A DNA stretch of 64,000 bases from a virus, in IMG/VR virus record IMGVR_UViG_3300025645_000048, positions 1 through 64,000 of that record, one strand, 5' to 3'. Below are positions 1 to 64,000 of this stretch, piece by piece. A model generated the notes under the pieces. That model ran no database searches. It saw nothing but the letters and a program-made list of their open reading frames with translations, and was not told the DNA's origin. The translations under genes were made by a program, and so were the position numbers. Each line of letters begins with the position of its first letter. The first letter of the stretch is position 1.

Positions 1-2048
1 ATGGTTTAAATACTGGAATTCCAAATTCTTTGACAAGTGCCAGTTTTAGCGAAAGTGGTGGGCAGTTAAAAGGGTTAACAATAGGCTACAGAACAGATGA
101 AACAACTGCTGTTATTGCCGCAAGAACTGCAACAGGTGATATAGCTTTTATGGGTTATAATGGTGGATGGTTAGAAACTGCAAGATTTACAAACGATAAT
201 AGATTAGGAATTGGAACGACTTCACCTACTTCAAAATTATCAATATTTGGTTCGCAAGCTGCTATAGATATAACAAGAGGTAATTCTGGAGATTCTAAAT
301 GGGAATTTTCTTCTGATTCAACTGCATTATATTTTTCAGAAATGTCAACTGGCACTCGTGCCTATATGATGGCTATAAAAGAAACAACTGGAAATGTAGG
401 AATCGGAACGACTTCGCCTGATAATATTTTACATATAGAAACTTCTAACGCTGGTGGTCCACAAATACAATTAGAAAGCACATCTGGTACAGCTAGTGCA
501 GCTTTTATTAATTTTGATAGTACTAGTTTACAATTGTCTACTCAAAGAGATATGGTAGATGGAGATTGGTATGATACATCAAAATCTTGGGGCGGAATAA
601 ATATACAAGGTCCAGCAAGCGGCTCTTTTATTACTTTTCACACAGCAGGAGCATCAAACACCAGCCCTACAGAAAGAATGCGTATAGTTCCTGCTGGTGC
701 AGTTGGAATTAATAATAGTTCCCCTGATAGTTTTAGTGGTGGTGGAAGCACAGCCGCATCATTAGTTATAGGTAAAGGAACAAGTGGTGTTTCACCGCAT
801 ATAACATTGTGGCAAGGTAATTCAGCTCAAGCCGCTATATCTTTTGCAAGTGCTAACACTGGTGCTGGTCAATATGAAGGTAGGATTCGTTATACAAGAG
901 ATACTGGTGTAATGGATTTTAGAACTAATGGTGTAGCTAATGTGTTGGTTTTAAATGCTAGTGGCAACGTAGGAATTGGAACGACTTCGCCTAATGAAAA
1001 ATTACAACTTGCTGGTAATCTTAATGCATATGCTCCTGGTGGTATTGATGCTGGTTTATTCGCAAGTACGGCCGCAGGTTCTACAACTATTGCAATAAGA
1101 TCAAGTGGTGTAACTCATTTTAATGGTGGTAACGTCGGGATCGGGACGGCTACGCCTGGAAGAGGTTTAACTATTGATAAATCTAATCAATATGCTGCAC
1201 TTGAAATAATAAAAAATAATACAACTAACCAAATTGTTTATTTAGGTACTGGTTCCAGTGCAGGAACTGATGATCCTATTCTGCAAATGAAACATAATGG
1301 CACAGAAAATATTAGATTATATGCGACTGGTAATAGTTGGATTAATGGCGGCAACGTAGGAATAGGAACTGATTCGCCTGGGGCTAAATTAGTAGTTTCA
1401 AATAGTGGGGCATTAGGATATGAAATAGACCCTTTAAATGCAAGTGGAGAAGTAGTTTCTATATTTTCTTACAATAGGTCAACTGCAGCTTGGAAAACAA
1501 CTAGATATTCATCACTAGACCATAGATTTGAAATCAATGGTACTACAGAAGCAATGCGTATTACAAGTGGGGGGAAAGTTAATATTGGACAAGGAACAAG
1601 TATTACAGGATTTTTAAATATTGAACAATCAGGAAATCATATTCATTTAAGAAATGGTGCTGCAGCATCTGGCAAATATTGGAATTTTGATGTAGCCAGT
1701 CAAAATAGATTATACATACTTAACAATGGAGATACAGGTGTTTATATAACAGATGGTGGCACGTCTTGGACTGCAAATTCTGATGAAACTTTAAAAGAAA
1801 ATATTAAACCTTTAAATAATGTTTTAGATAAAATAAAAGATTATAGATGTGTTGAATATAATTTAAAAAATGTACCTAATGATAAAAAAATAGGTTTTAT
1901 TGCACAAGATTGGGTGGATGATTTTGCCCCAATAGTTAATAAAGAAGATGATGGATTGTTAGGAATGAAATATACAGAAACAATTCCTGTCTTATTAAAA
2001 GCAATCCAAGAACTAAAAGCAGAAATAGAATTATTAAAAAATAAATAA
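1..2048 (+). CDS. Tail fibre with C-terminal S74 chaperone (5' partial)
   Basis: The reading frame is open to the left edge, so the true start lies outside the window; a TTG at 30 is only the first start-like codon. The visible protein is a receptor-binding fibre. It has at least six copies of a short beta motif of the form GNVGIGTTSP followed by a strand such as KLQL, a pattern of trimeric phage fibres. The last ~90 residues form the intramolecular chaperone of endosialidase (Peptidase_S74), beginning at the NSDETLKENI motif, where the Ser-Asp pair is the expected self-cleavage site, and ending in a helix with IQELKAEIELL. The chaperone should trimerise the fibre and then be released. A second S74 fibre lies at 59665-61251, with a different body. 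Confidence 0.9.
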   Translation, partial: GLNTGIPNSLTSASFSESGGQLKGLTIGYRTDETTAVIAARTATGDIAFMGYNGGWLETARFTNDNRLGIGTTSPTSKLSIFGSQAAIDITRGNSGDSKWEFSSDSTALYFSEMSTGTRAYMMAIKETTGNVGIGTTSPDNILHIETSNAGGPQIQLESTSGTASAAFINFDSTSLQLSTQRDMVDGDWYDTSKSWGGINIQGPASGSFITFHTAGASNTSPTERMRIVPAGAVGINNSSPDSFSGGGSTAASLVIGKGTSGVSPHITLWQGNSAQAAISFASANTGAGQYEGRIRYTRDTGVMDFRTNGVANVLVLNASGNVGIGTTSPNEKLQLAGNLNAYAPGGIDAGLFASTAAGSTTIAIRSSGVTHFNGGNVGIGTATPGRGLTIDKSNQYAALEIIKNNTTNQIVYLGTGSSAGTDDPILQMKHNGTENIRLYATGNSWINGGNVGIGTDSPGAKLVVSNSGALGYEIDPLNASGEVVSIFSYNRSTAAWKTTRYSSLDHRFEINGTTEAMRITSGGKVNIGQGTSITGFLNIEQSGNHIHLRNGAAASGKYWNFDVASQNRLYILNNGDTGVYITDGGTSWTANSDETLKENIKPLNNVLDKIKDYRCVEYNLKNVPNDKKIGFIAQDWVDDFAPIVNKEDDGLLGMKYTETIPVLLKAIQELKAEIELLKNK

Positions 2049-2049
2049 T

Positions 2050-2057
2050 TATCTTTG
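2050..2057 (+). promoter_or_regulatory. Candidate promoter -7 box TATCTTTG
   Basis: TATCTTTG matches the Bacteroidota housekeeping -7 box TAnnTTTG. It directly follows the fibre stop codon and sits 15 nt before the next ATG. No TTG is seen at the expected -33 spacing. Confidence 0.5.
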
Positions 2058-2072
2058 TAAAAATATTAAACA

Positions 2073-2432
2073 ATGGCAAATTTTTATAAGTGGACAATAA
2101 ATCAAATGAATGCCCGTATTGAAGAAGATGGGAATCAAAATGTAATCTACACAGTACATTGGACGTATACCGCACAAGACGACAAAGATCCTAAGTATAT
2201 CGCTAGCCAAATAGGAGCTTACTCTTTACAGTACGATCCGTCTTCACCTTTTGTTCCTTATGCAGATGATGAGGCATTTGAGAATGTAGTAATTGGATGG
2301 TTAAAAGATGGATTGCCTGTTGCTGAAATGGAAGCAAGTTTATCTAAACAAATAGATTTAGAAAAAAAACCTGTGGATGAAGACTTATATTTTACTTGGG
2401 ACAATCCACCAGTACCACCTATTGAAGAATAA
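2073..2432 (+). CDS. Small virion or fibre-accessory protein
   Basis: This 119-residue acidic protein starts MANFYKWTINQM and contains IYTVHWTYTAQDD, followed by an aromatic-rich stretch and a proline-rich acidic tail (PPVPPIEE). The opening resembles short beta proteins found next to tail genes in marine myoviruses and podoviruses. I recognise the pattern only loosely and assign no function. It lies between the S74 fibre and a coiled-coil gene, and has its own promoter box, so a virion or fibre accessory role is the best guess. Confidence 0.75.
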   Translation: MANFYKWTINQMNARIEEDGNQNVIYTVHWTYTAQDDKDPKYIASQIGAYSLQYDPSSPFVPYADDEAFENVVIGWLKDGLPVAEMEASLSKQIDLEKKPVDEDLYFTWDNPPVPPIEE

Positions 2433-2451
2433 TATTATTTTACTATATTTG
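2422..2451 (+). promoter_or_regulatory. Candidate promoter, TTG-N19-TATATTTG
   Basis: A TTG at 2422-2424 and TATATTTG at 2444-2451 are separated by 19 nt, the spacing expected for a Bacteroidota -33/-7 promoter. The ATG at 2482 follows after an AT-rich leader containing AAATTAAAT. Confidence 0.6.
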
Positions 2452-2481
2452 TTTTTTATAACTTAAATTAAATCTAATACA

Positions 2482-2736
2482 ATGGCAAAAAAAATTACAG
2501 AAGAAGAATTAAAAAGACTTCAAGGCATGAATGCTGAGTTTACAAAAACTAAACTAGCACTCGCAGATTCATTACTTCAACAAAAAGAATTAATGGTTCA
2601 AATGGACAACCTAAGATCTGCGTTTAAAGTAGATGAAAAAAATCTAATGGAAGCTTATGGAAAAGATGTTTCTATAGATTTAGCAACTGGAGAAATAAAA
2701 GAAAACGTAGAAGAGGCACAAACTGTAGAAGAATAA
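2482..2736 (+). CDS. Small coiled-coil protein, paralogue of 61284-61517
   Basis: An 84-residue, almost entirely helical acidic protein. It begins MAKKITEEELKRLQGMNAEF and has heptad-like Leu/Met/Ile spacing through residue 60, then EAYGKDVSIDLATGEI. The gene after the other S74 fibre (61284-61517) encodes the same design: KITKEELKNLQ, a helix, then ESYGKINIDLKDG. The pairing with S74 fibres at two sites suggests a fibre assembly or early-translated accessory role. No known catalytic motif is visible. Confidence 0.75.
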   Translation: MAKKITEEELKRLQGMNAEFTKTKLALADSLLQQKELMVQMDNLRSAFKVDEKNLMEAYGKDVSIDLATGEIKENVEEAQTVEE

Positions 2737-2739
2737 AAA

Positions 2740-3273
2740 ATGGCAAGAATAAGTAACACTAGCGTTTATCCAAATATTAATCCTGTATTGTCAGATTACT
2801 TTGTATTGACTGATGCTAATGACGACTTATCTACTAAAACTTGTACACTAGAGTCCCTACAACAACTTTATAATGTTGATGTAGTTTCAAAATCTATAAC
2901 AGTTTCTCCACTTTATTTAAATGTTTTAGCAACTCAAGACTTTGAAATACTTCCTGCACCAGGTTCTGCATACGTATATGACATACAAAGAATTTTAGTT
3001 TTTATGGATCCAGGCTCTACAGTGTATGATTTTGCAACAGATTTACCATCATTTGATATGGGATCACGATCACTTAATGACATTCAACTAACCACTATGA
3101 ATTCTGCAACAGATGTTGTTGAAGTAATTTGGACTGGAGGCACAAATAACTTTGTGTTACCAACTAATACTTCGGTGGTTTTGTCTAAAGCTGGTAGCAA
3201 CCCTACACAAGGCAATGGAACACTTTATGTCAATATTTCTTACAGAAAACTAAAGTTAAATTCAACTTTCTAG
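2740..3273 (+). CDS. Virion protein with MARIS-type N-terminal anchor
   Basis: The first ~45 residues (MARISNTSVYPNINPVLSDY, then a TDAND...TKTCTLESL pattern) match the start of the protein at 57419-58144. I know this opening from many Bacteroidota phage appendage proteins, where it probably anchors the protein to the virion. Residues 46-177 are beta-rich and end in YVNISYRKLKL, unlike the C-terminal part of the paralogue. This looks like a modular fibre or decoration protein with a conserved anchor and an exchangeable head. It starts 3 nt after the upstream stop. Confidence 0.7.
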   Translation: MARISNTSVYPNINPVLSDYFVLTDANDDLSTKTCTLESLQQLYNVDVVSKSITVSPLYLNVLATQDFEILPAPGSAYVYDIQRILVFMDPGSTVYDFATDLPSFDMGSRSLNDIQLTTMNSATDVVEVIWTGGTNNFVLPTNTSVVLSKAGSNPTQGNGTLYVNISYRKLKLNSTF

Positions 3274-3277
3274 TCAA

Positions 3278-3502
3278 ATGGACATCCGTAAGATTTCCAT
3301 AGGAGCAGATTACAAGTCTGGTGCCATGCATTATATTGTAGGGCAGAATGTTTTAGGAGGCTCTTATATTATTCATTTAATTCAACACGATGCAAATTCT
3401 AATTCATTTAAAATATGGATAGAAAAGAATCAAGAATTAATTATGTGGAAGGAGTTTAAAAACACAATGCCTATTTCTGTAGAATATAATCTAAACTTTT
3501 AA
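3278..3502 (+). CDS. Hypothetical 74-residue protein
   Basis: I do not recognise this protein. It is beta-rich, starting MDIRKISIGADYKSGAMHYI and ending PISVEYNLNF. Its last base is the first base of the next ATG (TAATG), so translation of the two genes is probably coupled. Confidence 0.6.
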   Translation: MDIRKISIGADYKSGAMHYIVGQNVLGGSYIIHLIQHDANSNSFKIWIEKNQELIMWKEFKNTMPISVEYNLNF

Positions 3503-4068
3503 TGCAGTCACCACATTCTTTCATAGTTCGACCAGTAAAAGGGAGAAGGTATGATAATATAAAAGACATTGGTGGTATTGACTTTATAACCAGTGTTTCT
3601 AAAGAAGACCATAAAGCATCTAATAGACATGCAGAAGTTGTGTCTACACCAGTAAATTATTCTGGAGATATAAAAAAAGGAGATATACTTTTAGTTCATC
3701 ACAATGTTTTTAAATTTTATTTTGACATGAAGGGTAGAGAAAAAAGTGGTAAAAGTTTTTTTAAAGATGATTTATTTTTTATTGACAATGATCAGTTTTT
3801 TTTATATAACAAAAAAGGTAAATGGTATGGTCATGACAAATATTGTTTTGTAAAACCTATTCCTAAAAAAGATTTTTATTTAAAAGGCATTGGTGTTAAG
3901 GAAGAACCCTTACATGGTGTAATAAAATACTCAAACAAACAATTAGAACAATTAGGTGTTAATGAAGGGGATGAAGTCTGTTTCACTCCTGATAGTGAAT
4001 ATGAGTTTTATGTTGATGATGAAAAATTATATCGTATGTTTACCAACAACATAGCATTAACATTATGA
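3502..4068 (+). CDS. Tandem GroES-like (co-chaperonin fold) protein
   Basis: This 188-residue protein reads as two GroES-like halves. The first (~5-103) starts SFIVRPV, has AEVVSTPVNYSGDIKKGDIL and ends in strands around FIDNDQFFLY. The second (~116-186) starts CFVKPI, has LHGVIKYS, then VNEGDEVCFTP and YEFYVDDEKLYRMF, much like the GroES C-terminal barrel (GD-V-F ... V-DEEYLIM). Shared elements are an opening strand with a Pro, a turn with GD, and an acidic-to-strand end. The clear GroES of this phage is at 51814-52071. By analogy with T4 gp31, this one could assist capsid-protein folding. Its position next to the terminase fits a virion-assembly role. The GroES assignment is by eye from motif order and is inference. 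Confidence 0.5.
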   Translation: MQSPHSFIVRPVKGRRYDNIKDIGGIDFITSVSKEDHKASNRHAEVVSTPVNYSGDIKKGDILLVHHNVFKFYFDMKGREKSGKSFFKDDLFFIDNDQFFLYNKKGKWYGHDKYCFVKPIPKKDFYLKGIGVKEEPLHGVIKYSNKQLEQLGVNEGDEVCFTPDSEYEFYVDDEKLYRMFTNNIALTL

Positions 4069-4343
4069 TGGATAGTAAAAAAATAAAAGAAGAAATAATT
4101 AAAGCTGGTGAAAAAGCAGTTATACAATTAATAAAAGTAGCAAAAGAAGATATTATTAAATACGAAAAAGATGATGAGTTGGCAGCTGACAGATTGAAAA
4201 ATGCAGCCGCTACAAAAAAACTTGCTATCTTTGATGCATTCGAGATATTAAAAAGAATTGAAGATGAAAAGCAATTAATAGATGGAATTGATATAGTAAA
4301 AAATAATACACCTAAAGGATTTGCAGAATCAAGATCAAAATAG
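4065..4343 (+). CDS. Putative small terminase subunit
   Basis: A 92-residue helical, charged protein directly upstream of the large terminase, overlapping the preceding gene by ATGA. It has long amphipathic helices (IKKAGEKAVIQLI-type, then AADRLKNAAATKKLAIFDAF). Position and composition fit a DNA-recognition terminase subunit, but no helix-turn-helix is convincing by eye, so the call is mainly from context. Confidence 0.5.
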   Translation: MMDSKKIKEEIIKAGEKAVIQLIKVAKEDIIKYEKDDELAADRLKNAAATKKLAIFDAFEILKRIEDEKQLIDGIDIVKNNTPKGFAESRSK

Positions 4344-4383
4344 TTTATATAGAAAATTGTACAAAATTGTGCCGAACAATGTT

Positions 4384-6570
4384 ATGGCAACAAAAAACAG
4401 AGCTCGTACATGGCTATATGGTTATAATCCTAAATATGATTTTGTAGTTATTTCTAAAACTGGGCAAATTGACCAAATAATAAATATAAATGGTTTAAAT
4501 ATAGCCTTACCTAAACCTCCCGCGCGCGTGCACACGCGAGACAAAAAAAACAAAGAACAGTACTGGGAGCCACATGTTTTACCTAAAGAATTAAAAAAAA
4601 TACAATCTATATTTCATTGGCATGAAACCCCACCTCAATTTAAAAATAAATGGGTAGATTATATAGAACAAGAGTTTGATAGAAGAGAAGAAGGTTTTTG
4701 GTTTATGAATAATGGGGAGCCAACCTATATAACTGGCACTCATTATATGTATCTGCAATGGACAAAAATTGATGTTGGTCATCCAGATTTTAGAGAAGCG
4801 AATAGACTTTTTTATATATTTTGGGAAGCATCTAAAGCTGACAAAAGAAGTTTTGGTATGTGTTATTTAAAAATAAGACGTTCAGGATTTTCTTTTATGA
4901 GTTCATGTGAAGGTGTTAACACTGCAACAATTACTAAAGATTCTAGAATAGGTATATTATCTAAAACTGGTGCCGATGCTAAAAAAATGTTTACAGATAA
5001 AATAGTTCCAATATCTAACAACTATCCGTTCTTTTTTAAACCCATACAAGATGGTATGGATAAACCTAAAACAGAATTAGCTTATCGAGTTCCTGCTTCT
5101 AAGATTACTAAAAAAAATATGTATGTTATAGATGAGGAAGAATTAGAAGGCTTAGATACAACCATTGACTGGAAGAATACATCTGACAATAGTTATGATG
5201 GTGAGAAGTTACAACTTCTACTTCATGATGAAAGTGGTAAATGGGAAAGGCCAGAAAACATATTAAACAACTGGAGGGTAACTAAAACATGTCTTAGACT
5301 AGGTAGTAAAGTTATAGGTAAGTGTATGATGGGTTCAACTTCTAATGCTCTAGATAAAGGGGGTGCAAATTTTAAATCCCTATATGAAGATTCTGATTGT
5401 ATGAAAAGAAATTCCAATGGACAAACAAAAAGTGGTTTGTATAATCTGTTTGTGCCTATGGAATGGAATATGGAAGGGTTTATTGACAGACATGGAATGC
5501 CAGTGTTAAAAAACCCACAAGAACCTATTATGGGTATAGATGGCGAATTAATATATCAAGGTGCAATTAATTATTGGGAGAATGAGGTAGAGTCATTAAA
5601 AAATGATCCAGATGCATTGAATGAATTTTATAGACAATTCCCTAGGTCTGAGTCTCATGCATTTAGAGATGAAAGTAAACAGTCATTATTTAATTTGACA
5701 AAAATATATCAACAAATAGATTACAATGACTCATTAATAATGCAACATCATGTAACTCAAGGTGGGTTTCATTGGAAAGATGGAATTAAAGATTCTAAGG
5801 TAATATGGAGCCCAAATAAAAGAGGAAGATTTTTTGTAACTTACATTCCAAAGGCTTCGCTTCAAAATAACGTTATAGAAAGAGGAGGGCAGAAACGACC
5901 AGGGAACGAACATCTTGGCTCGTTTGGTTGTGACTCTTATGATATTTCTGGAGTAGTTGTTGGGAAAGGTTCTAATGGATCATTACATGGGCTTACTAAA
6001 TTTAATATGGATGATGCACCTAGTAATGAATTTTTTCTTGAATATATAGCCAGACCACAAACAGCTGAGATATTTTTTGAAGAAGTCTTGATGGCTTGTG
6101 TTTTTTATGGTATGCCAATTTTATGTGAAAATAATAAACCACGTTTATTATATCATTTTAAAAATAGAGGATATAGAGGGTATTGTTTAAATAGACCAGA
6201 TAAAAAATATAATAAGTTGTCAAAAACAGAAAGAGAATTAGGTGGTATACCTAATAGCTCAGAAGATGTAAAACAATCTCATGCATCTGCAATTGAATCT
6301 TATATAGAAAAACATATAGGATTGGATTTAGAAGAAACATATAGAGATAAAGATATAATGGGAAGTATGTATTTTCAAAGAACTTTAGAAGATTGGGCAA
6401 AATTTGACATAAACAACAGAACACGATTTGATGCTGCTATTAGTTCAGGGTTAGCAATTATGTCTAATCAAAAACACCTATATACCCCAACTCAAAAACA
6501 ATCAAAAATAAGCATTAACTTTGCAAGATATAATAACAAAAGTTCAGTTAGTCAATTACTTAAAAGATGA
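4384..6570 (+). CDS. terL: Terminase large subunit (crAss-like)
   Basis: DNA-packaging motor with ATPase and nuclease domains. The stretch FWFMNNGEPTYITGTHYMYL, followed by DFREANRLFYIFWEA and LSKTGADAKKMFTDK, is characteristic of crAss-like TerL. The deviant Walker A is RRSGFSFMSS, and Walker B is LLLHDESGKWE with the catalytic acidic pair. Other motifs include STSNALDKGG and EFYRQFPRSESHAFRDES. The RNase H-like nuclease starts at GSFGCDSYD, with a further acidic residue in ILCENNKPR. I place the start at the ATG beginning MATKNRARTWLYGYN; a TTG at 4321 in the same frame would add 21 residues and overlap the preceding gene. A GC-rich patch lies near residue 48. The portal ATG overlaps the stop by 4 nt. 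Confidence 0.95.
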   Translation: MATKNRARTWLYGYNPKYDFVVISKTGQIDQIININGLNIALPKPPARVHTRDKKNKEQYWEPHVLPKELKKIQSIFHWHETPPQFKNKWVDYIEQEFDRREEGFWFMNNGEPTYITGTHYMYLQWTKIDVGHPDFREANRLFYIFWEASKADKRSFGMCYLKIRRSGFSFMSSCEGVNTATITKDSRIGILSKTGADAKKMFTDKIVPISNNYPFFFKPIQDGMDKPKTELAYRVPASKITKKNMYVIDEEELEGLDTTIDWKNTSDNSYDGEKLQLLLHDESGKWERPENILNNWRVTKTCLRLGSKVIGKCMMGSTSNALDKGGANFKSLYEDSDCMKRNSNGQTKSGLYNLFVPMEWNMEGFIDRHGMPVLKNPQEPIMGIDGELIYQGAINYWENEVESLKNDPDALNEFYRQFPRSESHAFRDESKQSLFNLTKIYQQIDYNDSLIMQHHVTQGGFHWKDGIKDSKVIWSPNKRGRFFVTYIPKASLQNNVIERGGQKRPGNEHLGSFGCDSYDISGVVVGKGSNGSLHGLTKFNMDDAPSNEFFLEYIARPQTAEIFFEEVLMACVFYGMPILCENNKPRLLYHFKNRGYRGYCLNRPDKKYNKLSKTERELGGIPNSSEDVKQSHASAIESYIEKHIGLDLEETYRDKDIMGSMYFQRTLEDWAKFDINNRTRFDAAISSGLAIMSNQKHLYTPTQKQSKISINFARYNNKSSVSQLLKR

Positions 6571-9002
6571 AAGACGTTACAATTAATATACAATCTGCTG
6601 CTTTTCCTGATCAATTTGTTTCAGACTCAACAAAAGACACAGTAGAATATGGTTTACAGATAGGACAAGCAATACAATATGAATGGTTTAGAAGAGATAA
6701 TGGTTCATGTAGATTTTATGATCAATGGGGTGAGTTCATGCGCCTGCGCCTGTACGCGCGAGGGGAACAGTCTATTGCTAAATATAAAAACGAATTAGCT
6801 ATAGATGGTGATTTATCTTATTTAAATTTAGACTGGACTCCTGTCCCAATTATACCAAAGTTTGTTGACATCGTTGTAAATGGCATGTCTGACAGACTTT
6901 TTAAAGTAAAAGCATATGCCGAAGACGCAATGTCTGCCGAAAAAAGAAATGAGTTTCAAAAACAAATAGAAGGTGAAGTAATTGCAAAACCTTTATTTAA
7001 TCAGATACAAGAAGAGTTTGGCATAAATGTATTTCAAACCGATCCTGATCAATTGCCTGAATCAGATGAGGAAATGGAATTGTATATGAATATGAAATAT
7101 AAACCAGCTGTAGAAATTGCTGAAGAGGTTGCAATAAATACATTGTTTTCTGAAAATCATTATAACGACATTAGAAATAGAGTTGATTATGATTTAACTA
7201 CATTAGGCATAGGAATAACCAAACATGAATTTCTGTTAGGACAAGGTGTAAAACTAGATTATGTTGATCCTGCTAATGTAGTGTATAGTTATACTGAAGA
7301 TCCTTATTTCAAAGATTGTTTTTATTGGGGTGAAATTAAAACAGTACCTATGACGGAATTAATAAAAATTGATCCATCATTAACTAATTCAGATTTAAAT
7401 GAGATAGCTAAATATAGTCAATCATGGTATAATTATTTTAATACATCACAGTTTTATGAAAACAGTATGTTTTATAGAGATACTGCAACATTATTATATT
7501 TTAATTATAAAACCACACACTCATTTGTATATAAAAGAAAAAAATTATCTGATGGCTCGTACAAGACTGTACAGAAAGATGACCAATTTAATCCGCCACA
7601 AGAAATGATGGAGGAAGGTAATTTTGAAAAAGTAGAAAAAAGAATTGATGTATGGTATACTGGTGTAATGGTAATGGGTACTAATATTGTTTTAGAATGG
7701 AAATTAGCCGAAAACATGGTAAGACCAAAATCAGCAAATCAATTTGCTATGCCAAATTATGTTGCATGTGCGCCAAGAATGTATAAAGGACAGTTAGAGT
7801 CTTTAGTTAGAAGAATGATTCCTTTTGCTGATTTGATACAAATGACTCATTTAAAAATTCAACAAGTAGTTTCTAGAATTGTACCAGATGGTGTTTTTAT
7901 TGATGCTGATGGATTAAATGAAGTTGATTTAGGAACAGGTAATGCATATAATCCAGAAGATGCTTTGAGGTTATATTTCCAAACTGGTAGTGTTATTGGT
8001 AGAAGTTATACTCAAGATGGTGAATTTAATAATGCTAAAGTACCTATACAACAACTAACTGCTAACAGTGGTTCTAGTAAAATGCAAATGTTAATAGCAA
8101 ATTATAATCATTATTTAGACATGATTAGATCAGTAACAGGTTTGAATGAAGCCAGAGACGGATCAACACCAGATCCTAACTCTTTAGTCGGTGTTCAAAA
8201 ATTAGCAGCTTTAAATTCTAATACAGCAACTAGACATATATTAGATGGTAGTTTATTTATAACCAGAACTTTAGCAGAGTGTTTATCTATAAGGACAGCT
8301 GATATATTAGAATTTGCAGATTTCAAAGATGAATTTGTCATGCAAATAGGTAAATATAATTCTGGTATTTTAGAAGAAATAAAAGATTTATACATTTATG
8401 ATTTCGGTATATTTATTGAGATGTCTCCTGATGAAGAAGAAAAAGCGATGTTAGAAGCTAATATTCAAATGGCATTATCAAAAGAAAATATAAGTTTAGA
8501 AGATGCTATTGATATTAGAGAGATTAACAATCTTAAAATGGCTAATCAATTATTAAAATTGAAACGTAAACAGAAGCAGGAGCAAGAGCAACAACAAAGA
8601 ATGCAAGAGCAACAAATGGCCGCACAGATGCAAATGCAGGCTGAACAAGCTAAAGCTCAACTTGAGGCACAAAAAGTCCAAATGGAAACTCAATCTAAAA
8701 TGCAAGTTAAACAAGCTGAAATAAGTTTCGAAATAGAGAAACTTAAAAATGAAGCAATGTTGAAAGAACAACTTATGCAGACAGAGTTTCAATTTCAAAT
8801 GCAGTTAAAAGGTGTTGAGCAACAAGGTTTACAGTCAAGAGAAACTGAAAGAGAAAATGCTAAAGATGCGCGTATAAGTCAACAGTCAACACAAACATCT
8901 AAAATGATAGAACAAAAGAAAAGAGATTTACCTGCAATAAATTTTGAATCAAATGAAGATAGTTTAGATGGTTTTGATTTAGCAGAGTTTGAGCCAAGAT
9001 AA
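6567..9002 (+). CDS. Portal protein (crAss-like)
   Basis: This is the dodecameric ring at the capsid vertex through which DNA enters and leaves. Recognisable crAss-like segments are the N-terminal RLRLYARGEQSIAKYKNELA, LNLDWTPVPIIPKFVDIVV, and the C-terminal DPNSLVGVQKLAALNSNTAT and ISLEDAIDIREI. Residues ~665-770 form a Gln/Met/Lys-rich coiled coil (repeated QEQQQ-type runs), the expected barrel or crown helix. The last ~40 residues are acidic. It follows terL with a 4-nt overlap and precedes the scaffold candidate. Codons in RLRLYARG are unusually GC-rich for this genome. Confidence 0.93.
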   Translation: MKDVTINIQSAAFPDQFVSDSTKDTVEYGLQIGQAIQYEWFRRDNGSCRFYDQWGEFMRLRLYARGEQSIAKYKNELAIDGDLSYLNLDWTPVPIIPKFVDIVVNGMSDRLFKVKAYAEDAMSAEKRNEFQKQIEGEVIAKPLFNQIQEEFGINVFQTDPDQLPESDEEMELYMNMKYKPAVEIAEEVAINTLFSENHYNDIRNRVDYDLTTLGIGITKHEFLLGQGVKLDYVDPANVVYSYTEDPYFKDCFYWGEIKTVPMTELIKIDPSLTNSDLNEIAKYSQSWYNYFNTSQFYENSMFYRDTATLLYFNYKTTHSFVYKRKKLSDGSYKTVQKDDQFNPPQEMMEEGNFEKVEKRIDVWYTGVMVMGTNIVLEWKLAENMVRPKSANQFAMPNYVACAPRMYKGQLESLVRRMIPFADLIQMTHLKIQQVVSRIVPDGVFIDADGLNEVDLGTGNAYNPEDALRLYFQTGSVIGRSYTQDGEFNNAKVPIQQLTANSGSSKMQMLIANYNHYLDMIRSVTGLNEARDGSTPDPNSLVGVQKLAALNSNTATRHILDGSLFITRTLAECLSIRTADILEFADFKDEFVMQIGKYNSGILEEIKDLYIYDFGIFIEMSPDEEEKAMLEANIQMALSKENISLEDAIDIREINNLKMANQLLKLKRKQKQEQEQQQRMQEQQMAAQMQMQAEQAKAQLEAQKVQMETQSKMQVKQAEISFEIEKLKNEAMLKEQLMQTEFQFQMQLKGVEQQGLQSRETERENAKDARISQQSTQTSKMIEQKKRDLPAINFESNEDSLDGFDLAEFEPR

Positions 9003-9028
9003 GCTTAAAAAGATATTTAAATTTTGTT

Positions 9029-9036
9029 TAACTTTG
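9029..9036 (+). promoter_or_regulatory. Candidate promoter -7 box TAACTTTG
   Basis: TAACTTTG fits TAnnTTTG in the 60-nt gap after the portal gene. It is followed by a leader with AATTTAATCTAATTTAAT and the ATG at 9063. It could start a capsid transcript. No -33 TTG is found at normal spacing. Confidence 0.45.
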
Positions 9037-9062
9037 TTTAAAATTTAATCTAATTTAATATT

Positions 9063-10208
9063 ATGGAAATAAAAGTAAGAGACTTAGGGCATAAAGAAGA
9101 AAAGTCCAAAGCTGAAATTGAAGAGTCATTGTTACAAAAACATGAAGAGAAGTTTGAAGACAGTGAGCAACAAGAAGAACAAACAGATACAGTAAAGGTT
9201 TCAAACGAAAACGATACTGAAAAAGAAACTCCCTCATCAGAGACAATTGGTGAAACTCCCTCATCAGAGTTAAATGATGAAAACGTTCTTTCTTATATTA
9301 GAGATAGATACAACAAAGATATAAATTCAGTTGATGAATTGTTTGAGGAAAAAGAAGCAAACGAAGAATTACCTGAAGATGTGTCTGCGTATTTAAAGTA
9401 CAAAAAAGACACTGGACGTGGAATCCAAGATTTCTATAATTTACAGAAAGATTACGATTCTATGGAAGATGACTCTGTACTTGCTAGTTATTATAGTATA
9501 ACCGAAGATGGGTTAGATGATATTGACATTCAAGATATTATTGAGGAAAAATTTAGTTTTGATGAAGAATTAGATGAGCCTCGCGATATTAAGAGAGTAA
9601 AACTAGCAAAAAAACGAGAACTTGCGAAAGCGAAAAAGTTTTTGAATGAGCACAAAGATAAATACAAAATGCCTCTTGAGTCAAGCGGGGATCAGTTATC
9701 TAATGATCAACAAGAAAATTTAAATGCTTATGAAAGTTATCTTAAAGAATCTAAATCTATTGAGGAGCAAAACAAAAAGAAGTATAATTACTTCCTAGAT
9801 AAAACCGATGAGGTTTTTAACAATGAATTCAAAGGTTTTGAGTTTAATGTGGGAGATAATAATATAACTTTTAAACCTGGGACAGGTGAAGAGCTTAAAA
9901 ATGTGCAGTCCGATTTTAACAATTTTGTTAATAAATACATGGACAAACAAACAGGGTTAATCGCCGATCCAAAGGGATATCATCGTTCACTAGCAGTAGC
10001 TATGAACCCTGAAAAATTTGCTCAATTTTTTTACGACCAAGGTGTTTCGGCAACTGTGGATAATGTTTCTAGAAAATCTAAAAACATAAACATGGACATT
10101 AGAAACGCTGCTCAACAAACTGTCACAAAAGATGGTATGAGAATAAGGGCTGTAGGAGATACCAATAGTGGAAGAGGACTTAAAATTAGAAGTATTAAAA
10201 AAGTTTAA
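9063..10208 (+). CDS. Putative capsid scaffolding protein
   Basis: A 381-residue, highly charged protein with a very acidic N-terminal third (Glu/Gln/Asp-rich, with ETPSSETIGETPSSE showing a short internal repeat) and helical regions rich in Lys and Glu. The C-terminal ~60 residues are more basic (GMRIRAVGDTNSGRGLKIRS). Placement between the portal and major capsid genes, the charge distribution and predicted disorder are typical of scaffolding proteins, which guide shell assembly and are then lost. No protease motif is visible. The call is inferred from composition and synteny. Confidence 0.65.
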   Translation: MEIKVRDLGHKEEKSKAEIEESLLQKHEEKFEDSEQQEEQTDTVKVSNENDTEKETPSSETIGETPSSELNDENVLSYIRDRYNKDINSVDELFEEKEANEELPEDVSAYLKYKKDTGRGIQDFYNLQKDYDSMEDDSVLASYYSITEDGLDDIDIQDIIEEKFSFDEELDEPRDIKRVKLAKKRELAKAKKFLNEHKDKYKMPLESSGDQLSNDQQENLNAYESYLKESKSIEEQNKKKYNYFLDKTDEVFNNEFKGFEFNVGDNNITFKPGTGEELKNVQSDFNNFVNKYMDKQTGLIADPKGYHRSLAVAMNPEKFAQFFYDQGVSATVDNVSRKSKNINMDIRNAAQQTVTKDGMRIRAVGDTNSGRGLKIRSIKKV

Positions 10209-10230
10209 CAAATTAAAAATTTAAATTATT

Positions 10231-11694
10231 ATGGCAGTACAAGCGGTACCCGGATTCGATTTACAACCGAGTTCACAACAAGTCCCTGTATCAACTAATT
10301 ATCTGTCTTCGGCAGACTTTACTTGGTTACAGCAATATCTTCCTGACACTTACGAAAAAGAATTCGAAAGATACGGGAATAGAACAGTAGCATCATTCTT
10401 AAGAATGGTAGGCGCTGAAATGCCTTCTAACTCTGACCTTATCAAATGGGCAGAACAAGGAAGGTTACACAATAAATACCAAGGTTTAACAACTGGATCA
10501 GGAGCAGGTTCTGATACAGCAGTATTCGTTATTCCAGCAGCAGATTTTAATCCAGCATTAGCTTCGCCAAATTTGGCAGCTCTTAGAGCAGGACAAACAG
10601 TAATGTTAAGTTCTTCTGTAGCAGGATCTACATTATCAGCTAAAGGAATTGTAACTGTAGCACCTACTGGAGCTGGAGCTGGAGCTAGAACTTTTAGTGT
10701 AGGATTTTATGAAGCAGCAGGTATGCCTGCATTTACTTCAGGTTCTATAGATTGTTTTATATATGGTTCTGAATTTGCAAAAGGAACAAATGGAATGGTT
10801 GGTTCTAATGAGGCAGATGATTTTATCTTTCAAAACAAACCTATTATTATCAAAGACAAGTATGCAGTGTCTGGTTCTGATATGGCTCAAATTGGTTGGA
10901 TTGAAATCCAGTCTGAAAACGGAGCTAATGGATATTTATGGTATCTTAAATCTGAGCACGAAACGAGACTTAGATTTGAAGACTATTTAGAAACAGCTAT
11001 GGTGGAAGCAGTTCCAGCTGAAGCAGGTTCAGATGCAGGTAATTATCTGCAAGGTTTATTAGCAGGTGGTGCATCAGCAGCAGAAAAATCTGGTTCTGAT
11101 GGTATCTTCTATGTTGTTGAAAATAGAGGTAATGTTTTTGGTGGAGGTAATCCAACAAGTTTAGCTCAGTTTGATAGTGTTATACAAAGACTAGACAAGC
11201 AAGGAGCTATTGAAGAAAATGTTATTTTCTTAAACAGAAACTTCTCGTTTGATATTGATGATATGTTAGCACAACAAAACTCTTATGGAGGTGGTGGTAC
11301 ATCATATGGTCTATTTGACAATGATAAAGACATGGCTTTAAATCTTGGATTTACAGGATTTAGAAGAGGTTATGACTTTTATAAGTCTGACTGGAAGTAC
11401 CTAAACGATCCTACAATGAGAGGTGGTTTAGTTGGTGGAGCAGTTAATGGATTATTAGTTCCAGCTGGTTCAACTACTGTATATGACCAAATCTTAGGAA
11501 AGAATGCTAAAAGACCATTCTTACACGTTAGATATAGAGCTTCTGAAACTGAAGATAGAAGATATAAAACTTGGATTACTGGTTCTGCTGGTGGTGCAAG
11601 AACTTCTGACTTAGATGCGATGGAAGTCAATTTCTTAAGTGAAAGAGCTGTATGTACTTTAGGTGCAAACAACTTCTTTATCTTTAAGGATTAA
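10231..11694 (+). CDS. Major capsid protein (crAss-like, HK97 fold)
   Basis: The main shell subunit. Crassvirales-type segments include FERYGNRTVASFLRMVGAEM, DLIKWAEQGRLHNKYQGL, the central FDIDDMLAQQNSYGGGGTSYG, the LGFTGFRRGYDFYKSDWKYL region and the C-terminal FLSERAVCTLGANNFFIF. Its 487 residues fit this group. Residues ~90-175 are a Ser/Ala/Gly-rich beta insertion typical of an exposed domain. A strong terminator follows, so capsid genes probably end their transcript here. Codon use is slightly more GC-rich than in neighbouring genes, as often seen for highly expressed genes. Confidence 0.95.
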   Translation: MAVQAVPGFDLQPSSQQVPVSTNYLSSADFTWLQQYLPDTYEKEFERYGNRTVASFLRMVGAEMPSNSDLIKWAEQGRLHNKYQGLTTGSGAGSDTAVFVIPAADFNPALASPNLAALRAGQTVMLSSSVAGSTLSAKGIVTVAPTGAGAGARTFSVGFYEAAGMPAFTSGSIDCFIYGSEFAKGTNGMVGSNEADDFIFQNKPIIIKDKYAVSGSDMAQIGWIEIQSENGANGYLWYLKSEHETRLRFEDYLETAMVEAVPAEAGSDAGNYLQGLLAGGASAAEKSGSDGIFYVVENRGNVFGGGNPTSLAQFDSVIQRLDKQGAIEENVIFLNRNFSFDIDDMLAQQNSYGGGGTSYGLFDNDKDMALNLGFTGFRRGYDFYKSDWKYLNDPTMRGGLVGGAVNGLLVPAGSTTVYDQILGKNAKRPFLHVRYRASETEDRRYKTWITGSAGGARTSDLDAMEVNFLSERAVCTLGANNFFIFKD

Positions 11695-11709
11695 TATTAT
11701 TGTAAATTT

Positions 11710-11744
11710 TACCCCTACTTAGGTGGGGGTAATATTTATTTTTT
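11710..11744 (+). terminator. Rho-independent terminator after major capsid gene
   Basis: A 9-bp stem (TACCCCTAC with GTGGGGGTA, one T-G pair) with loop TTAG at 11710-11731 is followed by a T-rich run ending in TTTTTTT. It is the clearest intrinsic terminator in the window together with the one at 12940. Confidence 0.85.
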
Positions 11745-11775
11745 ACTGGAATTAAATTAAATTAAATTAAATACA

Positions 11776-12537
11776 ATGAAAAAAAAAGCAAATTACGTTA
11801 CTAAAATATATAAGCTTACTGGTAACAAAGCACCTCTCTCATACATGTTAGCATCAAGGCATTCTCAAAGATCTCCTTTGTTATATTTTGATGAAGAACA
11901 AGGAATTAATAGACCATTAAGATACGCAAGAAATCAAAAAAGTCCATTTGAAGACAAACAAGACGGTAATGCAATTCTAGAACCTATAGTGTTCGATGAT
12001 GGTATGCTAGTAGCTCAAAAAGAAGACCAAGTACTACAAGAGTTTTTACATTATCATCCTGGTAATGGGAAAGTGTTTGTAGAGGTTAATAAAGAGCAAG
12101 ATGCATTGAATGAGCTTTCAGATGCTGAAAGTGTTTTAGAAGCCCAAATAATAGCAAAAGAATTGTCTAGTAATACTCAGAAATTATTACAAGTATCTAG
12201 AGTTTTATTAGGTAATGTGGTTGACAACATGACTATTCCAGAGTTAAAAAGGGATTTGTTAATATACTCAAAGAATAATCCAGAAGACTTTATTAATACG
12301 ATAAACGATCCAATGTTACAATTACAAGATGATGTTTATCAAATATTTAAAGCTGGGTTCTTACAAACACGAAACAATGGTAAAGAGGTTTATTATAACC
12401 TTCCTAACAATAAAAAAAGATTAATATCTGTTCCTTTCGGAGAAGATGCTAATTGGATTGTTGGTTCGTTTTTTCAATCAGATGATGGTGTTGAAATATA
12501 TAAGCTACTTAAAAATCGCTTAAAAAAATCAGAATAA
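11776..12537 (+). CDS. Conserved crAss-like structural protein
   Basis: A 253-residue protein with LASRHSQRSPLLYFDEEQG, LRYARNQKSPFEDKQDGNAI and FLHYHPGNGKVF, segments I recognise as conserved immediately downstream of the capsid gene in crAss-like phages. Residues ~105-175 are helical, and the C-terminus ends in a short helix after VGSFFQSDDGVEIYKLL. It is probably a minor capsid or head-completion protein, but the exact location in the virion is not determined by sequence. The leader contains four AAATT-type repeats. Confidence 0.7.
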   Translation: MKKKANYVTKIYKLTGNKAPLSYMLASRHSQRSPLLYFDEEQGINRPLRYARNQKSPFEDKQDGNAILEPIVFDDGMLVAQKEDQVLQEFLHYHPGNGKVFVEVNKEQDALNELSDAESVLEAQIIAKELSSNTQKLLQVSRVLLGNVVDNMTIPELKRDLLIYSKNNPEDFINTINDPMLQLQDDVYQIFKAGFLQTRNNGKEVYYNLPNNKKRLISVPFGEDANWIVGSFFQSDDGVEIYKLLKNRLKKSE

Positions 12538-12543
12538 AATAAT

Positions 12544-12551
12544 TATCTTTG
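12544..12551 (+). promoter_or_regulatory. Candidate promoter -7 box TATCTTTG
   Basis: TATCTTTG lies just after the stop of the preceding gene and 32 nt before the ATG at 12584. It matches TAnnTTTG; the -33 element is not obvious. Confidence 0.5.
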
Positions 12552-12583
12552 TATAATTGTTTAACCCCATAAATTTATAAGAT

Positions 12584-12913
12584 ATGGAAAAATTTTTAAA
12601 AGTAACTGTAAGTGATCAAGATTATTTAATTAATGTTAATCACATTCTTACAGTAGAACAAGGATCAGGAACTGGAGCTGTAGACATTTTATATGATATA
12701 GTCGGACATTCAGCAACTGGTGCAAGTGAGGTAATAGGTGTTACATTAACTGCTTCAACAGCAGATGATACAGCTAAAAAGAAAGAGCAAATTGGTAGCA
12801 TCGTAGAGGCTATTGAAGATGCGCTATCTACAAGTTGGAACAGACCTATTTTCAGTATTTCACCGAAATATCCTGTTACAAGCGTTGCTCAAGTAGAAAA
12901 AGCATGGGCATAG
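12584..12913 (+). CDS. Small beta-type virion protein
   Basis: A 109-residue protein starting MEKFLKVTVSDQDYLINVNH, with Ala/Thr-rich strands, then an amphipathic helix (SIVEAIEDALSTSW) and PIFSISPKYPVTSVAQVEKA. Similar small proteins follow the capsid gene in several marine Bacteroidota phages as far as I can recall. It has its own promoter box and is isolated by a terminator immediately downstream, suggesting independent, strong expression. A decoration or cement role is a guess. Confidence 0.7.
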   Translation: MEKFLKVTVSDQDYLINVNHILTVEQGSGTGAVDILYDIVGHSATGASEVIGVTLTASTADDTAKKKEQIGSIVEAIEDALSTSWNRPIFSISPKYPVTSVAQVEKAWA

Positions 12914-12939
12914 TTTAATCTATTAGACTTAAATTAAGA

Positions 12940-12971
12940 AGAGGCTTAAACAATTGAGCCTCTTTTTTTTT
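12940..12971 (+). terminator. Rho-independent terminator
   Basis: The stem AGAGGCT with AGCCTCT, extendable by TAA/TTG to 10 bp around loop ACAA, is followed directly by nine or more T residues. It separates the small virion gene from the tail operon, whose promoter box starts 4 nt later. Confidence 0.9.
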
Positions 12972-12974
12972 GTT

Positions 12975-12982
12975 TATATTTG
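12975..12982 (+). promoter_or_regulatory. Candidate tail-operon promoter TATATTTG
   Basis: TATATTTG sits immediately after the terminator T-run and 14 nt before the ATG at 12997. It should start transcription of the ring, tail and internal-protein genes. It also shows that a TTG codon at 12970 cannot be the start of the next gene. Confidence 0.6.
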
Positions 12983-12996
12983 TAAAAAGAACTAGA

Positions 12997-14010
12997 ATGA
13001 TTAATTCAGTTAGAAATACAGTACAAGCAATCGCAAACAAGAATAATTATGGATATATATCTCCACAAGATTTTAATTTGTACGCACAACAAGCACAAAT
13101 GGATTTGTTTGAAGACTATTTTTATCAATACAATAGTTGGATAAATAAACAAAACCAAAGAGTGTCTGGTACTGGTTATGCAGATATAGTAAAAAGTTTA
13201 GTAGAAGTAATTGATAGTTTTTCAGTAACTAAAGGATTAATTAAACAAGCAAATAATATGTTTAATCTGCCTGCAGATTACTATTATATAAATAAAATAA
13301 ATTATTACCCCAACTTTGTGGACAGTGGATTCACTACTGCCGCAGGAGTATCTAATCGTTTAACAGACTCAGCTGCTCAGTTTTCTACTAGTGGTGTCGT
13401 TAAAGTAGGGCAATTAATAACAAACACAACATCATCCAGTGATTATGCTGGATTTAGTGCATTTATAGTAAGTATTGATAGCAATACACAATTAACATTA
13501 AGCACAAATATATTTCCTATAGGTGGAGCTGGTGGTGACACATATTCTACATACAATACAACTGGTATTGTAGAGGTTGAACGAGTTAATCAAAATAAAA
13601 TATTTTATTTGAACAACTCACCACTTACTGCTCCTACAACTGGTTTTCCTGCTTATGTGTTAGGTGGTGCAACAAGTGGTATTGTAGGATCGAGTGATTC
13701 TGCACAAGGTCAGTTAGGTAATACTGTTACAGTATATCCAACTACTATAAGCACTGCAGGATCTGTTATTACTGATTATGTAAGATATCCTTTGCCTCCT
13801 AAATGGACATACCAAACTGTAGGTGGGACTTCAGGAAGCCCAGAGTTTGATTCTAACCAAGCTGATTATCAAGATTTTGAATTACCATTATCTGATGAAC
13901 CTGGTATAGTAGCAAAAATTTGTCAGTATGTAGGTATTGAAATAAGAGAAGCTGATGTGTATCAGTTTGGAAAACAAGAAATAGTTGAAGACAATCAAAT
14001 ACAAATATAG
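12997..14010 (+). CDS. Crassvirus ring protein (tail barrel), first
   Basis: The opening MINSVRNTVQAIANKNNYGY, then ISPQDFNLYAQQAQMDLFED and QNQRVSGTGYADI, is characteristic of a crAss-like ring protein that stacks below the portal to form the tail barrel. Residues ~122-186 hold an inserted small beta domain (VGQLITNTT ... VSIDSNTQLTLSTNIF), also seen in the decoration protein at 54774. I start at the ATG beginning MINSV because an upstream in-frame TTG falls in the terminator T-run and its codons cover the promoter. The C-terminal YQDFELPLSDEPGIVAKICQ completes the ring-protein fold. Confidence 0.88.
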   Translation: MINSVRNTVQAIANKNNYGYISPQDFNLYAQQAQMDLFEDYFYQYNSWINKQNQRVSGTGYADIVKSLVEVIDSFSVTKGLIKQANNMFNLPADYYYINKINYYPNFVDSGFTTAAGVSNRLTDSAAQFSTSGVVKVGQLITNTTSSSDYAGFSAFIVSIDSNTQLTLSTNIFPIGGAGGDTYSTYNTTGIVEVERVNQNKIFYLNNSPLTAPTTGFPAYVLGGATSGIVGSSDSAQGQLGNTVTVYPTTISTAGSVITDYVRYPLPPKWTYQTVGGTSGSPEFDSNQADYQDFELPLSDEPGIVAKICQYVGIEIREADVYQFGKQEIVEDNQIQI

Positions 14011-14013
14011 ATT

Positions 14014-14922
14014 ATGGCGTATTTAAACGATTATCAATATTATGCAAATGAAGGTGGCACTCCTAAAGATAAAAATTGGGGTTCATATCAATATGTTACT
14101 TTAGATGAAATAGTTAACAATTTCATGTTAATGTATCAAGGTAATAATGAATTGATAAATAATATTACACGATATAAAGTTTTATTTCATGCAAAAAGAG
14201 GGATACAAGAGTTGAACTATGATGCAATGAAAGAAATAAAAATATTACAATTAGCTTTAGATGATTCATTATTATTTGTTTTACCTCATGATTATGTAAA
14301 CTGGGTTAGAGTGTCAATGTTTCAAAATGGAGTGTTATTTCCACTTACTGAAAATATACAAACACAATGGGCTAGTACTTATTTACAAGACAACAATAAT
14401 AATATACTGTTTGATCAAAATGGAAATGTTCTAAAGCCACAAGATTCACCATTGGATTTATCAAAAAAAACAATCTATTTAAATAACGAAAGCCTATACG
14501 ACGGGTGTGAAGGTTATTGTGTAGATGGTTTATGGTATTTTGATTTTGCTATTGGTGGACATTTTGGATTAAACACTGAAACTGCTAACACTAATCCTAC
14601 TTTTTCTATAGATAAACAAAGAGGTGTTATCAATTTTAGCTCTATTGCATCTGGGCAGTCTATTGTATTAGAATATGTTTCTGATGGAATGGAGAAAGGC
14701 AACGATGCTGACATTAGTGTAAATAAGTTATTTGAAGAATTTATTTATGCATATATTAAATACTCTATATTAAATGGTAAATTAGGAGTTCAAGAATATG
14801 TTGTAAACAGAGCTAGAAAAGATAAGTCTTCTTTATTAAGAAACGCAAAAATTAGATTAAGTAATATACACCCTGGTCGACTTTTAATGAATATGAGAGG
14901 TCAGGCTAAATGGATTAAGTAA
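14014..14922 (+). CDS. Crassvirus ring protein (tail barrel), second
   Basis: A 302-residue protein with YVTLDEIVNNFMLMYQGNNE, FHAKRGIQELNYDAMKEIK, LPHDYVNWVRVSMFQNG and YLQDNNNNILFDQNGNVL, all typical of the second ring protein of crAss-like tails. The C-terminus has a helical segment (NKLFEEFIYAYIKYSILNGK) and a basic end (LLRNAKIRLSNIHPGRLLMN). It lies 3 nt after the first ring gene and 1 nt before the large tail gene, so the three are co-translated. It should form a ring between the portal-proximal ring and the distal tail. Confidence 0.88.
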   Translation: MAYLNDYQYYANEGGTPKDKNWGSYQYVTLDEIVNNFMLMYQGNNELINNITRYKVLFHAKRGIQELNYDAMKEIKILQLALDDSLLFVLPHDYVNWVRVSMFQNGVLFPLTENIQTQWASTYLQDNNNNILFDQNGNVLKPQDSPLDLSKKTIYLNNESLYDGCEGYCVDGLWYFDFAIGGHFGLNTETANTNPTFSIDKQRGVINFSSIASGQSIVLEYVSDGMEKGNDADISVNKLFEEFIYAYIKYSILNGKLGVQEYVVNRARKDKSSLLRNAKIRLSNIHPGRLLMNMRGQAKWIK

Positions 14923-14923
14923 T

Positions 14924-17900
14924 ATGCCAATAGTAACTACAAATTTTGTACGCGGAAGAATGAATAAAAGCGTGGATGAGAGACTTCTTCCTCCAGGCGA
15001 ATATGTCAATGCTATAAATGTTAGGCTAGGATCAACTGAAACCACAGAAATAGGAGCTGTAGAAAATTCTAAAGGAAATACTAAACTTACAACATTACAA
15101 TATGAAGGTGCTGATTTAACAAATGCAACTTGTATTGGTGCATATGATGATGGAGCTAATGAAACTATATATTGGTTTATAACATCAACAACTGTAGATA
15201 TGATTGTTTCTTTTGATACAAAAAATGAACTAATCACTTATCACGTAGTTTCTGTAAGCGTTTTAAATTTTAACACTACAAACCTAATTAATAGTGTAAA
15301 CAAAATAGGTAATTTATTGTTTTTTACTGATGATGTAAATCCACCACGAAAAATTAATGTTACCAGAAATTATCCTAGTCCACTATCTGGTGCAGATGTT
15401 GTAACAGATAAAGAGTTAAATGTCATTGTTCAGCCACCTTTAGCGGCACCTACATTTAATTTAATATCACAGGCGACTGAAGCGAATTATATGGAAACTC
15501 GTATGATTTCTTTTGCTTATAGATATAAATATCAAGATGATGAGTATAGTGCACTATCACAATTTACTGACATAGCCTTTGTTCCTGGAGTTTTTAAGCT
15601 AGATATAGCCACAAATCTAAACAGTGGTATGAAAAACATTTATAATGCAGTAGAGCTTAGTTTTAACACTGGAGACTCTAATGTAGTTGGGGTTGATTTA
15701 ATTTTTAAATTTGCAGACTCTAACGTATTAAATGTTATTGAAAGATTTAACAAGTCTAATTATGGATGGCCAGATAATACAATTCAGACACAAACATTTA
15801 GTAATAGTAAAATATATACAATACTACCAGATAGTGAATTATTAAGGCTTTATGATAATGTGCCAAGAACTGCAAAAGCACAAACTTTAATGGGTAATAG
15901 GTTGGTGTATGGTAACTATGTAGATGGTTACGATATGGTAGATAGTGATGGCAATAGTTGTCAAATGACTTTTGAAGCAGAAAGAGTTAGTAGTAATATA
16001 GAAACAAATGATTTCACTCCTACTTTAGTAAGTGGAGCACAATACACTATTGACACTCCACAAACTATAGCTAATAGTACTGTTTCTATAGATTTATCTG
16101 ATATTGCCACAAAATTAAAAAGTGGAGCTGTATTAGATTTTGATTTTACATTTATTCATTCTACATTTTCTGGCAATAGTGGTTCAACAACCACATCACA
16201 ACCTTCAACTGACATCTCTACAATATTTACATTAGCACAAGATTTTAATAGTGTTTATGAAATGGTAAATAGTGTTGATTTTAAAACCAGAATTGGAAGT
16301 GAACCTGCATACTTTACAACTGTTGCTAATGCTTGTTCTAATGGAACAAGTTTTACCGATACATTTAATTGTGCTGTAACTAATCCTGGTGATAGTAATT
16401 CTAACATTGGTTGGTCAAAAAGCGAAAGTGGTATTTCTGGTTTAAATCAAGGAATTAGAATAACATCACAACCAGGTTCAAATGTAGTTACATTTCAAAT
16501 ACCAGCAATGAAGTTTGTTGATTCTGATCCTTCAATAGGAACTTCAGCACCTTTATATGAATATTATAAATTTACTTCTGGCGAGGTGTTGTTTTTAGGA
16601 AATGGTAACACTAAAAGTTTACATAGTAACAGAAATTACGAAGTAGGGGTGGTTTATATGGATGAATATTTAAGAAGTTCTACCGCTTTAGTCTCACCAG
16701 ACAATACAATATTTACACCTGCATCAACATCAGCTCAAAAAAATCAAATTAAAGTTACTATACCAATTACTCAAAAACCTCCTTACTGGGCAAGTAAGTA
16801 TAAATTTGTAGTAAAAAGAGCTGAGGGGCCTTATGAAACTATTTATAGTAATTTTTATTACAGAGACACTACCACTAATACAGTGTATTTTAAATTAGAA
16901 GGGCAAAATCAAACTAAAGTAAAAACTGGGGATATATTAAGGGTAAAAGCTGATACATTTGGAGCTTTATCTACTTATCAAACACAAGAAGTTTTGAGTG
17001 TAGATGCAAAAGAACAAAACTTTTTAACTCCTGCGGCAAATATAGAAACAGGTGGAATTGCTCCTTATATTTCTGAATTAGCAGGATTATACATGGAGTT
17101 AAAACCAACTAATTTCAATATAGACACATCAGAAGACTCTTCTGCATGGAGCTCTGGAACTGAATCTGATCAGTCGAAAAGAAATTACCCAAGTATTCAA
17201 ATACCTTGTTTTAGAAACAGAACGAGTGGAGATACAAACGTTGTGTTGCCAGAAGGGAGTTTAGTAACATTTGATTTTGAGTTTTTTAGAAGCGAAAGAA
17301 ATAACCGAGCAGGTTCAGAAATATACAACTATAATAAAACTTTTCAAGCATCTAATGATTACGATAATTTATATGATTTTGTAGTTGGTGAGGCTATTGA
17401 TTTTACTGGTGGTGTAGACACAAGCACAGATGATTCTGGTGCAAATCAAAATATATTTATTAATGAAAATCCATTACCATCTAAAAGTATACCTGGAAGA
17501 ATACAAGGTAAGAATCAATATAGGTTTTCTACAACTAATGGAAATACACCATCTACAGGAACAGGACAAACTAATTTTTTATATTTAGCATTAAAAAGTG
17601 GTACACAAGGAGTTGGAGGACACCCATCAAGAGTAAAAGGTAGGATATCTGTACAAGTTGCAAATTCAATAATAACTTTTGAGTCAATACCAGTAGATGT
17701 TGATAATGACATATATTATGAAGACGATGCATGTTATGATATAACAGGTGGTTTTCACACTGGAACAACACAAACACAAACTAGCACACTACCAGCTATT
17801 AGTACTTTAGGCTTTTTTGATTGTTTTTCATTTGGTAATGGTGTAGAAAGTTTTAAAGTAGAAGATTCTCTTATAGGACAATCGTTCACTCTAGGACAAA

Positions 17901-19747
17901 GAGTGACATCTGTATCGGACCAAGACTATAAAGAAGCAGATAGGTTTGCAGGAATGACTTACAGTGGCTTATACAGTGAAGAATCTAATGTAAATAGACT
18001 AAATGAGTTTAATTTAGGTTTAGCGAACTTCAAAGACTGTGAGGTTACTTATGGTCCAATTCAGGTTTTACATGCAAGAGAAACAGATATAATGTGTTTA
18101 CAAGAAGACAAAATATCTTATGTGTTGGCACAAAAAGATGTTTTAACAACTGCGGATGGTGGGGGTGCAATATCAGCTTCTCCTTTAGTCTTAGGACAAC
18201 AAGTAGCAAGAATAGAGGAATATGGTATAAGTAGCAACCCTGAAAGTTTTGCCTCACATGGTGATTCTATGTATTTTACAGATGCTAAAAGAAATGCAGT
18301 AATACAGTTAAAAGGAGCAGGAAGACAACAAGCATTAGTTGTTATATCTGAACTAGGAATGAGGTCTTATTTTAGAGATTTATTTACACAAAATTTTAAT
18401 AAACAAAAACTAGGTGGATTTGATCCGTATATGAATGAATATATATTATCTTCTACTGTAACTGATATACCATCAGTAATTGTACCATTACCATGTGGTA
18501 CATTAATTTCAAGACAATCTGTTACAAATGCTTCATCTTATTCAATAGATTTTGGAACTTCTCAAGGTACTGTAGACTTTACATTTAATGTAACTGGAAC
18601 GGTGACTTTACAAGTGGTTTGGGATAATAATAGTGTTATTAATCAATCAATTACTGGAAGTGGCACTGTAAGTTTTAACAAAAACAAAGCTAATCCAGCA
18701 ACTGCTACAGTTACAATAACACCAAGTGGAAGTGCTACATATGATATTACACCTAATTGTCCAACAACTAATGAAATTATTGTTGTTCAAATAACTTTAG
18801 GTTCACCAGTAGATGATGGTAAGTTTATTCATAATCAATATTACTGGAACAAAGGAACATTAACAAGTCCTGTTTCAAGTGAACTTATAACTTTTAATTC
18901 TGCTGATCCTGTAGAAAGTTTTATATCAACGACTGGACAAACTTCAGTTGGGATTATGCCAGTATCTGGTTCAAGTATTACAATGCAGTCTAATAAAAAA
19001 GATTTTGATGATTTTGTTTTTGATGGAACAGTAGATAAGTTTAAATACTTAGTAAGCCCTATACAATATACTGCAAATGATTGGGCTATAATTGATGCTG
19101 CATCAACAACTGCAACACCAATAACAAATCCATCAACTGGATTGTATCAAGCATCATTTACTTATACTAATAGTAGTCCTATAACAGACAAATATTTATA
19201 CATGGTATGGGATTACAGAAATGTAACTAATATAGTGCTTAGAGATGGATCGACTGATTTAACTGCATGTTGCTCTGGAAACTCTGTCAGCTATTACATA
19301 GACACAGATAGTTTTGCTACAGCTACAGCAGTATGGACAGATTCAAATTTACACACTAAAGCGCCTAATCAATTTTATCAAGCAACGAGTATTGTGAGAG
19401 AACAATCTGCAGGACTTTTATTGCCTTCAGTAACTTGTGCTCCATGTGGTACTGCTATACCATTATGCTCAAGCACTACAGGTGCTTCAGATATATGTTG
19501 TACTGGTTGCACATACTCTTCTTATTCTTCTTCTATAATGAAGTCTTTAAGGTCAGAAGCTTGTGGATTAGCTCAAGATCAAACATATTATCACAATGGA
19601 ACTGGAACGACACCAGTTGTAAATAATTTTGTATATTCTAATAACACTGGAACTACTCTACTTGCAGCGGGATATTATTCTCTGAGTGCAACATCAGTAA
19701 TATATGTCAATAGCTCTGGTATGGTAGAAAATTTATTAACTTGCTAA
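14924..19747 (+). CDS. Large tail (muzzle-like) protein with C-terminal adhesin repeat
   Basis: This 1,607-residue protein starts FVRGRMNKSVDERLLPPGEY, followed by NAINVRLGSTETTEIGAVEN, a motif set typical of the large tail-tip or muzzle protein of crAss-like podoviruses. Residues ~1-1150 look like beta-propeller blades and inserted beta sandwiches (e.g. YISELAGLYMELKP, SDQDYKEADRFAGMTYSG, SNPESFASHGDSMYFTDAKR). From ~1460 it changes character: YYIDTDSFATATAVWTDSNL, then a Cys-rich linker, then one complete YYHNGTGTTP-type repeat. Both match the gene immediately downstream. The tail protein therefore appears to have acquired an adhesin module at its C-terminus. Confidence 0.85.
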   Translation: MPIVTTNFVRGRMNKSVDERLLPPGEYVNAINVRLGSTETTEIGAVENSKGNTKLTTLQYEGADLTNATCIGAYDDGANETIYWFITSTTVDMIVSFDTKNELITYHVVSVSVLNFNTTNLINSVNKIGNLLFFTDDVNPPRKINVTRNYPSPLSGADVVTDKELNVIVQPPLAAPTFNLISQATEANYMETRMISFAYRYKYQDDEYSALSQFTDIAFVPGVFKLDIATNLNSGMKNIYNAVELSFNTGDSNVVGVDLIFKFADSNVLNVIERFNKSNYGWPDNTIQTQTFSNSKIYTILPDSELLRLYDNVPRTAKAQTLMGNRLVYGNYVDGYDMVDSDGNSCQMTFEAERVSSNIETNDFTPTLVSGAQYTIDTPQTIANSTVSIDLSDIATKLKSGAVLDFDFTFIHSTFSGNSGSTTTSQPSTDISTIFTLAQDFNSVYEMVNSVDFKTRIGSEPAYFTTVANACSNGTSFTDTFNCAVTNPGDSNSNIGWSKSESGISGLNQGIRITSQPGSNVVTFQIPAMKFVDSDPSIGTSAPLYEYYKFTSGEVLFLGNGNTKSLHSNRNYEVGVVYMDEYLRSSTALVSPDNTIFTPASTSAQKNQIKVTIPITQKPPYWASKYKFVVKRAEGPYETIYSNFYYRDTTTNTVYFKLEGQNQTKVKTGDILRVKADTFGALSTYQTQEVLSVDAKEQNFLTPAANIETGGIAPYISELAGLYMELKPTNFNIDTSEDSSAWSSGTESDQSKRNYPSIQIPCFRNRTSGDTNVVLPEGSLVTFDFEFFRSERNNRAGSEIYNYNKTFQASNDYDNLYDFVVGEAIDFTGGVDTSTDDSGANQNIFINENPLPSKSIPGRIQGKNQYRFSTTNGNTPSTGTGQTNFLYLALKSGTQGVGGHPSRVKGRISVQVANSIITFESIPVDVDNDIYYEDDACYDITGGFHTGTTQTQTSTLPAISTLGFFDCFSFGNGVESFKVEDSLIGQSFTLGQRVTSVSDQDYKEADRFAGMTYSGLYSEESNVNRLNEFNLGLANFKDCEVTYGPIQVLHARETDIMCLQEDKISYVLAQKDVLTTADGGGAISASPLVLGQQVARIEEYGISSNPESFASHGDSMYFTDAKRNAVIQLKGAGRQQALVVISELGMRSYFRDLFTQNFNKQKLGGFDPYMNEYILSSTVTDIPSVIVPLPCGTLISRQSVTNASSYSIDFGTSQGTVDFTFNVTGTVTLQVVWDNNSVINQSITGSGTVSFNKNKANPATATVTITPSGSATYDITPNCPTTNEIIVVQITLGSPVDDGKFIHNQYYWNKGTLTSPVSSELITFNSADPVESFISTTGQTSVGIMPVSGSSITMQSNKKDFDDFVFDGTVDKFKYLVSPIQYTANDWAIIDAASTTATPITNPSTGLYQASFTYTNSSPITDKYLYMVWDYRNVTNIVLRDGSTDLTACCSGNSVSYYIDTDSFATATAVWTDSNLHTKAPNQFYQATSIVREQSAGLLLPSVTCAPCGTAIPLCSSTTGASDICCTGCTYSSYSSSIMKSLRSEACGLAQDQTYYHNGTGTTPVVNNFVYSNNTGTTLLAAGYYSLSATSVIYVNSSGMVENLLTC

Positions 19748-19750
19748 ATA

Positions 19751-21469
19751 ATGGCTACAGATAACACATATTATATAGACACGAGTTTGTTCTCAACAGC
19801 TACAGCGGTGTGGTCTGATAGTGCATTAACAACTAAAGCACCAGATGGGTGGTATCAAGCACCTACAGAAACTACAGTTACATACAGGCAACAAACAGGT
19901 GGAACTTTAGGAACTGCGGCAAACTGTGAGTGTCCAGTGCCATGTGGTAGTAATATTAGTGGAAGTGGAAATGTTGGTAGTTATATTATTGATATTGATA
20001 TGGGTAACACCACGGCAGATGTGGGTGCAATAATTGTGTATTTTCAACCTTATAATATTCCAGATGGAATTTTAGCAACTTTTGATTCAACTACTTACAA
20101 TACCTTAACTACTAATAATCATGGTATTGAATTAGCTACTGCTGGAGAAATAAATTTTGTAGGTACACCTACTGGAGGTTGTACAGCTAGTGATTTAGAA
20201 GGAAGTTCTACCACAGTTTCTAACTACACATATAATGGAACTGCTTTTGTAGATACGGGTACAGATACTACTATAGTCATACCAGCTTCAGGTACAGTAA
20301 ACTTAAATGCTACTGGTAATATTTTTTATACTATGGTGATACCTAAACCAAATGCAACACCTTCTAATTTAAGGTTACAGTTGGTTGGGGTTTGTGGTAG
20401 TACAGCATTTCAGTTTGATGCAATATGTCCAGCGGCTTTACCTTCGTTTACTACCAATACGGTTCAAACAAATCCAGGCTTAGCTTGTAGCGCGACACAA
20501 GATCAAACATATTATTTTGCACGAAATTCATCTTCCTTAGGTCAAACTACTCCTGTGCCAGACAGCAATACAATTCCTCAAATAGGAAACTTTGTGTTTT
20601 CTAACAATACCGGTGCTACAGCTTTAGCTGATGGGTTTTATAAATTAGATGCAACAATTGTTGCTCAAGTTGTTTCTGGTGTAGTTTCTGCAACTTCAAC
20701 ATGTCCAACTAACACTGCATTTGCATCCTCATCAACTGGTGCATCTGTAAGTGCAGCTTGTACAGACACAATCGATCAGACATTTTATCATAATGGTTCT
20801 GGAACATTACCTACATCTGGAGATAATGCATTCTCTGATGCTGGTGGAACAACTCCATTATCAGCAGGGTACTACAAATTAAATGCAACTTCTTATATTG
20901 AAATAACTGGTTCTGCAGGACTGGTTAGTGGTCCATCTAGTTTTGCATTAGGCACATCATTCAGTTCAAGCACAAGTCAAGCTAGTGGAACCGATGCATG
21001 TGCAGCTTCATTAACAACAACATTTTATCATAATGGCTCTGGTTCATTGCCTGTAGCTAGTGACACATGTTATACAGATGCATGTAAGACCATAACATTA
21101 CCCGATGGTTTATATAAAATAACAACTACCAATGGAGGTAGTTATATTACAATAACTGGAGGAAGTGGTGTAGTTGCATCTGTAACTAACTGTAATACTT
21201 GTACAGCTTACCCAAGTAGTAATCCATTAAGTTTTGGAGCAATATGTAACCCTGGTGCTACTCCATCTATAGATAACATGTATTATCATAACGGATCGGG
21301 TACATACCCAGTAACTGGAGACACAGTATATACTACTATAGGATGTAGTAATCCTTTAAATGGTGGTAATTCTTACTTTTATATTTATTCAGTAGGAACT
21401 AATAATTTTTATATACGTGTAAATTCAAGTGGTGTAGTAATTTTAGACTCAAGTTGTACACCACCTTAA
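19751..21469 (+). CDS. Repeat-rich tail adhesin
   Basis: This 572-residue protein opens with TYYIDTSLFSTATAVWSDSA, the same module that lies in the C-terminal part of the upstream tail protein. A Cys-containing linker (NCECPVPCG) and a beta domain follow. Residues ~245-572 hold four ~60-80-residue repeats of the form D-x-T-F-YHNGSGTLP ... F-DAGGTTPLSAGYYKLNAT-Y-I, separated by Ser/Ala-rich linkers with single Cys residues. The design is that of an extended surface-binding stalk. It begins 3 nt after the upstream stop, so the two are probably made together. Varied repeats may adapt to host glycans, which is inference. Confidence 0.8.
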   Translation: MATDNTYYIDTSLFSTATAVWSDSALTTKAPDGWYQAPTETTVTYRQQTGGTLGTAANCECPVPCGSNISGSGNVGSYIIDIDMGNTTADVGAIIVYFQPYNIPDGILATFDSTTYNTLTTNNHGIELATAGEINFVGTPTGGCTASDLEGSSTTVSNYTYNGTAFVDTGTDTTIVIPASGTVNLNATGNIFYTMVIPKPNATPSNLRLQLVGVCGSTAFQFDAICPAALPSFTTNTVQTNPGLACSATQDQTYYFARNSSSLGQTTPVPDSNTIPQIGNFVFSNNTGATALADGFYKLDATIVAQVVSGVVSATSTCPTNTAFASSSTGASVSAACTDTIDQTFYHNGSGTLPTSGDNAFSDAGGTTPLSAGYYKLNATSYIEITGSAGLVSGPSSFALGTSFSSSTSQASGTDACAASLTTTFYHNGSGSLPVASDTCYTDACKTITLPDGLYKITTTNGGSYITITGGSGVVASVTNCNTCTAYPSSNPLSFGAICNPGATPSIDNMYYHNGSGTYPVTGDTVYTTIGCSNPLNGGNSYFYIYSVGTNNFYIRVNSSGVVILDSSCTPP

Positions 21470-21478
21470 TAACAAACT

Positions 21479-22252
21479 ATGGCAGCAGAGACATTAACAT
21501 TTAGCGATGACAAAAGAAGCCCAGGGTGGCCATCTTTTTACACATACTATCCAGAGTATATAAAAGGTATGAATGGATATTTATATACATTTTACCAAGG
21601 AAACTTATGGAGACATAATACTAACTCATTAAGAAACAACTATTATGGTGTGCAAGGTATTTCAACCGTTACTAGTGTGTTTAATCCAGAGCCTACATTA
21701 AGTATTAAGTTATTTAAGACCATGTCTTATGAAAGTTCTCACAGTTGGGCAGTTACTGATTTAAACACTGATTTAAGCAGTGGTTCAATGCTTGAGACAT
21801 ATTTTGAACAAAAAGAAGGTGAATGGTATTCATATATAAGAAGTAAATCAGGAACAGTGGACTGGAAGTTAAGATCAGGAAATGGTATTGCTACTTGTAC
21901 AGGAGTCACTGGTCCAGCTACTGCTACAGTAATAACATTTGCTAAATCAATTGGAAACATATTAAGTATAGGAGATATTATTTATAGTTTAGATGTAGCA
22001 GCAGGGCAGACTAATCCAGTTATAGCGGGAGCAGTTACTGCGGTAACTAGTAAAACTATTACTGTAAGTATTGACACAGCCACTGGTGGTGTTGTTCCTT
22101 CTACAGGCTTTTTTATATTGTATTATAAAAACAGTATTGCAGAGTCACATGGAGCTCGTGGATACTATATGGAGTTTACAATGACTAATGATGATACTAG
22201 TGCAGTAGAGCTATTTTCTGTAGGTAGTAATGTAATGAAAAGTTATCCTTAG
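21479..22252 (+). CDS. Conserved tail-tip protein
   Basis: A 257-residue protein with RSPGWPSFYTYYPEYIKGMN, LYTFYQGNLWRHNTNSLRNN and TVTSVFNPEPTLSIKLFKTM. I recognise this block from crAss-like tail proteins, where it is part of or bound to the muzzle. Residues ~160-215 contain a beta insertion around LSIGDIIYSLDVAAG and VTSKTITVSIDTAT that resembles the small domain in the first ring protein. Gene order and motif support a structural tail role. Confidence 0.8.
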   Translation: MAAETLTFSDDKRSPGWPSFYTYYPEYIKGMNGYLYTFYQGNLWRHNTNSLRNNYYGVQGISTVTSVFNPEPTLSIKLFKTMSYESSHSWAVTDLNTDLSSGSMLETYFEQKEGEWYSYIRSKSGTVDWKLRSGNGIATCTGVTGPATATVITFAKSIGNILSIGDIIYSLDVAAGQTNPVIAGAVTAVTSKTITVSIDTATGGVVPSTGFFILYYKNSIAESHGARGYYMEFTMTNDDTSAVELFSVGSNVMKSYP

Positions 22253-22259
22253 AATTTGT

Positions 22260-22267
22260 TATCTTTG
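22260..22267 (+). promoter_or_regulatory. Candidate promoter giving a near-leaderless mRNA
   Basis: TATCTTTG ends 5 nt before the ATG of the cupin-like gene. If it is used as in other Bacteroidota promoters, transcription starts at or next to the start codon. Confidence 0.45.
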
Positions 22268-22272
22268 TGTGA

Positions 22273-22800
22273 ATGGAATTACAAATAGCTCATGATGTAT
22301 TAAACTCTGTAGTAGCTAGAAGAGGTTTAATGTGGGAAAAAATTGAGAATTTTCATAAAAAAGCACAGGCTTTAGAAATTTCTTTAGATCATACCGCTGG
22401 AGAACCTTATAGTCAAGAGTTTTCAGAGTTATGTCCATTAAAACAACACATCGAAGGTGGTCTCTATACAAGAGAACTTTTTATGCCTAAAGATGGGATT
22501 ATAATAAGTATGATTCACAAACAACAACACCCTTCTTTTTTATTAAAGGGTAAGGTTTCGTACATCACAGATGCGGGAGAAATTAAAACAATAGTTGCTC
22601 CACACACTATTTTTACACAAATAGGGACACAAAGAGTGTTTTATGTACATGAAGACAGTAGTTTTTGTTGTGTTTATAAGGTAAAAGCTAAAACTTTTGA
22701 AGAAGCAGAAGCTGAGGTATATACTAATAATTATAGAGATTTACCTAAAAAAATAATAAATAAAATAAATAAAAAATTATGGCAGGTCCAGCAGCAATAA
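22273..22800 (+). CDS. Cupin-like virion protein
   Basis: A 175-residue protein with a single jelly-roll (cupin) pattern: GGLYTRELFMPKDGIIISM, then IHKQQHPSFLLKGKVSYITD, APHTIFTQIGTQRVFYVHED and SFCCVYKVKAK. Histidines in IHKQQHP and VHED could bind metal but the classical cupin motif is incomplete. Related proteins occur among tail genes of T7-like and marine podoviruses, where the role is unclear. Its end overlaps the start of the next gene by 22 nt. The C-terminal tail is Lys/Asn-rich. Confidence 0.7.
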   Translation: MELQIAHDVLNSVVARRGLMWEKIENFHKKAQALEISLDHTAGEPYSQEFSELCPLKQHIEGGLYTRELFMPKDGIIISMIHKQQHPSFLLKGKVSYITDAGEIKTIVAPHTIFTQIGTQRVFYVHEDSSFCCVYKVKAKTFEEAEAEVYTNNYRDLPKKIINKINKKLWQVQQQ

Positions 22801-23702
22801 TATTAGGAAGTATAGCAGCCGCAACAGGTTTAGCAGGCATGGGTATTGGTTTAGGTCAAGCAGGTAAACAACGAAGAGCAGCGAGTCAAGCAAAAGCTGA
22901 CTCAGAAAGGTTAATGCAACAAGCAAGAAATAGAATGATGGCAGACAATTTTGAAAACATTAAGTTGCCTACAGAATCTTATGACAGAGCTTTTAGAGAA
23001 AATACTGCACAACAAAGACAAGCTATAGACTCACTACAAGGTGCTGATGCAAGAACTTTAGCAGCAGGTATAGGTAAAGTAAGTGCGGCAGGAACTGCGG
23101 CAAATGAAGAACAAAGACTTGTAATGGGTAAAGACTTATATGACTTAGAACTTAAAAAAGCACAAAACGCAGAACGAATAAAAGATGAGTTGGTAGGTAT
23201 GGATGTAGGACAAGCTAGAGACTTAACAACAATGTCGGCTGACTCAAGAGAAGCTGCAGCGGCATCAACAATGGGTGCTATACAATCTGGAGTAGCTGGT
23301 GTTTCTGCACTTGCAAGTTCATTGCCAGATTACATGAAATCTGGTGCTGATAGGAAAGCTGGAACTTTTGCTGAAAGTGATGTGTTTAAAAATATGGATA
23401 AAGGCGGTAATGTTGTAATTGATAAAAATACTGGCAAAGCAGTTCAAACTGATAATCCAGCATATTTGAATAGAGCTGATGATTATAATATGGATTTAAA
23501 ACCAGGAGATGCGGGATATATAGCTCCTACAATTGATTATTACCAACCATATACAGATAAACAGGCTGAACAATTAATTGGAGAAAACTACGAAAGTATA
23601 TTTGGTGACAATAAAACATTTAGAGAGTTAAAAAAGGATGACTTTAAAAATTTAACTCCAGCACAATTAGCAAAAATAAAAGAAATATTAGGTCAACGAT
23701 AA
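22779..23702 (+). CDS. Internal virion protein with N-terminal membrane-like segment
   Basis: A 307-residue protein whose first ~30 residues (PAAIILGSIAAATGLAGMGI and following) form a Gly/Ala-rich hydrophobic helix. A long helical, Ala/Gln-rich domain follows (residues 30-190), then a polar C-terminal third. This arrangement matches the small internal or ejection proteins encoded beside giant internal proteins in podoviruses (T7 gp14-like in logic). It probably helps form the DNA-ejection conduit. I infer the role from order and composition. Confidence 0.65.
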   Translation: MAGPAAIILGSIAAATGLAGMGIGLGQAGKQRRAASQAKADSERLMQQARNRMMADNFENIKLPTESYDRAFRENTAQQRQAIDSLQGADARTLAAGIGKVSAAGTAANEEQRLVMGKDLYDLELKKAQNAERIKDELVGMDVGQARDLTTMSADSREAAAASTMGAIQSGVAGVSALASSLPDYMKSGADRKAGTFAESDVFKNMDKGGNVVIDKNTGKAVQTDNPAYLNRADDYNMDLKPGDAGYIAPTIDYYQPYTDKQAEQLIGENYESIFGDNKTFRELKKDDFKNLTPAQLAKIKEILGQR

Positions 23703-23711
23703 TTATAAACT

Positions 23712-25835
23712 ATGGCAGTAGATCCAAAAAAATACTCTTTGTATGCTCAACGAGACCTAGAAAAACAGTATGTTAACTGGGGAAAAGTAGCACAAGACAT
23801 TACTACAGGAATAACAACAATAGCAGGTGAGAGACAGGCTAGGAAGGATGAGTTAGATAAATTGACTAATGAAGCCATAGAAAACTTAAGTGCTGTTCCT
23901 GATGTAGAAAGCCAAGATGCTGGCACAATGATTATTAATGCCAGTGACATGTCTAAAAAAAATCTACAAATTCAATCTGATTTGTTAAAAAGAGGGTTAA
24001 TCACTCCTAAAGATTTTAAACTTTTTATGGAGAAACAAAAAACAGGATACTCTTCATATAGTACTGCAATAAAACAATGGGACGGGTGGTATCAAAAATC
24101 CCTAGAAAGGATTGATAAAGAAGAGGCGAGTGCAGGTGAAATGTATAATAACACTTCTTTAGAGGCTTTTGGTAATTTACAAAACAAAGTACTCATGACT
24201 AATCCAGCTAATGGACAATTACAGTTAGTAGAGATGGGTAAAGCACCAGATGGTACTTATACTAAAATGCCAGATTTAAAAAAGAATCCGAGCAAAGTAG
24301 TTAGTCCACATGCTATCAACCTTCGTATGAATATGAAGTCAAACAAAAAAGTTTTGACAGATGAGGCTAAAAAGCTAGTTGATCCAATGGGTAGAATTAT
24401 AAAATCTTATACTGGTGAAGATGGTAAAATGTTTTCTAAAGAAGGTTTTAGGTATAGAGACAGCCAAGATGTAGAAAGAACATATAAGGATTGGCTAAAT
24501 TCTTCAGCCGATGCACTTACAGCAACTAATGATGATCAAATGCAAATATTAGCAGGTCAAGGATACCATATAGCACAGAGTGTAGATGAGTTTAAAGAAA
24601 AGCATGGAGATGACACTTCTAAAATGATTTTAGTTAGTTATGCCTCTGGCACACCAGTTTATAAACTTTTAGGAGAGGGTGAAGATGGTTATAAAGGGCT
24701 AGGTATAGAAGGTGAATCAAAAAAAGTTGCGAGATTCGCGTTAGATGACCAGATAGATGACATGGTTAAGGTAGATCAAGAAGATAAGAGACCACCATCT
24801 GAAGTAGATGAGGAAGATACTCTTATTGGATTTATGGATGATGTAAATGCATTAATATCTGATGACAAAGAAACATTTGATGCCACTGCTCAAGATAGAA
24901 TTATTTCTATGAACAATAGGGCTAGAGAAAAAGGGGGTAGAATGATTGACAATATTGATAGAAATGATAATCAAATTGTGGTTACTTACCAAGATGGATC
25001 AAAAGAATATGTTGAAAGAAAAGGAGACGATGGTACTCCACTGGATGCACAAACACAATCAAGAAAATTATGGAGACTAATTACTAATCTAGAAGACAGT
25101 TCGTATAGAAAAGCTATCAAATTATATGAAGATGAAGGTGGATTTAGATCTTCAGATAGAGAGGCAACAAGAGGAGAGAATAGACTATTCCTTACAACAC
25201 AAAAAGCTGAAGAAGTTTTAGCTAACAAGGGTATGAACCCAGGGGATGATGGTTATGAAGATGCATTAAAAATTGAGATTGTTAATCAAGATAAATCATT
25301 AAATCCTAAAGAACTTGCTGCAATAAAACGAAGAGTGCTTAAAGGTAAAAATATTACATCATACTCTTCATTACCATCTATAGGAATGGAAGACGGTAAG
25401 TTAAAGAACAATAGCAAGAGTGTTATTGGATTTGGGGATGATGGTAAGACTATGAAAACAGGAACTGAACTTATTGAACAAGATATAGGCGCTAGAATTA
25501 GTTGGTCAAGTGATGAAACTTTAACTAATGGTATGGACAAAGTCTTAAAACTATACTTACCAAAATCATTACGAGCTGGTGCCAGAGCAACATTTGTAGA
25601 CAACCCAGATGGTGATGATTTAATTATAGAATATTATGATGCAAAAGGTCAACTGCAAACAATAGGAAAAGAAGTTAATACTGGAAATTTCTTTGTGGGT
25701 GGTGCGCTAAAAGCAGCAGAAATAAATGATATTTTATATGATGCCTCTTTAGATATACTGAATCAAGAAAATGACAGAAGAAGAACAAGAAACAAAAGAG
25801 GAGTATCTAAAGAAGTAATAAAGTTCAATGGATAA
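23712..25835 (+). CDS. Internal (cargo) virion protein, 707 residues
   Basis: A soluble, mostly helical, charged protein starting MAVDPKKYSLYAQRDLEKQY. It has a long N-terminal helical region (WGKVAQDITTGITTIAGERQ), Asp/Lys-rich mid domains and a C-terminal beta-containing part (GARISWSSDETLTNGMDKVL). No enzymatic motif is seen. It lies between the membrane-like internal protein and the giant, overlapping the latter by 8 nt. That is the position of the crAss-like cargo proteins stored in the tail barrel and ejected with DNA. Confidence 0.65.
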   Translation: MAVDPKKYSLYAQRDLEKQYVNWGKVAQDITTGITTIAGERQARKDELDKLTNEAIENLSAVPDVESQDAGTMIINASDMSKKNLQIQSDLLKRGLITPKDFKLFMEKQKTGYSSYSTAIKQWDGWYQKSLERIDKEEASAGEMYNNTSLEAFGNLQNKVLMTNPANGQLQLVEMGKAPDGTYTKMPDLKKNPSKVVSPHAINLRMNMKSNKKVLTDEAKKLVDPMGRIIKSYTGEDGKMFSKEGFRYRDSQDVERTYKDWLNSSADALTATNDDQMQILAGQGYHIAQSVDEFKEKHGDDTSKMILVSYASGTPVYKLLGEGEDGYKGLGIEGESKKVARFALDDQIDDMVKVDQEDKRPPSEVDEEDTLIGFMDDVNALISDDKETFDATAQDRIISMNNRAREKGGRMIDNIDRNDNQIVVTYQDGSKEYVERKGDDGTPLDAQTQSRKLWRLITNLEDSSYRKAIKLYEDEGGFRSSDREATRGENRLFLTTQKAEEVLANKGMNPGDDGYEDALKIEIVNQDKSLNPKELAAIKRRVLKGKNITSYSSLPSIGMEDGKLKNNSKSVIGFGDDGKTMKTGTELIEQDIGARISWSSDETLTNGMDKVLKLYLPKSLRAGARATFVDNPDGDDLIIEYYDAKGQLQTIGKEVNTGNFFVGGALKAAEINDILYDASLDILNQENDRRRTRNKRGVSKEVIKFNG

Positions 25836-28800
25836 GTTTAAAGAACTATATCAATACCTCGTTGATAACGAGATGACTGACTTATCTGAAGAAGATTTTA
25901 AGGTTAAATATGCTCAAGGAACAGATAATAACTCTATACTATTTACCTACCTTCAAGACAATGAATTAACTGATTTAGACCAACAAACATTTAATTCTAA
26001 ATACTTTCCACAACAAACACAAGTAGATGTTGATGTTGTTACTGATGAAGTAACAGATGTAAAAGATGGTCAAGAGGTTGATTCATCTACAATGGTAGAA
26101 GAAACTGTTGCTTATGATCCTAGAGAACAAGGTATGGATGACACAATATCCTACAACAACAATGCTACTGTTTTTGAAAAATCACTAGCATATGTTACTC
26201 CAGATTTAATTGATAGGGAAGAAGAAGAGGTGGTTAACAGAATGAATTATCATTTTGGCGACTATGGTTTTACTTTTGAAGAAGGGGGAGGTATGATGTC
26301 TGGCATGGATGGAATGAGTGTTCGTGCAGAAAATGGTCAAACCATAAATGTAAACCTCGATCCAATATTTGGAGATTTATTCGGTGGTGAAACTCAAGAA
26401 TCTAACAAGTTACAGGATTTTTTAAAAAAGAATAAAAAAACTAACCCAGAGCTAGAGGCTTTTAATGCTGAGAATAATCGTAAAAGAAAAAAATACTTTA
26501 GCAAGAAGGCAGTTGATGAGGATTTAGATGATTTAAAAACTAAAGCTACTTCTATAAATAAACGAGCACAAGTTTATCAAACTGAAAAAACCAAGCATGA
26601 AGAGGCTATGGATGGTTTAATGATGGTGCCTTCACAAGAAAGAGGTGCTGAGTGGCAGTTAAAATACCAACAACAGTTAGCGGTTGGTAAAAGACTAAAC
26701 GAACTTAAACAAACAGTATCTAACGAACTCAAGTCATATAGAACTATAGAAAAACAAGTTCATTCTGCTGTAGGAAACTACATGGAAATGAAATTAAATG
26801 ATGGAAGTGGTCCTGGAACATTTTTAAAAGGTTTTTATAATAGTGTGGTGGGAAGAGGTATTTCTCAAATTTTTGCATATGGTGCTGATTTAGGAATAGA
26901 CGGATTATATGGTATAGGTCAAGCTATAAATGAGGATTTTTCTTTACGAAGTCTATCAGGTGTGACTGAAGAAGAGAAAAAAGAAAGGTATATAACTATT
27001 GCAAAAGATTTAGGTTATGATGTTCCTACTGATGTAATGGATAGTGATGAGTCTTATCAAAACTGGTTGAACAGCCTCAGTGAAGAAGATGAGATGGCAC
27101 TAGATGGTGATACTGATTTATTTACTTCACAATTAAATAAAGAAGGAAGAAAGGCATTAAAAGACTCTGGAAAAGAATTAAAAAACATTAATGGTAAGTT
27201 ACAATTATATAATCCTAAAGGTGGAATTTTAGGTAAAGGTGGGTATGAGGATGTTCCTGCAGACTATTTAGACAAAACCAAAAGAGACAAACTAGATAGA
27301 TTAGTTTTGGATGCAGAAGTTAAGTCGGCAAAAAAACCTACTAAAGAGTTTATTAAAAAGAACTGGAATCAATTATTGTCTTTTGATGATGTTTCTGATG
27401 AAAAAATTGCTGAAATGCGAGAAGACAGTATTATAGCCGAGGGTTTATTAGGCTTAGGTGAGTCATTACCGGCTATAGGGTTGTCATTAGCTTCAAGAGG
27501 TAAAATAAAAGCAACTGGACAATTTGCTAATGTAAGAAACATAGCTGGAAGAATACTAGGGTTAGACTCTAAAGGTGGGGTAGCCCAAGTGTTAGCTTTT
27601 TCAGCTTTACAAGCTGAGGCAATGCAAGAGGAAATGGATGCTGATGAAGATTTTAAATATGTTACAGAAGGAGAAAGAAAATTAATTTTAGGCCCTACAG
27701 CATTAACAGTAGCAGTATTAGAAAGATATGGTCTAAGAAATTTATTGCGTAATAAAACTATAATGACTGGTTTAATGAATCAAGTTACTAAGACTTTACC
27801 TCAAGGTGCATCTGCCGCACTATATAAATCTACATTAGAAAAAATAGTTAAAAGTAATATTGCCAAAGGAATATACACTAATAAAGGAGTAAAGTTTAGT
27901 ACTTCTGTAGCAAAAGCAGCCTTAGCTGAAGCAGAAACAGGAGGCTTACAACAGATAGCAGAAATGGGCTACAAGGATATATGGAATGATATGAACGAAA
28001 AAGACATGTTCGATCAACCAGAAATGTGGTCTAAAGAGTTTTGGCAAGAAGCTAAACATGCTGCAATGGCCGAAGCAGTAGGTGGGTTTGTTATGGGTAT
28101 ACCAGGGGGTATAGTAAATGCCTATAAGGTTGGTGAAACTGATAATATATCTGATGCAACATTAGAGTTGTTTGATGCAATAAGAGGTGATAATATTACC
28201 ATGAAAGCATACAAAGAACAATTAAATCTTCAAGTGGCTGATGGTACAAAAACACAAAAACAAGCTAATGAAGAGTTATTGCAATTTGAAACTTTATCTG
28301 GTGCGGCAAACACTATACCAGTTGATTTAGATATAACTGCTAGAAAAAAAGCATTAGGATTAATTTTTGAAAGACAAGGTCTTGAAGCAGAAATGGAAGG
28401 GATGGATAAAGACCTAGGTTCTTACAAGAAAAAAGAAGCTAGAGTTGAAGAAATTAAAAATGAATTATCACAAATTGGAAGTGAACAAGCTGATGATTCT
28501 GCATCGCTAGAAAAGGAAAGTGAAAATATCCCTACATTTGTTTCTGAAGAAAAAATTACTAGAGAGGAATTAAATGAGCCTGATACTTTTACTCACAGAA
28601 CAATGAGTAAAGATGCAATTACTAGTTGGGCTGATGGAGGTCAAGTGATTGGGAAAAAAGAAGATTTAGGAGATTTTGACTCTAGAGTACCCAATAACCC
28701 ATTAGAAGCGGCATCAAAAAAAGAAGGCTTCAATAGGCAGTCTCCTAATTTCCAAAAAGGTGGTGTTTATTCTGGAAAATTAAAACCTGGAGAGTTTGTT

Positions 28801-31800
28801 GTTGTTGCTAAAGGAGAAAATAAATTTATACCTAGTGCAAGTTTTCAAAACAGAAAAACTTTTGAAAAAAGTGGTGGAATTTCAACTTTAAAACCAGATT
28901 CAAGAGATTTATCTAATTTTAATTTATATAAAGTAAATGAAAAAGGAGAGTTAGTAAAACAAAATTGGAACAATTATAAAACAAGTAAAAATGCCATTCA
29001 AAAGTCAAAAACAACGAGCATGGATGTACGCCAATCTTCCGGAGATGGCAAAACGATGGGAAAAGGAAACAAAGGGACCACTACCCAACAGAGCACCCAA
29101 GAAAACCAAGATGCGTCTCAAACGAAATCGGAAGAGAAAGTAACTAAAGAAGAGCAAGAAGATATTGACGCCTTTTTTGGTCAAGAGGTTGGGTTAGAGG
29201 TTGAATCTATTTCTGACAACTTATCTATAAACCGTCAACAAAAAGATGGTAGTAAGGTTAAAGACACTAAATTAAGCACACAAATCATAAGAAGAGCCAA
29301 GTTAGCTGCAAAAGCTATAAAAAAAATTGCTCCAAATGTAAAAATGGTGCTACACCAAACAACAGAAGAGTTTGAAAAGTTTGCACCTAAAGGAAATGGA
29401 TATTATAATCCAAACACTAAAGTAATTCATATAAACTTAGCAACTGCAAAAAATAAAACTGTAGCTCATGAGGTATTTCATGCAGTGTTTTTAGAAAAAA
29501 TTGCCGGCGGTGACAAAGGTGCAATAGCAGCAGCCGACAGATTAATTAAATCTGTAAGAAAAAGTTTGCCTAATGATTCTATGTTAGCAAAACGAATGGA
29601 TGCATTTGCTAATAAATATAAAGACAGTGCGTTCCAAAATGAGGAAAGAGTAGCTGAGTTGTTTTCTTTAATGGCTACAGAGTACAAATCTTTAACTAAA
29701 CCTGCTAAAAACAGAGTAGTTGAGTTTATTAAAAGTGTAGCAAAAAAATTAGGTATAAAAATTTCTAATGATTTTACAAGTTCTGATGAAGCTGTTATTG
29801 ATTTTTTAAATACATTTTCTAAAAAAGTACAGTCTGGTGAAGAAGTAGTTGAGTCTGACTTAACTGCATTAGATGAAATAAATGAGCAACTAGCTCAAGA
29901 TGGTACTGCACCAATTGGTAATCCAACTGAAATAAATAAACCTCAAGAGGGGAGGCAGTCTAAAATAAAGTTTAATGATAGTTATCCTTTATCCTTAGTT
30001 ACTCCAGAAAATAAAATAGATATAAATAGTCTTATTGATAATATTTCTAACAAAAAACAAAAAGTTTGGTTTTGGGTTGCAGATCAGTTAGGGCTAGGTA
30101 ATGTAGATGGAATTGAAATGGATGCTGGACCAAGTTTTTCTTTACAACCAGAAAACTTAAAGAAAAAAACTATATGGGCAAGTGGTTTAGATAATTCAAA
30201 ATTAAGCAAAAACATAGATGCAGCCGATTATATTTTTATTATAAGTGGATCACCTGAAACTAGTAAATTGTTTAATAAAAAAGTATTTGATAGATATATT
30301 AAAGATTTAGGTGATTATGCAAAATTTAAAAAAGATGCATTAGCAACTAATCCAACAAAAGCAATAAGAGATAGTCTTGAAGAATTTGATAGTTGGTCGG
30401 CAATGAGAAAAAGTCCAAAAAGAAAAAACTTCTTAATAGCTCTAAACGAACAAAGCAGAAAGCCTAACACTAAATTTCATGCATTAATTAATAATTTAGG
30501 AGGATTTGTAAGTGCTCAATCTTTAAGAGATGGGTTTTACAGAGATAATAATTTTGCTCAAAATGATATAATGATGGTGTTAAAGCCAACAGGATTAGGA
30601 GGTAAATCAAATCATTCTACTTATTCTACAGACATCTTAGGGGATGTTGTGGGAGTTCCAGATGCAAAAATAAATGCTAGAGAAATAGTTCCAGAAAATA
30701 TAAAAAAGAAAATAGAGGGAACAAATATTTCAGTGCAAACTTCTAGTATAGCTCCTTATGGCGGTTCTACTCAAACAGCAGTAAAAACCATCACTAAACC
30801 TCAAGAGGGGAGGCAACAAAGAGATACACTCGCTGAGATAAATGTGTTTTATAATATGAATAACAGTGGCTTTTTTAGTCCACAAGTCGATACATATAGA
30901 TTACAAAAAGAATTAGATGCTTTAAACCAAGGTTATAAACTAAGACAGGCACCATACAATCAGTATGGTCAAGGTGGTGGATACTCTATATATGACTCTA
31001 GAGGTAAAAGAGTAAGACCACCTAAAGACAGTGAGTATAGACAGGGTAGGCAACAGAAGATGGATAAAGAAAACGACCTTCTAAAAATTATTGTTATAGG
31101 TAGGGAACAAGGTGGATTTAAAGATGGTGCTATTAAAGATTATTTAAAAAGAAGAAAAAAAGAAGTAAATGGCAAGTTAGTTCCTGCATATTCTGCAGCA
31201 GAAATAAACAATGCTATGGAGGTGGTTGAAGGATACAATGAAGATAAATATTTATTTAAATCATTTCCTAAAAGTTTTAACAACATAGAGGGAGGTTTTT
31301 TAGCTGGTCTAAAATTGTTAAAAAAGGTAAATGCATACTACAAAAGACTTGTAACAAATAACGAAAAAAAGAAATCTGTAGCTGTTAAAGGCACACCATT
31401 AACTGAAGAACAGATAAGAGAAAAAGTAATAGAGTATTTTGTTAATTTAAAAGAATATCAAAATGAAGGTGCTCAAGGTAATAGGTTGACTGCACAACAA
31501 ATGGCTATGGAAAAAGATTTGTTAGAATTACTTTTACCCGATCCATTAAAAGCTAACCCACAAAGAATTAGAGCTATAAACAAAAGAATTAGAGAAATAA
31601 AGTTTGATGAAAAGAATTTAAAAAAGGTACAAATAGCATTAAGAAATTATATAAGATCGGTTCTTCCAAGAGATTTATATACTCCAGGTGAAATTGATAA
31701 CTTAATTAATAAAGTAAATAGAATTAATAAAGAAAATTTTGACTCTGTTAAAAATGAGGTGTTTAAAATTGTCACTACTAAAACAAATAAATCTTTACAG

Positions 31801-34800
31801 GAATCTATATTTGATATATTGAACAAGAAGTATCAAACAATTCAGTCTGGTAGACTAAAAGGAGTAACAGTTGACAACGAAACTAGAAAAAAAATAGAAA
31901 GAATTAATGCAATGGTAGTAAACCCTAAAGCTACCGCTGATGAGATTATGAAAGCTAATGAAAAGCTTTTAAAAGAATACAACAAAATAACTCAAGAAGA
32001 GGTTGATATAGATAAATCTTTTGTGTTTTCTAAAAACACAAGTGAAAAAAGGACACAAGTTAAAAGCAGTTTAGATGAAGATGCATTGAGTAGATTGGCA
32101 GAAATTACTACAGCTATGCAAATAAACAATTCATTTTTAGCAGAAATGAACGATCCAAATAAAACCACTTTATTGTCTAATGTATTAAATTCTCTAAATC
32201 AAATGCAAGAGACTGGTAGAGCAAACTTAGAATATGTTCTTCTTAATGATGCAATTACTTACAGAGAAAATGAAAGGAAAGTTTTTAGAGAGATGACTGG
32301 CATAAATTTAGATGCAAAACAATCTTTAATAGACCAAGGAGTTTCTGAAAATGAAATAACAGAGGGAATGATTAATGTAGAGTTTAATAGACTTAAGCAA
32401 GATGTATCAATCGACGCTAAAAGAAAGGGTGGATTAAGACCTCCTACAGTCAGAAAAAGATTTCAAAACATAATTAATAAAATGTTAAACAGTTTTGATC
32501 GTAATGTATTTGCATCAGCTGAAGATTTAACAGGCTTAATAGATAGAATTGTAACTCAACCAGGTGAATTATTTGAAGGTGACACACAGACGATTGTACA
32601 AAAAGCAGTAAGAGAAGCTACTAGAATGTACAAGGCTAGGATGATGGGACAGAAGGATATTTTTGAAAATAAAATGACTGAATTGTTTGGCAAAAGATGG
32701 TTAAAAAACAACGCTAAAAACTCTCAACAGACTGAGATTATAATAATTAGTCAAGCTAAAAATGACCAACTAGTAAAAGAAAAGGAAAAGGTATTGGCTG
32801 ATAAATCTTTAACAAGTGGTGAAAAAACAGCAAAAGTAAAAGGATTAGATGAGGCAATAGATACTAATACTATTTATATAAGTCAAAATCAGTTGATGTA
32901 TTACTACTCTCAAATGCAAGATCCTTCGCTTCAAGAAAGTTTTATAAATACTTTTGCACCTACTGGTAATTATAAAAATGAATTTGAGTCTAGAATAAGA
33001 AAAGAGTTAGAGGATAAGTTAGATCCTAGATTAAAAGAATTTTCTAGTTGGATGATAAATGACTACTACCCATCTTTATATAATCACTACAACGAAACAT
33101 ATAAACAGATTTACCGAACAGACATGCCTTGGAATCAATTTTATGCAGGTAGAGTTTATAGAAAAAATGCCAATGATTCTGAAGGTTTAGATTTATTAGC
33201 TGACAGTAATAATTCTTGGATGACAAATGTAGGTGCTGCAAGTTCTAAAGTTAGATTACAGAACTCTAATCCAATCTCAATGGTTGATGGTATGGATGCT
33301 CTAATTAATTATACTAAAGATATGGAGTACTTTGCTGCTTATGCAGTTCCAGTAAGAAATATTAATAAAATATTTACATCTCCTGCTATTAAAGAAACAA
33401 TTCAAGAAAAGTATGGTAAAGATGTGTGGCAATATATTAATGATTCGATAGAAAAAATTGCAAACAAGGGTGTGCAGAATCAAGGTGAAACTAAGGTTAT
33501 AAATTTATTTAACAATACATTTTTATTATCTCGCCTTGGATTAAACCCAACTCTTACTTTAAAACAGTTGACTTCATTTGTAACCTATGGAAATGAAATA
33601 GGTTATATGAACTGGGTAAAAAACAGTGCAATAAGTTTAGCGAGTATAAAAACAAACTTCAGAGAAGTTATGGACAACTCTATAATTTTACAAGATAGAT
33701 ATGGTAAACCTATAACTAGAGCTGTAGAAAATTATTCTGACAGTAAATTTGAAGAACTTAATGCTAGAGATTTTTCTAATTTTGGTTTAGGTAAACAAAA
33801 TTTAGATAAAATATCAAAAGTATTAATGTTTACAACTATGACTGGTGATAAGGGTGCAATCTTAATTGGTGGTATACCTAACTATGTGTATTATAAAAAC
33901 CAGTATAAAAAGAAAAACCCTAATGCATCTAAACAAGAAGTAATTGATTATGCAATAAGAAAGTTTGAACAAGATACATTAAGAACTCAACAGTCTTATG
34001 ACCTACAAGACAAAGACTACTTTCAAAGCAAAGGCTCTATGGTTAGAGCATTCAATATGTTCTTGACTACACCAAAACAATACTTTAGAAAAGAAATTAT
34101 TGCAATGAGAAACATATATAGACTCGCATCGAGTGGAGGGTTTCTGTCTGCAAAAAACGCTAAATCAGGTAGAGGAACAATGTTCCAAAATTTACGAACA
34201 CTAGGTGTTTATCATGTGGTTATGCCGGTATTCTTTCAATGGGTATCTTCTGGTTTTCCTGGATTAGCAAGAGGCTGGGATGATGAAGACACTGATGACA
34301 TTGCTTTTGCAGCTATGCTTGGTAATTTAAATGCATTGTTTATATATGGTAAAATAGCTGAGACAATAGTAGATGCTGCTGCGGGTAAGCCATGGGTAAG
34401 CAAACCATCAACAATTCCAGTATTAGGGCAAATAGCTTTACTGGGTGATTTATATGTGAGAATGAATAATGCTACATCCCCTGAAAAACAAAAAGAACAC
34501 TTTAATAAATTAATGGCTGAGTTAGTGGCTACTACTGGTATACCAGCTCCACAGCTAAAAAGGTTTTATGAAAATTGGAGTCAATTAGATAAAAGTAAAA
34601 GTTTTGGAGACTTTGTTTTAAAACTATTTAACTTCTCTCAATATGCTCAAAAGAAAAAGAAAAAAGGTGGAGGATTGACTAAAGCAGAACAGAAAAAATA
34701 TTTTCCAGATTTATTTCCAGATGATTTAGAAGGAACAAATGAGGCAAGTGAAATAAAAAAAGAACAAAGAAGATTAAGACAAGAACTTTTAGATGATATG

Positions 34801-34806
34801 TTTTAA
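25828..34806 (+). CDS. Giant internal virion protein with zinc-metalloprotease motif
   Basis: This 2,992-residue protein is probably packaged and ejected into the host. Its N-terminus has two copies of a ~30-residue helical unit (LYQYLVDNEMTDLSEEDF and LFTYLQDNELTDLDQQTF). Gly-rich hydrophobic stretches follow near 330-370, 535-560 and 745-765. Residues ~920-1010 form a possible ADP-ribosyltransferase-like or hydrolase-like beta domain (THRTMSKDAITSWADGG ... GGVYSGKLKPGEFVV), uncertain. A linker (~1062-1105) has foreign composition. The zincin is at HEVFH (1214-1218), with acidic residues in EERVAELF (~1272-1277) as candidate third ligand. Two identical KPQEGRQ linkers (1371, 1657) flank a ~280-residue domain. 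The rest is helical, ending with a conserved-looking RAFNMFLTTPKQYFRKEI segment (~2740) and a hydrophobic stretch. I see no DxDGD RNA-polymerase motif. It fits the polyvalent-protein theme described for phage-ejected giants. Confidence 0.8.
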   Translation: MDKFKELYQYLVDNEMTDLSEEDFKVKYAQGTDNNSILFTYLQDNELTDLDQQTFNSKYFPQQTQVDVDVVTDEVTDVKDGQEVDSSTMVEETVAYDPREQGMDDTISYNNNATVFEKSLAYVTPDLIDREEEEVVNRMNYHFGDYGFTFEEGGGMMSGMDGMSVRAENGQTINVNLDPIFGDLFGGETQESNKLQDFLKKNKKTNPELEAFNAENNRKRKKYFSKKAVDEDLDDLKTKATSINKRAQVYQTEKTKHEEAMDGLMMVPSQERGAEWQLKYQQQLAVGKRLNELKQTVSNELKSYRTIEKQVHSAVGNYMEMKLNDGSGPGTFLKGFYNSVVGRGISQIFAYGADLGIDGLYGIGQAINEDFSLRSLSGVTEEEKKERYITIAKDLGYDVPTDVMDSDESYQNWLNSLSEEDEMALDGDTDLFTSQLNKEGRKALKDSGKELKNINGKLQLYNPKGGILGKGGYEDVPADYLDKTKRDKLDRLVLDAEVKSAKKPTKEFIKKNWNQLLSFDDVSDEKIAEMREDSIIAEGLLGLGESLPAIGLSLASRGKIKATGQFANVRNIAGRILGLDSKGGVAQVLAFSALQAEAMQEEMDADEDFKYVTEGERKLILGPTALTVAVLERYGLRNLLRNKTIMTGLMNQVTKTLPQGASAALYKSTLEKIVKSNIAKGIYTNKGVKFSTSVAKAALAEAETGGLQQIAEMGYKDIWNDMNEKDMFDQPEMWSKEFWQEAKHAAMAEAVGGFVMGIPGGIVNAYKVGETDNISDATLELFDAIRGDNITMKAYKEQLNLQVADGTKTQKQANEELLQFETLSGAANTIPVDLDITARKKALGLIFERQGLEAEMEGMDKDLGSYKKKEARVEEIKNELSQIGSEQADDSASLEKESENIPTFVSEEKITREELNEPDTFTHRTMSKDAITSWADGGQVIGKKEDLGDFDSRVPNNPLEAASKKEGFNRQSPNFQKGGVYSGKLKPGEFVVVAKGENKFIPSASFQNRKTFEKSGGISTLKPDSRDLSNFNLYKVNEKGELVKQNWNNYKTSKNAIQKSKTTSMDVRQSSGDGKTMGKGNKGTTTQQSTQENQDASQTKSEEKVTKEEQEDIDAFFGQEVGLEVESISDNLSINRQQKDGSKVKDTKLSTQIIRRAKLAAKAIKKIAPNVKMVLHQTTEEFEKFAPKGNGYYNPNTKVIHINLATAKNKTVAHEVFHAVFLEKIAGGDKGAIAAADRLIKSVRKSLPNDSMLAKRMDAFANKYKDSAFQNEERVAELFSLMATEYKSLTKPAKNRVVEFIKSVAKKLGIKISNDFTSSDEAVIDFLNTFSKKVQSGEEVVESDLTALDEINEQLAQDGTAPIGNPTEINKPQEGRQSKIKFNDSYPLSLVTPENKIDINSLIDNISNKKQKVWFWVADQLGLGNVDGIEMDAGPSFSLQPENLKKKTIWASGLDNSKLSKNIDAADYIFIISGSPETSKLFNKKVFDRYIKDLGDYAKFKKDALATNPTKAIRDSLEEFDSWSAMRKSPKRKNFLIALNEQSRKPNTKFHALINNLGGFVSAQSLRDGFYRDNNFAQNDIMMVLKPTGLGGKSNHSTYSTDILGDVVGVPDAKINAREIVPENIKKKIEGTNISVQTSSIAPYGGSTQTAVKTITKPQEGRQQRDTLAEINVFYNMNNSGFFSPQVDTYRLQKELDALNQGYKLRQAPYNQYGQGGGYSIYDSRGKRVRPPKDSEYRQGRQQKMDKENDLLKIIVIGREQGGFKDGAIKDYLKRRKKEVNGKLVPAYSAAEINNAMEVVEGYNEDKYLFKSFPKSFNNIEGGFLAGLKLLKKVNAYYKRLVTNNEKKKSVAVKGTPLTEEQIREKVIEYFVNLKEYQNEGAQGNRLTAQQMAMEKDLLELLLPDPLKANPQRIRAINKRIREIKFDEKNLKKVQIALRNYIRSVLPRDLYTPGEIDNLINKVNRINKENFDSVKNEVFKIVTTKTNKSLQESIFDILNKKYQTIQSGRLKGVTVDNETRKKIERINAMVVNPKATADEIMKANEKLLKEYNKITQEEVDIDKSFVFSKNTSEKRTQVKSSLDEDALSRLAEITTAMQINNSFLAEMNDPNKTTLLSNVLNSLNQMQETGRANLEYVLLNDAITYRENERKVFREMTGINLDAKQSLIDQGVSENEITEGMINVEFNRLKQDVSIDAKRKGGLRPPTVRKRFQNIINKMLNSFDRNVFASAEDLTGLIDRIVTQPGELFEGDTQTIVQKAVREATRMYKARMMGQKDIFENKMTELFGKRWLKNNAKNSQQTEIIIISQAKNDQLVKEKEKVLADKSLTSGEKTAKVKGLDEAIDTNTIYISQNQLMYYYSQMQDPSLQESFINTFAPTGNYKNEFESRIRKELEDKLDPRLKEFSSWMINDYYPSLYNHYNETYKQIYRTDMPWNQFYAGRVYRKNANDSEGLDLLADSNNSWMTNVGAASSKVRLQNSNPISMVDGMDALINYTKDMEYFAAYAVPVRNINKIFTSPAIKETIQEKYGKDVWQYINDSIEKIANKGVQNQGETKVINLFNNTFLLSRLGLNPTLTLKQLTSFVTYGNEIGYMNWVKNSAISLASIKTNFREVMDNSIILQDRYGKPITRAVENYSDSKFEELNARDFSNFGLGKQNLDKISKVLMFTTMTGDKGAILIGGIPNYVYYKNQYKKKNPNASKQEVIDYAIRKFEQDTLRTQQSYDLQDKDYFQSKGSMVRAFNMFLTTPKQYFRKEIIAMRNIYRLASSGGFLSAKNAKSGRGTMFQNLRTLGVYHVVMPVFFQWVSSGFPGLARGWDDEDTDDIAFAAMLGNLNALFIYGKIAETIVDAAAGKPWVSKPSTIPVLGQIALLGDLYVRMNNATSPEKQKEHFNKLMAELVATTGIPAPQLKRFYENWSQLDKSKSFGDFVLKLFNFSQYAQKKKKKGGGLTKAEQKKYFPDLFPDDLEGTNEASEIKKEQRRLRQELLDDMF
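29937..29957 (+). repeat. 21-nt direct repeat, copy 1, in the giant gene
   Basis: An exact 21-nt match to 30795-30815, encoding KPQEGRQ in the same frame. It marks the left border of an ~840-nt domain. Confidence 0.85.
30795..30815 (+). repeat. 21-nt direct repeat, copy 2, in the giant gene
   Basis: Identical to 29937-29957 and again encodes KPQEGRQ. A weaker related segment, YRQGRQQK, follows at residue ~1737. The repeats may be domain-swap borders or protease sites. Confidence 0.85.
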
Positions 34807-34998
34807 TTAAACTTCATCAGACAATGACTGAATTAAATCAGCCATAAGTTTACAAACTTTTTGCGCCTTGGCTTTTGCTTCGTTGTGATCTCTCTCCATT
34901 AAGTCTTCATATAATTCGGTGATGAGGTTGTGTGAGTTGTTTGTCACAAAGTTAATATGCTTAATCGCACTCACATCGTCTTGAGATATACCGTTCAT
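34807..34998 (-). CDS. Hypothetical 63-residue helical protein
   Basis: An acidic helical protein with a central NLITELYEDLMERDHNEAKA segment. I do not recognise it. Its stop codon directly abuts that of the convergent giant gene within TTAATTAA, with no terminator between them. A good minus-strand promoter box lies 20 nt upstream. Confidence 0.65.
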   Translation of the reverse strand: MNGISQDDVSAIKHINFVTNNSHNLITELYEDLMERDHNEAKAKAQKVCKLMADLIQSLSDEV

Positions 34999-35018
34999 TT
35001 TTTTTTACCCATCTATAC

Positions 35019-35026
35019 CAAATATA
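35019..35026 (-). promoter_or_regulatory. Minus-strand promoter box TATATTTG
   Basis: CAAATATA on the plus strand reads TATATTTG on the minus strand, 20 nt before the ATG at 34998. This gives the last small gene of the block its own promoter. Confidence 0.5.
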
Positions 35027-35044
35027 AAAAAATTTTAGTAAGAT

Positions 35045-35260
35045 TCAAATGTCAGTACCTAATTCTTGGTTTATTTTAGCGATATGAATTTCTAGTCTAC
35101 TAATCTCTTTAAGCAATCCTAACATGTTATGTGCAGATATAGGGATGCGTCCACCATTAGGATTATAGGTCCCAGGATAACAACAATTAATAATTAAAAA
35201 TTGATATAAATTTCTTTTATATGATTTGAAATATTCTAAATCTTCGACTTTGTATATCAT
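35045..35260 (-). CDS. Hypothetical 71-residue protein
   Basis: I do not recognise it. It has an aromatic, basic N-terminal half (VEDLEYFKSYKRNLYQFL) and a helical C-terminal half (LLKEISRLEIHIAKINQELG). It overlaps the upstream gene by 4 nt, so it belongs to the nuclease-helicase transcript. Confidence 0.65.
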   Translation of the reverse strand: MIYKVEDLEYFKSYKRNLYQFLIINCCYPGTYNPNGGRIPISAHNMLGLLKEISRLEIHIAKINQELGTDI

Positions 35261-35580
35261 TTTCTAGGTTTTATGTATGAATTTAAACATATCAAATCTA
35301 AATATTCATTCATATTTATTAATGATAAGTCTGTAAGTGTTAAATACTCTCCATGTGTTTTCATCACTTCAACAGCAAAAGTAATAGGTTCATTATAATA
35401 ATGTACTACACCACCTAACACATAAGTAGTAAAATTATTAGGAGAAATATCTCTTAGATTATCTTGTATAAACAAAGCTATTTTTATAGCGATAGGTTCT
35501 TCTATCTCTTCTAGTGAGGTTACAAAGTTATCTTCTACTTCATAGCCTCTATCCTTTATGTACCTCGGTTCTAAATCCAT
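35257..35580 (-). CDS. Hypothetical 107-residue protein
   Basis: An acidic protein starting MDLEPRYIKDRGYEVEDNF with a central PIAIKIALFIQDNLRDISPN. No family is recognised. It overlaps both neighbours (32 nt with the VRR-NUC gene and 4 nt downstream), as expected within a tightly packed operon. Confidence 0.65.
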   Translation of the reverse strand: MDLEPRYIKDRGYEVEDNFVTSLEEIEEPIAIKIALFIQDNLRDISPNNFTTYVLGGVVHYYNEPITFAVEVMKTHGEYLTLTDLSLINMNEYLDLICLNSYIKPRK

Positions 35581-35788
35581 ATTCTTCTAATTCTTTTAAT
35601 CTATACTTCTGTAAAACTGACACCTTACCTTTCGGAGTTTTAACTTCCGAAAACAATACTTCACAGTTCGGAGGTATTGCAAGTAAATCAGGTATCCCAT
35701 TTTTATTAGTCTTAATTAATTTAAGCACATAATATCCTTCAGCCTCTAGTTCTTTTATTCTTTTGCTTTGTATTTGTTGCTCTGTCAT
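35549..35788 (-). CDS. VRR-NUC domain nuclease
   Basis: A 79-residue stand-alone VRR-NUC nuclease of the PD-(D/E)xK superfamily. The catalytic core is GIPDLLAIPP (the Asp) followed by LFSEVKTPKGKVSVLQKYRL (E-x-K and the Gln helix), ending in an RTEV strand. Proteins of this size resolve branched DNA or nick structures. It is encoded beside an SNF2 helicase, a pairing common in phages. It is likely used in recombination or replication-fork processing. Confidence 0.85.
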   Translation of the reverse strand: MTEQQIQSKRIKELEAEGYYVLKLIKTNKNGIPDLLAIPPNCEVLFSEVKTPKGKVSVLQKYRLKELEEYGFRTEVHKG

Positions 35789-35960
35789 TTTTATAATCTA
35801 AATAAAAGCCTATAGCTACAATCACATTCATTCCTATTGAAGATACTAACTCAATTAAGTCATGAAAACTATGAATTGATAAATGTATGTGCCCTACAAT
35901 CCAAAAAGGTATTGCTAAGTTCTGGCTTATCCAAATAAGAGTAAACTTAATAAACCTCAT
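35739..35960 (-). CDS. Small membrane protein
   Basis: A 73-residue protein with two hydrophobic segments (FTLIWISQNLAIPFWIVGHI and LVSSIGMNVIVAIGFYL) and a basic tail with TNTKQKNKRTRG. It overlaps the VRR-NUC gene by 50 nt, which is large for this genome, so the 3' end or the nuclease start could be misjudged. A TAAATTTG box lies just before its ATG, inside the end of the helicase gene. Function unknown. Confidence 0.5.
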   Translation of the reverse strand: MRFIKFTLIWISQNLAIPFWIVGHIHLSIHSFHDLIELVSSIGMNVIVAIGFYLDYKNDRATNTKQKNKRTRG

Positions 35961-35961
35961 A

Positions 35962-37194
35962 TTACAAATTTAGTAAATCCTTTTTGAAATGATTAAGGGT
36001 GTAATCTTTCTTCTTTATAACACTCTTGTATATGTCATCCTCAATACCACCCTCAGAAAATACCCAGTATATTTTATTATACAACCTATCTTTTGTGGTC
36101 ATTCTGTCTCTTGATTGCCAGTAACTTGTAGCACTAAAGTCTATATTGTAATATACCAAGGCTTGTGCATTTTTTAAACTTATACCCTCTCTTCCTGAAA
36201 CTATTTGTAGTGCAATACTTTTATTAGTAGTGTTAAACTCTTCTAGTTCTGTACACAAACCTTTACGATATACTTTTTTTAAAGCATTTAACTCTTCTTT
36301 AAACTTATAAAATATAGCAATCTTTTTACTTCTAAATTGTTTTCTGATAAATTCTGCCTTAGATAAATCTATAACCATAGACTCTCCACTTTCAAATTTA
36401 ACTGTACCAGAATACAGTTGATGTAATTTTGACATAAGCTTTACTGCTGTGTCTGCCAATATTACATTCTCCGATCCTTCAACAACCCTATCTTTGGTAA
36501 GCCTTCTTACTAATGATTTTATCACACTAGTAAGTGGAACATGTAAAACTTCTTCATCAGTGTTAACTTTAAACCCAGCTTCTTTCTGAGTATATGCAAT
36601 TGTATATGGTTTCATATCATCGAGTATTGATTGTAACCCATGACTCCAGTCATTTATAGTCATGGCTCCTATTTTTTTTTGTTTAACTTGTACATATTGT
36701 TTAGCAAACTTGTAAAAACTTTTATATTGATTAAAAGGATTATTTCTAATAGCATAAACCTGGTGGTACATTTGTGAGTAAGATTCTGGTGTTGGTGTAC
36801 CAGATAAAAGAATTACATATGGATTATGTTTTAATATAAACTCTTTAACTGTCTTGGCTCTAAGGCTAGGTTTTGGAAATGCACCCATCGAATGTGCCTC
36901 ATCACAAACTATTAAGTCCCACTTTGTCTCATGAGACACTTTATGTAGGCTTTCGTAATTTATTATAGTAATATTATAGGAAGGATTAAGCATATCATAA
37001 TCTCCTTGTATACTGGAGATTGCTTTTTTCTTTGTAATAAATAAGAGGTTATGAACTGGAAGAGCAAGACTCATAGCCAAACTTGTCAAGGTTTTACCAG
37101 TCCTAACCTCCATAGCAAGATACAAAAATCCATGTTTTTTTAAAACCTCTGTACCTTTTTCTACGATGTCAGATTGATATTGTCTTAATTTCAT
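35962..37194 (-). CDS. SNF2-family helicase/translocase
   Basis: A superfamily 2 DNA translocase of 410 residues. The motifs are LRQYQ (Q-like), Walker A MEVRTGKTLTS (~28-37), DEAH at 98-101, SGTP at 131-134, and the C-terminal domain with VSGREGISLKNAQALVYYN and SYWQSRDRMTTKDR (motifs V and VI). It probably remodels or unwinds DNA with the neighbouring VRR-NUC nuclease. I choose the second Met (MKLRQYQ) because it overlaps the methyltransferase stop as ATGA; the first Met would add five residues. Confidence 0.9.
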   Translation of the reverse strand: MKLRQYQSDIVEKGTEVLKKHGFLYLAMEVRTGKTLTSLAMSLALPVHNLLFITKKKAISSIQGDYDMLNPSYNITIINYESLHKVSHETKWDLIVCDEAHSMGAFPKPSLRAKTVKEFILKHNPYVILLSGTPTPESYSQMYHQVYAIRNNPFNQYKSFYKFAKQYVQVKQKKIGAMTINDWSHGLQSILDDMKPYTIAYTQKEAGFKVNTDEEVLHVPLTSVIKSLVRRLTKDRVVEGSENVILADTAVKLMSKLHQLYSGTVKFESGESMVIDLSKAEFIRKQFRSKKIAIFYKFKEELNALKKVYRKGLCTELEEFNTTNKSIALQIVSGREGISLKNAQALVYYNIDFSATSYWQSRDRMTTKDRLYNKIYWVFSEGGIEDDIYKSVIKKKDYTLNHFKKDLLNL

Positions 37195-38381
37195 ATTATG
37201 TCTTTGCATTTATTAACCACTGCTTGAACAACATCTACAGTCACTGCATTCCCACACATCTTATATCTTTGAGTGTTGCTTACCTTTTTAGTCACCCCAT
37301 CATATATACCATACTCAGTCCAGTTATCAGGAAATCCTTGTAGTCTTTCACACTCTATAGGTGTCAGTCTTCTTATAGATTCATTTTCTATTATGCCATT
37401 GGGTTCAGAGGACCTTAAAGTAAATGCATCCTCACCATCAGATTTAACTGCATTACCAAATTTATCTGAATTGCCTAGTTGTGTTGGCACAACTATACTA
37501 TCTAATGGACTTGTTGTTACTGCATTAGCCACATTATCTTTTCTTGTTTCTAAATCTTTACCATTATCTCTTGTTCTCAATGCACCAGATAAAACTAAAG
37601 GAGGCATGGTGCTAATATCTTTTTCACTGTGTCTTCTTGCAGATAGACAAGGGCTATCACCCTCAGTTCTTATTCGTAGTCCTTCATCATTTCTGTAGTC
37701 TGCAGCTCTTACTATCTTAGGATCTTTATAGTCTCTTGACAACAAAGCTGGTGCAGTATCTTTAAAACCAAACTCTCTTTCAGAAAAGTTACTTACCTGG
37801 GCTACTCCTTTTTGTATTCCTTGAGTCTTGCTTGAGCTGATTTCGATAGGAAAAACTCCTTTCCAATCTCTTGGGGGGTTTGCAGAATATCCGACAAGGT
37901 AGATTCTCTCTCTGTTTTGGGGTAGAAACCACGATGTATTACACAATTGCCATTCAAGTCTATAACCCCCAATGTTGGTAAAGGCTTGGAGGATTGCCGC
38001 AAAATCTCTGCCATCGTTTGAGCTGAATGTTCCTTTAACATTTTCCCAGATAAAAATTCCTGGTCGGCATTCATCAATGAGTCTAATCGCTTCAAGGATA
38101 AGGCTCGATCTATCTCCTCCCATCCCTTTACGATTTCCAGCGACACTAAAGTCTTGGCAAGGGCTTCCAAAGGTGATAGCGTCAATTTTTGGTAACTGTG
38201 TTCCTCGAACATCTGTAACTGATCCGACATACTTACTATTTTTAAAATTATATTTATACACTGCAATGGCATGAGCATCAACTTCTGAAAAGAAAGTTTT
38301 AACTTTATAACCCGCTTTTTCAAAACCTTTGTGAAATCCACCAATTCCTGAAAAAAGGTCTAAAACAGTGATTTTCTTCAT
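37191..38381 (-). CDS. C5-cytosine DNA methyltransferase
   Basis: All core motifs are present: DLFSGIGG (7-14, AdoMet binding), GSPCQDFS with nucleophile Cys75, ENV (113-115), QNRERIYLVG (155-164), then LTPIECERLQGFPDNW and CGNAV near the C-terminus. Residues ~170-335 form a large target-recognition region. It has loosely repeated LSARRHSEK, LSGALRTRDNGK and TLRSSEPNG segments, which could recognise more than one sequence. No restriction enzyme is nearby. The likely role is protecting phage DNA against host restriction. It is co-translated with the SNF2 helicase. Confidence 0.95.
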   Translation of the reverse strand: MKKITVLDLFSGIGGFHKGFEKAGYKVKTFFSEVDAHAIAVYKYNFKNSKYVGSVTDVRGTQLPKIDAITFGSPCQDFSVAGNRKGMGGDRSSLILEAIRLIDECRPGIFIWENVKGTFSSNDGRDFAAILQAFTNIGGYRLEWQLCNTSWFLPQNRERIYLVGYSANPPRDWKGVFPIEISSSKTQGIQKGVAQVSNFSEREFGFKDTAPALLSRDYKDPKIVRAADYRNDEGLRIRTEGDSPCLSARRHSEKDISTMPPLVLSGALRTRDNGKDLETRKDNVANAVTTSPLDSIVVPTQLGNSDKFGNAVKSDGEDAFTLRSSEPNGIIENESIRRLTPIECERLQGFPDNWTEYGIYDGVTKKVSNTQRYKMCGNAVTVDVVQAVVNKCKDII

Positions 38382-38452
38382 ATTTTCTAAAATTCGGCTT
38401 TCATAGATGCGTTCTAAGAGACTTTCTCATAGTTAGTGATACCTACATACCC

Positions 38453-40864
38453 CTAAAAATCTATTTTTCCATTTTCTTCTATTTTCTGTGCATTTCTGAA
38501 TACTATCCATCTACCTCCTGCTTCTCTTCCTTCTTCAGGATCGCACTTGTGCTTGTACTGGTTGTAAGCAGTTAACCATTTATAGAACCTAGTCCTTGAC
38601 ACTGTCATTTTAGACTTAGGTGCAAAGTCTGGATTGTCTTCAATAAAATCAAAGTACAAGTCTTGTTTAAATATTTTTGTATTGGTTGCTAACATTTTGT
38701 TCAAAGGCATTCCATCCAGTATACCACACCATTCTATAAACTCATGACATGTTTCGGCAGATAGCCTTCTAATCTTCAAGTTAACAAATTCACTCTTAAC
38801 TAAACCATCTCTTAGGTAAAGCTGAAGACACTCAATCATAAAATTATCAAAAGCACACCACTCATCATCATTCCATTCTCCGAACATAAGTTTACCAAAC
38901 TCTTTTACTGGAGTATGCTCTCTAGTATAATGTTGTGCTAATTCTAACTCCCACTTTCTTCGTTCAAATGATGAGCCTTTACCTCTAATTGCATAGTTTG
39001 TAGTTATTGCAACCTTTGGAGATTTAGAAAAAGGAATCTTTATAGCATCTTTGTTTTTCTTTTCCAGTGTTAATCCCTCAGTAACAACTGAGAATAATCG
39101 TTCAAAGTTAAAATGCTTACTTACATCATCAAAACATAATATTTGTGTGTCTGCACTTACTAATTGATAGGCGAATGATTTCTCAAAATTAAAAGACTTA
39201 CCATCTATTACAACAACCTTCTTCATGTGTGACAAAGCATTTATAAATAAACCCTTACCAGTACCACCTTCAGGAGAATCAGATATTTGTTCATCATTAA
39301 GTATTGTAGCTGGGCTATACGATAAATTTTTCCATGCATGTAGCAAATATCCTATTGTAGACCTCATTGAATTGACTCTACTCTCATCCTTACCACATAT
39401 ATTAGTAATAAAACTTTTATAGTCACACTCATTAGACTCACATGAAACATAAGTTCTGTCTATTACATGGTCCTTCCAAACATATCCACCTAAATCTAGG
39501 TAGTCTATTGGTGTAACACTATTGTGTGTAACCTTTACTGCACCAGATTTATAATATAAGTATGCAGTATTCTTATTGTCTTCTATAAAATACACATCAA
39601 TAGAAGATAATAAAGTTAAAAACTCTTCTCTAAAATATCTTGTATGCTCTGCAAAGTAATTATAAACTGTCAAATCATCTATTTCTAACAAGTAGTTAAG
39701 AATAAAATCTTTAATCTCTTTTTCTGATGTGTGGTCTATAAGGTTGTTTGTAACCCTTACAAATACATAACTTCTACTGCCTTCAGGATTAAATTTATAA
39801 AAACCATTCTCTTCTAAGAAACTTTTAAAAGATATGTGTACAATTTTTATAACTCCTTTATCATTCTTTGTCCAGAACTTACTATTAGATTGCTCATCCT
39901 CGAGTCTGACTAAAACATTCTCTATTGTGCCGACCTCAACATCAGACTCTTCAAGCTGGGATCGGATTTCTTTTTTTGATACACCTCTTTTTAACTTCTC
40001 TCTAACTAAGTTAACCTTGTCTTCATCCTCATAATACTTTGTACCAAAGTTTTGTTTTTGTGCATATGCAGAAGATATAGTCCTCTTAATTTCTGTAGCA
40101 CTAAAATTTTGACTAGAAAAACTATTCATGACATACTCTGCTAGAGTCTGGTTAACACCAAAATCATTAAATGCTGCGGCCAATATATAGATGTTTTGAT
40201 TTCTCTGACCTTCTATCATTGGGTACTTCTTTTGCCACCACTTAGTTAAAATGTCAACTATTTTATTCTCATCTGTTACTGGTATGGTAGGGATATCTAC
40301 ATGTTTTATAACCTCTGTATACTCTTGCTCTACAATTTTATCCCATGTACTTGAATTAGCATTAACATAAAGTAATGGATCATAAGACTCATAACAAACT
40401 CTAGATATGTTTTTACAAGTTTTATCGAAATACTCTGAGTTTACATGATGTTGCAGACTTAAGAAATAATTTTTATGATTTTCTGGCTCTTTAGGAATTT
40501 TAACAACTGCCTTTAATCCTTTGCCACTAGGTGAAATAAACAAAGCAAATATATATTTGTTTTTACTTAGCCTTTCTTTTTCCTGAAGCATGTCTTTGTT
40601 AGTCTTATAACCATCAAAGTCTAAACATATTAAGCCACTGTGACTCTGTAGTGAGGAATCATTTCTTTTTGTGAATGTCCCACTGAAACAAATGGCCGGG
40701 AGTTGTTGTTTTAATAAGTTTCTTTTTTCTTTGTCTTTCTCAGCTCGGATTCTTTTAACTAAATCTTTTGATGAGCCTTCTTGTATTCTTTTTAAGATAA
40801 CATCGACCTTTCTATAGAATGGTTGTGCTGTTTCTTTAATATCTTTAAAGATGGTGATGTCCAT
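38453..40864 (-). CDS. VirE_N primase fused to SF3-type helicase
   Basis: An 803-residue replication protein. The N-terminal ~180 residues match the BT4734/VirE_N primase-like domain: ICLDFDGYK (acidic site, 81-84) and ISPSGKGLKAVVKIP (111-124). A linker domain follows, with a Primase-C-like helical part (~200-280). The C-terminal half is an SF3/D5-like helicase with Walker A SPEGGTGKG (530-538), Walker B ILCFDD (575-580) and a sensor-like KVAITTNYAIRGKG. It should prime and unwind phage DNA. It is the first gene after a 250-nt regulatory gap and leads the MTase-SNF2-VRR-NUC group. Its leader contains three AAATT repeats. Confidence 0.9.
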   Translation of the reverse strand: MDITIFKDIKETAQPFYRKVDVILKRIQEGSSKDLVKRIRAEKDKEKRNLLKQQLPAICFSGTFTKRNDSSLQSHSGLICLDFDGYKTNKDMLQEKERLSKNKYIFALFISPSGKGLKAVVKIPKEPENHKNYFLSLQHHVNSEYFDKTCKNISRVCYESYDPLLYVNANSSTWDKIVEQEYTEVIKHVDIPTIPVTDENKIVDILTKWWQKKYPMIEGQRNQNIYILAAAFNDFGVNQTLAEYVMNSFSSQNFSATEIKRTISSAYAQKQNFGTKYYEDEDKVNLVREKLKRGVSKKEIRSQLEESDVEVGTIENVLVRLEDEQSNSKFWTKNDKGVIKIVHISFKSFLEENGFYKFNPEGSRSYVFVRVTNNLIDHTSEKEIKDFILNYLLEIDDLTVYNYFAEHTRYFREEFLTLLSSIDVYFIEDNKNTAYLYYKSGAVKVTHNSVTPIDYLDLGGYVWKDHVIDRTYVSCESNECDYKSFITNICGKDESRVNSMRSTIGYLLHAWKNLSYSPATILNDEQISDSPEGGTGKGLFINALSHMKKVVVIDGKSFNFEKSFAYQLVSADTQILCFDDVSKHFNFERLFSVVTEGLTLEKKNKDAIKIPFSKSPKVAITTNYAIRGKGSSFERRKWELELAQHYTREHTPVKEFGKLMFGEWNDDEWCAFDNFMIECLQLYLRDGLVKSEFVNLKIRRLSAETCHEFIEWCGILDGMPLNKMLATNTKIFKQDLYFDFIEDNPDFAPKSKMTVSRTRFYKWLTAYNQYKHKCDPEEGREAGGRWIVFRNAQKIEENGKIDF

Positions 40865-41114
40865 TTGATGTCGATTTAATTTAATTTAATTTTAACTTTT
40901 ACTCTGTTATGTCAATTATGTCAATATTTAATAATATATAATAATATAAAAAAATATAATACTAATTGTTATTATAGTGGTCTATAGTAAATTTTTTTTG
41001 TCATTTGTCATTTGACAAAAGAGCAGAGAAGAGAAACCACACTCTTCTCATACCCTATTGTCTTGATTGTGAGTTAGTGTGGCTTTCGCCTCCTATTTCT
41101 CACACCCAAACACA
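40865..41114 (-). promoter_or_regulatory. Regulatory gap upstream of the primase operon
   Basis: There is no gene in these 250 nt. They hold a tandem 9-mer TATGTCAAT (40908-40925), long A/T runs, and an inverted repeat TTTGTCA-TT-TGACAAA (41004-41019) preceded by an extra TGTCA half-site at 40999. The core TGTCATTTGACA is identical to that in front of groEL. No perfect TAnnTTTG box is visible on the minus strand. Confidence 0.6.
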
Positions 41115-41411
41115 CTAAAATGGAAGATCAGGACTAACCTCTTCTTCTTTCTTTGCTACTGGTGGAGCTGGCTTTTGTTCTTTAGCCTCTGGCTTCCACT
41201 CATTAATAGTCACATAGTGAGACTTACCATAATCATCTACACCATCTCTGTTTCTATTAACTTTTAGTTTAGTATACCATTTTCCTTCATACTGGAAACG
41301 GTGTTCTTGTGGTATTTCAGAAAGACAGACTGATATTTCTATCAAGCCACCATCAAACTTTTCAACACCTTTACCTACTTTAATGTAGTTCTTTTTAGTT
41401 GCTTCACTCAT
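41115..41411 (-). CDS. SSB-like single-stranded DNA-binding protein
   Basis: A 98-residue protein with a beta-rich body (YIKVGKGVEKFDGGLIEISV, RFQYEGKWYTKLKVNRNR, SHYVTINEW) and a Pro/Lys/Glu linker. It ends in EEVSPDLPF, which matches the acidic, hydrophobic C-terminal tip that bacterial and phage SSBs use to recruit partners. It is shorter than bacterial SSB, as is usual in phages. It is encoded with a RecE-like exonuclease and annealing protein, consistent with recombination-dependent replication. Confidence 0.8.
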   Translation of the reverse strand: MSEATKKNYIKVGKGVEKFDGGLIEISVCLSEIPQEHRFQYEGKWYTKLKVNRNRDGVDDYGKSHYVTINEWKPEAKEQKPAPPVAKKEEEVSPDLPF

Positions 41412-41583
41412 TTTTTACAATTTTAATGTTTTGTTCCAAAAATTTTCTTGTTACAGAAAGAATTTGTCTTCTTTCCTTCCAACTACTACAAGTGTTTGGA
41501 ACATCCACTTGTAAGTGAGTTGGTCTTGTTTTCTTTTTATATAGGTTATATAATTTGCTTATCAATAAATGTGTTAACATCAT
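41404..41583 (-). CDS. Small basic protein between exonuclease and SSB genes
   Basis: A 59-residue basic protein containing KKKTRPTHLQVDVPNTCSSW and KERRQILSVTRKFLEQNIKI. I do not recognise it. The protein could start further upstream (41613), but that lengthens the overlap with the exonuclease gene; I use the first of two adjacent Met codons. It overlaps the SSB-like gene by 8 nt, so it sits within a coupled set of recombination genes. Confidence 0.5.
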   Translation of the reverse strand: MMLTHLLISKLYNLYKKKTRPTHLQVDVPNTCSSWKERRQILSVTRKFLEQNIKIVKNE

Positions 41584-42355
41584 GAGTTGCCTTATCACCG
41601 AAAAATTTCTCATAAATTCTAGTTGCTTGTTCTACTTTTAACTTACCTCTTTCAATAGTGTCGGCAGAAACAGGTCTCATTGACAACCTCATTGTCTGCT
41701 TGTCAATTACAAGAAACAACATTGGTTTATTAAATAATCTTTGGTATATATAGCTTTGAGCATCATAATTATAAGTAAAAAATGAGTATCTAAACTTTGT
41801 CATATCTGATGTAGTCTTTAAATCAATGACTGCACCATCACTATAGTCTATAACTTGCTCATTACCATCTTGGTCCTCTGCTATAACTTGAAAAGCAGAG
41901 TCAGTTACAATATCAGCTTTGCCTTTCCACATATTATTCATTATAGATTCTGTGCCAGGAACTTCAAAATTGTTGTCTCTACTATATATAATAGAACTCA
42001 TTTCTAGACTATCCTTCATAGTAGCCACTAATTTGTCTAAATGCTCTTGCTCTTTTCTAAGCAAAAGTATTTCGCCTGGAGGACAAACTTCTTTGTATGC
42101 TTTAGTTGACCTAGATGCTACATCTACTATTTCATACTCTTTAATTCTATCTGGCTCAAGCATTGCAGTATGAAAGTAAGAACCTTCAATCAATGCTTTA
42201 GACTTTAAAGTGTCTTGCTTGAATAAATTAGGAGTAGTAAATAATACTCTGATGTCTGAGTATGATAAAAACTGCTTACCATAGTCACCATAATAATTGA
42301 TGTCATCTTGGAGTTTATCCAAGACTATTGCTTGTGGATCCATAGGGCTATACAT
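41546..42355 (-). CDS. RecE-like exonuclease (PD-(D/E)xK)
   Basis: This 269-residue nuclease resembles the C-terminal domain of RecE/Exo VIII. Visible motifs are YSDIRVLFTTPNLFK near the start, GSYFHTAMLEPDR (substrate motif, ~58-70), WKGKADIV (metal-binding Asp148), VIDLKTT (D-x-K, 177-182), and YDAQSYIYQ (RecB-type Q-x-x-Y, ~197-205). It should resect double-stranded ends 5' to 3' and hand single strands to the annealing protein encoded immediately upstream. Confidence 0.9.
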   Translation of the reverse strand: MYSPMDPQAIVLDKLQDDINYYGDYGKQFLSYSDIRVLFTTPNLFKQDTLKSKALIEGSYFHTAMLEPDRIKEYEIVDVASRSTKAYKEVCPPGEILLLRKEQEHLDKLVATMKDSLEMSSIIYSRDNNFEVPGTESIMNNMWKGKADIVTDSAFQVIAEDQDGNEQVIDYSDGAVIDLKTTSDMTKFRYSFFTYNYDAQSYIYQRLFNKPMLFLVIDKQTMRLSMRPVSADTIERGKLKVEQATRIYEKFFGDKATHDVNTFIDKQII

Positions 42356-42890
42356 GTTTTTTAATTTCTACTTTTACATCATCACCTATTGTGTATCCAC
42401 CTTCTAAGACTTCTATTATTTTTGGCAGACCTAATTCTTTATTCTTAGCAATCCATCCTAGGACCACATCCCACTTTTCATCCTCAACTTTTAAAGTCCA
42501 TTTACCTTCTTTCTTGGTTTTTTTAATAACCTTAGTAGGTTTGTTTTGATTAGCTATAGCATTACCTACTTCATCTGCACTTGCTACAGATGTATCTAAT
42601 CCTATACCTAAATTACCTAATGCTCTTCCCCAAGCTGAAGTCTCTGCATTTTCTACATAACTTGTTTTATTTATAAATGTAGAATTTTTAGACTCTTCGG
42701 CTAAACCTGTAGCTAAGATTCTATCTTTATCATCTTTTATAATAGCCATGACTAGTATTGATGATTCTGTTTTCTCTATAACTTCTGTAGTTAGAGAATA
42801 CTTAGGATATGTGGCTCTGAAATACTTAAGTCTTTCATGAACTTCAACATAATCCTTACCTTTAATTTTAATTGATTTTAATTTATTCAT
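42348..42890 (-). CDS. Putative single-strand annealing recombinase
   Basis: A 180-residue protein with KGKDYVEVHERLKYFRATYP, ILATGLAEES, then INKTSYVENAETSAWGRALG and IGLDTSVASADEVGNAI. That arrangement is typical of phage annealing proteins in the Erf/Rad52-like group, especially the YVENAETSA-GRALG helix. The C-terminal half has a Lys-rich linker and a small helical end. It overlaps the exonuclease gene by 8 nt, the usual exonuclease-annealing pairing. The exact subfamily is not settled by eye. Confidence 0.75.
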   Translation of the reverse strand: MNKLKSIKIKGKDYVEVHERLKYFRATYPKYSLTTEVIEKTESSILVMAIIKDDKDRILATGLAEESKNSTFINKTSYVENAETSAWGRALGNLGIGLDTSVASADEVGNAIANQNKPTKVIKKTKKEGKWTLKVEDEKWDVVLGWIAKNKELGLPKIIEVLEGGYTIGDDVKVEIKKHV

Positions 42891-43300
42891 AATTGTGATT
42901 TAGATTTAATTTGATTTAATTTTCTTTTATAATTAGTGAACTTAACCATGATAGCCTCTCTTCTGTTTTTTAAATTCTGAATGTGCTTATCGTTTTTTCT
43001 GGTGTTTACTTCCTTTTTAATTCTTTCTTTAATAATGTCTAGTTTATACTGACAATTACTTAATGCTAACAAGATTACTCCAACCTTCCACCCATGGATA
43101 TAAAAAAAGTCATACTCATCTTTAGTGCAGATTCTAAAATAGTCTCCACCCTTACCCATATTAAGTATCTCTATCCTATCAGTAAACTTTTGGATTTTAC
43201 AACCTTTGTTTATTATAGACTCTCTATTGCTAAATTCTGTAATGATAGCTCTAGGATCTTCTTTGGCTTCATTATATATCTCAATCAGAGTTCGCATCAT
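42887..43300 (-). CDS. Hypothetical 137-residue protein
   Basis: I do not recognise this protein. The first half is mixed alpha/beta (CKIQKFTDRIEILNMGKGGD, then FFYIHGWKVGVILLALSNCQ). The second half is a long basic helix with many Lys/Arg. It overlaps both neighbours (4 nt and 20 nt), placing it in the recombination transcript. A DNA-binding accessory role is possible from charge only. Confidence 0.65.
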   Translation of the reverse strand: MMRTLIEIYNEAKEDPRAIITEFSNRESIINKGCKIQKFTDRIEILNMGKGGDYFRICTKDEYDFFYIHGWKVGVILLALSNCQYKLDIIKERIKKEVNTRKNDKHIQNLKNRREAIMVKFTNYKRKLNQIKSKSQL

Positions 43301-43586
43301 TTGTGGCTTGGTCTATAAAATTTTTATAATCGGAATCTTGTTCAATCATTTTCTTGGCTTGATTGTAGCCATACATAATATTGGAATGAGTTATGTTGTA
43401 TCCATTTTCTTGTAAAAACCTTTGGATAAAACTAACTCTAATAGGTCTTTCTTTGCAGAGATAATATAATATCTGCCTTGCTTCGACAATGTCTTGTCTC
43501 TTTGTTTTGCTAAACATTTCATCTAATGTTAGATGGAATTGAGTGGCCACAGCTTGACTATACTTATCAAATATTTCTTTTTTCAT
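43281..43586 (-). CDS. Stand-alone DnaA domain IV-like protein
   Basis: This 101-residue protein resembles the C-terminal DNA-binding domain of DnaA without the ATPase: VATQFHLTLDEMFSKTKRQD, then VEARQILYYLCKE, and a helix-turn-helix region ending NGYNITHSNIMYGYNQAKKM, which aligns with the DnaA signature helix (DHTTVLHA-type). It may bind DnaA boxes at a phage or host origin, and could recruit or block host DnaA. An upstream inverted repeat could regulate it. Confidence 0.7.
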   Translation of the reverse strand: MKKEIFDKYSQAVATQFHLTLDEMFSKTKRQDIVEARQILYYLCKERPIRVSFIQRFLQENGYNITHSNIMYGYNQAKKMIEQDSDYKNFIDQATNDANSD

Positions 43587-43609
43587 GTAATTTTTTTAGT
43601 AAATTAAAA

Positions 43610-43671
43610 CCCACCTCTTGTATAACCAACACAAAACAAAATCAAACCATTAACAGATGTTGTGAGGTGGG
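43610..43671 (-). other. Inverted repeat upstream of the DnaA-like gene
   Basis: CCCACCTC at 43610-43617 pairs with GAGGTGGG at 43664-43671, with an inner CAACA/TGTTG pair. On the minus strand the stem is followed by TTTTAATTT, so it could be an attenuator or a weak terminator. Confidence 0.45.
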
Positions 43672-43703
43672 ATTTAACCTAGAATTAACTATCTAACTAA
43701 CTT

Positions 43704-43769
43704 TTATATAAATAGAATCTCATCATTGTCATCTTCATCTTCTGGATCTGGAGTATAATACTTTATCAT
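43704..43769 (-). CDS. Possible 21-residue acidic peptide
   Basis: It encodes MIKYYTPDPEDEDDNDEILF plus Ile. The acidic composition is unlike random AT-rich translation, but the length is very short and there is no leader motif. It lies alone in a 219-nt gap. Confidence 0.25.
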   Translation of the reverse strand: MIKYYTPDPEDEDDNDEILFI

Positions 43770-43805
43770 TTATTGTCTTATATTTCCTCAAAACTAGACT
43801 TTTAT

Positions 43806-44006
43806 TTATTCAATACCTAATTTTTTGTTCCTTTTATTTATTGCCTTGGTAACTACATCCATACCATGCTTAAACTTACCTTCATGATTTTTTTCTAACC
43901 ACTTAGTCAATGCAATCCATTTCACCTGGAGGACATTTAATTCTTCTTTTGTTTCTTCTAATTCCCACTTGCACTCGGCAAGTACATCTAAACTTGTTTT
44001 TCTCAT
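43806..44006 (-). CDS. Hypothetical 66-residue helical protein
   Basis: A helical protein (LDVLAECKWELEETKEELNV, then a basic second half ending INKRNKKLGIE), not recognised. Part of the run of small genes that probably act early. The ATG is preceded by an A/T-only leader with TAAATTAAA. Confidence 0.6.
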   Translation of the reverse strand: MRKTSLDVLAECKWELEETKEELNVLQVKWIALTKWLEKNHEGKFKHGMDVVTKAINKRNKKLGIE

Positions 44007-44029
44007 TTTTTTAATTTAAAGTTATATAA

Positions 44030-44194
44030 TTATTTAATTCCACCATTTTTTATTTGATTTATGATGTCATTTATTAACTGATGATTGACCGACCATTTGT
44101 TTGCTTCGGCTTCATCATAAGATTGTTCACACCTTGCCTTCATCATTTTAGACAAGATGTGTAACAACTCTACCATGATATCTTTAGGACTCAT
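44030..44194 (-). CDS. Hypothetical 54-residue protein
   Basis: It begins MSPKDIMVELLHILSKMMKA and continues with RCEQSYDEAEANKWSVNHQL, an amphipathic helical protein. Its ATG overlaps the upstream stop by 11 nt. The composition and placement are like the neighbouring genes. Function unknown. Confidence 0.5.
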   Translation of the reverse strand: MSPKDIMVELLHILSKMMKARCEQSYDEAEANKWSVNHQLINDIINQIKNGGIK

Positions 44195-44480
44195 CCTCTT
44201 CTAGTTTTCCAATTGCACATACACAGATTGAATAAACATCATTATCTACTTCTAAATCTTCACACCAATCTTTCCAGACCTCATCATCGACATCTTCTCT
44301 ATGCAGTCTAAACATTTTAGCTTTCTTATAGAACTCTACACCTTTGGGATAATATTTCTTTTCTATCACAAGATAAGAGTTCTTAAAGTCTTCTAGTTTT
44401 TCTTCAGCTTGTTCTCTTGCTTCGGTTTCCTTAGCAAGTAGCCCTTGTACATGCTTAATAATTTCAAATTGATTATCCAT
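44184..44480 (-). CDS. Hypothetical 98-residue acidic protein
   Basis: The N-terminal half is a coiled-coil-like helix (LLAKETEAREQAEEKLEDFK), and the C-terminal half has several aromatic residues and cysteines (WKDWCEDLEVDNDVYSICVC). Not recognised. It overlaps the upstream gene by 8 nt. Confidence 0.6.
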   Translation of the reverse strand: MDNQFEIIKHVQGLLAKETEAREQAEEKLEDFKNSYLVIEKKYYPKGVEFYKKAKMFRLHREDVDDEVWKDWCEDLEVDNDVYSICVCAIGKLEEDES

Positions 44481-44724
44481 AATTTCTTTTTAATTTTAAG
44501 TTAATATCTTTTTTTAAGTATTCATAGTCCATTAATTGTTCTAAAGTATAGTCATCAAGGTAAAAAACATCATATACTAATTCACCATATTTCATAACTA
44601 AGTCAACTAAGTTTCCTATTATGTCTTGAATATTATCACCAGATGGTGTGGTCCAAGTTTCTCCATTATCTATTAATTCAGAATACTCTTGAATTACTTG
44701 ATTATATATTTCTTCTCTATTCAT
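44473..44724 (-). CDS. Hypothetical 83-residue acidic protein
   Basis: A helical, Asp/Tyr-rich protein with IQEYSELIDNGETWTTPSGD and YGELVYDVFYLDDYTLEQLM. Small acidic early proteins of this kind often bind host enzymes, but nothing here proves that. The leader is the repeated TTAACTTAAATTAAATAAAT type. Confidence 0.6.
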   Translation of the reverse strand: MNREEIYNQVIQEYSELIDNGETWTTPSGDNIQDIIGNLVDLVMKYGELVYDVFYLDDYTLEQLMDYEYLKKDINLKLKRNYG

Positions 44725-44731
44725 AATTTAT

Positions 44732-44926
44732 TTAATTTAAGTTAATATTTCTTTCTAATTTTGTTTTATACCATTCAACATGAACAATATCATTGTTAAA
44801 CATATTGTCTGTATCTAAATCTTCTTTAGGTACATCATAGTGATATATTCCATATAACAAACCATTGTTGTTATCTTTTTTATCGGTTCTTTGTTGTTCA
44901 TAATGAACTGCTAATTTTACTATCAT
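44732..44926 (-). CDS. Hypothetical 64-residue protein
   Basis: It begins MIVKLAVHYEQQRTDKKDNN and has DIVHVEWYKTKLERNINLN at its end. Not recognised. It is preceded by the repeated AT-rich leader, and its stop merges into the leader of the next gene. Confidence 0.55.
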   Translation of the reverse strand: MIVKLAVHYEQQRTDKKDNNNGLLYGIYHYDVPKEDLDTDNMFNNDIVHVEWYKTKLERNINLN

Positions 44927-44938
44927 AATTTATTTAAT

Positions 44939-45067
44939 TTAAGTTAATATTTTTTGTACATCATAACTTAGTGCCACTAGTTCTTGAGTATCTTTTATTG
45001 ATTCTAATTGATTTTTAGAATACTTATCAGTAAGATTTAGTATTCTGTTTATTGCTCTTTCTCTCAT
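44939..45067 (-). CDS. Hypothetical 42-residue protein
   Basis: A short helical protein, MRERAINRILNLTDKYSKNQ and onwards, ending ALSYDVQKILT. Evidence for coding is the conserved leader before its ATG and a stop codon that lies inside the leader of the following gene, as in its neighbours. Function unknown. Confidence 0.5.
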   Translation of the reverse strand: MRERAINRILNLTDKYSKNQLESIKDTQELVALSYDVQKILT

Positions 45068-45082
45068 ATTATTTAATTTAAG

Positions 45083-45721
45083 TTATACATTATTTGTTGA
45101 TTCTACAATCTCTGCACAAAGTTCTGATGGAATCTTACTTCTATCAAAGTAGCTTCCTCGACCTTGAGTTCCACTTTGACTTCCTCTTGGTGCAGATACA
45201 TGACAAGGATCTCCATTGTTACACATAGGTTTAGGAGTCCAATAAGTATTGTTGGTCCATATGTCTGTTGGCTTCATCCTATCATCTCCATACTGACAAT
45301 AGGTTAAAGTGTGTCGGACATGGTCAACATCATTCCAATGAGGAGACTTTCTCATCTTGCCTCTTGGATTCTCTATGTACCAAATCATATTAGGATTTTT
45401 CTTAAGGAGTATATCTATAATCTTCATAGTTCTCATTAAGATGTTTATTCCTTTGACTGCATTATTTGTCTTTGGCATAAACTCATGTCCTTTCTCCCAA
45501 TGATGTCCAATAGATGCTACAGAAAATGACTCACATGGTGGTGATGCCCATAACATATCTACTCTGTCAAAATTGATTGAACTAACCTGAAAATCCATAA
45601 TATCACAAACATAATTTGTGTTTGGGAAATCCACACAATCAGAAGAGAAGACTTTGTGTCCTCTCTTCTCTGCCTCTTTTCCTATGCTTCGGCTTCCACT
45701 AAAAAGTTCTACCACATTCAT
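45083..45721 (-). CDS. Short C5-methyltransferase-like protein
   Basis: A 212-residue protein with an AdoMet-binding loop ELFSGSRSIGKEAEKRGHKV, a WASPPCESFSVAS motif with a candidate nucleophile Cys63, and IENPRGKMRK in place of the ENV motif. The usual QxRxR motif and the large target-recognition domain are missing. It ends with a Gly/Ser-rich basic region. This small class is widespread in phages and its specificity is generally unknown. It is a second methyltransferase, not a copy of the first. It overlaps the upstream gene by 4 nt. Confidence 0.8.
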   Translation of the reverse strand: MNVVELFSGSRSIGKEAEKRGHKVFSSDCVDFPNTNYVCDIMDFQVSSINFDRVDMLWASPPCESFSVASIGHHWEKGHEFMPKTNNAVKGINILMRTMKIIDILLKKNPNMIWYIENPRGKMRKSPHWNDVDHVRHTLTYCQYGDDRMKPTDIWTNNTYWTPKPMCNNGDPCHVSAPRGSQSGTQGRGSYFDRSKIPSELCAEIVESTNNV

Positions 45722-46062
45722 TGTTGGTTTCTTTTATAGTGACAAAAGATTAACCACTCATCAAGTCTGTCCTCAATGTAGTGTTGTAAATCAAAACTTA
45801 AGTCAGTTAGATAGTCGGCATAGTACTTAGTGTGGTCCACTTTTTTAGAAAGTGTCTGCCAATCTTTTGGTAATCTACCATTAAAATCTCCAATGATTTC
45901 ATTTTTGATTCTCTCCACTACAATAAGAGTTTGTCTTCTTACTAGTGGCATACTAAGGTGGAGATAATGCTCTTCCATAGCTTGTAAGAAATCATCTTTG
46001 TCGATAAATTCTTTGTCATAAGCATCAAGATTAAACTTTAATGCTTTCATAAATTTGCTCAT
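45718..46062 (-). CDS. Hypothetical 114-residue protein
   Basis: A helical protein with DKEFIDKDDFLQAMEEHYLH and YLTDLSFDLQHYIEDRLDEW. Not recognised. I start at the ATG preceded by AATAATT because an upstream TTG start would place the first eight codons across the leader. A strong hairpin lies 27 nt upstream. Confidence 0.6.
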   Translation of the reverse strand: MSKFMKALKFNLDAYDKEFIDKDDFLQAMEEHYLHLSMPLVRRQTLIVVERIKNEIIGDFNGRLPKDWQTLSKKVDHTKYYADYLTDLSFDLQHYIEDRLDEWLIFCHYKRNQQ

Positions 46063-46088
46063 AATTATTTGTATTAAGTTAAACAATG

Positions 46089-46108
46089 ACTCCCAGATGT
46101 CTGGGAGT
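46089..46108 (-). other. Perfect 8-bp hairpin in an early intergenic gap
   Basis: ACTCCCAG pairs with CTGGGAGT around a 4-nt loop. The following bases are not a T-run on either strand, so it is not a standard terminator. It may be a processing or stability element. Confidence 0.6.
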
Positions 46109-46127
46109 TTCGTAGGTGTTTAAACCT

Positions 46128-46637
46128 TTACTCTTCAGATTGTTCTTTCTCTACAAAGTCATACTTCTGTCTTAAGTCTCCCTCTGTACATTCTTTAGGG
46201 AATAACTCTTCCATAAGTGCTTTCTCACAACTATACATCCATTTTGTGCCCTCCTTTTTTATTTGTTCGGCTTTCCTACTGCCTACTGAGGTGTCCTTAA
46301 TTAGTGTTTTATAAGTCTCAACAGAAATGTCTTTCCATAACTTCTTTAATTCTCCTTCAGAATCACACATAGTATTCCAAATGTTATTACCTTCTTTGTC
46401 ATATGCAGAGTCACCTAAAATAGTTATTTTATCTCCTTGCCACCTACCGATAATGGTAGATGGTTGAGGAATTGAATCTTTGTACTCTATGTGTCCTTCT
46501 GCCAATAGTAAAGCAAGTCCTTGCAGAATCTCTCCTCTACTGCTTATAATCTCTCCTATTTTTAACCCACTACCGAAAGTATGAGGAGTAAGTAGTTCTT
46601 TTTTTGTTTTGTTTATTACTCTAAAATATTGTCCCAT
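46128..46637 (-). CDS. Conserved phage hypothetical protein (MGQYF family)
   Basis: A 169-residue protein starting MGQYFRVINKTKKELLTPHT, then FGSGLKIGEI and IIGRWQGDKITILGDSAYDK. I have seen this opening and the GxW-GD-I-x-GD pattern in conserved proteins of unknown function in phages and actinobacteria. The C-terminal ~60 residues are helical with two Cys residues. It is one of the larger early genes, downstream of a gene with the AACAATAATT leader. Confidence 0.65.
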   Translation of the reverse strand: MGQYFRVINKTKKELLTPHTFGSGLKIGEIISSRGEILQGLALLLAEGHIEYKDSIPQPSTIIGRWQGDKITILGDSAYDKEGNNIWNTMCDSEGELKKLWKDISVETYKTLIKDTSVGSRKAEQIKKEGTKWMYSCEKALMEELFPKECTEGDLRQKYDFVEKEQSEE

Positions 46638-46639
46638 AA

Positions 46640-46855
46640 TTATTGTTTTTGTTCTTTTATTAGTTTATTAATGTCTTGTACTATTTTGAATACATTGTCT
46701 CCAACATCTGCACCTTCAATAATCCATTCTATTTTTTCTATAAGTTCTTTTTTGTTCATAATTATTGCTTTTGATTTATTTTTAGATTTTTCTATTAATA
46801 TTAATAAGTCATCTTGTGAATTGTTCCAATCCCAATATTCTTTAGTATTTCTCAT
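46640..46855 (-). CDS. Small protein, perhaps a fusion of two short genes
   Basis: A 71-residue protein: an acidic N-terminal part (MRNTKEYWDWNNSQDDLLIL) and a C-terminal part starting at an internal Met at 46759 (MNKKELIEKIEWIIEGADVG). The internal Met is preceded by GCAATAATT, nearly identical to the leaders of the flanking genes. The second half could therefore be translated separately as 39 residues, or the two parts may be a fusion that read through the leader. Confidence 0.5.
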   Translation of the reverse strand: MRNTKEYWDWNNSQDDLLILIEKSKNKSKAIIMNKKELIEKIEWIIEGADVGDNVFKIVQDINKLIKEQKQ

Positions 46856-46857
46856 AA

Positions 46858-47148
46858 TTATTGTTTTTGATTTAAGATGAATTCATTTAAATGTTCTTTG
46901 TTGCTTTGGTCAAGCATCATATAGAACTCATAGAAGATTATTGTTCCAGTCATATTTCTTACAAATGGATTAGAACATTCTTCTCTTGCCTTAGTTAAGT
47001 GTGTAACCAAAGTATCCCATTTATCTTGTAGGTGGTTTGCAAGTAATGGATTGTCTGTCCAGACTCTATCAATAAAGTCATAGTGAAAATTGTTAGCATA
47101 GTAAGTAAATGCTACAATTGGGTCTTGTTTTGTTTTAGTGTGTGCCAT
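46858..47148 (-). CDS. Hypothetical 96-residue protein
   Basis: A helical protein rich in aromatic residues: VAFTYYANNFHYDFIDRVW, then ANHLQDKWDTLVTHLTKARE and GTIIFYEFYMMLDQSNKEHL. Not recognised. It belongs to the minus-strand run of small genes with AATTATG-type starts. Confidence 0.6.
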   Translation of the reverse strand: MAHTKTKQDPIVAFTYYANNFHYDFIDRVWTDNPLLANHLQDKWDTLVTHLTKAREECSNPFVRNMTGTIIFYEFYMMLDQSNKEHLNEFILNQKQ

Positions 47149-47154
47149 AGTTAT

Positions 47155-47421
47155 TTATTTAATTGTTTTTAAAATTTTAGCATCATGCCATATATGAATC
47201 ATTGAGCATATAACATCATCTGTATGCTCTCCTTTATAATAGAAATTATACCAAGTTGTAAACTCTTCATCTGCTTTACAATATTCTTTTTTGAAAATCT
47301 CATATTCTTCATCACTTGTTCCGAACATATAGTTCAATGCTACATAACCATTTTTGTTGGTTTCTTTATACACCCAAAAGTCATCTACAACAAGGTGTTC
47401 AATCTTTAAAGTATTTTCCAT
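47155..47421 (-). CDS. Hypothetical 88-residue protein
   Basis: A mixed alpha/beta acidic protein with VVDDFWVYKETNKNGYVALN and EEFTTWYNFYYKGEHTDDVI. No family recognised. It has A/T-only spacers on both sides. Confidence 0.6.
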   Translation of the reverse strand: MENTLKIEHLVVDDFWVYKETNKNGYVALNYMFGTSDEEYEIFKKEYCKADEEFTTWYNFYYKGEHTDDVICSMIHIWHDAKILKTIK

Positions 47422-47423
47422 AG

Positions 47424-47756
47424 TTATTTCTGTTTTTTAGATAGGTTAGTAATAATGTGTGCCATTGTATTTAAATGGTTTTCTAGTGGAGAATTTTTGT
47501 GTTCATTTCCATTCTCATCCAAGTGGATAATTGGAGATGAATTATCAAATTCCCAAGCTAGATCCTTTCCAGCTGTAGCATCCAAAACATCAATAATTCT
47601 ATTACATTGATTGATTTGTGCTTGAATAATTACTTGTTGTTTAGGCAAGGTTTTTTGTCCACTTATAGTGGTGTAGTAATTCTCTTCTAATCCCTCTTTT
47701 CTATTAGAGATTAAGTCTCGAATTAAGTCTAAATCTTTAGATTCAAATTGATTCAT
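47424..47756 (-). CDS. Hypothetical 110-residue protein
   Basis: A helical protein starting MNQFESKDLDLIRDLISNRK, with YYTTISGQKTLPKQQVIIQA and a C-terminal LNTMAHIITNLSKKQK. Not recognised. An upstream ATG at 47783 adds nine residues, but those codons coincide with the AT-rich leader, so I prefer the downstream start. Confidence 0.6.
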   Translation of the reverse strand: MNQFESKDLDLIRDLISNRKEGLEENYYTTISGQKTLPKQQVIIQAQINQCNRIIDVLDATAGKDLAWEFDNSSPIIHLDENGNEHKNSPLENHLNTMAHIITNLSKKQK

Positions 47757-47798
47757 AATTTTATTAAATTTAATTATCTGCATTATTGCATTGAGATT

Positions 47799-47821
47799 AG
47801 GAGAGGAATCGAGCCTCTCCT
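47799..47821 (-). other. Second early-region hairpin
   Basis: AGGAGAGG pairs with CCTCTCCT around a 7-nt loop. It lies in the gap between two small early genes, without a T-run, like the hairpin at 46089. Confidence 0.6.
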
Positions 47822-47830
47822 TGTTCCAAA

Positions 47831-48469
47831 CTAATCTATAGTACCACTTGTCATTCCTCTATTCAAGTAATACTCTTTCTCCTTACTTATCTCTTCTTCT
47901 GATTGTTGAGCATCTATAGTGAATAACACATCTTCTTCAATGTAATTGTCTCTCCATTGATTTGTGTCATAGTGCAACATTGCACCACCATCATTACCCT
48001 CATCATCAGTCTGAGGAATTAAGATAGTACCATCATCTAACCATAGTGCAAGTGGAGATTTGTACCATCCAAAACTCTCACATTCTTGTGGATTTAAGTG
48101 TCTGACATTAACAATCTTTCTACCAATTAGATGTGTGAATCTTGACCTATATTTATTGTGAGGTAGATTATTTACATAATCTTGAGCATTCTTACTTAAC
48201 TCTCTAAGCATTGCATTGACTTTATTTGGGTTTTTTGAATATTGTATACCATAAAGTCCTAACTTATAAGTGTTCTTAGCTTCTTTAATAAGTAGTCTAT
48301 CAGTTAACCAATCTGCAATAGTATTATTGTAGTAACCTTGCTTACTGATGAATTTCTTTGGATTCTTTCCTTGAGCAATCCATACTTGTTCTCTAATGTC
48401 CTTTAGAGTAAAAGGTTTGTCATCGAATTTATTAAATAGGTTGACAAAGATTTGTTGTTTGATTTTCAT
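47831..48469 (-). CDS. Early protein with N-terminal winged-helix-like region
   Basis: A 212-residue protein. The N-terminal ~75 residues (FDDKPFTLKDIREQVWIAQG ... NNTIADWLTDRLLIKEAKNT) look like a winged-helix. The C-terminal part contains IGRKIVNVRHLNPQECESFG, then WYKSPLALWLDDGTILIPQT and DEGNDGGAMLHYD. That second block is a conserved small fold in phage proteins of unknown function. It may be a regulator or a host-binding early protein. Confidence 0.6.
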   Translation of the reverse strand: MKIKQQIFVNLFNKFDDKPFTLKDIREQVWIAQGKNPKKFISKQGYYNNTIADWLTDRLLIKEAKNTYKLGLYGIQYSKNPNKVNAMLRELSKNAQDYVNNLPHNKYRSRFTHLIGRKIVNVRHLNPQECESFGWYKSPLALWLDDGTILIPQTDDEGNDGGAMLHYDTNQWRDNYIEEDVLFTIDAQQSEEEISKEKEYYLNRGMTSGTID

Positions 48470-48594
48470 TATGATGTGATTAAGTTAAAAGTTATAAATG
48501 TAATTCCTATAATATCAAAGAATAGTAATGTGTAGACTAAACAAGCTACTATAGGGTTAGTGTCATTCCAAATTGATTTGATTAAGTATTTCAT
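48469..48594 (-). CDS. 41-residue single-pass membrane protein
   Basis: It starts MKYLIKSIWNDTNPIVACLV and continues YTLLFFDIIGITFITFNLIT plus Ser, with one strongly hydrophobic span. The stop overlaps the next ATG as TAATG. The hydrophobic pattern and the overlap support a real gene. It could be an early membrane effector. Not recognised. Confidence 0.5.
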   Translation of the reverse strand: MKYLIKSIWNDTNPIVACLVYTLLFFDIIGITFITFNLITS

Positions 48595-48596
48595 AG

Positions 48597-48800
48597 TTAA
48601 GATATATTAGGGTTAAATTCAGTTATATAATAGTCTAGTAAATCATCTTTAGATTCTATTCTATTTTTATACAATGCATCTTGAGTTGCATAATATTTAG
48701 TGTTGGATTCAGTAATAGTGATGACATTACCATCTTCTATCCACTCATCAAACCTCTTTAAGATTTGAGAAAATTGATTATTTGTAAGTCTTATACTCAT
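48597..48800 (-). CDS. Hypothetical 67-residue protein
   Basis: A short protein starting MSIRLTNNQFSQILKRFDEW, then DGNVITITESNTKYYATQDA. Its opening resembles that of the neighbouring 59-residue gene only in the I-R-L-T pattern. Function unknown. Confidence 0.55.
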   Translation of the reverse strand: MSIRLTNNQFSQILKRFDEWIEDGNVITITESNTKYYATQDALYKNRIESKDDLLDYYITEFNPNIS

Positions 48801-48805
48801 AGTTA

Positions 48806-48985
48806 TTATTTGTTAGGGTTAATGGTTACACAATAAGAAGAACTTCTTCCATCGGTTAATAATTCTTTAAATTTTAGACTTAATTCCTCTAGTCCATCTG
48901 TACTATTTTGAGGTTGAGTCTTAATCTCCATAGACACTAGGTTAGATAATTTTGCTAAGTCTGTAAGTGTTAGTCTTGTAATCAT
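48806..48985 (-). CDS. Hypothetical 59-residue protein
   Basis: It begins MITRLTLTDLAKLSNLVSME, followed by LEELSLKFKELLTDGRSSSY. It lies 5 nt from the next gene, with a CTATAACT-type leader shared by neighbours. Helical, not recognised. Confidence 0.5.
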   Translation of the reverse strand: MITRLTLTDLAKLSNLVSMEIKTQPQNSTDGLEELSLKFKELLTDGRSSSYCVTINPNK

Positions 48986-48987
48986 AG

Positions 48988-49071
48988 TTATAGGTTTAAA
49001 GGGTTAATGTTAATGTCTAATGCTTCACTCATTGTGAATACATTCTCGATAATAATAGTTAATTCATCCAT
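48988..49071 (-). CDS. First small gene of the minus-strand block (27 residues)
   Basis: The peptide starts MDELTIIIENVFTMSEALDI. I choose this ATG because the ~20 nt before it (AATTAAATTAAATACA) are the leader seen at genuine starts such as 11776. A longer frame starting at 49176 would give 62 residues but would cover the candidate promoter box and a leader hairpin. Function unknown. Confidence 0.4.
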   Translation of the reverse strand: MDELTIIIENVFTMSEALDININPLNL

Positions 49072-49108
49072 TGTATTTAATTTAATTAAGTTAGATATGA
49101 GAGGTAAG

Positions 49109-49125
49109 TCACTGACTATCAGTGA
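49109..49125 (-). other. Hairpin in the leader of the minus-strand block
   Basis: TCACTGA pairs with TCAGTGA around CTA. It lies ~40 nt upstream of the first small gene in the minus direction and could affect leader stability or termination. Confidence 0.45.
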
Positions 49126-49165
49126 GTTAGGTGTAAATTGTGTGTATAGTGTGTCTCTCATAGAG

Positions 49166-49173
49166 TAAATATA
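49166..49173 (-). promoter_or_regulatory. Weak promoter box for the minus-strand block
   Basis: On the minus strand it reads TATATTTA, one base off TAnnTTTG. It is the best candidate for transcription of the early small genes. Confidence 0.35.
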
Positions 49174-49176
49174 CAA

Positions 49177-49679
49177 TAAATATCTAATATATTACTAATA
49201 CTTTACTAATACTTTTAGACTAGGAGAAACAATTCTCTTTAATACTTATTTCAAATGATTACTATTTAATATTTAATTGACTAATCATAATCAAGTGTGA
49301 AATGATAGTTGAGTTTTGTTTGTGTTTTGTTTAGTTGTAATTCAGTCGGTGAGGGGGTTAAGGGAAGGCTCTCTGTCTCTTCTCTTTTGTTTAACCAATT
49401 GAAGAGGGAAGGCTACAGATAGTGGAGTAGGAGTTATGTATACACCTAATTAACAAGGGATGTGAGGAGTCACACCTACCTAGTACCTACCTATGTCATA
49501 AGGGGTGGAGGAATTCTGAAAAAATCTGAAAAAAAAAGTTGAAATCCTTTTTTAATCAAAAAAAAATAATGACTTTCTGTGGGGGTGGGGTGTGTGTATA
49601 AGCACTAATAACCCTCAACCTCTATATATCTAATAACTCAAAAAAATTTTCAGTATCTTTACTATCTAAATTTATAGCT
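49177..49679. other. Divergent non-coding region
   Basis: I see no gene. It holds direct repeats AGGGAAGGCT (49361-49370 and 49405-49414), a tandem ACCTACCTA (49474-49482, 49485-49493), a G/T-rich run with GGGGGTGGGG near 49580, and A/T runs. It separates minus-strand early genes from plus-strand genes and is the most plausible place for an origin or master promoter region, though nothing proves that. Confidence 0.5.
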
Positions 49680-49877
49680 ATGAATAAATCTGATTACATT
49701 GATGGGTTGTACGTTAAGAACGGAAGACTTATAAATGAACGACCAAACAGTATGACTGGGATTCAAAAGGCAGTATCTATTAAACGATCAGTAACTAACG
49801 ATCGTAAGATAAATCAAGTTGCAGAAGCGATACAGTTAGCTGAAAATAAAAAGAACTTTAACGAACTTAATTTCTAA
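49680..49877 (+). CDS. Hypothetical 65-residue protein
   Basis: A basic helical protein: MNKSDYIDGLYVKNGRLINE, then MTGIQKAVSIKRSVTNDRKI and AEAIQLAENKK. A TATCTTTA box, one base off consensus, lies 18 nt upstream. It is the first rightward gene after the divergent region, so it may be an early regulator, but I do not recognise it. Confidence 0.55.
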   Translation: MNKSDYIDGLYVKNGRLINERPNSMTGIQKAVSIKRSVTNDRKINQVAEAIQLAENKKNFNELNF

Positions 49878-50133
49878 AAAATTTTCTGTTTTCTTTTTGT
49901 TTGAATTAAGGGGTTTAGAAATAAATCTCTTTTTTTTTGCAAAGTGTATGATAACTGACACAACTATGACAACTAAAATTTAAAATCGACACAACCTAAC
50001 TAACTGATTACTAGTACTTTTATTATTATAATTATTAATAATGTCGATTATGTCGAAAAAAATACTATTATAAAAATAAAAAAAAAGTAAAGTATAGTAA
50101 AATATATATAGAGTGTATAGTAGCAAAAAACAT

Positions 50134-50145
50134 TGTCATTTGACA
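50134..50145. promoter_or_regulatory. Operator-like inverted repeat TGTCATTTGACA
   Basis: A perfect TGTCA-TT-TGACA repeat directly adjoins the TTTTG of the groEL -33 region. The same 12-mer is at 41006-41017. A bound protein here would block the polymerase. Confidence 0.6.
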
Positions 50146-50147
50146 TT

Positions 50148-50176
50148 TTGCTTTTTCACAAATTATACTATCTTTG
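50148..50176 (+). promoter_or_regulatory. groEL promoter, TTG-N18-TATCTTTG
   Basis: TTG at 50148-50150 and TATCTTTG at 50169-50176 match the Bacteroidota -33/-7 elements. The leader then runs through AATTTAATTTAAT to the ATG. Confidence 0.7.
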
Positions 50177-50203
50177 TTTAGTAATCTAATTTAATTTAAT
50201 CTA

Positions 50204-51817
50204 ATGAGTGCACAAGGCTATATACCCAAAGACCTAACTTTTGATGAAGAAGGTCGTAAACAATTAATCCAAGGAATTACTGCAATATCTAAAGCTGTAA
50301 AAAGTACGCTAGGCCCACGCGGTCAGACTGTACTCATTGAATCACCCGATCATGTTGGTGGAATCACAGTGACTAAGGATGGTGTGACTGTAGCCAAGTC
50401 TATATTCCTAGACAACCCAATAGAAAACCTAGCCATACAAATGATGAAGGATGCAGCAACTAGAACTGCTAACTCTGCGGGTGATGGGACAACTACTGCA
50501 ATAGTATTAACTGAAGCGATAGTAAATGCAGGACAAGAACTATTAAAAGAAAACCATAACATCACCGAGGTGATTAAAGCAATCAACAAGCATTGTGATA
50601 AAATAATTAGTATACTTGAAAAAGATGCCAAGAAGATTACTCCTGAAACTCTACTAGATGTTGCAACAATATCTGCCAACAACGACAAAGAGATAGGCCA
50701 GATAATATCTGATGCCTATAAAAAAGTTGGTGCCAATGGTATAGTTACTGTAGAAAAGTCACAGAACCACGAGACCTATGCCGAGGTGACTAATGGTATA
50801 AAAGTAGATCGAGGATACTCCTCACCTATGTTTTTGAACAATCATCGTAAAGACGAGTGTGTGCTTGAAGATGTCTTGGTCTTAGTGTGTGACATAACAA
50901 TTGACAATATTCTGCAAATAGAGAATGTACTCAAACCAATCATACAACAAAACAAGAAACTACTAATCATCGCACCATGTGCTGACAATGTGGTCAACAC
51001 TCTTGCGGCCAATGTGGTTCGTAATAATTTAAAAGTATGTACTGTTCTGCCTCCACAGTTTGGCTACAAAAGTCACGAGCTGATGCAAGATATAGCATTC
51101 GCGGTCGGTGCAAAAATATTCTCAGAACAAACTGGTGACGACTTAAGTCTTATAAACATGAACGACCTTGGTCATGTAGATAAAATAATAGTTGGTAAAG
51201 ACTCCAGTGTGTTAATCAAGGACGCAGACATAAGCGAGGCAACACAAAACAGAATAGAAGAGCTGAAGGAACAACAACAAAATATGACAATTAAAAGCGA
51301 TAAAGACTTTATAAACGAGAGAGTGGCAAGTCTAGCTGGTGCCATTGGTTGTATATATGTCGGAGCTAATAGCGACGTGGAGCAAAAAGAAAAATTTGAC
51401 CGAGTCGATGACTCGGTGTGTGCAGTTCGTAGCGCCTTGCAAGAAGGCATTATTCCCGGCGGAGGACTGGCACTATTTCATTGTGCTAGGTTTTTAAAAG
51501 AATATATTAAGTCATACAAGCCATTTGAGAACGAACCCAACATACAAGTAGCTGGTGAGATATTAGCCCAAGCAATACAAGTGCCATTAAAACAAATAAT
51601 TATTAATTCAGGTCAAGATGTGACTGAAATAATTAGTAAATTTCAACACATGGGAGGTAATATAGGATACGATGTTAAGAATGAAGATGTTGATGACATG
51701 TATGTGTTAGGTGTAATCGATCCACTTAAAGTAACTAAGAATGCACTGGTCAATGCAGTGTCTGTAGCCACAACAATACTATCAACTAATGCAATAATAA
51801 CACATAAACGAGCATGA
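50204..51817 (+). CDS. groEL: Phage-encoded chaperonin GroEL
   Basis: This 537-residue group I chaperonin subunit forms a folding cage with GroES. Equatorial ATP-site motifs are intact: TLGPRGQTVLIE, VTKDGVTVAKSI (Asp59), SAGDGTTTAIVL (Asp94) and the late RVDDSVCAVR with IIPGGGLALFH. The apical domain has weaker similarity but keeps the GYSSPMFLNN and AVGAKIFSEQTG segments. The Gly-Gly-Met C-terminal tail of bacterial GroEL is missing; it ends IITHKRA. Intact catalytic Asp residues suggest a working ATPase. The groES stop-start overlap makes an operon. It probably folds phage proteins such as the capsid or giant internal proteins. A cellular origin of the window is unlikely given the phage genes on both sides. 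Confidence 0.97.
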   Translation: MSAQGYIPKDLTFDEEGRKQLIQGITAISKAVKSTLGPRGQTVLIESPDHVGGITVTKDGVTVAKSIFLDNPIENLAIQMMKDAATRTANSAGDGTTTAIVLTEAIVNAGQELLKENHNITEVIKAINKHCDKIISILEKDAKKITPETLLDVATISANNDKEIGQIISDAYKKVGANGIVTVEKSQNHETYAEVTNGIKVDRGYSSPMFLNNHRKDECVLEDVLVLVCDITIDNILQIENVLKPIIQQNKKLLIIAPCADNVVNTLAANVVRNNLKVCTVLPPQFGYKSHELMQDIAFAVGAKIFSEQTGDDLSLINMNDLGHVDKIIVGKDSSVLIKDADISEATQNRIEELKEQQQNMTIKSDKDFINERVASLAGAIGCIYVGANSDVEQKEKFDRVDDSVCAVRSALQEGIIPGGGLALFHCARFLKEYIKSYKPFENEPNIQVAGEILAQAIQVPLKQIIINSGQDVTEIISKFQHMGGNIGYDVKNEDVDDMYVLGVIDPLKVTKNALVNAVSVATTILSTNAIITHKRA

Positions 51818-52071
51818 TCCCTATAAATAAATACATTATTATCGACACAATTGAAGAGGAGATAAAGACTGACTCTGGGTTGTTATTGTCTGCAAACGAC
51901 ATAAAAGATTTTAGATATAAAAAAGGTAAGGTGGTGAAGCCTGGGACCAATGTAAGTGATATAGAAGAAGGGGACCTAATATACTATGACAAGATGTCTG
52001 GATATACTATGATAATTAACGACAAACAGTATACTATAATTCTTGAGAGAGATGTCGTTGTTGTTTTATAA
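51814..52071 (+). CDS. groES: Phage-encoded co-chaperonin GroES
   Basis: An 85-residue GroES-like lid. It has the N-terminal strand INKYIIIDTIEEE, a mobile loop KTDSGLLLSANDI (corresponding to the GGIVL loop that binds GroEL), KKGKVVKPG, then IEEGDLIYYDKMSGYTMIIN and ERDVVVVL. It is about 10 residues shorter than bacterial GroES, with a reduced roof. It overlaps groEL by ATGA. Its 3' end overlaps the convergent MarR-like gene by 38 nt. Confidence 0.93.
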   Translation: MIPINKYIIIDTIEEEIKTDSGLLLSANDIKDFRYKKGKVVKPGTNVSDIEEGDLIYYDKMSGYTMIINDKQYTIILERDVVVVL

Positions 52072-52519
52072 AATCATTCATCTCAATAATCGTATTACGG
52101 TAGACCTTATCCATGTACGATGCATCATTTCTAAATAAAGGGTTAGAGTGTGCAGTCTCCGCAATCTCCTCACCATTTAATTTTTTATAAATCATTGTTA
52201 TGATGCGCTTGGCCTTGTAAGTAAGCTCATAAAGTGTAGCCTTATTACCCTCACGTTTTCTCCAAACATGAATCCAGTCGTCACGAAGAAGTCTAGCAAA
52301 CCTAGGATACTCCCAACTCATAACCTCTTCATACTTTTTAAACTGTTCTTTGTTGAATATATCCTCACTGTATAAAAACAATAACATCTCAAGATCAGGT
52401 GTAGATAATTTGTACTTAGCCTTAACCCAATACCTAATGACTCTCCAGTATTTTAAATAGTTGTGGGAAGGTGTAATTCTTGATGTTGCCTTGCGCTGAT
52501 AGACGCCTTTAGATTTCAT
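52034..52519 (-). CDS. MarR-like winged-helix regulator
   Basis: A 161-residue protein with an N-terminal helical region (NYLKYWRVIRYWVKAKYKLS), then TPDLEMLLFLYSEDIFNKEQ, a recognition-helix region SWEYPRFARLLRDDWIHVWR, and a wing REGNKATLYELTYKAKRIIT. The helix-turn-helix plus beta-wing order is that of MarR-type regulators. It overlaps the groES 3' end antisense and is divergent from the tiny-gene cluster, so it may control either. It is one candidate reader of the TGTCATTTGACA or TATATTT/AAATATA palindromes; that link is inference. Confidence 0.7.
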   Translation of the reverse strand: MKSKGVYQRKATSRITPSHNYLKYWRVIRYWVKAKYKLSTPDLEMLLFLYSEDIFNKEQFKKYEEVMSWEYPRFARLLRDDWIHVWRKREGNKATLYELTYKAKRIITMIYKKLNGEEIAETAHSNPLFRNDASYMDKVYRNTIIEMNDFIKQQRHLSQEL

Positions 52520-52534
52520 TAAATTAAAGTTAGT

Positions 52535-52550
52535 ATATTTGTAAATATAA
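52535..52550 (+). promoter_or_regulatory. Promoter box inside a palindrome
   Basis: TATATTTG (52535-52542) is the promoter box for the tiny-gene cluster, and the 16 bp TATATTT-GT-AAATATA form a palindrome. It lies between the MarR-like gene and the cluster, so it is a candidate operator for that regulator. Confidence 0.55.
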
Positions 52551-52570
52551 TTATTTTAATAACAAAAATT

Positions 52571-52666
52571 ATGGCTAAGAAAAAAGTAGTAAAAAAAGCA
52601 GCTCCAAAAAAAGTTGCAGTCAAATCGCCAAGCGTAAAGAAAGAAAGTAAAAGAGTTATTATCTAA
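52571..52666 (+). CDS. Lys-rich 31-residue peptide
   Basis: A histone-tail-like peptide, MAKKKVVKKAAPKKVAVKSP and so on. The composition (over 40% Lys, with Ala/Val) resembles small DNA-condensing peptides. First gene of the cluster after its promoter. Confidence 0.6.
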   Translation: MAKKKVVKKAAPKKVAVKSPSVKKESKRVII

Positions 52667-52668
52667 TA

Positions 52669-52794
52669 ATGGCTTTAAATAATTTCGTATCTTATTTGTC
52701 GAAAGGTAAAAAGAAAAGACCTGGTGTTCATAGTAAGAATGCTTCGCGTAGTCAAAATGCTTACAAGAAGGCTTATCGTGGACAAGGTAGATAA
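52669..52794 (+). CDS. Tiny basic protein of the GQG(R/K) family
   Basis: A 41-residue basic protein with SKGKKKRPGVHSKNASRSQN and AYKKAYRGQGR. The protein at 63546-63680 has the same pattern (KKRKGIHAK ... YFKKYKGQGK). I recall such peptides in marine phages including small ssDNA ones. A DNA- or virion-binding role is plausible from charge. Confidence 0.65.
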   Translation: MALNNFVSYLSKGKKKRPGVHSKNASRSQNAYKKAYRGQGR

Positions 52795-52819
52795 AGTTTA
52801 ATATTTTAAAAATATAATT

Positions 52820-52972
52820 ATGCCAACAGTAAAATCAAAATCTGGTAATAAAGTATTTCCATACAATGCAGTAGGTAAAGCACAGGCTCACCAATATGCA
52901 AAAATGAATGGAGGTAAAGTAAAAAATAATCCAAACTACGGTATGGAGAAAAAAATGAACTCATCATATTAA
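52820..52972 (+). CDS. Hypothetical 50-residue basic protein
   Basis: It starts MPTVKSKSGNKVFPYNAVGK, then AQAHQYAKMNGGKVKNNPNY. The KxFPYN-x-GKAQA pattern is one I associate with tiny proteins of marine phages. Function unknown. Confidence 0.55.
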   Translation: MPTVKSKSGNKVFPYNAVGKAQAHQYAKMNGGKVKNNPNYGMEKKMNSSY

Positions 52973-52976
52973 TATT

Positions 52977-53159
52977 ATGGCTAAAAAAGATTACAACAGT
53001 ATCAATTTTAAAAACAAAGACATTGATAAAATTATATCAAAAAGAAAACCAGTAAAAAAAATTAAAAGTCATTTATTACCACAAGGGGTTAAAAAAACTG
53101 CATGGACAACAGTTGGATTAAATACATATCCTAAAAATATGGATCACTTGAAAAAATAA
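52977..53159 (+). CDS. Hypothetical 60-residue basic protein
   Basis: A Lys/Ile-rich protein: MAKKDYNSINFKNKDIDKII, then HLLPQGVKKTAWTTVGLNTY. Not recognised; very basic, as are its neighbours. Confidence 0.55.
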   Translation: MAKKDYNSINFKNKDIDKIISKRKPVKKIKSHLLPQGVKKTAWTTVGLNTYPKNMDHLKK

Positions 53160-53162
53160 ATT

Positions 53163-53276
53163 ATGGCTAGAAAAAAGAAAATGAAGAACCCATGTTGGAA
53201 AGGTTTTATTGCATATGGAATGAAAATGAAGAACGGAAAAGAAGTTCCAAATTGTGTTCCTAAGAAAAAGAAATAA
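53163..53276 (+). CDS. Tiny marine-phage protein (NPCWKG...VPNCVP family)
   Basis: A 37-residue basic protein with NPCWKGFIAYGMKMKNGKEV followed by PNCVP. This signature is familiar from many marine cyanophage and pelagiphage genomes. Two conserved Cys residues could bind metal. Function unknown. Confidence 0.75.
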   Translation: MARKKKMKNPCWKGFIAYGMKMKNGKEVPNCVPKKKK

Positions 53277-53278
53277 TT

Positions 53279-53554
53279 ATGCCTATAGCAAGAACCACAG
53301 GCAAAGGAGGTAACTATAGGTCCACATCATCTGGTGCGGGTATGACTGCTAGAGGGGTGGCTGCATATAAAAGAGCCAATCCTGGATCAAACCTAAAAAC
53401 TGCGGTTACTGAAAAGAAACCTAGCAAAATGAGGTCAAAAAGAAGAAAGTCTTATTGCTCTAGGTCTGCTGGTCAAATGCGTATGCACAATATTAATTGT
53501 TCTAAGACTCCAGAAAAAAGAATTTGTGCAGCTCGTAGACGTTGGAGATGTTAA
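53279..53554 (+). CDS. DUF6321-like basic protein
   Basis: A 91-residue protein with GMTARGVAAYKRANPGSNLK, TAVTEKKPSK, then KRRKSYCSRSAGQMRMHNIN and CAARRRWRC. This is a marine-phage family, DUF6321-like, with an Arg/Lys-rich C-terminal half and conserved Cys residues. Probably DNA- or virion-associated, but the role is unknown. Confidence 0.75.
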   Translation: MPIARTTGKGGNYRSTSSGAGMTARGVAAYKRANPGSNLKTAVTEKKPSKMRSKRRKSYCSRSAGQMRMHNINCSKTPEKRICAARRRWRC

Positions 53555-53564
53555 ATAAAAAATT

Positions 53565-53906
53565 ATGGCTAAGAAAAAAAATGATCCTGAATATATTAGA
53601 CTTCGTTCTTCAACCAAGTCTAATCAAAAAATGGGTAAGAAAAAGAAAAGTAAAACTGTTTCTGAATCCTCTAATACTCCCGCTTATGGCAATAAGCCAA
53701 ATGTTTCATACAGCAAAACTACAACAAAAACTAAAGGAAATAAAACTACACAAAAAAGTAAATTTAAACAGGTTAGCGAAAACAATGGTGAATTTACTAA
53801 GTATGTTTCCAGAACCAGAAATGGTAATAGAAGAGTTAGAACAAAAAAAATATCTGCAAGTAGGGCGGAAGGAATAGCTAGAAGGTTGAAGAAAAAATAT
53901 AAATAA
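53565..53906 (+). CDS. Lys/Thr/Ser-rich 113-residue protein
   Basis: A low-complexity basic protein, mostly Lys, Thr, Ser and Asn (KKKKSKTVSESSNTPAYGNK) with a C-terminal TKKISASRAEGIARRLKKKY helix. The composition is histone-like. An overlapping frame at 53542-53877 is less plausible because it is Leu/Lys-rich with no leader, while this frame has AAATTATGGC before its ATG. Confidence 0.6.
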   Translation: MAKKKNDPEYIRLRSSTKSNQKMGKKKKSKTVSESSNTPAYGNKPNVSYSKTTTKTKGNKTTQKSKFKQVSENNGEFTKYVSRTRNGNRRVRTKKISASRAEGIARRLKKKYK

Positions 53907-53914
53907 AATATTAG

Positions 53915-53922
53915 TATATTTG
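53915..53922 (+). promoter_or_regulatory. Candidate promoter box TATATTTG
   Basis: TATATTTG lies 20 nt before the ATG at 53943 and gives the second half of the tiny-gene cluster its own start. Confidence 0.55.
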
Positions 53923-53942
53923 TATATATAAATTTTTAAATT

Positions 53943-54140
53943 ATGAAAAAACAAGGATATAATTCAAGACTAGATGAGTCTTTAGGTGCTAAGCATGGGA
54001 AAAAATCTCAATCTTATAAAGATCGTAGAGATGAATCAAAAGCTATGTCTAAAAAAGAATATGGACATTCTTACGGAGGTGACTCTGGAATGTCATACAG
54101 ACATTCATCTAGTTGGAAAACTCACGGTCATTTAAAATAA
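53943..54140 (+). CDS. Conserved tiny marine-phage protein
   Basis: A 65-residue hydrophilic protein: MKKQGYNSRLDESLGAKHGK, then QSYKDRRDESKAMSKKEYGH and SYRHSSSWKTHGHLK. The NARLDESLG...QSYKDRRDES pattern occurs in many uncultured marine phages as I recall. Function unknown. Its stop overlaps the next ATG (TAATG). Confidence 0.65.
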   Translation: MKKQGYNSRLDESLGAKHGKKSQSYKDRRDESKAMSKKEYGHSYGGDSGMSYRHSSSWKTHGHLK

Positions 54141-54295
54141 TGGCTAAGAACTTTATACAAAATGTTTTTCAAGGAGCAAAACGAAGAGGAACTCTTGGTG
54201 ATTGCACTGGGAAAAAATTTGGCAGCAAGAGTTGTCCAGTAGGAAGTAAAAAATATAATTTTGCAAAAACAATGCGCAAAATAAATAAAAAATAA
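54140..54295 (+). CDS. Hypothetical 51-residue basic protein
   Basis: It starts MAKNFIQNVFQGAKRRGTLG, then DCTGKKFGSKSCPVGSKKYN. The two Cys and basic residues resemble its neighbours. I use the ATG overlapping the upstream stop, not a longer frame that would overlap by 28 nt. Confidence 0.55.
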   Translation: MAKNFIQNVFQGAKRRGTLGDCTGKKFGSKSCPVGSKKYNFAKTMRKINKK

Positions 54296-54453
54296 TGGCT
54301 AAGAAAAAAATCAAATTAGTTAATAAAAAAATAACTAAACAAGATCCTCCTACAGCAGGCTTCGTAGAATGGCATGATAGATCACAGGAAATCAAAGATA
54401 GAATGGCTGCAAGACAGGTTGCATTAGCAAAAGAGTTTAAAAAGAAAAAATAA
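54295..54453 (+). CDS. Hypothetical 52-residue protein
   Basis: A charged helical protein: MAKKKIKLVNKKITKQDPPT, then FVEWHDRSQEIKDRMAARQV. It overlaps the upstream stop by TAATG and ends directly before the next gene. Not recognised. Confidence 0.5.
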   Translation: MAKKKIKLVNKKITKQDPPTAGFVEWHDRSQEIKDRMAARQVALAKEFKKKK

Positions 54454-54594
54454 ATGGGCAAGTTATTAGTTAAGATAGGACATTGGATTCAGAAAGTTTG
54501 GAAAAAACTTTTATGTAAATGGAACTGGTTAGTGTCAAAACTAATTATAGATGTTAAAGAATGTCCAGTCGCACAGTGTGTTTGTAAAAAATAA
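54454..54594 (+). CDS. Hypothetical 46-residue protein
   Basis: An amphipathic basic protein: MGKLLVKIGHWIQKVWKKLL, then LIIDVKECPVAQCVCKK with Cys-x-Cys near the end. It could associate with membranes, but this is a guess. Confidence 0.5.
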   Translation: MGKLLVKIGHWIQKVWKKLLCKWNWLVSKLIIDVKECPVAQCVCKK

Positions 54595-54596
54595 TT

Positions 54597-54743
54597 ATGA
54601 AATCAAGAGGCATAGGCGATAGTATAGAAAAATTTACCAAGGCTACTGGTATAAAAAAAGTAGTCGAAACAGTAACGAAAGGCGACTGTGGTTGTAACAA
54701 GCGTAGAGATACGTTGAACCGTATGTTTCCTTACGATAGATAA
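54597..54743 (+). CDS. Small Cys-motif protein (GDCGC...LNRMFPY family)
   Basis: A 48-residue protein: RGIGDSIEKFTKATGIKKVV, then TKGDCGCNKRRDTLNRMFPY. The KATGIK and D-C-G-C-x-x-R-R-x-x-LN-x-x-FPY motifs recur in small phage proteins that I have seen in diverse tailed phages. Function unknown. Last gene before a 30-nt gap. Confidence 0.7.
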   Translation: MKSRGIGDSIEKFTKATGIKKVVETVTKGDCGCNKRRDTLNRMFPYDR

Positions 54744-54773
54744 AGAGATTTTTAACCCTCTAAATTAAATAAA

Positions 54774-55568
54774 ATGGCGTATCCTAAAATTACCGTTAAC
54801 ACGGGACAAGCACTTATAGTAGTGCCAAGTGACACAATTCCAATACCAAATCCAAACTTTATAGCAGCTACAGGCGTGGGCAATCAAGTTGACAATGGAG
54901 TAAATACTTCTGTTGTAACAAACAAACTGGTTGACACTGGTGCAACATGGACAGCAACAACTCCACCACTTCCAGTAGTTGTTGGTGATGTTGTTTATAA
55001 TACAACAACTCCAGCAAATGCCGCAGTAACAGCTGTAGATTCTGCCACACAATTAGCTTTTGGTAGTAATATTTTTCAAGCAACACCCGAAAACTATTTA
55101 ATAGTAAGACAAAATGCGTTAGTAGATGATGAAATAGATTTTGTAGCTAAAGGGGTTAAGCCTGGAGATATAGTTTTAAATACTGACAATCCAGGTATTG
55201 CTACAGTTTCAGCAGTCGTTGGTGTAGATGAATTAACCTTAAGTGCTAATATATTTGGTACAGACTCTACATACGATGACAACTTTAGAATATATTCACA
55301 AGCAGAAGGCGGTTCTAATTATCCAGCATATGGTGGCACAAATGGAGGTGTGGCTACAACATCAAACAACGAAGGGTGTTTAATATATGTAGGAGATGCA
55401 ACTGCAGCTACTACTATAGCTACTCAGTTTTATAATGTAACAGTAAGAACTGTAGCTGGAGATATAATTACATTTCATAATTGTCAAGTAGGTTCTTACC
55501 TACCAATACAATGTGTACAAGTAATGGCAACAGGAACTACAGCAGATAAACTTATAGCAATATGGTAA
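54774..55568 (+). CDS. Capsid decoration-like protein with tandem beta repeats
   Basis: This 264-residue protein starts with a short strand region. Two copies of a small domain follow (PVVVGDVVYNTTTPANAAVT ... VDSATQLAFGSNIF and VKPGDIVLNTDNPGIATVSA ... DELTLSANIF). It then ends in a beta domain (GCLIYVGDATAATTIATQFY, then VAGDIITFHNCQVGSYLPIQ and TGTTADKLIAIW). The C-terminal domain is typical of phage head-decoration proteins, which bind the capsid exterior. The repeated domain is also inserted in the first ring protein. Confidence 0.7.
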   Translation: MAYPKITVNTGQALIVVPSDTIPIPNPNFIAATGVGNQVDNGVNTSVVTNKLVDTGATWTATTPPLPVVVGDVVYNTTTPANAAVTAVDSATQLAFGSNIFQATPENYLIVRQNALVDDEIDFVAKGVKPGDIVLNTDNPGIATVSAVVGVDELTLSANIFGTDSTYDDNFRIYSQAEGGSNYPAYGGTNGGVATTSNNEGCLIYVGDATAATTIATQFYNVTVRTVAGDIITFHNCQVGSYLPIQCVQVMATGTTADKLIAIW

Positions 55569-55642
55569 ATAAATATTACTACACGCAAACAAATAGTTTG
55601 TTAAACGATGAAATAGTTTTTAATTACACTTATGTAAAATAA
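55562..55642 (+). CDS. Possible 26-residue peptide
   Basis: It begins MVNKYYYTQTNSLLNDEIVF and overlaps the decoration gene stop by 7 nt. Aromatic-rich; too short to judge. It is followed by AATAATAATG of the next gene. Confidence 0.3.
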   Translation: MVNKYYYTQTNSLLNDEIVFNYTYVK

Positions 55643-55647
55643 TAATA

Positions 55648-55923
55648 ATGAAAAAATTTAATCCACAAAGTAAATTTAGTTTATCAATAAAAGAACTTAT
55701 AACTGGAGCACTTGGATTAGGTTCATTATTAGCTGTTTTTTTTACTCTTAAAGCTGATATTGCATTGGCAAAACAATTGCCATTACCAGAAGTCACGAAA
55801 ATTGAATTGTCTTATAAAGATGAGTTAATAAAAAATGATTTCGAAAATATGAAAGAAGATATTTCTGACATAAAAGATGACATTAAATACATAAAAGATT
55901 ATATAATAAAAAATAAAAAATAA
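55648..55923 (+). CDS. Membrane-anchored coiled-coil protein (lysis cassette 1)
   Basis: A 91-residue protein with a basic N-terminus, a transmembrane segment (ITGALGLGSLLAVFFTLKAD) and a periplasmic or cytosolic coiled coil (MKEDISDIKDDIKYIKDYII). Its design is like that of the next gene, though the sequences differ. Position in the lysis cassette suggests a spanin- or holin-like accessory. Confidence 0.65.
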   Translation: MKKFNPQSKFSLSIKELITGALGLGSLLAVFFTLKADIALAKQLPLPEVTKIELSYKDELIKNDFENMKEDISDIKDDIKYIKDYIIKNKK

Positions 55924-55925
55924 CC

Positions 55926-56237
55926 ATGGCAACTAAGATTGGTGAAGATACTAACGTACAGCTTGATTTAAAAACAATCGGCATAATTATAGCAGGAACA
56001 ATTTCTTTAGCTAGTATGTGGTTTACTTTACAAAGTGATATATCAGAATTACAAAACAAAATAGATAATTTTTCTGGAGATGAGTTTGTACAACAAATGG
56101 AGTTTAAATTTAAAGATGAGTTAATTCGTTCTAACATAGTTACAATTGATAAGCTTACTGAAAATATAAAAGAAGATGTTGAAGAAAATAAAGAAGCAAT
56201 AAAAGATTTAGAAGATAAAGTTTATAAAAAAAGATGA
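55926..56237 (+). CDS. Membrane coiled-coil protein, paralogue of 62409-62717
   Basis: This 103-residue protein starts MATKIGEDTNVQLDLKTIGI, then has one membrane helix (IIIAGTISLASMWFTL) and a long charged coiled coil with SGDEFVQQMEF and KEDVEENKEAIKDLEDKVYK. The protein in the second lysis cassette has almost the same sequence in both helix and coil. The ATG of the thioredoxin-like gene overlaps its end by 4 nt. A holin-accessory or spanin-like role is plausible. Not proven. Confidence 0.75.
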   Translation: MATKIGEDTNVQLDLKTIGIIIAGTISLASMWFTLQSDISELQNKIDNFSGDEFVQQMEFKFKDELIRSNIVTIDKLTENIKEDVEENKEAIKDLEDKVYKKR

Positions 56238-56554
56238 AAAATTTAATATGTGTTTTTTTTGTGTTTTTTTTGTGTTTTATAAATGCACAAGATTTAACAT
56301 TAATGCATATAAATGCAAAATGGAATCAACCTAATAATTTTGATTTAAAGGGCATACAGAATTGTAAAGTGAGATATGCATTATTAGAAGATCAAGTCCC
56401 ATCACTCAAAGCACAAATAAAATCTGTTCCAATAATAATTTTATTAGACAAAAATGGAAAACCAAGAGGACAATGGGTTGCTAATTTAAGTTTTAAAATA
56501 ACAGCGACTAAAGAAGAAATACAAGATAGAGTAAATATTATTGCTAAAGAATAG
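56234..56554 (+). CDS. Secreted thioredoxin-like protein lacking CxxC (cassette 1)
   Basis: A 106-residue protein with a signal peptide (MKNLICVFFVFFLCFINA, cleavage after Ala18 expected) and a thioredoxin-like core: LTLMHINAKWNQPNN, VRYALLEDQVPSLKAQIKS, cis-Pro segment VPIIILLDKNGKPRG. Where thioredoxin has WCxxC there is WNQP, so redox chemistry should be absent. It is probably periplasmic. It has a paralogue in lysis cassette 2 and is always next to the membrane coiled-coil gene, which suggests a lysis partner or regulator. I infer the fold by eye. Confidence 0.7.
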   Translation: MKNLICVFFVFFLCFINAQDLTLMHINAKWNQPNNFDLKGIQNCKVRYALLEDQVPSLKAQIKSVPIIILLDKNGKPRGQWVANLSFKITATKEEIQDRVNIIAKE

Positions 56555-56558
56555 TTAA

Positions 56559-56972
56559 ATGAGAAACATAGATAAAATTATTGTCCACTGTTCAGCAACT
56601 CCAAAAGGAAAACATTTCAGTGCTGATACTATAAAGAAATGGCATTTAGAAAGAGGCTTCTCAGATATTGGTTATCATTATATTGTTCATATTGATGGAA
56701 GTATGGAGTATGGAAGAATGGTTAACATTCAAGGTGCTCATTGTAAAGGACAAAATAAATCTAGCATAGGTGTATGTTATATTGGGGGGATGGATGAAGA
56801 TATGAATGAATGGGAAGACACAAGAACTGAAGAACAAAAATCTACACTTTTAGATTTATTAAATTTATTAAAAAAATTTCATCCAAATGCAGAAATATAT
56901 GGTCACAGAGACTTTTCTACAAAAGCATGTCCTAGTTTCGATGCAAAGGAAGAATATAAATATTTAACATGA
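56559..56972 (+). CDS. N-acetylmuramoyl-L-alanine amidase endolysin
   Basis: A 137-residue single-domain zinc amidase of the T7 lysozyme type that cuts the bond between muramic acid and L-alanine. The motifs are IIVHCSAT (His10), GYHYIVHIDG (catalytic Tyr region ~39-41), GAHCKGQNKSSIGVCYIG (His61), IYGHRDFS (His116) and TKACPSFD (Lys122, Cys124). Zn ligands are probably His10, His116 and Cys124. No signal peptide or cell-wall binding domain is present. It overlaps the holin gene by 4 nt. Confidence 0.95.
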   Translation: MRNIDKIIVHCSATPKGKHFSADTIKKWHLERGFSDIGYHYIVHIDGSMEYGRMVNIQGAHCKGQNKSSIGVCYIGGMDEDMNEWEDTRTEEQKSTLLDLLNLLKKFHPNAEIYGHRDFSTKACPSFDAKEEYKYLT

Positions 56973-57376
56973 AAAAATTATTTGCAAAAATGTTTGGTGG
57001 AGCTGGAGTCTCTATCGCAGAAAAACTAGGAGGAGTAGTTGATAAGTTTGTAAGGACTAAAGATGAAAAGGCGGAGTTTGAAAAACAAATGACAGAGATT
57101 TTTATGTCTCATGAATTGAGTCTAGAAAAAGAAATCACATCACGTCATGCCGCAGACATGCAATCGGATTCATGGCTTTCGAAGAATATACGTCCTCTAC
57201 TTACTATTTTTAGCTTAATATTATATACACTATTTGCTATATCAGATGGCAATATAGGAGAATTTAATATAGCAAATCAGTATGTAGATCTGCTTGGACA
57301 AATTGTAATAATGAGTCTAGGTTTTTATTTTACTTCTCGAGGTATTGAAAAAACTGCAAAGATTTGGAAGAAATAA
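56969..57376 (+). CDS. Holin-like membrane protein (GTA 3TM type), cassette 1
   Basis: A 135-residue protein with an amphipathic N-terminus (KKLFAKMFGGAGVSIAEKLG), a long charged helix, and two strong membrane spans: DSWLSKNIRPLLTIFSLILY and VDLLGQIVIMSLGFYFTSRG. It matches the GTA_holin_3TM family (SDSWLS-x-NIRP motif). It is encoded directly after the amidase and should open the inner membrane for lysis. A close copy ends cassette 2. Confidence 0.85.
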   Translation: MKKLFAKMFGGAGVSIAEKLGGVVDKFVRTKDEKAEFEKQMTEIFMSHELSLEKEITSRHAADMQSDSWLSKNIRPLLTIFSLILYTLFAISDGNIGEFNIANQYVDLLGQIVIMSLGFYFTSRGIEKTAKIWKK

Positions 57377-57395
57377 AACAAAGCAAAAGATTTAT

Positions 57396-57403
57396 TAACT
57401 TTG
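57396..57403 (+). promoter_or_regulatory. Candidate promoter box TAACTTTG
   Basis: TAACTTTG lies 15 nt before the ATG at 57419, after the first lysis cassette, and may start the fibre genes. Confidence 0.45.
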
Positions 57404-57418
57404 TTAAAATAAATTATT

Positions 57419-58144
57419 ATGGCAAGAATTAGTACTTACCCTTTAGACACTAAACTAGTTGGCTCCGATTATTGGATTGGATCAGACGCTAATAGTAGTT
57501 TTGCTACTAAAAACTTTACTATAGAGTCTGTAGCTAAGTTTATGAACAGGGAAGCTGTTCAGTCACAAGCTATAAGATTTGTATATACTAATACTGTTCC
57601 AGTTGGGACTGGAAGTTTATCATTTAATCCACAAGGTAATGACAATGTATCGTTTTCTGGAATAACAGGATTTAAAATTAGCAAGTATGCATTAGTAGAA
57701 CCTACAACAGACATTTCTGGGTATTATGAAACTGGATTATTAGGTGCAGATGTATTGGTCACTCAATGTGATGACATATCTAAATGGGCTATTTTTACTT
57801 GGAACACCGCTACAGTAGATGCAAGTGGAAACTTTTACGACATAGCTGTTACCCATAAGAACAGTCAAAATGGCTTAACAGCAAACAAAGATTATTTTAT
57901 ATCTTTGCTAAGTATTCCAGGGACATCTGATGCAAACTTTACATTTGCATTAACTGGATCAAATCAATACACTGTTGTTCATGGTTTGAACAAAATTCCA
58001 TCAGTAACAGTTTTGACAGGAACAATTGCAAGTCCTGGAGTAGAAATTTTTTGCGATGTTGATTTTGTTGATAACAATCAAGTAACATTAACATTTGCAC
58101 AACCTGCAAACCCAGGATTTACTGGGGTTGTAACATTTAATTAA
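57419..58144 (+). CDS. Fibre protein with MARIS-type anchor and C-terminal beta domain
   Basis: Residues 1-45 (MARISTYPLDTKLVGSDYWI ... SDANSSFATKNFTIES) are the anchor shared with 2740-3273. The middle is beta-rich. The end, residues ~180-241, is a common phage fibre C-terminal domain: TGSNQYTVVHGLNKIPSVTV, then FVDNNQVTLTFAQ and GFTGVVTFN. The next protein ends in a similar domain. It probably forms a short tail or head appendage. Confidence 0.75.
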   Translation: MARISTYPLDTKLVGSDYWIGSDANSSFATKNFTIESVAKFMNREAVQSQAIRFVYTNTVPVGTGSLSFNPQGNDNVSFSGITGFKISKYALVEPTTDISGYYETGLLGADVLVTQCDDISKWAIFTWNTATVDASGNFYDIAVTHKNSQNGLTANKDYFISLLSIPGTSDANFTFALTGSNQYTVVHGLNKIPSVTVLTGTIASPGVEIFCDVDFVDNNQVTLTFAQPANPGFTGVVTFN

Positions 58145-58155
58145 AATAAAAAATT

Positions 58156-59646
58156 ATGGCAATAAAATATTTATCTAATATTAATCTTGATAATAATGAG
58201 CTGAAAGGCTTTATTGTCGATAATCAATCATCTAACCCAAGTGGACTAGCTGGTGAAGGACAACTTATATACAGAACTGACACAAATGAACTTTACTATC
58301 ACACTGGTAGTAATACATGGGTAGCGATATCATCTGGTATGGTTACGTGGATATTAGCAGGAGATTCAGGAACACAAACTATTGGAAATGGTCAATCTGC
58401 AACTGTAGCTGGTGAGTCAGGGTTTATAACAACAACTGCGGGAGCTACTAGACAGGTAACAATTACAATGGATGATAATGCACCTAGTGCTGCAGCAGGC
58501 ACAGTCGCATTCCCAACTAGTATTGGTTACAATAAAAAAGGACAAATCACAGCAGTTACTGCTGGTACACAACCCGTAACTAGTTTTAATATAAGTGATG
58601 GTACAACTTCAGAGACTGTTGAAAATGGAGACACAATTACATTTGCACATAATACAGGTTTAGAAGCAACAATTAGTGCTACAGATACAGTAACATATAG
58701 CTTACAATTAGAAGATTTACCAGACATGACTCAAACCTGGGTTAACACTGATGAATTTATTGTATTAGATGGAACAGCTCAGAAAAGAAAACAAAGTAGT
58801 GAAATACCTATTAACTTACTAGGAGCTCCAGCCGCAAATTTAGATATTAATACAAATAAACTTATAAATGTAACTAATCCTACAGATGCACAAGACGCAG
58901 CAACAAAAGCATATGTTGATGCTGCTGTAACGGGACTTTTAGAATTTAAAGGAGGATTTGATGGTAGTACCGGTAAGGTTGCAGGAACAACAGACTTTTT
59001 AGATAGTAGAGGTACACAGATTGCATGTGCAGTCGGTGATACTTATGTCGTAACTGTAGATGGTACTTTTTATACTGAAACTGTAGCGGTTGGTGACACA
59101 TTAATATGTCAAACTGCAACTGCAGCTGGGGCAGGAGCATTAACTGACTGGATTACTGTTCAAAATAACATAGGTATAGCAACAGCAACAACTACAGGTA
59201 TTGTAAGCATTCCTACAGCAGGAGGACTTACGGTAAGTGCGGCAGGAGCAGTATCTTTAGACACTCAAGGTGGATTAACTGCAGATACATATGGTGCAGC
59301 AGCAAAAGCAACCGTAATTACTGTAGATGATAAAGGTGTTATTACTGGAGCATCAGAACCAGCTATCGCAATAACAGCATCTCAAGTAACAGACTTTTGT
59401 ACTGAAGTTCAATCTTGTGTAGGAACAAATTTAAATTATGCAGTTGACATTGGAGATGGCTCAACTAACCCTATTATTGTAACTCATAACTTAGGAACAT
59501 TAGATGTAATTGTACAGTTAGTATTAAAGTCTACTGGCGAAACAATTTATGCAGATACAGTTAGAAACAGTACAACACAAGTAACTATAACTACTACAAC
59601 AACTTTAGCTACTGCTGAAGCTAGGATTTTGGTAACCGCTGTGTAA
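58156..59646 (+). CDS. Tail fibre-like protein
   Basis: A 496-residue protein beginning MAIKYLSNINLDNNELKGFI, followed by GEGQLIYRTDTNELYYHTGS (a fibre baseplate-like motif). A Thr/Ala-rich beta stalk follows, then a TKAYVDAAVTGLLEFKG hinge typical of phage fibres. The C-terminus is an HNLGTLDVIVQLVLKSTGET beta domain like that of the upstream gene. It is not an S74 fibre. It lies 11 nt after the upstream gene. Confidence 0.75.
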   Translation: MAIKYLSNINLDNNELKGFIVDNQSSNPSGLAGEGQLIYRTDTNELYYHTGSNTWVAISSGMVTWILAGDSGTQTIGNGQSATVAGESGFITTTAGATRQVTITMDDNAPSAAAGTVAFPTSIGYNKKGQITAVTAGTQPVTSFNISDGTTSETVENGDTITFAHNTGLEATISATDTVTYSLQLEDLPDMTQTWVNTDEFIVLDGTAQKRKQSSEIPINLLGAPAANLDINTNKLINVTNPTDAQDAATKAYVDAAVTGLLEFKGGFDGSTGKVAGTTDFLDSRGTQIACAVGDTYVVTVDGTFYTETVAVGDTLICQTATAAGAGALTDWITVQNNIGIATATTTGIVSIPTAGGLTVSAAGAVSLDTQGGLTADTYGAAAKATVITVDDKGVITGASEPAIAITASQVTDFCTEVQSCVGTNLNYAVDIGDGSTNPIIVTHNLGTLDVIVQLVLKSTGETIYADTVRNSTTQVTITTTTTLATAEARILVTAV

Positions 59647-59664
59647 AACATTAACTTTACTCAC

Positions 59665-61251
59665 ATGGCGATTAGATTCTTAAGTAGCGGAGACATAGAT
59701 GGTGCTTTAACCATAAACTCTACCGTCACCTTAAATAAAACTAATAATGTTATTAGTATTCCTAGTTTAGTCGATAATGGAACTTTTCTAGAAATTACAC
59801 AAACAGGAAATGAAACTTGGTTATTTAAGTGTGAATCATTAAGTGGATCATTAGATGGTGTTTCAATCGGCACTAGCAGTGCAGGTAAAGTGACGTTCGA
59901 TGAAAATGGACAAATTCATAGCACTCAATTATTAGATGTAGCAACAGCAGGAGGAAGGTTAATAGGTGAAAGTAGTAGGGGGTATCTATCATCAATTCAT
60001 TTAGAACAGTCAGCTACTGGTGCAGATGGAGGCTATATTAGATTTGAAACTGCAACTTCTGGAACGACAAGTGGTGTTGAAAGATTAAGAATTACAGATA
60101 CTGGAGCTATATCTGTCGGATCGACAGGAACTAACTATGGTTCATCTGGTCAAGTATTAACTTCTGGTGGAAACTCTAATCCTACATGGACAACCCCAAC
60201 AACAGGAACCGTAACTGGTACTGGTGTTAATAATAGATTAGCAATTTGGAATGGCACAACTGCTATTGATTCTGATTCTGATTTTTATGTTGATGGTGAT
60301 ACTATATTCACAGCAAACTTTCAAGCATCTGGAAACATATCTATAACAGGCACATCATTTTTAGATGGTGATGTTACAATTGGTGATACAAATTCAGCAT
60401 TTATAGGAATGGCAAGAGCAGGTGCAAATTATTTAGCTGCAACAAATGCGTCTGGATATTTAGTATTTAGAACTGCTGGTTCAAATGAAAGAATGCGTAT
60501 AGACATTTCAGGGGATGTCGGGATAGGAGTTACAGACGGAGATATATTTGGTAGATTTTATGGTAGAAGTGTTGGTATAGGAGGAACTGGTATTGCTAAG
60601 TTACAGATAAATGGAACTTCTTATTCTGGAATTGATTTAGGTCAAAATGGAACAAGATACGGAGAATTAAATGCAAGTGCTACCATAGTTCAACTTCAAA
60701 CACTTGCAGACATTCCATTAACTTTTGGTACAGGCACAAGTGCTACAGAAAGAATGCGTATAACATCTGGGGGTCAAGTTTGTATTGGCACAGATTCAAC
60801 AACAGTATCATCATCAGTTGTAAGTGCTGTTTTTGGCTCTGGTAGTGATGCAACTTTAAAATTAGGTGGGCATAGTGGTACACACACTATGGTACAATTT
60901 TTCCATACAGGTTCATCAGTTGGTAGTATAACATCTACTACAAGTGCAACTTCCTACAACACATCTTCTGATTATAGATTAAAAGAAGATTTACAAGACT
61001 TTGCAGGTTTAGATATGGTTTCTAAAATACCTGTATATGACTTTAAATGGAAAACAGATGATAGCAGAAGTTATGGAGTTATGGCTCACGAACTACAAGA
61101 AGTTTTACCTCAAGCAGTTTCAGGAGATAAAGATGCAGAAGAAATGCAATCTGTTGATTATTCTAAAATAGTTCCTTTATTAGTTAAGTCAATACAAGAA
61201 CTAAAAGCAGAAGTAGACAAATTGAAACAAGAATGTAAATGTAAAAATTAG
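59665..61251 (+). CDS. Tail fibre with C-terminal S74 chaperone
   Basis: The 528-residue complete S74 fibre. The N-terminal ~35 residues (MAIRFLSSGDIDGALTINST) may anchor it. The body has beta repeats (GNISITGTSFLDGDVTIGD, ERMRIDISGDVGIG, ERMRITSGGQVCIG). From TSSDYRLKEDLQDFAGLDMV the S74 chaperone begins, with Ser-Asp as expected cleavage site. It ends IQELKAEVDKLKQECKCKN, a trimerising helix. It shares architecture with the edge-truncated fibre at 1-2048, but their bodies differ, so the two probably recognise different receptors. Confidence 0.9.
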   Translation: MAIRFLSSGDIDGALTINSTVTLNKTNNVISIPSLVDNGTFLEITQTGNETWLFKCESLSGSLDGVSIGTSSAGKVTFDENGQIHSTQLLDVATAGGRLIGESSRGYLSSIHLEQSATGADGGYIRFETATSGTTSGVERLRITDTGAISVGSTGTNYGSSGQVLTSGGNSNPTWTTPTTGTVTGTGVNNRLAIWNGTTAIDSDSDFYVDGDTIFTANFQASGNISITGTSFLDGDVTIGDTNSAFIGMARAGANYLAATNASGYLVFRTAGSNERMRIDISGDVGIGVTDGDIFGRFYGRSVGIGGTGIAKLQINGTSYSGIDLGQNGTRYGELNASATIVQLQTLADIPLTFGTGTSATERMRITSGGQVCIGTDSTTVSSSVVSAVFGSGSDATLKLGGHSGTHTMVQFFHTGSSVGSITSTTSATSYNTSSDYRLKEDLQDFAGLDMVSKIPVYDFKWKTDDSRSYGVMAHELQEVLPQAVSGDKDAEEMQSVDYSKIVPLLVKSIQELKAEVDKLKQECKCKN

Positions 61252-61283
61252 TATATTTATATCTTAATCATAAAATTAATAAA

Positions 61284-61517
61284 ATGTCAAAAATTACAAA
61301 AGAAGAATTAAAAAATTTACAAGAACAACAAGGTAAGCTAAATGCTATTAAACACGATATTGGTTTATTAAGCACACAAATACATAGCTTAAACCATATG
61401 TACGCTGAAGAAATTTCTAAACAAGAAGAAAGTAAAAAAGGTTTAGAAGAATCTTACGGTAAAATAAACATAGACCTAAAGGATGGGTCATATGAAGAAA
61501 TCAAAGAAGATAAATAA
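61284..61517 (+). CDS. Small coiled-coil protein, paralogue of 2482-2736
   Basis: A 77-residue helical protein with KITKEELKNLQEQQGKLNAI and GLLSTQIHSLNHMYAEEISK, then a short ESYGKINIDLKDGSY end, as in the copy after the other S74 fibre. A TATATTTA box (61252-61259), one base off the promoter consensus, lies upstream. The stop overlaps the next ATG as TAATG. Confidence 0.7.
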   Translation: MSKITKEELKNLQEQQGKLNAIKHDIGLLSTQIHSLNHMYAEEISKQEESKKGLEESYGKINIDLKDGSYEEIKEDK

Positions 61518-61687
61518 TGAGTTTACAGGATATGAAATTGTATGCAATTAATTTTTCAGCTTTTACGTTGAGTTTCACAAATATTGATATGATATTAAAA
61601 ATAATACTACTTACAGTTACTATCCTGTACACAACTCACAAATGGTATTTAATGTATGAAGAAAATAAGCGAAAACATAAGTTATAA
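61517..61687 (+). CDS. Small holin-like membrane protein (cassette 2)
   Basis: A 56-residue protein: MSLQDMKLYAINFSAFTLSF, then IDMILKIILLTVTILYTTHK with one strong membrane span and a basic tail (EENKRKHKL). It overlaps the M15 peptidase gene by 32 nt in another frame. Single-span proteins of this type sit beside endolysin genes in flavobacterial phages as I recall, so a holin role is likely. It is absent from cassette 1. Confidence 0.65.
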   Translation: MSLQDMKLYAINFSAFTLSFTNIDMILKIILLTVTILYTTHKWYLMYEENKRKHKL

Positions 61688-62129
61688 GGAAGCAGTACGT
61701 TCCGAAACAGCTAAACGTTTAGGTATCTCAAATAAACCTAAAAAAGAACATATTGAAAATATGGAGTTAATAGCTGAAAAAATCTTTCAACCATTAAGAG
61801 AATGGGTAGACCATCCTATTAGAATAAACAGCTTTTATCGTTCAGAAGAACTTAATTCAAGAATTGGAGGTGCAATTTCATCGGCTCATAAAGATGGTTT
61901 AGCAATGGATTTAGATTCTTTAGGTGGCAAAACTAACCTTGAGATGTTACATTATATAAAAGACCATTTAGACTTTGATATTTTAATTAATGAATATCCA
62001 AATCAAGAAGGAGAACCAAAATGGATTCACGTTAGTTGGAGTAAAAAGAAAAACAGAAAACAAGTTTTAGAAATAAAACGCAAAGGCAAATACTATACTT
62101 ATACAGGCGAATGTAAAAGCTGTAAATGA
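61656..62129 (+). CDS. M15-type peptidase endolysin (cassette 2)
   Basis: A 157-residue zinc peptidase of the D-Ala-D-Ala carboxypeptidase/L-Ala-D-Glu endopeptidase type. The Zn motifs are SSAHKDGLAMDLD (His78, Asp85) and WIHVSW (His125), preceded by the substrate strand INSFYRSEELNSRIG. It has no signal peptide. It hydrolyses peptide cross-bridges, unlike the amidase in cassette 1, so the two enzymes attack different bonds. It follows the small holin gene and precedes a membrane protein by ATGA overlap. Confidence 0.9.
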   Translation: MKKISENISYKEAVRSETAKRLGISNKPKKEHIENMELIAEKIFQPLREWVDHPIRINSFYRSEELNSRIGGAISSAHKDGLAMDLDSLGGKTNLEMLHYIKDHLDFDILINEYPNQEGEPKWIHVSWSKKKNRKQVLEIKRKGKYYTYTGECKSCK

Positions 62130-62287
62130 AAAAAGTAGAATTTGCAATAATTGAAAGGTTTGCTTTAGGTATATTAATTGGTTTTAGTTATTTGCCACAA
62201 GATGAAGAAACAAATTTTGATGAATTAAATATATATGTAATTTTTATAGTATTACATTTTAAATTTTATAACGATGCCCATACCTAA
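62126..62287 (+). CDS. Small membrane-associated hypothetical protein
   Basis: A 53-residue protein: MKKVEFAIIERFALGILIGF, then YVIFIVLHFKFYNDAHT, with two hydrophobic stretches separated by an acidic loop. It overlaps the peptidase stop (ATGA) and the next gene by 14 nt. Function unknown. Confidence 0.5.
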   Translation: MKKVEFAIIERFALGILIGFSYLPQDEETNFDELNIYVIFIVLHFKFYNDAHT

Positions 62288-62405
62288 AAAGAAACAAGGA
62301 GAAAAACAGAAGGACTATATGATGCGATGTGTACCTCAATTGATGAAATACCATCCAGAAAAACAAGCTGTAGCAATTTGCTATAAAGAATACAGAAACA
62401 AATAA
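62274..62405 (+). CDS. Tiny basic marine-phage protein
   Basis: A 43-residue protein: MPIPKKKQGEKQKDYMMRCV, then PEKQAVAICYKEYRNK. This pattern (P-P-K-GE-K-x-D-F-x-x-RC ... KQAVAICY) occurs in small proteins of many marine phages as I recall. Function unknown. Confidence 0.65.
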   Translation: MPIPKKKQGEKQKDYMMRCVPQLMKYHPEKQAVAICYKEYRNK

Positions 62406-62408
62406 AAA

Positions 62409-62717
62409 ATGGCAACAAAGATAAGTGAAGATACAAACGTACAATTAGATTTAAAAACTATTGGAATTATAATAGCAGGAACAATATCACTTGCGAGTAT
62501 GTGGTTTACTTTACAAGGAGATATACAAGACCTAAACAATAAAATTGAGGGGTTTAGTGGAGATGAATTTGTGCAAAGAATGGAATTCCAATTAAAAGAT
62601 GAATTAATTAGAAATAACGTAATACAAATTGATAAGCTAACAGAAAATATGAAAGAGGATATTGAAGAAAATAAAGAAGCTATAAAAGATTTAGAAAACA
62701 AAGTTTTTAGAAGATGA
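62409..62717 (+). CDS. Membrane coiled-coil protein, paralogue of 55926-56237 (cassette 2)
   Basis: It starts MATKISEDTNVQLDLKTIGI and has the same membrane helix (IIIAGTISLASMWFTL) and coil (KEDIEENKEAIKDLENKVFR) as its cassette 1 paralogue, with about three-quarters identical residues by eye. Its stop overlaps the thioredoxin-like ATG by 4 nt, exactly as in cassette 1, so the two-gene unit was copied together. Confidence 0.8.
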   Translation: MATKISEDTNVQLDLKTIGIIIAGTISLASMWFTLQGDIQDLNNKIEGFSGDEFVQRMEFQLKDELIRNNVIQIDKLTENMKEDIEENKEAIKDLENKVFRR

Positions 62718-63037
62718 AACATTTAATATATGTATTGTTTATTTTGTTATTGTGTTCAATAGGTAACGCTCAAGATTTAACATTATTACACATAAACGCA
62801 AAATGGAATCAATCGAATAATTACGATTTGAAAGGTTTAAAAAATTGTAAAGTTAAAATGACTTTATTAGAGGATTTAGTACCTTCTATGAAAGCACAAA
62901 TAAAATCAGTACCTACTATTATTTTACTTGACCAAAACGGTAAACCAAGAGGACAATGGAAGGCAGGTTTAAGTTTTAAAGTAGAAGCAACAAAAGAAGA
63001 AATACAAGACAGAATTGATTTTATATTTAAACAATAA
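62714..63037 (+). CDS. Secreted thioredoxin-like protein lacking CxxC (cassette 2)
   Basis: A 107-residue paralogue of 56234-56554 with a signal peptide (LIYVLFILLLCSIGNA), a core containing LTLLHINAKWNQSNNYDLKG, the segment LEDLVPSMKAQIKSVPTIIL and DQNGKPRGQW. WNQS replaces WCxxC, so it is also redox-dead by sequence. The conserved K-SVP-II turn keeps the thioredoxin fold. Retention of both copies suggests a non-redundant role. Confidence 0.75.
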   Translation: MKHLIYVLFILLLCSIGNAQDLTLLHINAKWNQSNNYDLKGLKNCKVKMTLLEDLVPSMKAQIKSVPTIILLDQNGKPRGQWKAGLSFKVEATKEEIQDRIDFIFKQ

Positions 63038-63041
63038 TATT

Positions 63042-63182
63042 ATGGAAACTATAAAACATTTACTGGGTTTTTGTGGGGAGCATTTGCATCCTAACATTTT
63101 TACAATTACAATAACATTAATTATTTTAAAATTAATTTATGAAAAATATATTAGCAAAACTATTTGGGGGAGCTGGAGGTAG
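63042..63182 (+). CDS. Small membrane protein overlapping holin gene
   Basis: A 46-residue protein with HPNIFTITITLIILKLIYEK as its single span. It overlaps the holin start by 44 nt in another frame, as lysis genes often do. There is no equivalent in cassette 1. Possibly a holin regulator or antiholin; inference. Confidence 0.45.
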   Translation: METIKHLLGFCGEHLHPNIFTITITLIILKLIYEKYISKTIWGSWR

Positions 63183-63546
63183 TATAGCAGAAAAAATATC
63201 TGGTATTATTGACAAACATACTTTTAGTAAAGTTGAGAAAGCACAATTTGAAAAAGAGATGGAGGAGATATTTATCAAAGCTGAACTTGATCTTGAAAGA
63301 GAAATAACAAATCGTCACGCAAATGATATGGCAAGTGATAGTTGGTTAAGCAAAAACATCAGACCAATGCTTACTATATTTTCTTTAGTTTTATATACTT
63401 TATTTGCCTTAATTGACGGAAACATAGGAGAATTCAACATAGCGAATCAATATGTAGATTTACTTGGGCAAATAGTTATAATGAGTTTAGGGTTTTACTT
63501 TACATCAAGAGGTATAGAAAAAACAGCAAAGATCATTAAGAAATAA
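63139..63546 (+). CDS. Holin-like membrane protein (GTA 3TM type), cassette 2
   Basis: Closely similar to 56969-57376: KNILAKLFGGAGGSIAEKIS, DSWLSKNIRPMLTIFSLVLY, then NIGEFNIANQYVDLLGQIVI and SLGFYFTSRGIEKTAKIIKK. Both proteins are 135 residues. The paralogue near-identity in membrane spans and the divergence in the N-terminal helix fit gene duplication with selection on the membrane part. Confidence 0.85.
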   Translation: MKNILAKLFGGAGGSIAEKISGIIDKHTFSKVEKAQFEKEMEEIFIKAELDLEREITNRHANDMASDSWLSKNIRPMLTIFSLVLYTLFALIDGNIGEFNIANQYVDLLGQIVIMSLGFYFTSRGIEKTAKIIKK

Positions 63547-63680
63547 TGGCTAAAGGAATTAATATAAGCACATATAAAAGCAAATCAAAGAAGCGTAAAG
63601 GAATACACGCAAAAAGTAAAATGAGTGCCTTAAAAGGCTCTAAAAACTATTTTAAGAAATATAAAGGTCAAGGTAAATAA
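63546..63680 (+). CDS. Tiny basic protein of the GQG(R/K) family, second copy
   Basis: A 44-residue basic protein: NISTYKSKSKKRKGIHAKSK, then LKGSKNYFKKYKGQGK. It shares the KKRxGxHxK and K-Y-x-GQG(R/K) ends with 52669-52794. Its ATG overlaps the holin stop by 1 nt (TAATG). Confidence 0.65.
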   Translation: MAKGINISTYKSKSKKRKGIHAKSKMSALKGSKNYFKKYKGQGK

Positions 63681-63688
63681 TTTTTTTA

Positions 63689-63696
63689 TATATTTG
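63689..63696 (+). promoter_or_regulatory. Candidate promoter box TATATTTG
   Basis: TATATTTG is followed by a G/C-richer stretch rather than an ATG, consistent with transcription of the downstream structured region or the zinc-ribbon gene. Confidence 0.5.
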
Positions 63697-63700
63697 TTTG

Positions 63701-63760
63701 GCTTATAGCAAACTTGCACAACCTAATAAAGTTGGACGGTGCTTGGAACAGGTAACTAAA
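63701..63760 (+). ncRNA. Possible structured RNA or leader
   Basis: This is a non-coding stretch immediately downstream of a promoter box, with a visible stem: GCACAAC (63716-63722) pairs with GTTG (31-34) plus TGC (40-42), leaving a five-base bulge and an eight-base loop. No ribosome start is near. I do not recognise a known RNA family. It could equally be the 5' leader of the zinc-ribbon gene. Confidence 0.3.
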
Positions 63761-63778
63761 TTATTTCTTTTTTGTAGG

Positions 63779-63826
63779 CTTTTTTCTTTCTTTTTCTTTT
63801 TGTCCTTTTTCTTTTTCTTTCTTTTT
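63779..63826 (+). repeat. Polypyrimidine tract
   Basis: Of 48 nt, 47 are C or T (one G at 63802 and a final A), built from CTTT and CTTTTT units. It is unique in the window and sits before the zinc-ribbon gene. It may be a slippage-prone tract or a terminator-like element. Confidence 0.6.
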
Positions 63827-63869
63827 AGTTATTATAAAAACTATAGGTTATAACCAAAAGTTATAATAT

Positions 63870-64000
63870 ATGAATTGTAAGAAATGTAAATACAAAATGT
63901 TATATTTAGGTAGTAATCAAAACGGTTATTATAATTTGTGTAAAAAATGCAATAACGTTATACCTACAAATGAAAAAATTAACAAGAAGCAAACTAATTA
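63870..64000 (+). CDS. Zinc-ribbon protein (3' partial at window edge)
   Basis: It begins MNCKKCKYKMLYLGSNQNGY, then YNLCKKCNNVIPTNEKINKK. Two C-x-x-C pairs separated by ~18 residues form a probable zinc ribbon. The frame reaches the window edge after 43 codons, and the last two bases TA probably begin the stop codon. It could regulate transcription or bind DNA; not recognised. A leader palindrome GGTTATAACC lies upstream. Confidence 0.6.
   Translation, partial: MNCKKCKYKMLYLGSNQNGYYNLCKKCNNVIPTNEKINKKQTN

Follow-up and report, generated by a model that had tools for sequence, protein, structure and literature searches.

The window analyzed here comprises 64,000 nucleotides (positions 1 to 64,000) of the IMG/VR virus record IMGVR_UViG_3300025645_000048. 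It contains an intact groEL frame on the plus strand that is followed by groES, and the two genes overlap in an ATGA at 51814–51817. The locus and its associated elements are as follows.

41006..41017, either strand: second exact copy of TGTCATTTGACA, upstream of a leftward primase gene (38453–40864); also found in relative L005
50134..50145, either strand: inverted repeat TGTCATTTGACA (TGTCA-TT-TGACA), a possible operator, ending 2 bases before the TTG
50148..50150, plus strand: TTG, a possible -33 element, seen directly 18 bp before the -7 box
50169..50176, plus strand: TATCTTTG, Bacteroidota-type -7 promoter box (TAnnTTTG), 35 nt before the groEL start
50204..51817, plus strand: groEL, 537-aa group I chaperonin with an intact ATP site, rewired apical groove and eroded inter-ring contacts, without a GGM tail
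51814..52071, plus strand: groES (GroES1), 85 aa, overlapping groEL in the ATGA; retains the mobile loop S-G-L-L-L but has a shortened roof loop
52034..52519, minus strand: convergent 161-aa gene, a possible winged-helix regulator, whose end overlaps groES by 38 bp

GroEL matches Pfam PF00118 over the whole protein with 220.7 bits (cut-off 34.3) and phrog_5725 with 444.6 bits. The full-length profile match and the ATP-site residues D52, D87 and D398 (E. coli numbering) identify it as a group I chaperonin, and its AlphaFold model aligns with GroEL across 516 columns and shows nothing beyond the expected fold. GroES1 scores 47.4 bits against PF00166 (cut-off 21.1), which identifies it as a GroES, and 56.9 bits against phrog_3188. 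The gene pair had been described in an earlier note made from the DNA letters, and both the frames and the Pfam and PHROG matches agree with that description.

A homolog of the 161-aa gene is found 3' of groES in relatives whose sequence covers that stretch, and in MW202828.1 it is annotated as 'repressor protein'. The protein has weak matches to SarA/Rot and phrog_12817, and it is a candidate regulator. Directly past the groES/regulator pair there is a row of short lysine-rich ORFs (52820–54453); one of them, at 53279–53554, has matches to the C-terminal ends of numerous phage families of unknown function.

The promoter TTG-N18-TATCTTTG is present as the earlier note claimed. The TAnnTTTG box is found in the 80 bp preceding groEL at 31 of 34 loci, far above the chance expectation of about 2, and is positioned 28–40 nt before the gene. 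A -33 element sought upstream of groEL in the relatives shows no clear or consistent conservation. The palindrome had been read as an operator. Two exact copies of TGTCATTTGACA are present where about 0.04 would be expected in the podovirus part of the record, and the repeat is exact in the 96% relatives and has one mismatch in an 84% relative. Beyond these it is degenerate or absent, with TGTCA half-sites at most in some relatives. The operator reading is thus not supported by conservation past close relatives, and we retain it as a weak hypothesis.

The virus and its ownership of the operon

A scan of virus contigs identified 31 GroEL loci at 55–96% identity, and the closest GroELs are all in phage contigs. 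A recognizable groES follows groEL in 28 related phage loci, mostly with the same convergent 161-aa gene after it; most of the remaining loci, without a visible groES, are truncated where their contig stops. The nearest bacterial GroEL, by comparison, is 40% identical, with Flavobacteriaceae leading. In a quick tree of 77 rows the window GroEL lies within a phage-only set of 21 (SH-aLRT 99) that has a stem of 1.14 changes per column; the long branches of Dulem 41, phi14:2, Calle and elemo are unsurely placed in this tree. The GroELs of pv27 and 2.275.O group with E. coli and that of DAC16 with Bacteroidales, and these placements among bacteria indicate that phages gained GroEL more than once.

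The stretch 48982–52813 is collinear with a 96% relative (DNA identity 92.5%). Additionally, MW202828.1 (Podoviridae sp. ctfjg026, Manatee Spring), a complete genome of 60,850 bp, has the same gene order with phage genes on both sides. A host origin or a local chimera at groEL was rejected on the phage matches, the tree and the collinearity: other phages did take GroEL from host relatives (pv27, 2.275.O, DAC16) and the record is itself a composite of two phages further right, but with bacterial identities reaching only 40%, phage genes flanking groEL in MW202828.1 and many contigs, and a collinear groEL block, a recent capture of a host chromosomal groE operon or a join to host DNA in assembly is extremely improbable. 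By these sequence comparisons the operon belongs to the phage, as the earlier note had proposed pending a database search and a tree; the host flanks or chimera that would have spoken against it are excluded by the phage neighbours and the collinear block.

The same note had considered phage GroEL to be rare, which is incorrect, as 271 of 50,697 phage records have a GroEL match and 207 of these hold at least 80% of the protein. The true crAss-like phage phi14:2 is among the records with a match. Nishimura 2017 (PMC5332604) gives GroEL in 36 genomes of a phi38:1-related marine Bacteroidetes-phage group, to which the window probably belongs. GroEL and GroES have also been reported for Maribacter phage Panino (PMC11590407), and a literature search on elemo plus GroEL returned nothing useful. 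GroEL-GroES in this virus group is a known but little-studied trait.

The identity of the virus is fixed by the large terminase subunit, listed here with its neighbors and the likely capsid gene.

3502..4068, plus strand: GroES2, 188 aa, a predicted GroES-like co-chaperonin with two tandem domains, encoded shortly before the terminase; phrog_13932
4065..4343, plus strand: 92-aa ORF between GroES2 and TerL; MW202828.1 has a homolog (57% identity) in the corresponding position
4321..6570, plus strand: large terminase subunit; phrog_6681, 597 bits
10231..11694, plus strand: likely major capsid protein, 487 aa, the proposed client; phrog_13704 'virion structural protein', 329.5 bits, and gene order after the portal

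The terminase is 72% identical to that of MW202828.1 and 44% to that of Elemovirus. The terminase and portal families (phrog_6681, phrog_6547) are shared with crAss001 and phi14:2. However, the capsid family phrog_13704 was not found in crAss001 or phi14:2, and the nearest named relatives (Elemovirus, Pachyviridae and Pervagoviridae) are all outside Crassvirales. With these flavophages the window shares all three families (terminase, portal and capsid) as well as a GroES2 gene ahead of the terminase. The virus, which infects marine flavobacteria, is thus a podovirus among the flavophages, on the Elemovirus/Pervagoviridae side. Full membership in Crassvirales was rejected on the differing capsid family, and the earlier label 'crAss-like' is appropriate for the shared terminase and portal families but not for the capsid or the nearest relatives; 'distant sister of crAss-like phages' is accurate. 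The 92-aa ORF has no family match and from its position we would guess it to be the small terminase subunit.

Among the other genes in the window, a 2992-aa ORF (25828–34806) without a PHROG match contains the zinc-protease-like motif HEVFH, and its product is probably an internal virion protein. Two genes resemble cytosine methyltransferases; the one at 37191–38381 matches phage DNA methyltransferase families, and the one at 45083–45721 was judged from sequence only.

A second terminase (L034:7382–8587), a second portal (L035:1402–3441; both in record positions 64001–89305) and a tape-measure-like gene in the last 25 kb show that the 89,305-bp record is a composite of two phages. The junction of the podovirus with a siphovirus-like phage falls within about 60–64.6 kb and leaves the groEL locus unaffected. 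The stretches 62397–63036 and 63139–63546 are 78% and 71% identical to 55908–56553 and 56969–57376, respectively. These repeats lie at the apparent start of the second phage and may mark a site of recombination or mis-assembly. A related 105-kb contig, G015, also has two terminases and two copies of GroES2.

Residue changes in GroEL and GroES1

We took the groove and inter-ring positions compared here from general knowledge of GroEL and of the SR1 mutant, and we take the apical groove to be the surface that binds substrate and GroES. All 20 ATP-site columns that are conserved in 79 bacteria are kept in the phage clade, which confirms the ATP motifs recognized in the earlier note. In the apical groove the changes L234E, E238K, A241I, V263A and V264A are fixed (25/25 phage clade sequences), E257N and A258V are nearly fixed, and Y203 is replaced by L or M, while Y199, F204, T261 and N265 are kept. 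L234 and E238 are still present in Elemovirus GroEL, and the rewired groove is therefore a peculiarity of the clade of the window. The ring-ring contacts K105, A109, R452, E461, S463 and V464 are conserved in bacteria and hypervariable in the phage clade. The mean entropy of this set is 2.73, compared with 0.95 +/- 0.44 for comparably conserved equatorial positions, and none of 5000 random draws was as high.

The GGM tail is missing throughout the clade, as had been noticed for the window protein, which ends ...IITHKRA; a Met-rich end is kept by a few other phages. In GroES1 the mobile loop with its hydrophobic tripeptide is retained, the motif SG[LI]LL being kept across the clade. The roof loop is indeed short, as the earlier note observed. 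However, the GroES of Bacteroidota is already shorter than that of E. coli, and the phage protein has lost only about 5 residues more. T4 gp31 provides a functional precedent for an altered lid that serves a large capsid protein (PMC5780408).

Our reading of these patterns is that ATP use is under strong selection, that the binding surface may have been re-specialized, and that the double-ring contact appears to have been released from selection. The sequence signature of a double ring with 1:2 contacts is lost in the phage clade, and the hypervariability of the contact residues predicts a single-ring GroEL. Single rings have been described for the chaperonins of OBP and AR9, and for that of EL with ATP (PMC9598537). 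The EL chaperonin forms a double ring without nucleotide, and its rings meet in a 1:1 contact instead of the 1:2 contact of GroEL (PMC7185714). Changed contact residues are therefore also compatible with a different double-ring contact, which counts against the single ring. A double ring with a redesigned contact, working as in the host on phage clients, would fit the match to GroEL in fold and length throughout, and EL demonstrates that such a contact can evolve (PMC7185714). However, a shared new contact should be newly conserved, and the positions are instead hypervariable within the clade; we consider this arrangement possible but somewhat unlikely, and favor the single ring.

A groES gene is linked to groEL in 28 related loci, and its product would bind GroEL as a detachable co-chaperonin. 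The presence of groES does not prove encapsulation, since the three characterized phage chaperonins (EL, OBP and AR9) work without a co-chaperonin (PMC9598537). It is conceivable, although we regard it as unlikely, that GroES1 and GroES2 both serve host GroEL and that the phage GroEL is only a holdase that prevents aggregation. The EL chaperonin acts in this manner, preventing aggregation without encapsulation and without interacting with E. coli GroES (PMC7185714), and the apical residues through which E. coli GroEL binds GroES have been replaced in the phage protein. However, the groove changes are fixed rather than decayed, with Y199, F204, T261 and N265 remaining, and across the clade GroES1 has retained the mobile-loop motif and is still encoded downstream of groEL. 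A phage GroEL that is closed by GroES1 is more consistent with this pattern.

A predicted tandem co-chaperonin by the terminase

GroES2 matches phrog_13932 'co-chaperonin GroES' with 79.7 bits. Its AlphaFold model, of middling confidence (pLDDT 78.5), consists of two beta-rich halves. Each has a low-confidence loop (residues ~20–40 and 121–135) at the place of the GroES mobile loop, and in most members a motif of the GG[IV] type lies in the first loop. The top Foldseek match is 7ekq_R, a chain of 194 residues that aligns over 207 columns with E 5.7e-5, followed by 7ekq_Q (1e-3) and then by many single GroES chains; the two 7ekq chains are chloroplast Cpn20 and Cpn23 (Chaperonin 23). In the model GroES2 thus has two GroES-fold domains arranged head to tail. 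The window copy scores 12.1 bits against PF00166, below the cut-off of 21.1, and homologs in phi13:2 (31.9 bits) and Calle (28.0 bits) exceed it. A single-protein sequence search of the PDB gave no match, a profile search of the PDB had a best E of 0.6, and the hhalign probability was 29%. GroES2 is called GroES-like from its family model and the fold comparison, not from a Pfam match of its own.

GroES2 is present in all searched records with this terminase except phi14:2, and accordingly in 17 of the 18 that have both this terminase and GroEL. The complete 72-kb genome of phi13:2 contains GroES2 and no GroEL. GroES2 is therefore independent of a phage GroEL, and GroEL-GroES1 is an additional module. 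From the model, GroES2 is predicted to be a second co-chaperonin, which the earlier note overlooked; Elemovirus and Calle likewise have a second co-chaperonin before the terminase.

Gp31 of T4 is a single-domain protein, unlike the two-domain GroES2. Both gp31 and RB49 CocO are phage GroES-like lids that act on host GroEL in capsid folding (PMC9598537), and GroES2 similarly lies with head genes. The best structural match of the modeled GroES2 is chloroplast Cpn20, which also has two GroES-like domains head to tail. At 14–15% identity common ancestry is not implied, and the two tandem arrangements are likely the result of independent duplication. In green algae Cpn10 and Cpn20 combine into mixed lids that contain seven GroES domains (PMC5780408), and GroES1 and GroES2 might build such a lid on the phage GroEL. 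Nearly all searched phages of the group with GroEL and the terminase region carry a tandem GroES alongside the single one, and the resemblance of GroES2 to Cpn20/Cpn23 is in line with this arrangement. However, the two genes sit in different modules, and the occurrence of GroES2 in phi13:2 shows that it can act without a phage GroEL. We consider a mixed lid doubtful, and prefer separate roles for the two proteins.

Proposed function and relationship to known chaperonins

The phage system resembles the GroEL-GroES of Bacteroidota and E. coli in fold, length, ATP-site residues, the pairing of the genes and the GroES mobile loop. It differs in the gene order groEL-groES, the replaced residues of the apical groove, the loss of ring-ring contacts, the absence of a GGM tail and the shorter GroES roof. 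Elemovirus, Panino (PMC11590407) and Callevirus also encode both GroEL and GroES, but their GroELs are only 37–38% identical to that of the window, and in Calle cpn10 precedes groEL. The GroELs of the group 2 marine Bacteroidetes phages are related to Cellulophaga-phage GroEL (PMC5332604); the relevant passages give the presence of GroEL and a tree, whereas the co-chaperonins and residue changes come from the present analysis. EL gp146, OBP gp246 and AR9 gp228 are phage GroEL homologs with known single-ring forms (PMC7185714, PMC9598537, PMC5934643). However, they work without a co-chaperonin, while the window has GroES genes and a GroEL nearer in sequence to those of bacteria.

The observations taken as a whole are probably best explained by a group I chaperonin system of the phage itself, long maintained in a clade of flavobacterial podoviruses. 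Host RNA polymerase would transcribe groEL-groES from the host-type promoter box. The phage GroEL would hydrolyze ATP and capture a restricted set of phage proteins through its modified apical groove, the usual bacterial surface being gone, and the 85-aa GroES1 would close it with a retained mobile loop and a shortened roof. Because the ring-ring contacts are lost, GroEL would most likely function as one ring, or its two rings would come apart. GroES2 would be expressed along with the late genes and may be a morphogenesis lid on host GroEL like T4 gp31, and it possibly acts on the phage GroEL too.

The earlier note envisaged a complete folding machine for huge internal and capsid proteins. A protein of 2992 aa is too large for the GroEL cage, so the proposal is not supported for the internal protein, and the 53-kDa capsid protein, which is small enough for a cage, would be the more plausible client.

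Three features missed in the earlier note are added by this analysis, namely the tandem GroES2 and, in GroEL, a rewired apical groove and an eroded interface between the rings. It is a long shot that these combine into a single-ring GroEL with a rewired groove under a mixed lid of single and tandem GroES, specialized for the virion and parallel to chloroplast Cpn10/Cpn20. If true, the virus would possess a complete folding machine whose layout is new and arose independently of that of the chloroplast. The phage chaperonins studied to date (EL, OBP, AR9) are from jumbo phages and function without a co-chaperonin, whereas in the flavophages GroEL is accompanied by GroES and a tandem GroES. Because relatives are in culture (Elemovirus with Flavobacterium BAL314 as host, Calle with Cellulophaga and Panino with Maribacter), what the virus gains from its own GroEL is testable. 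So too are the possibilities that a natural single-ring GroEL may work with GroES and that the groove changes may narrow the range of clients.
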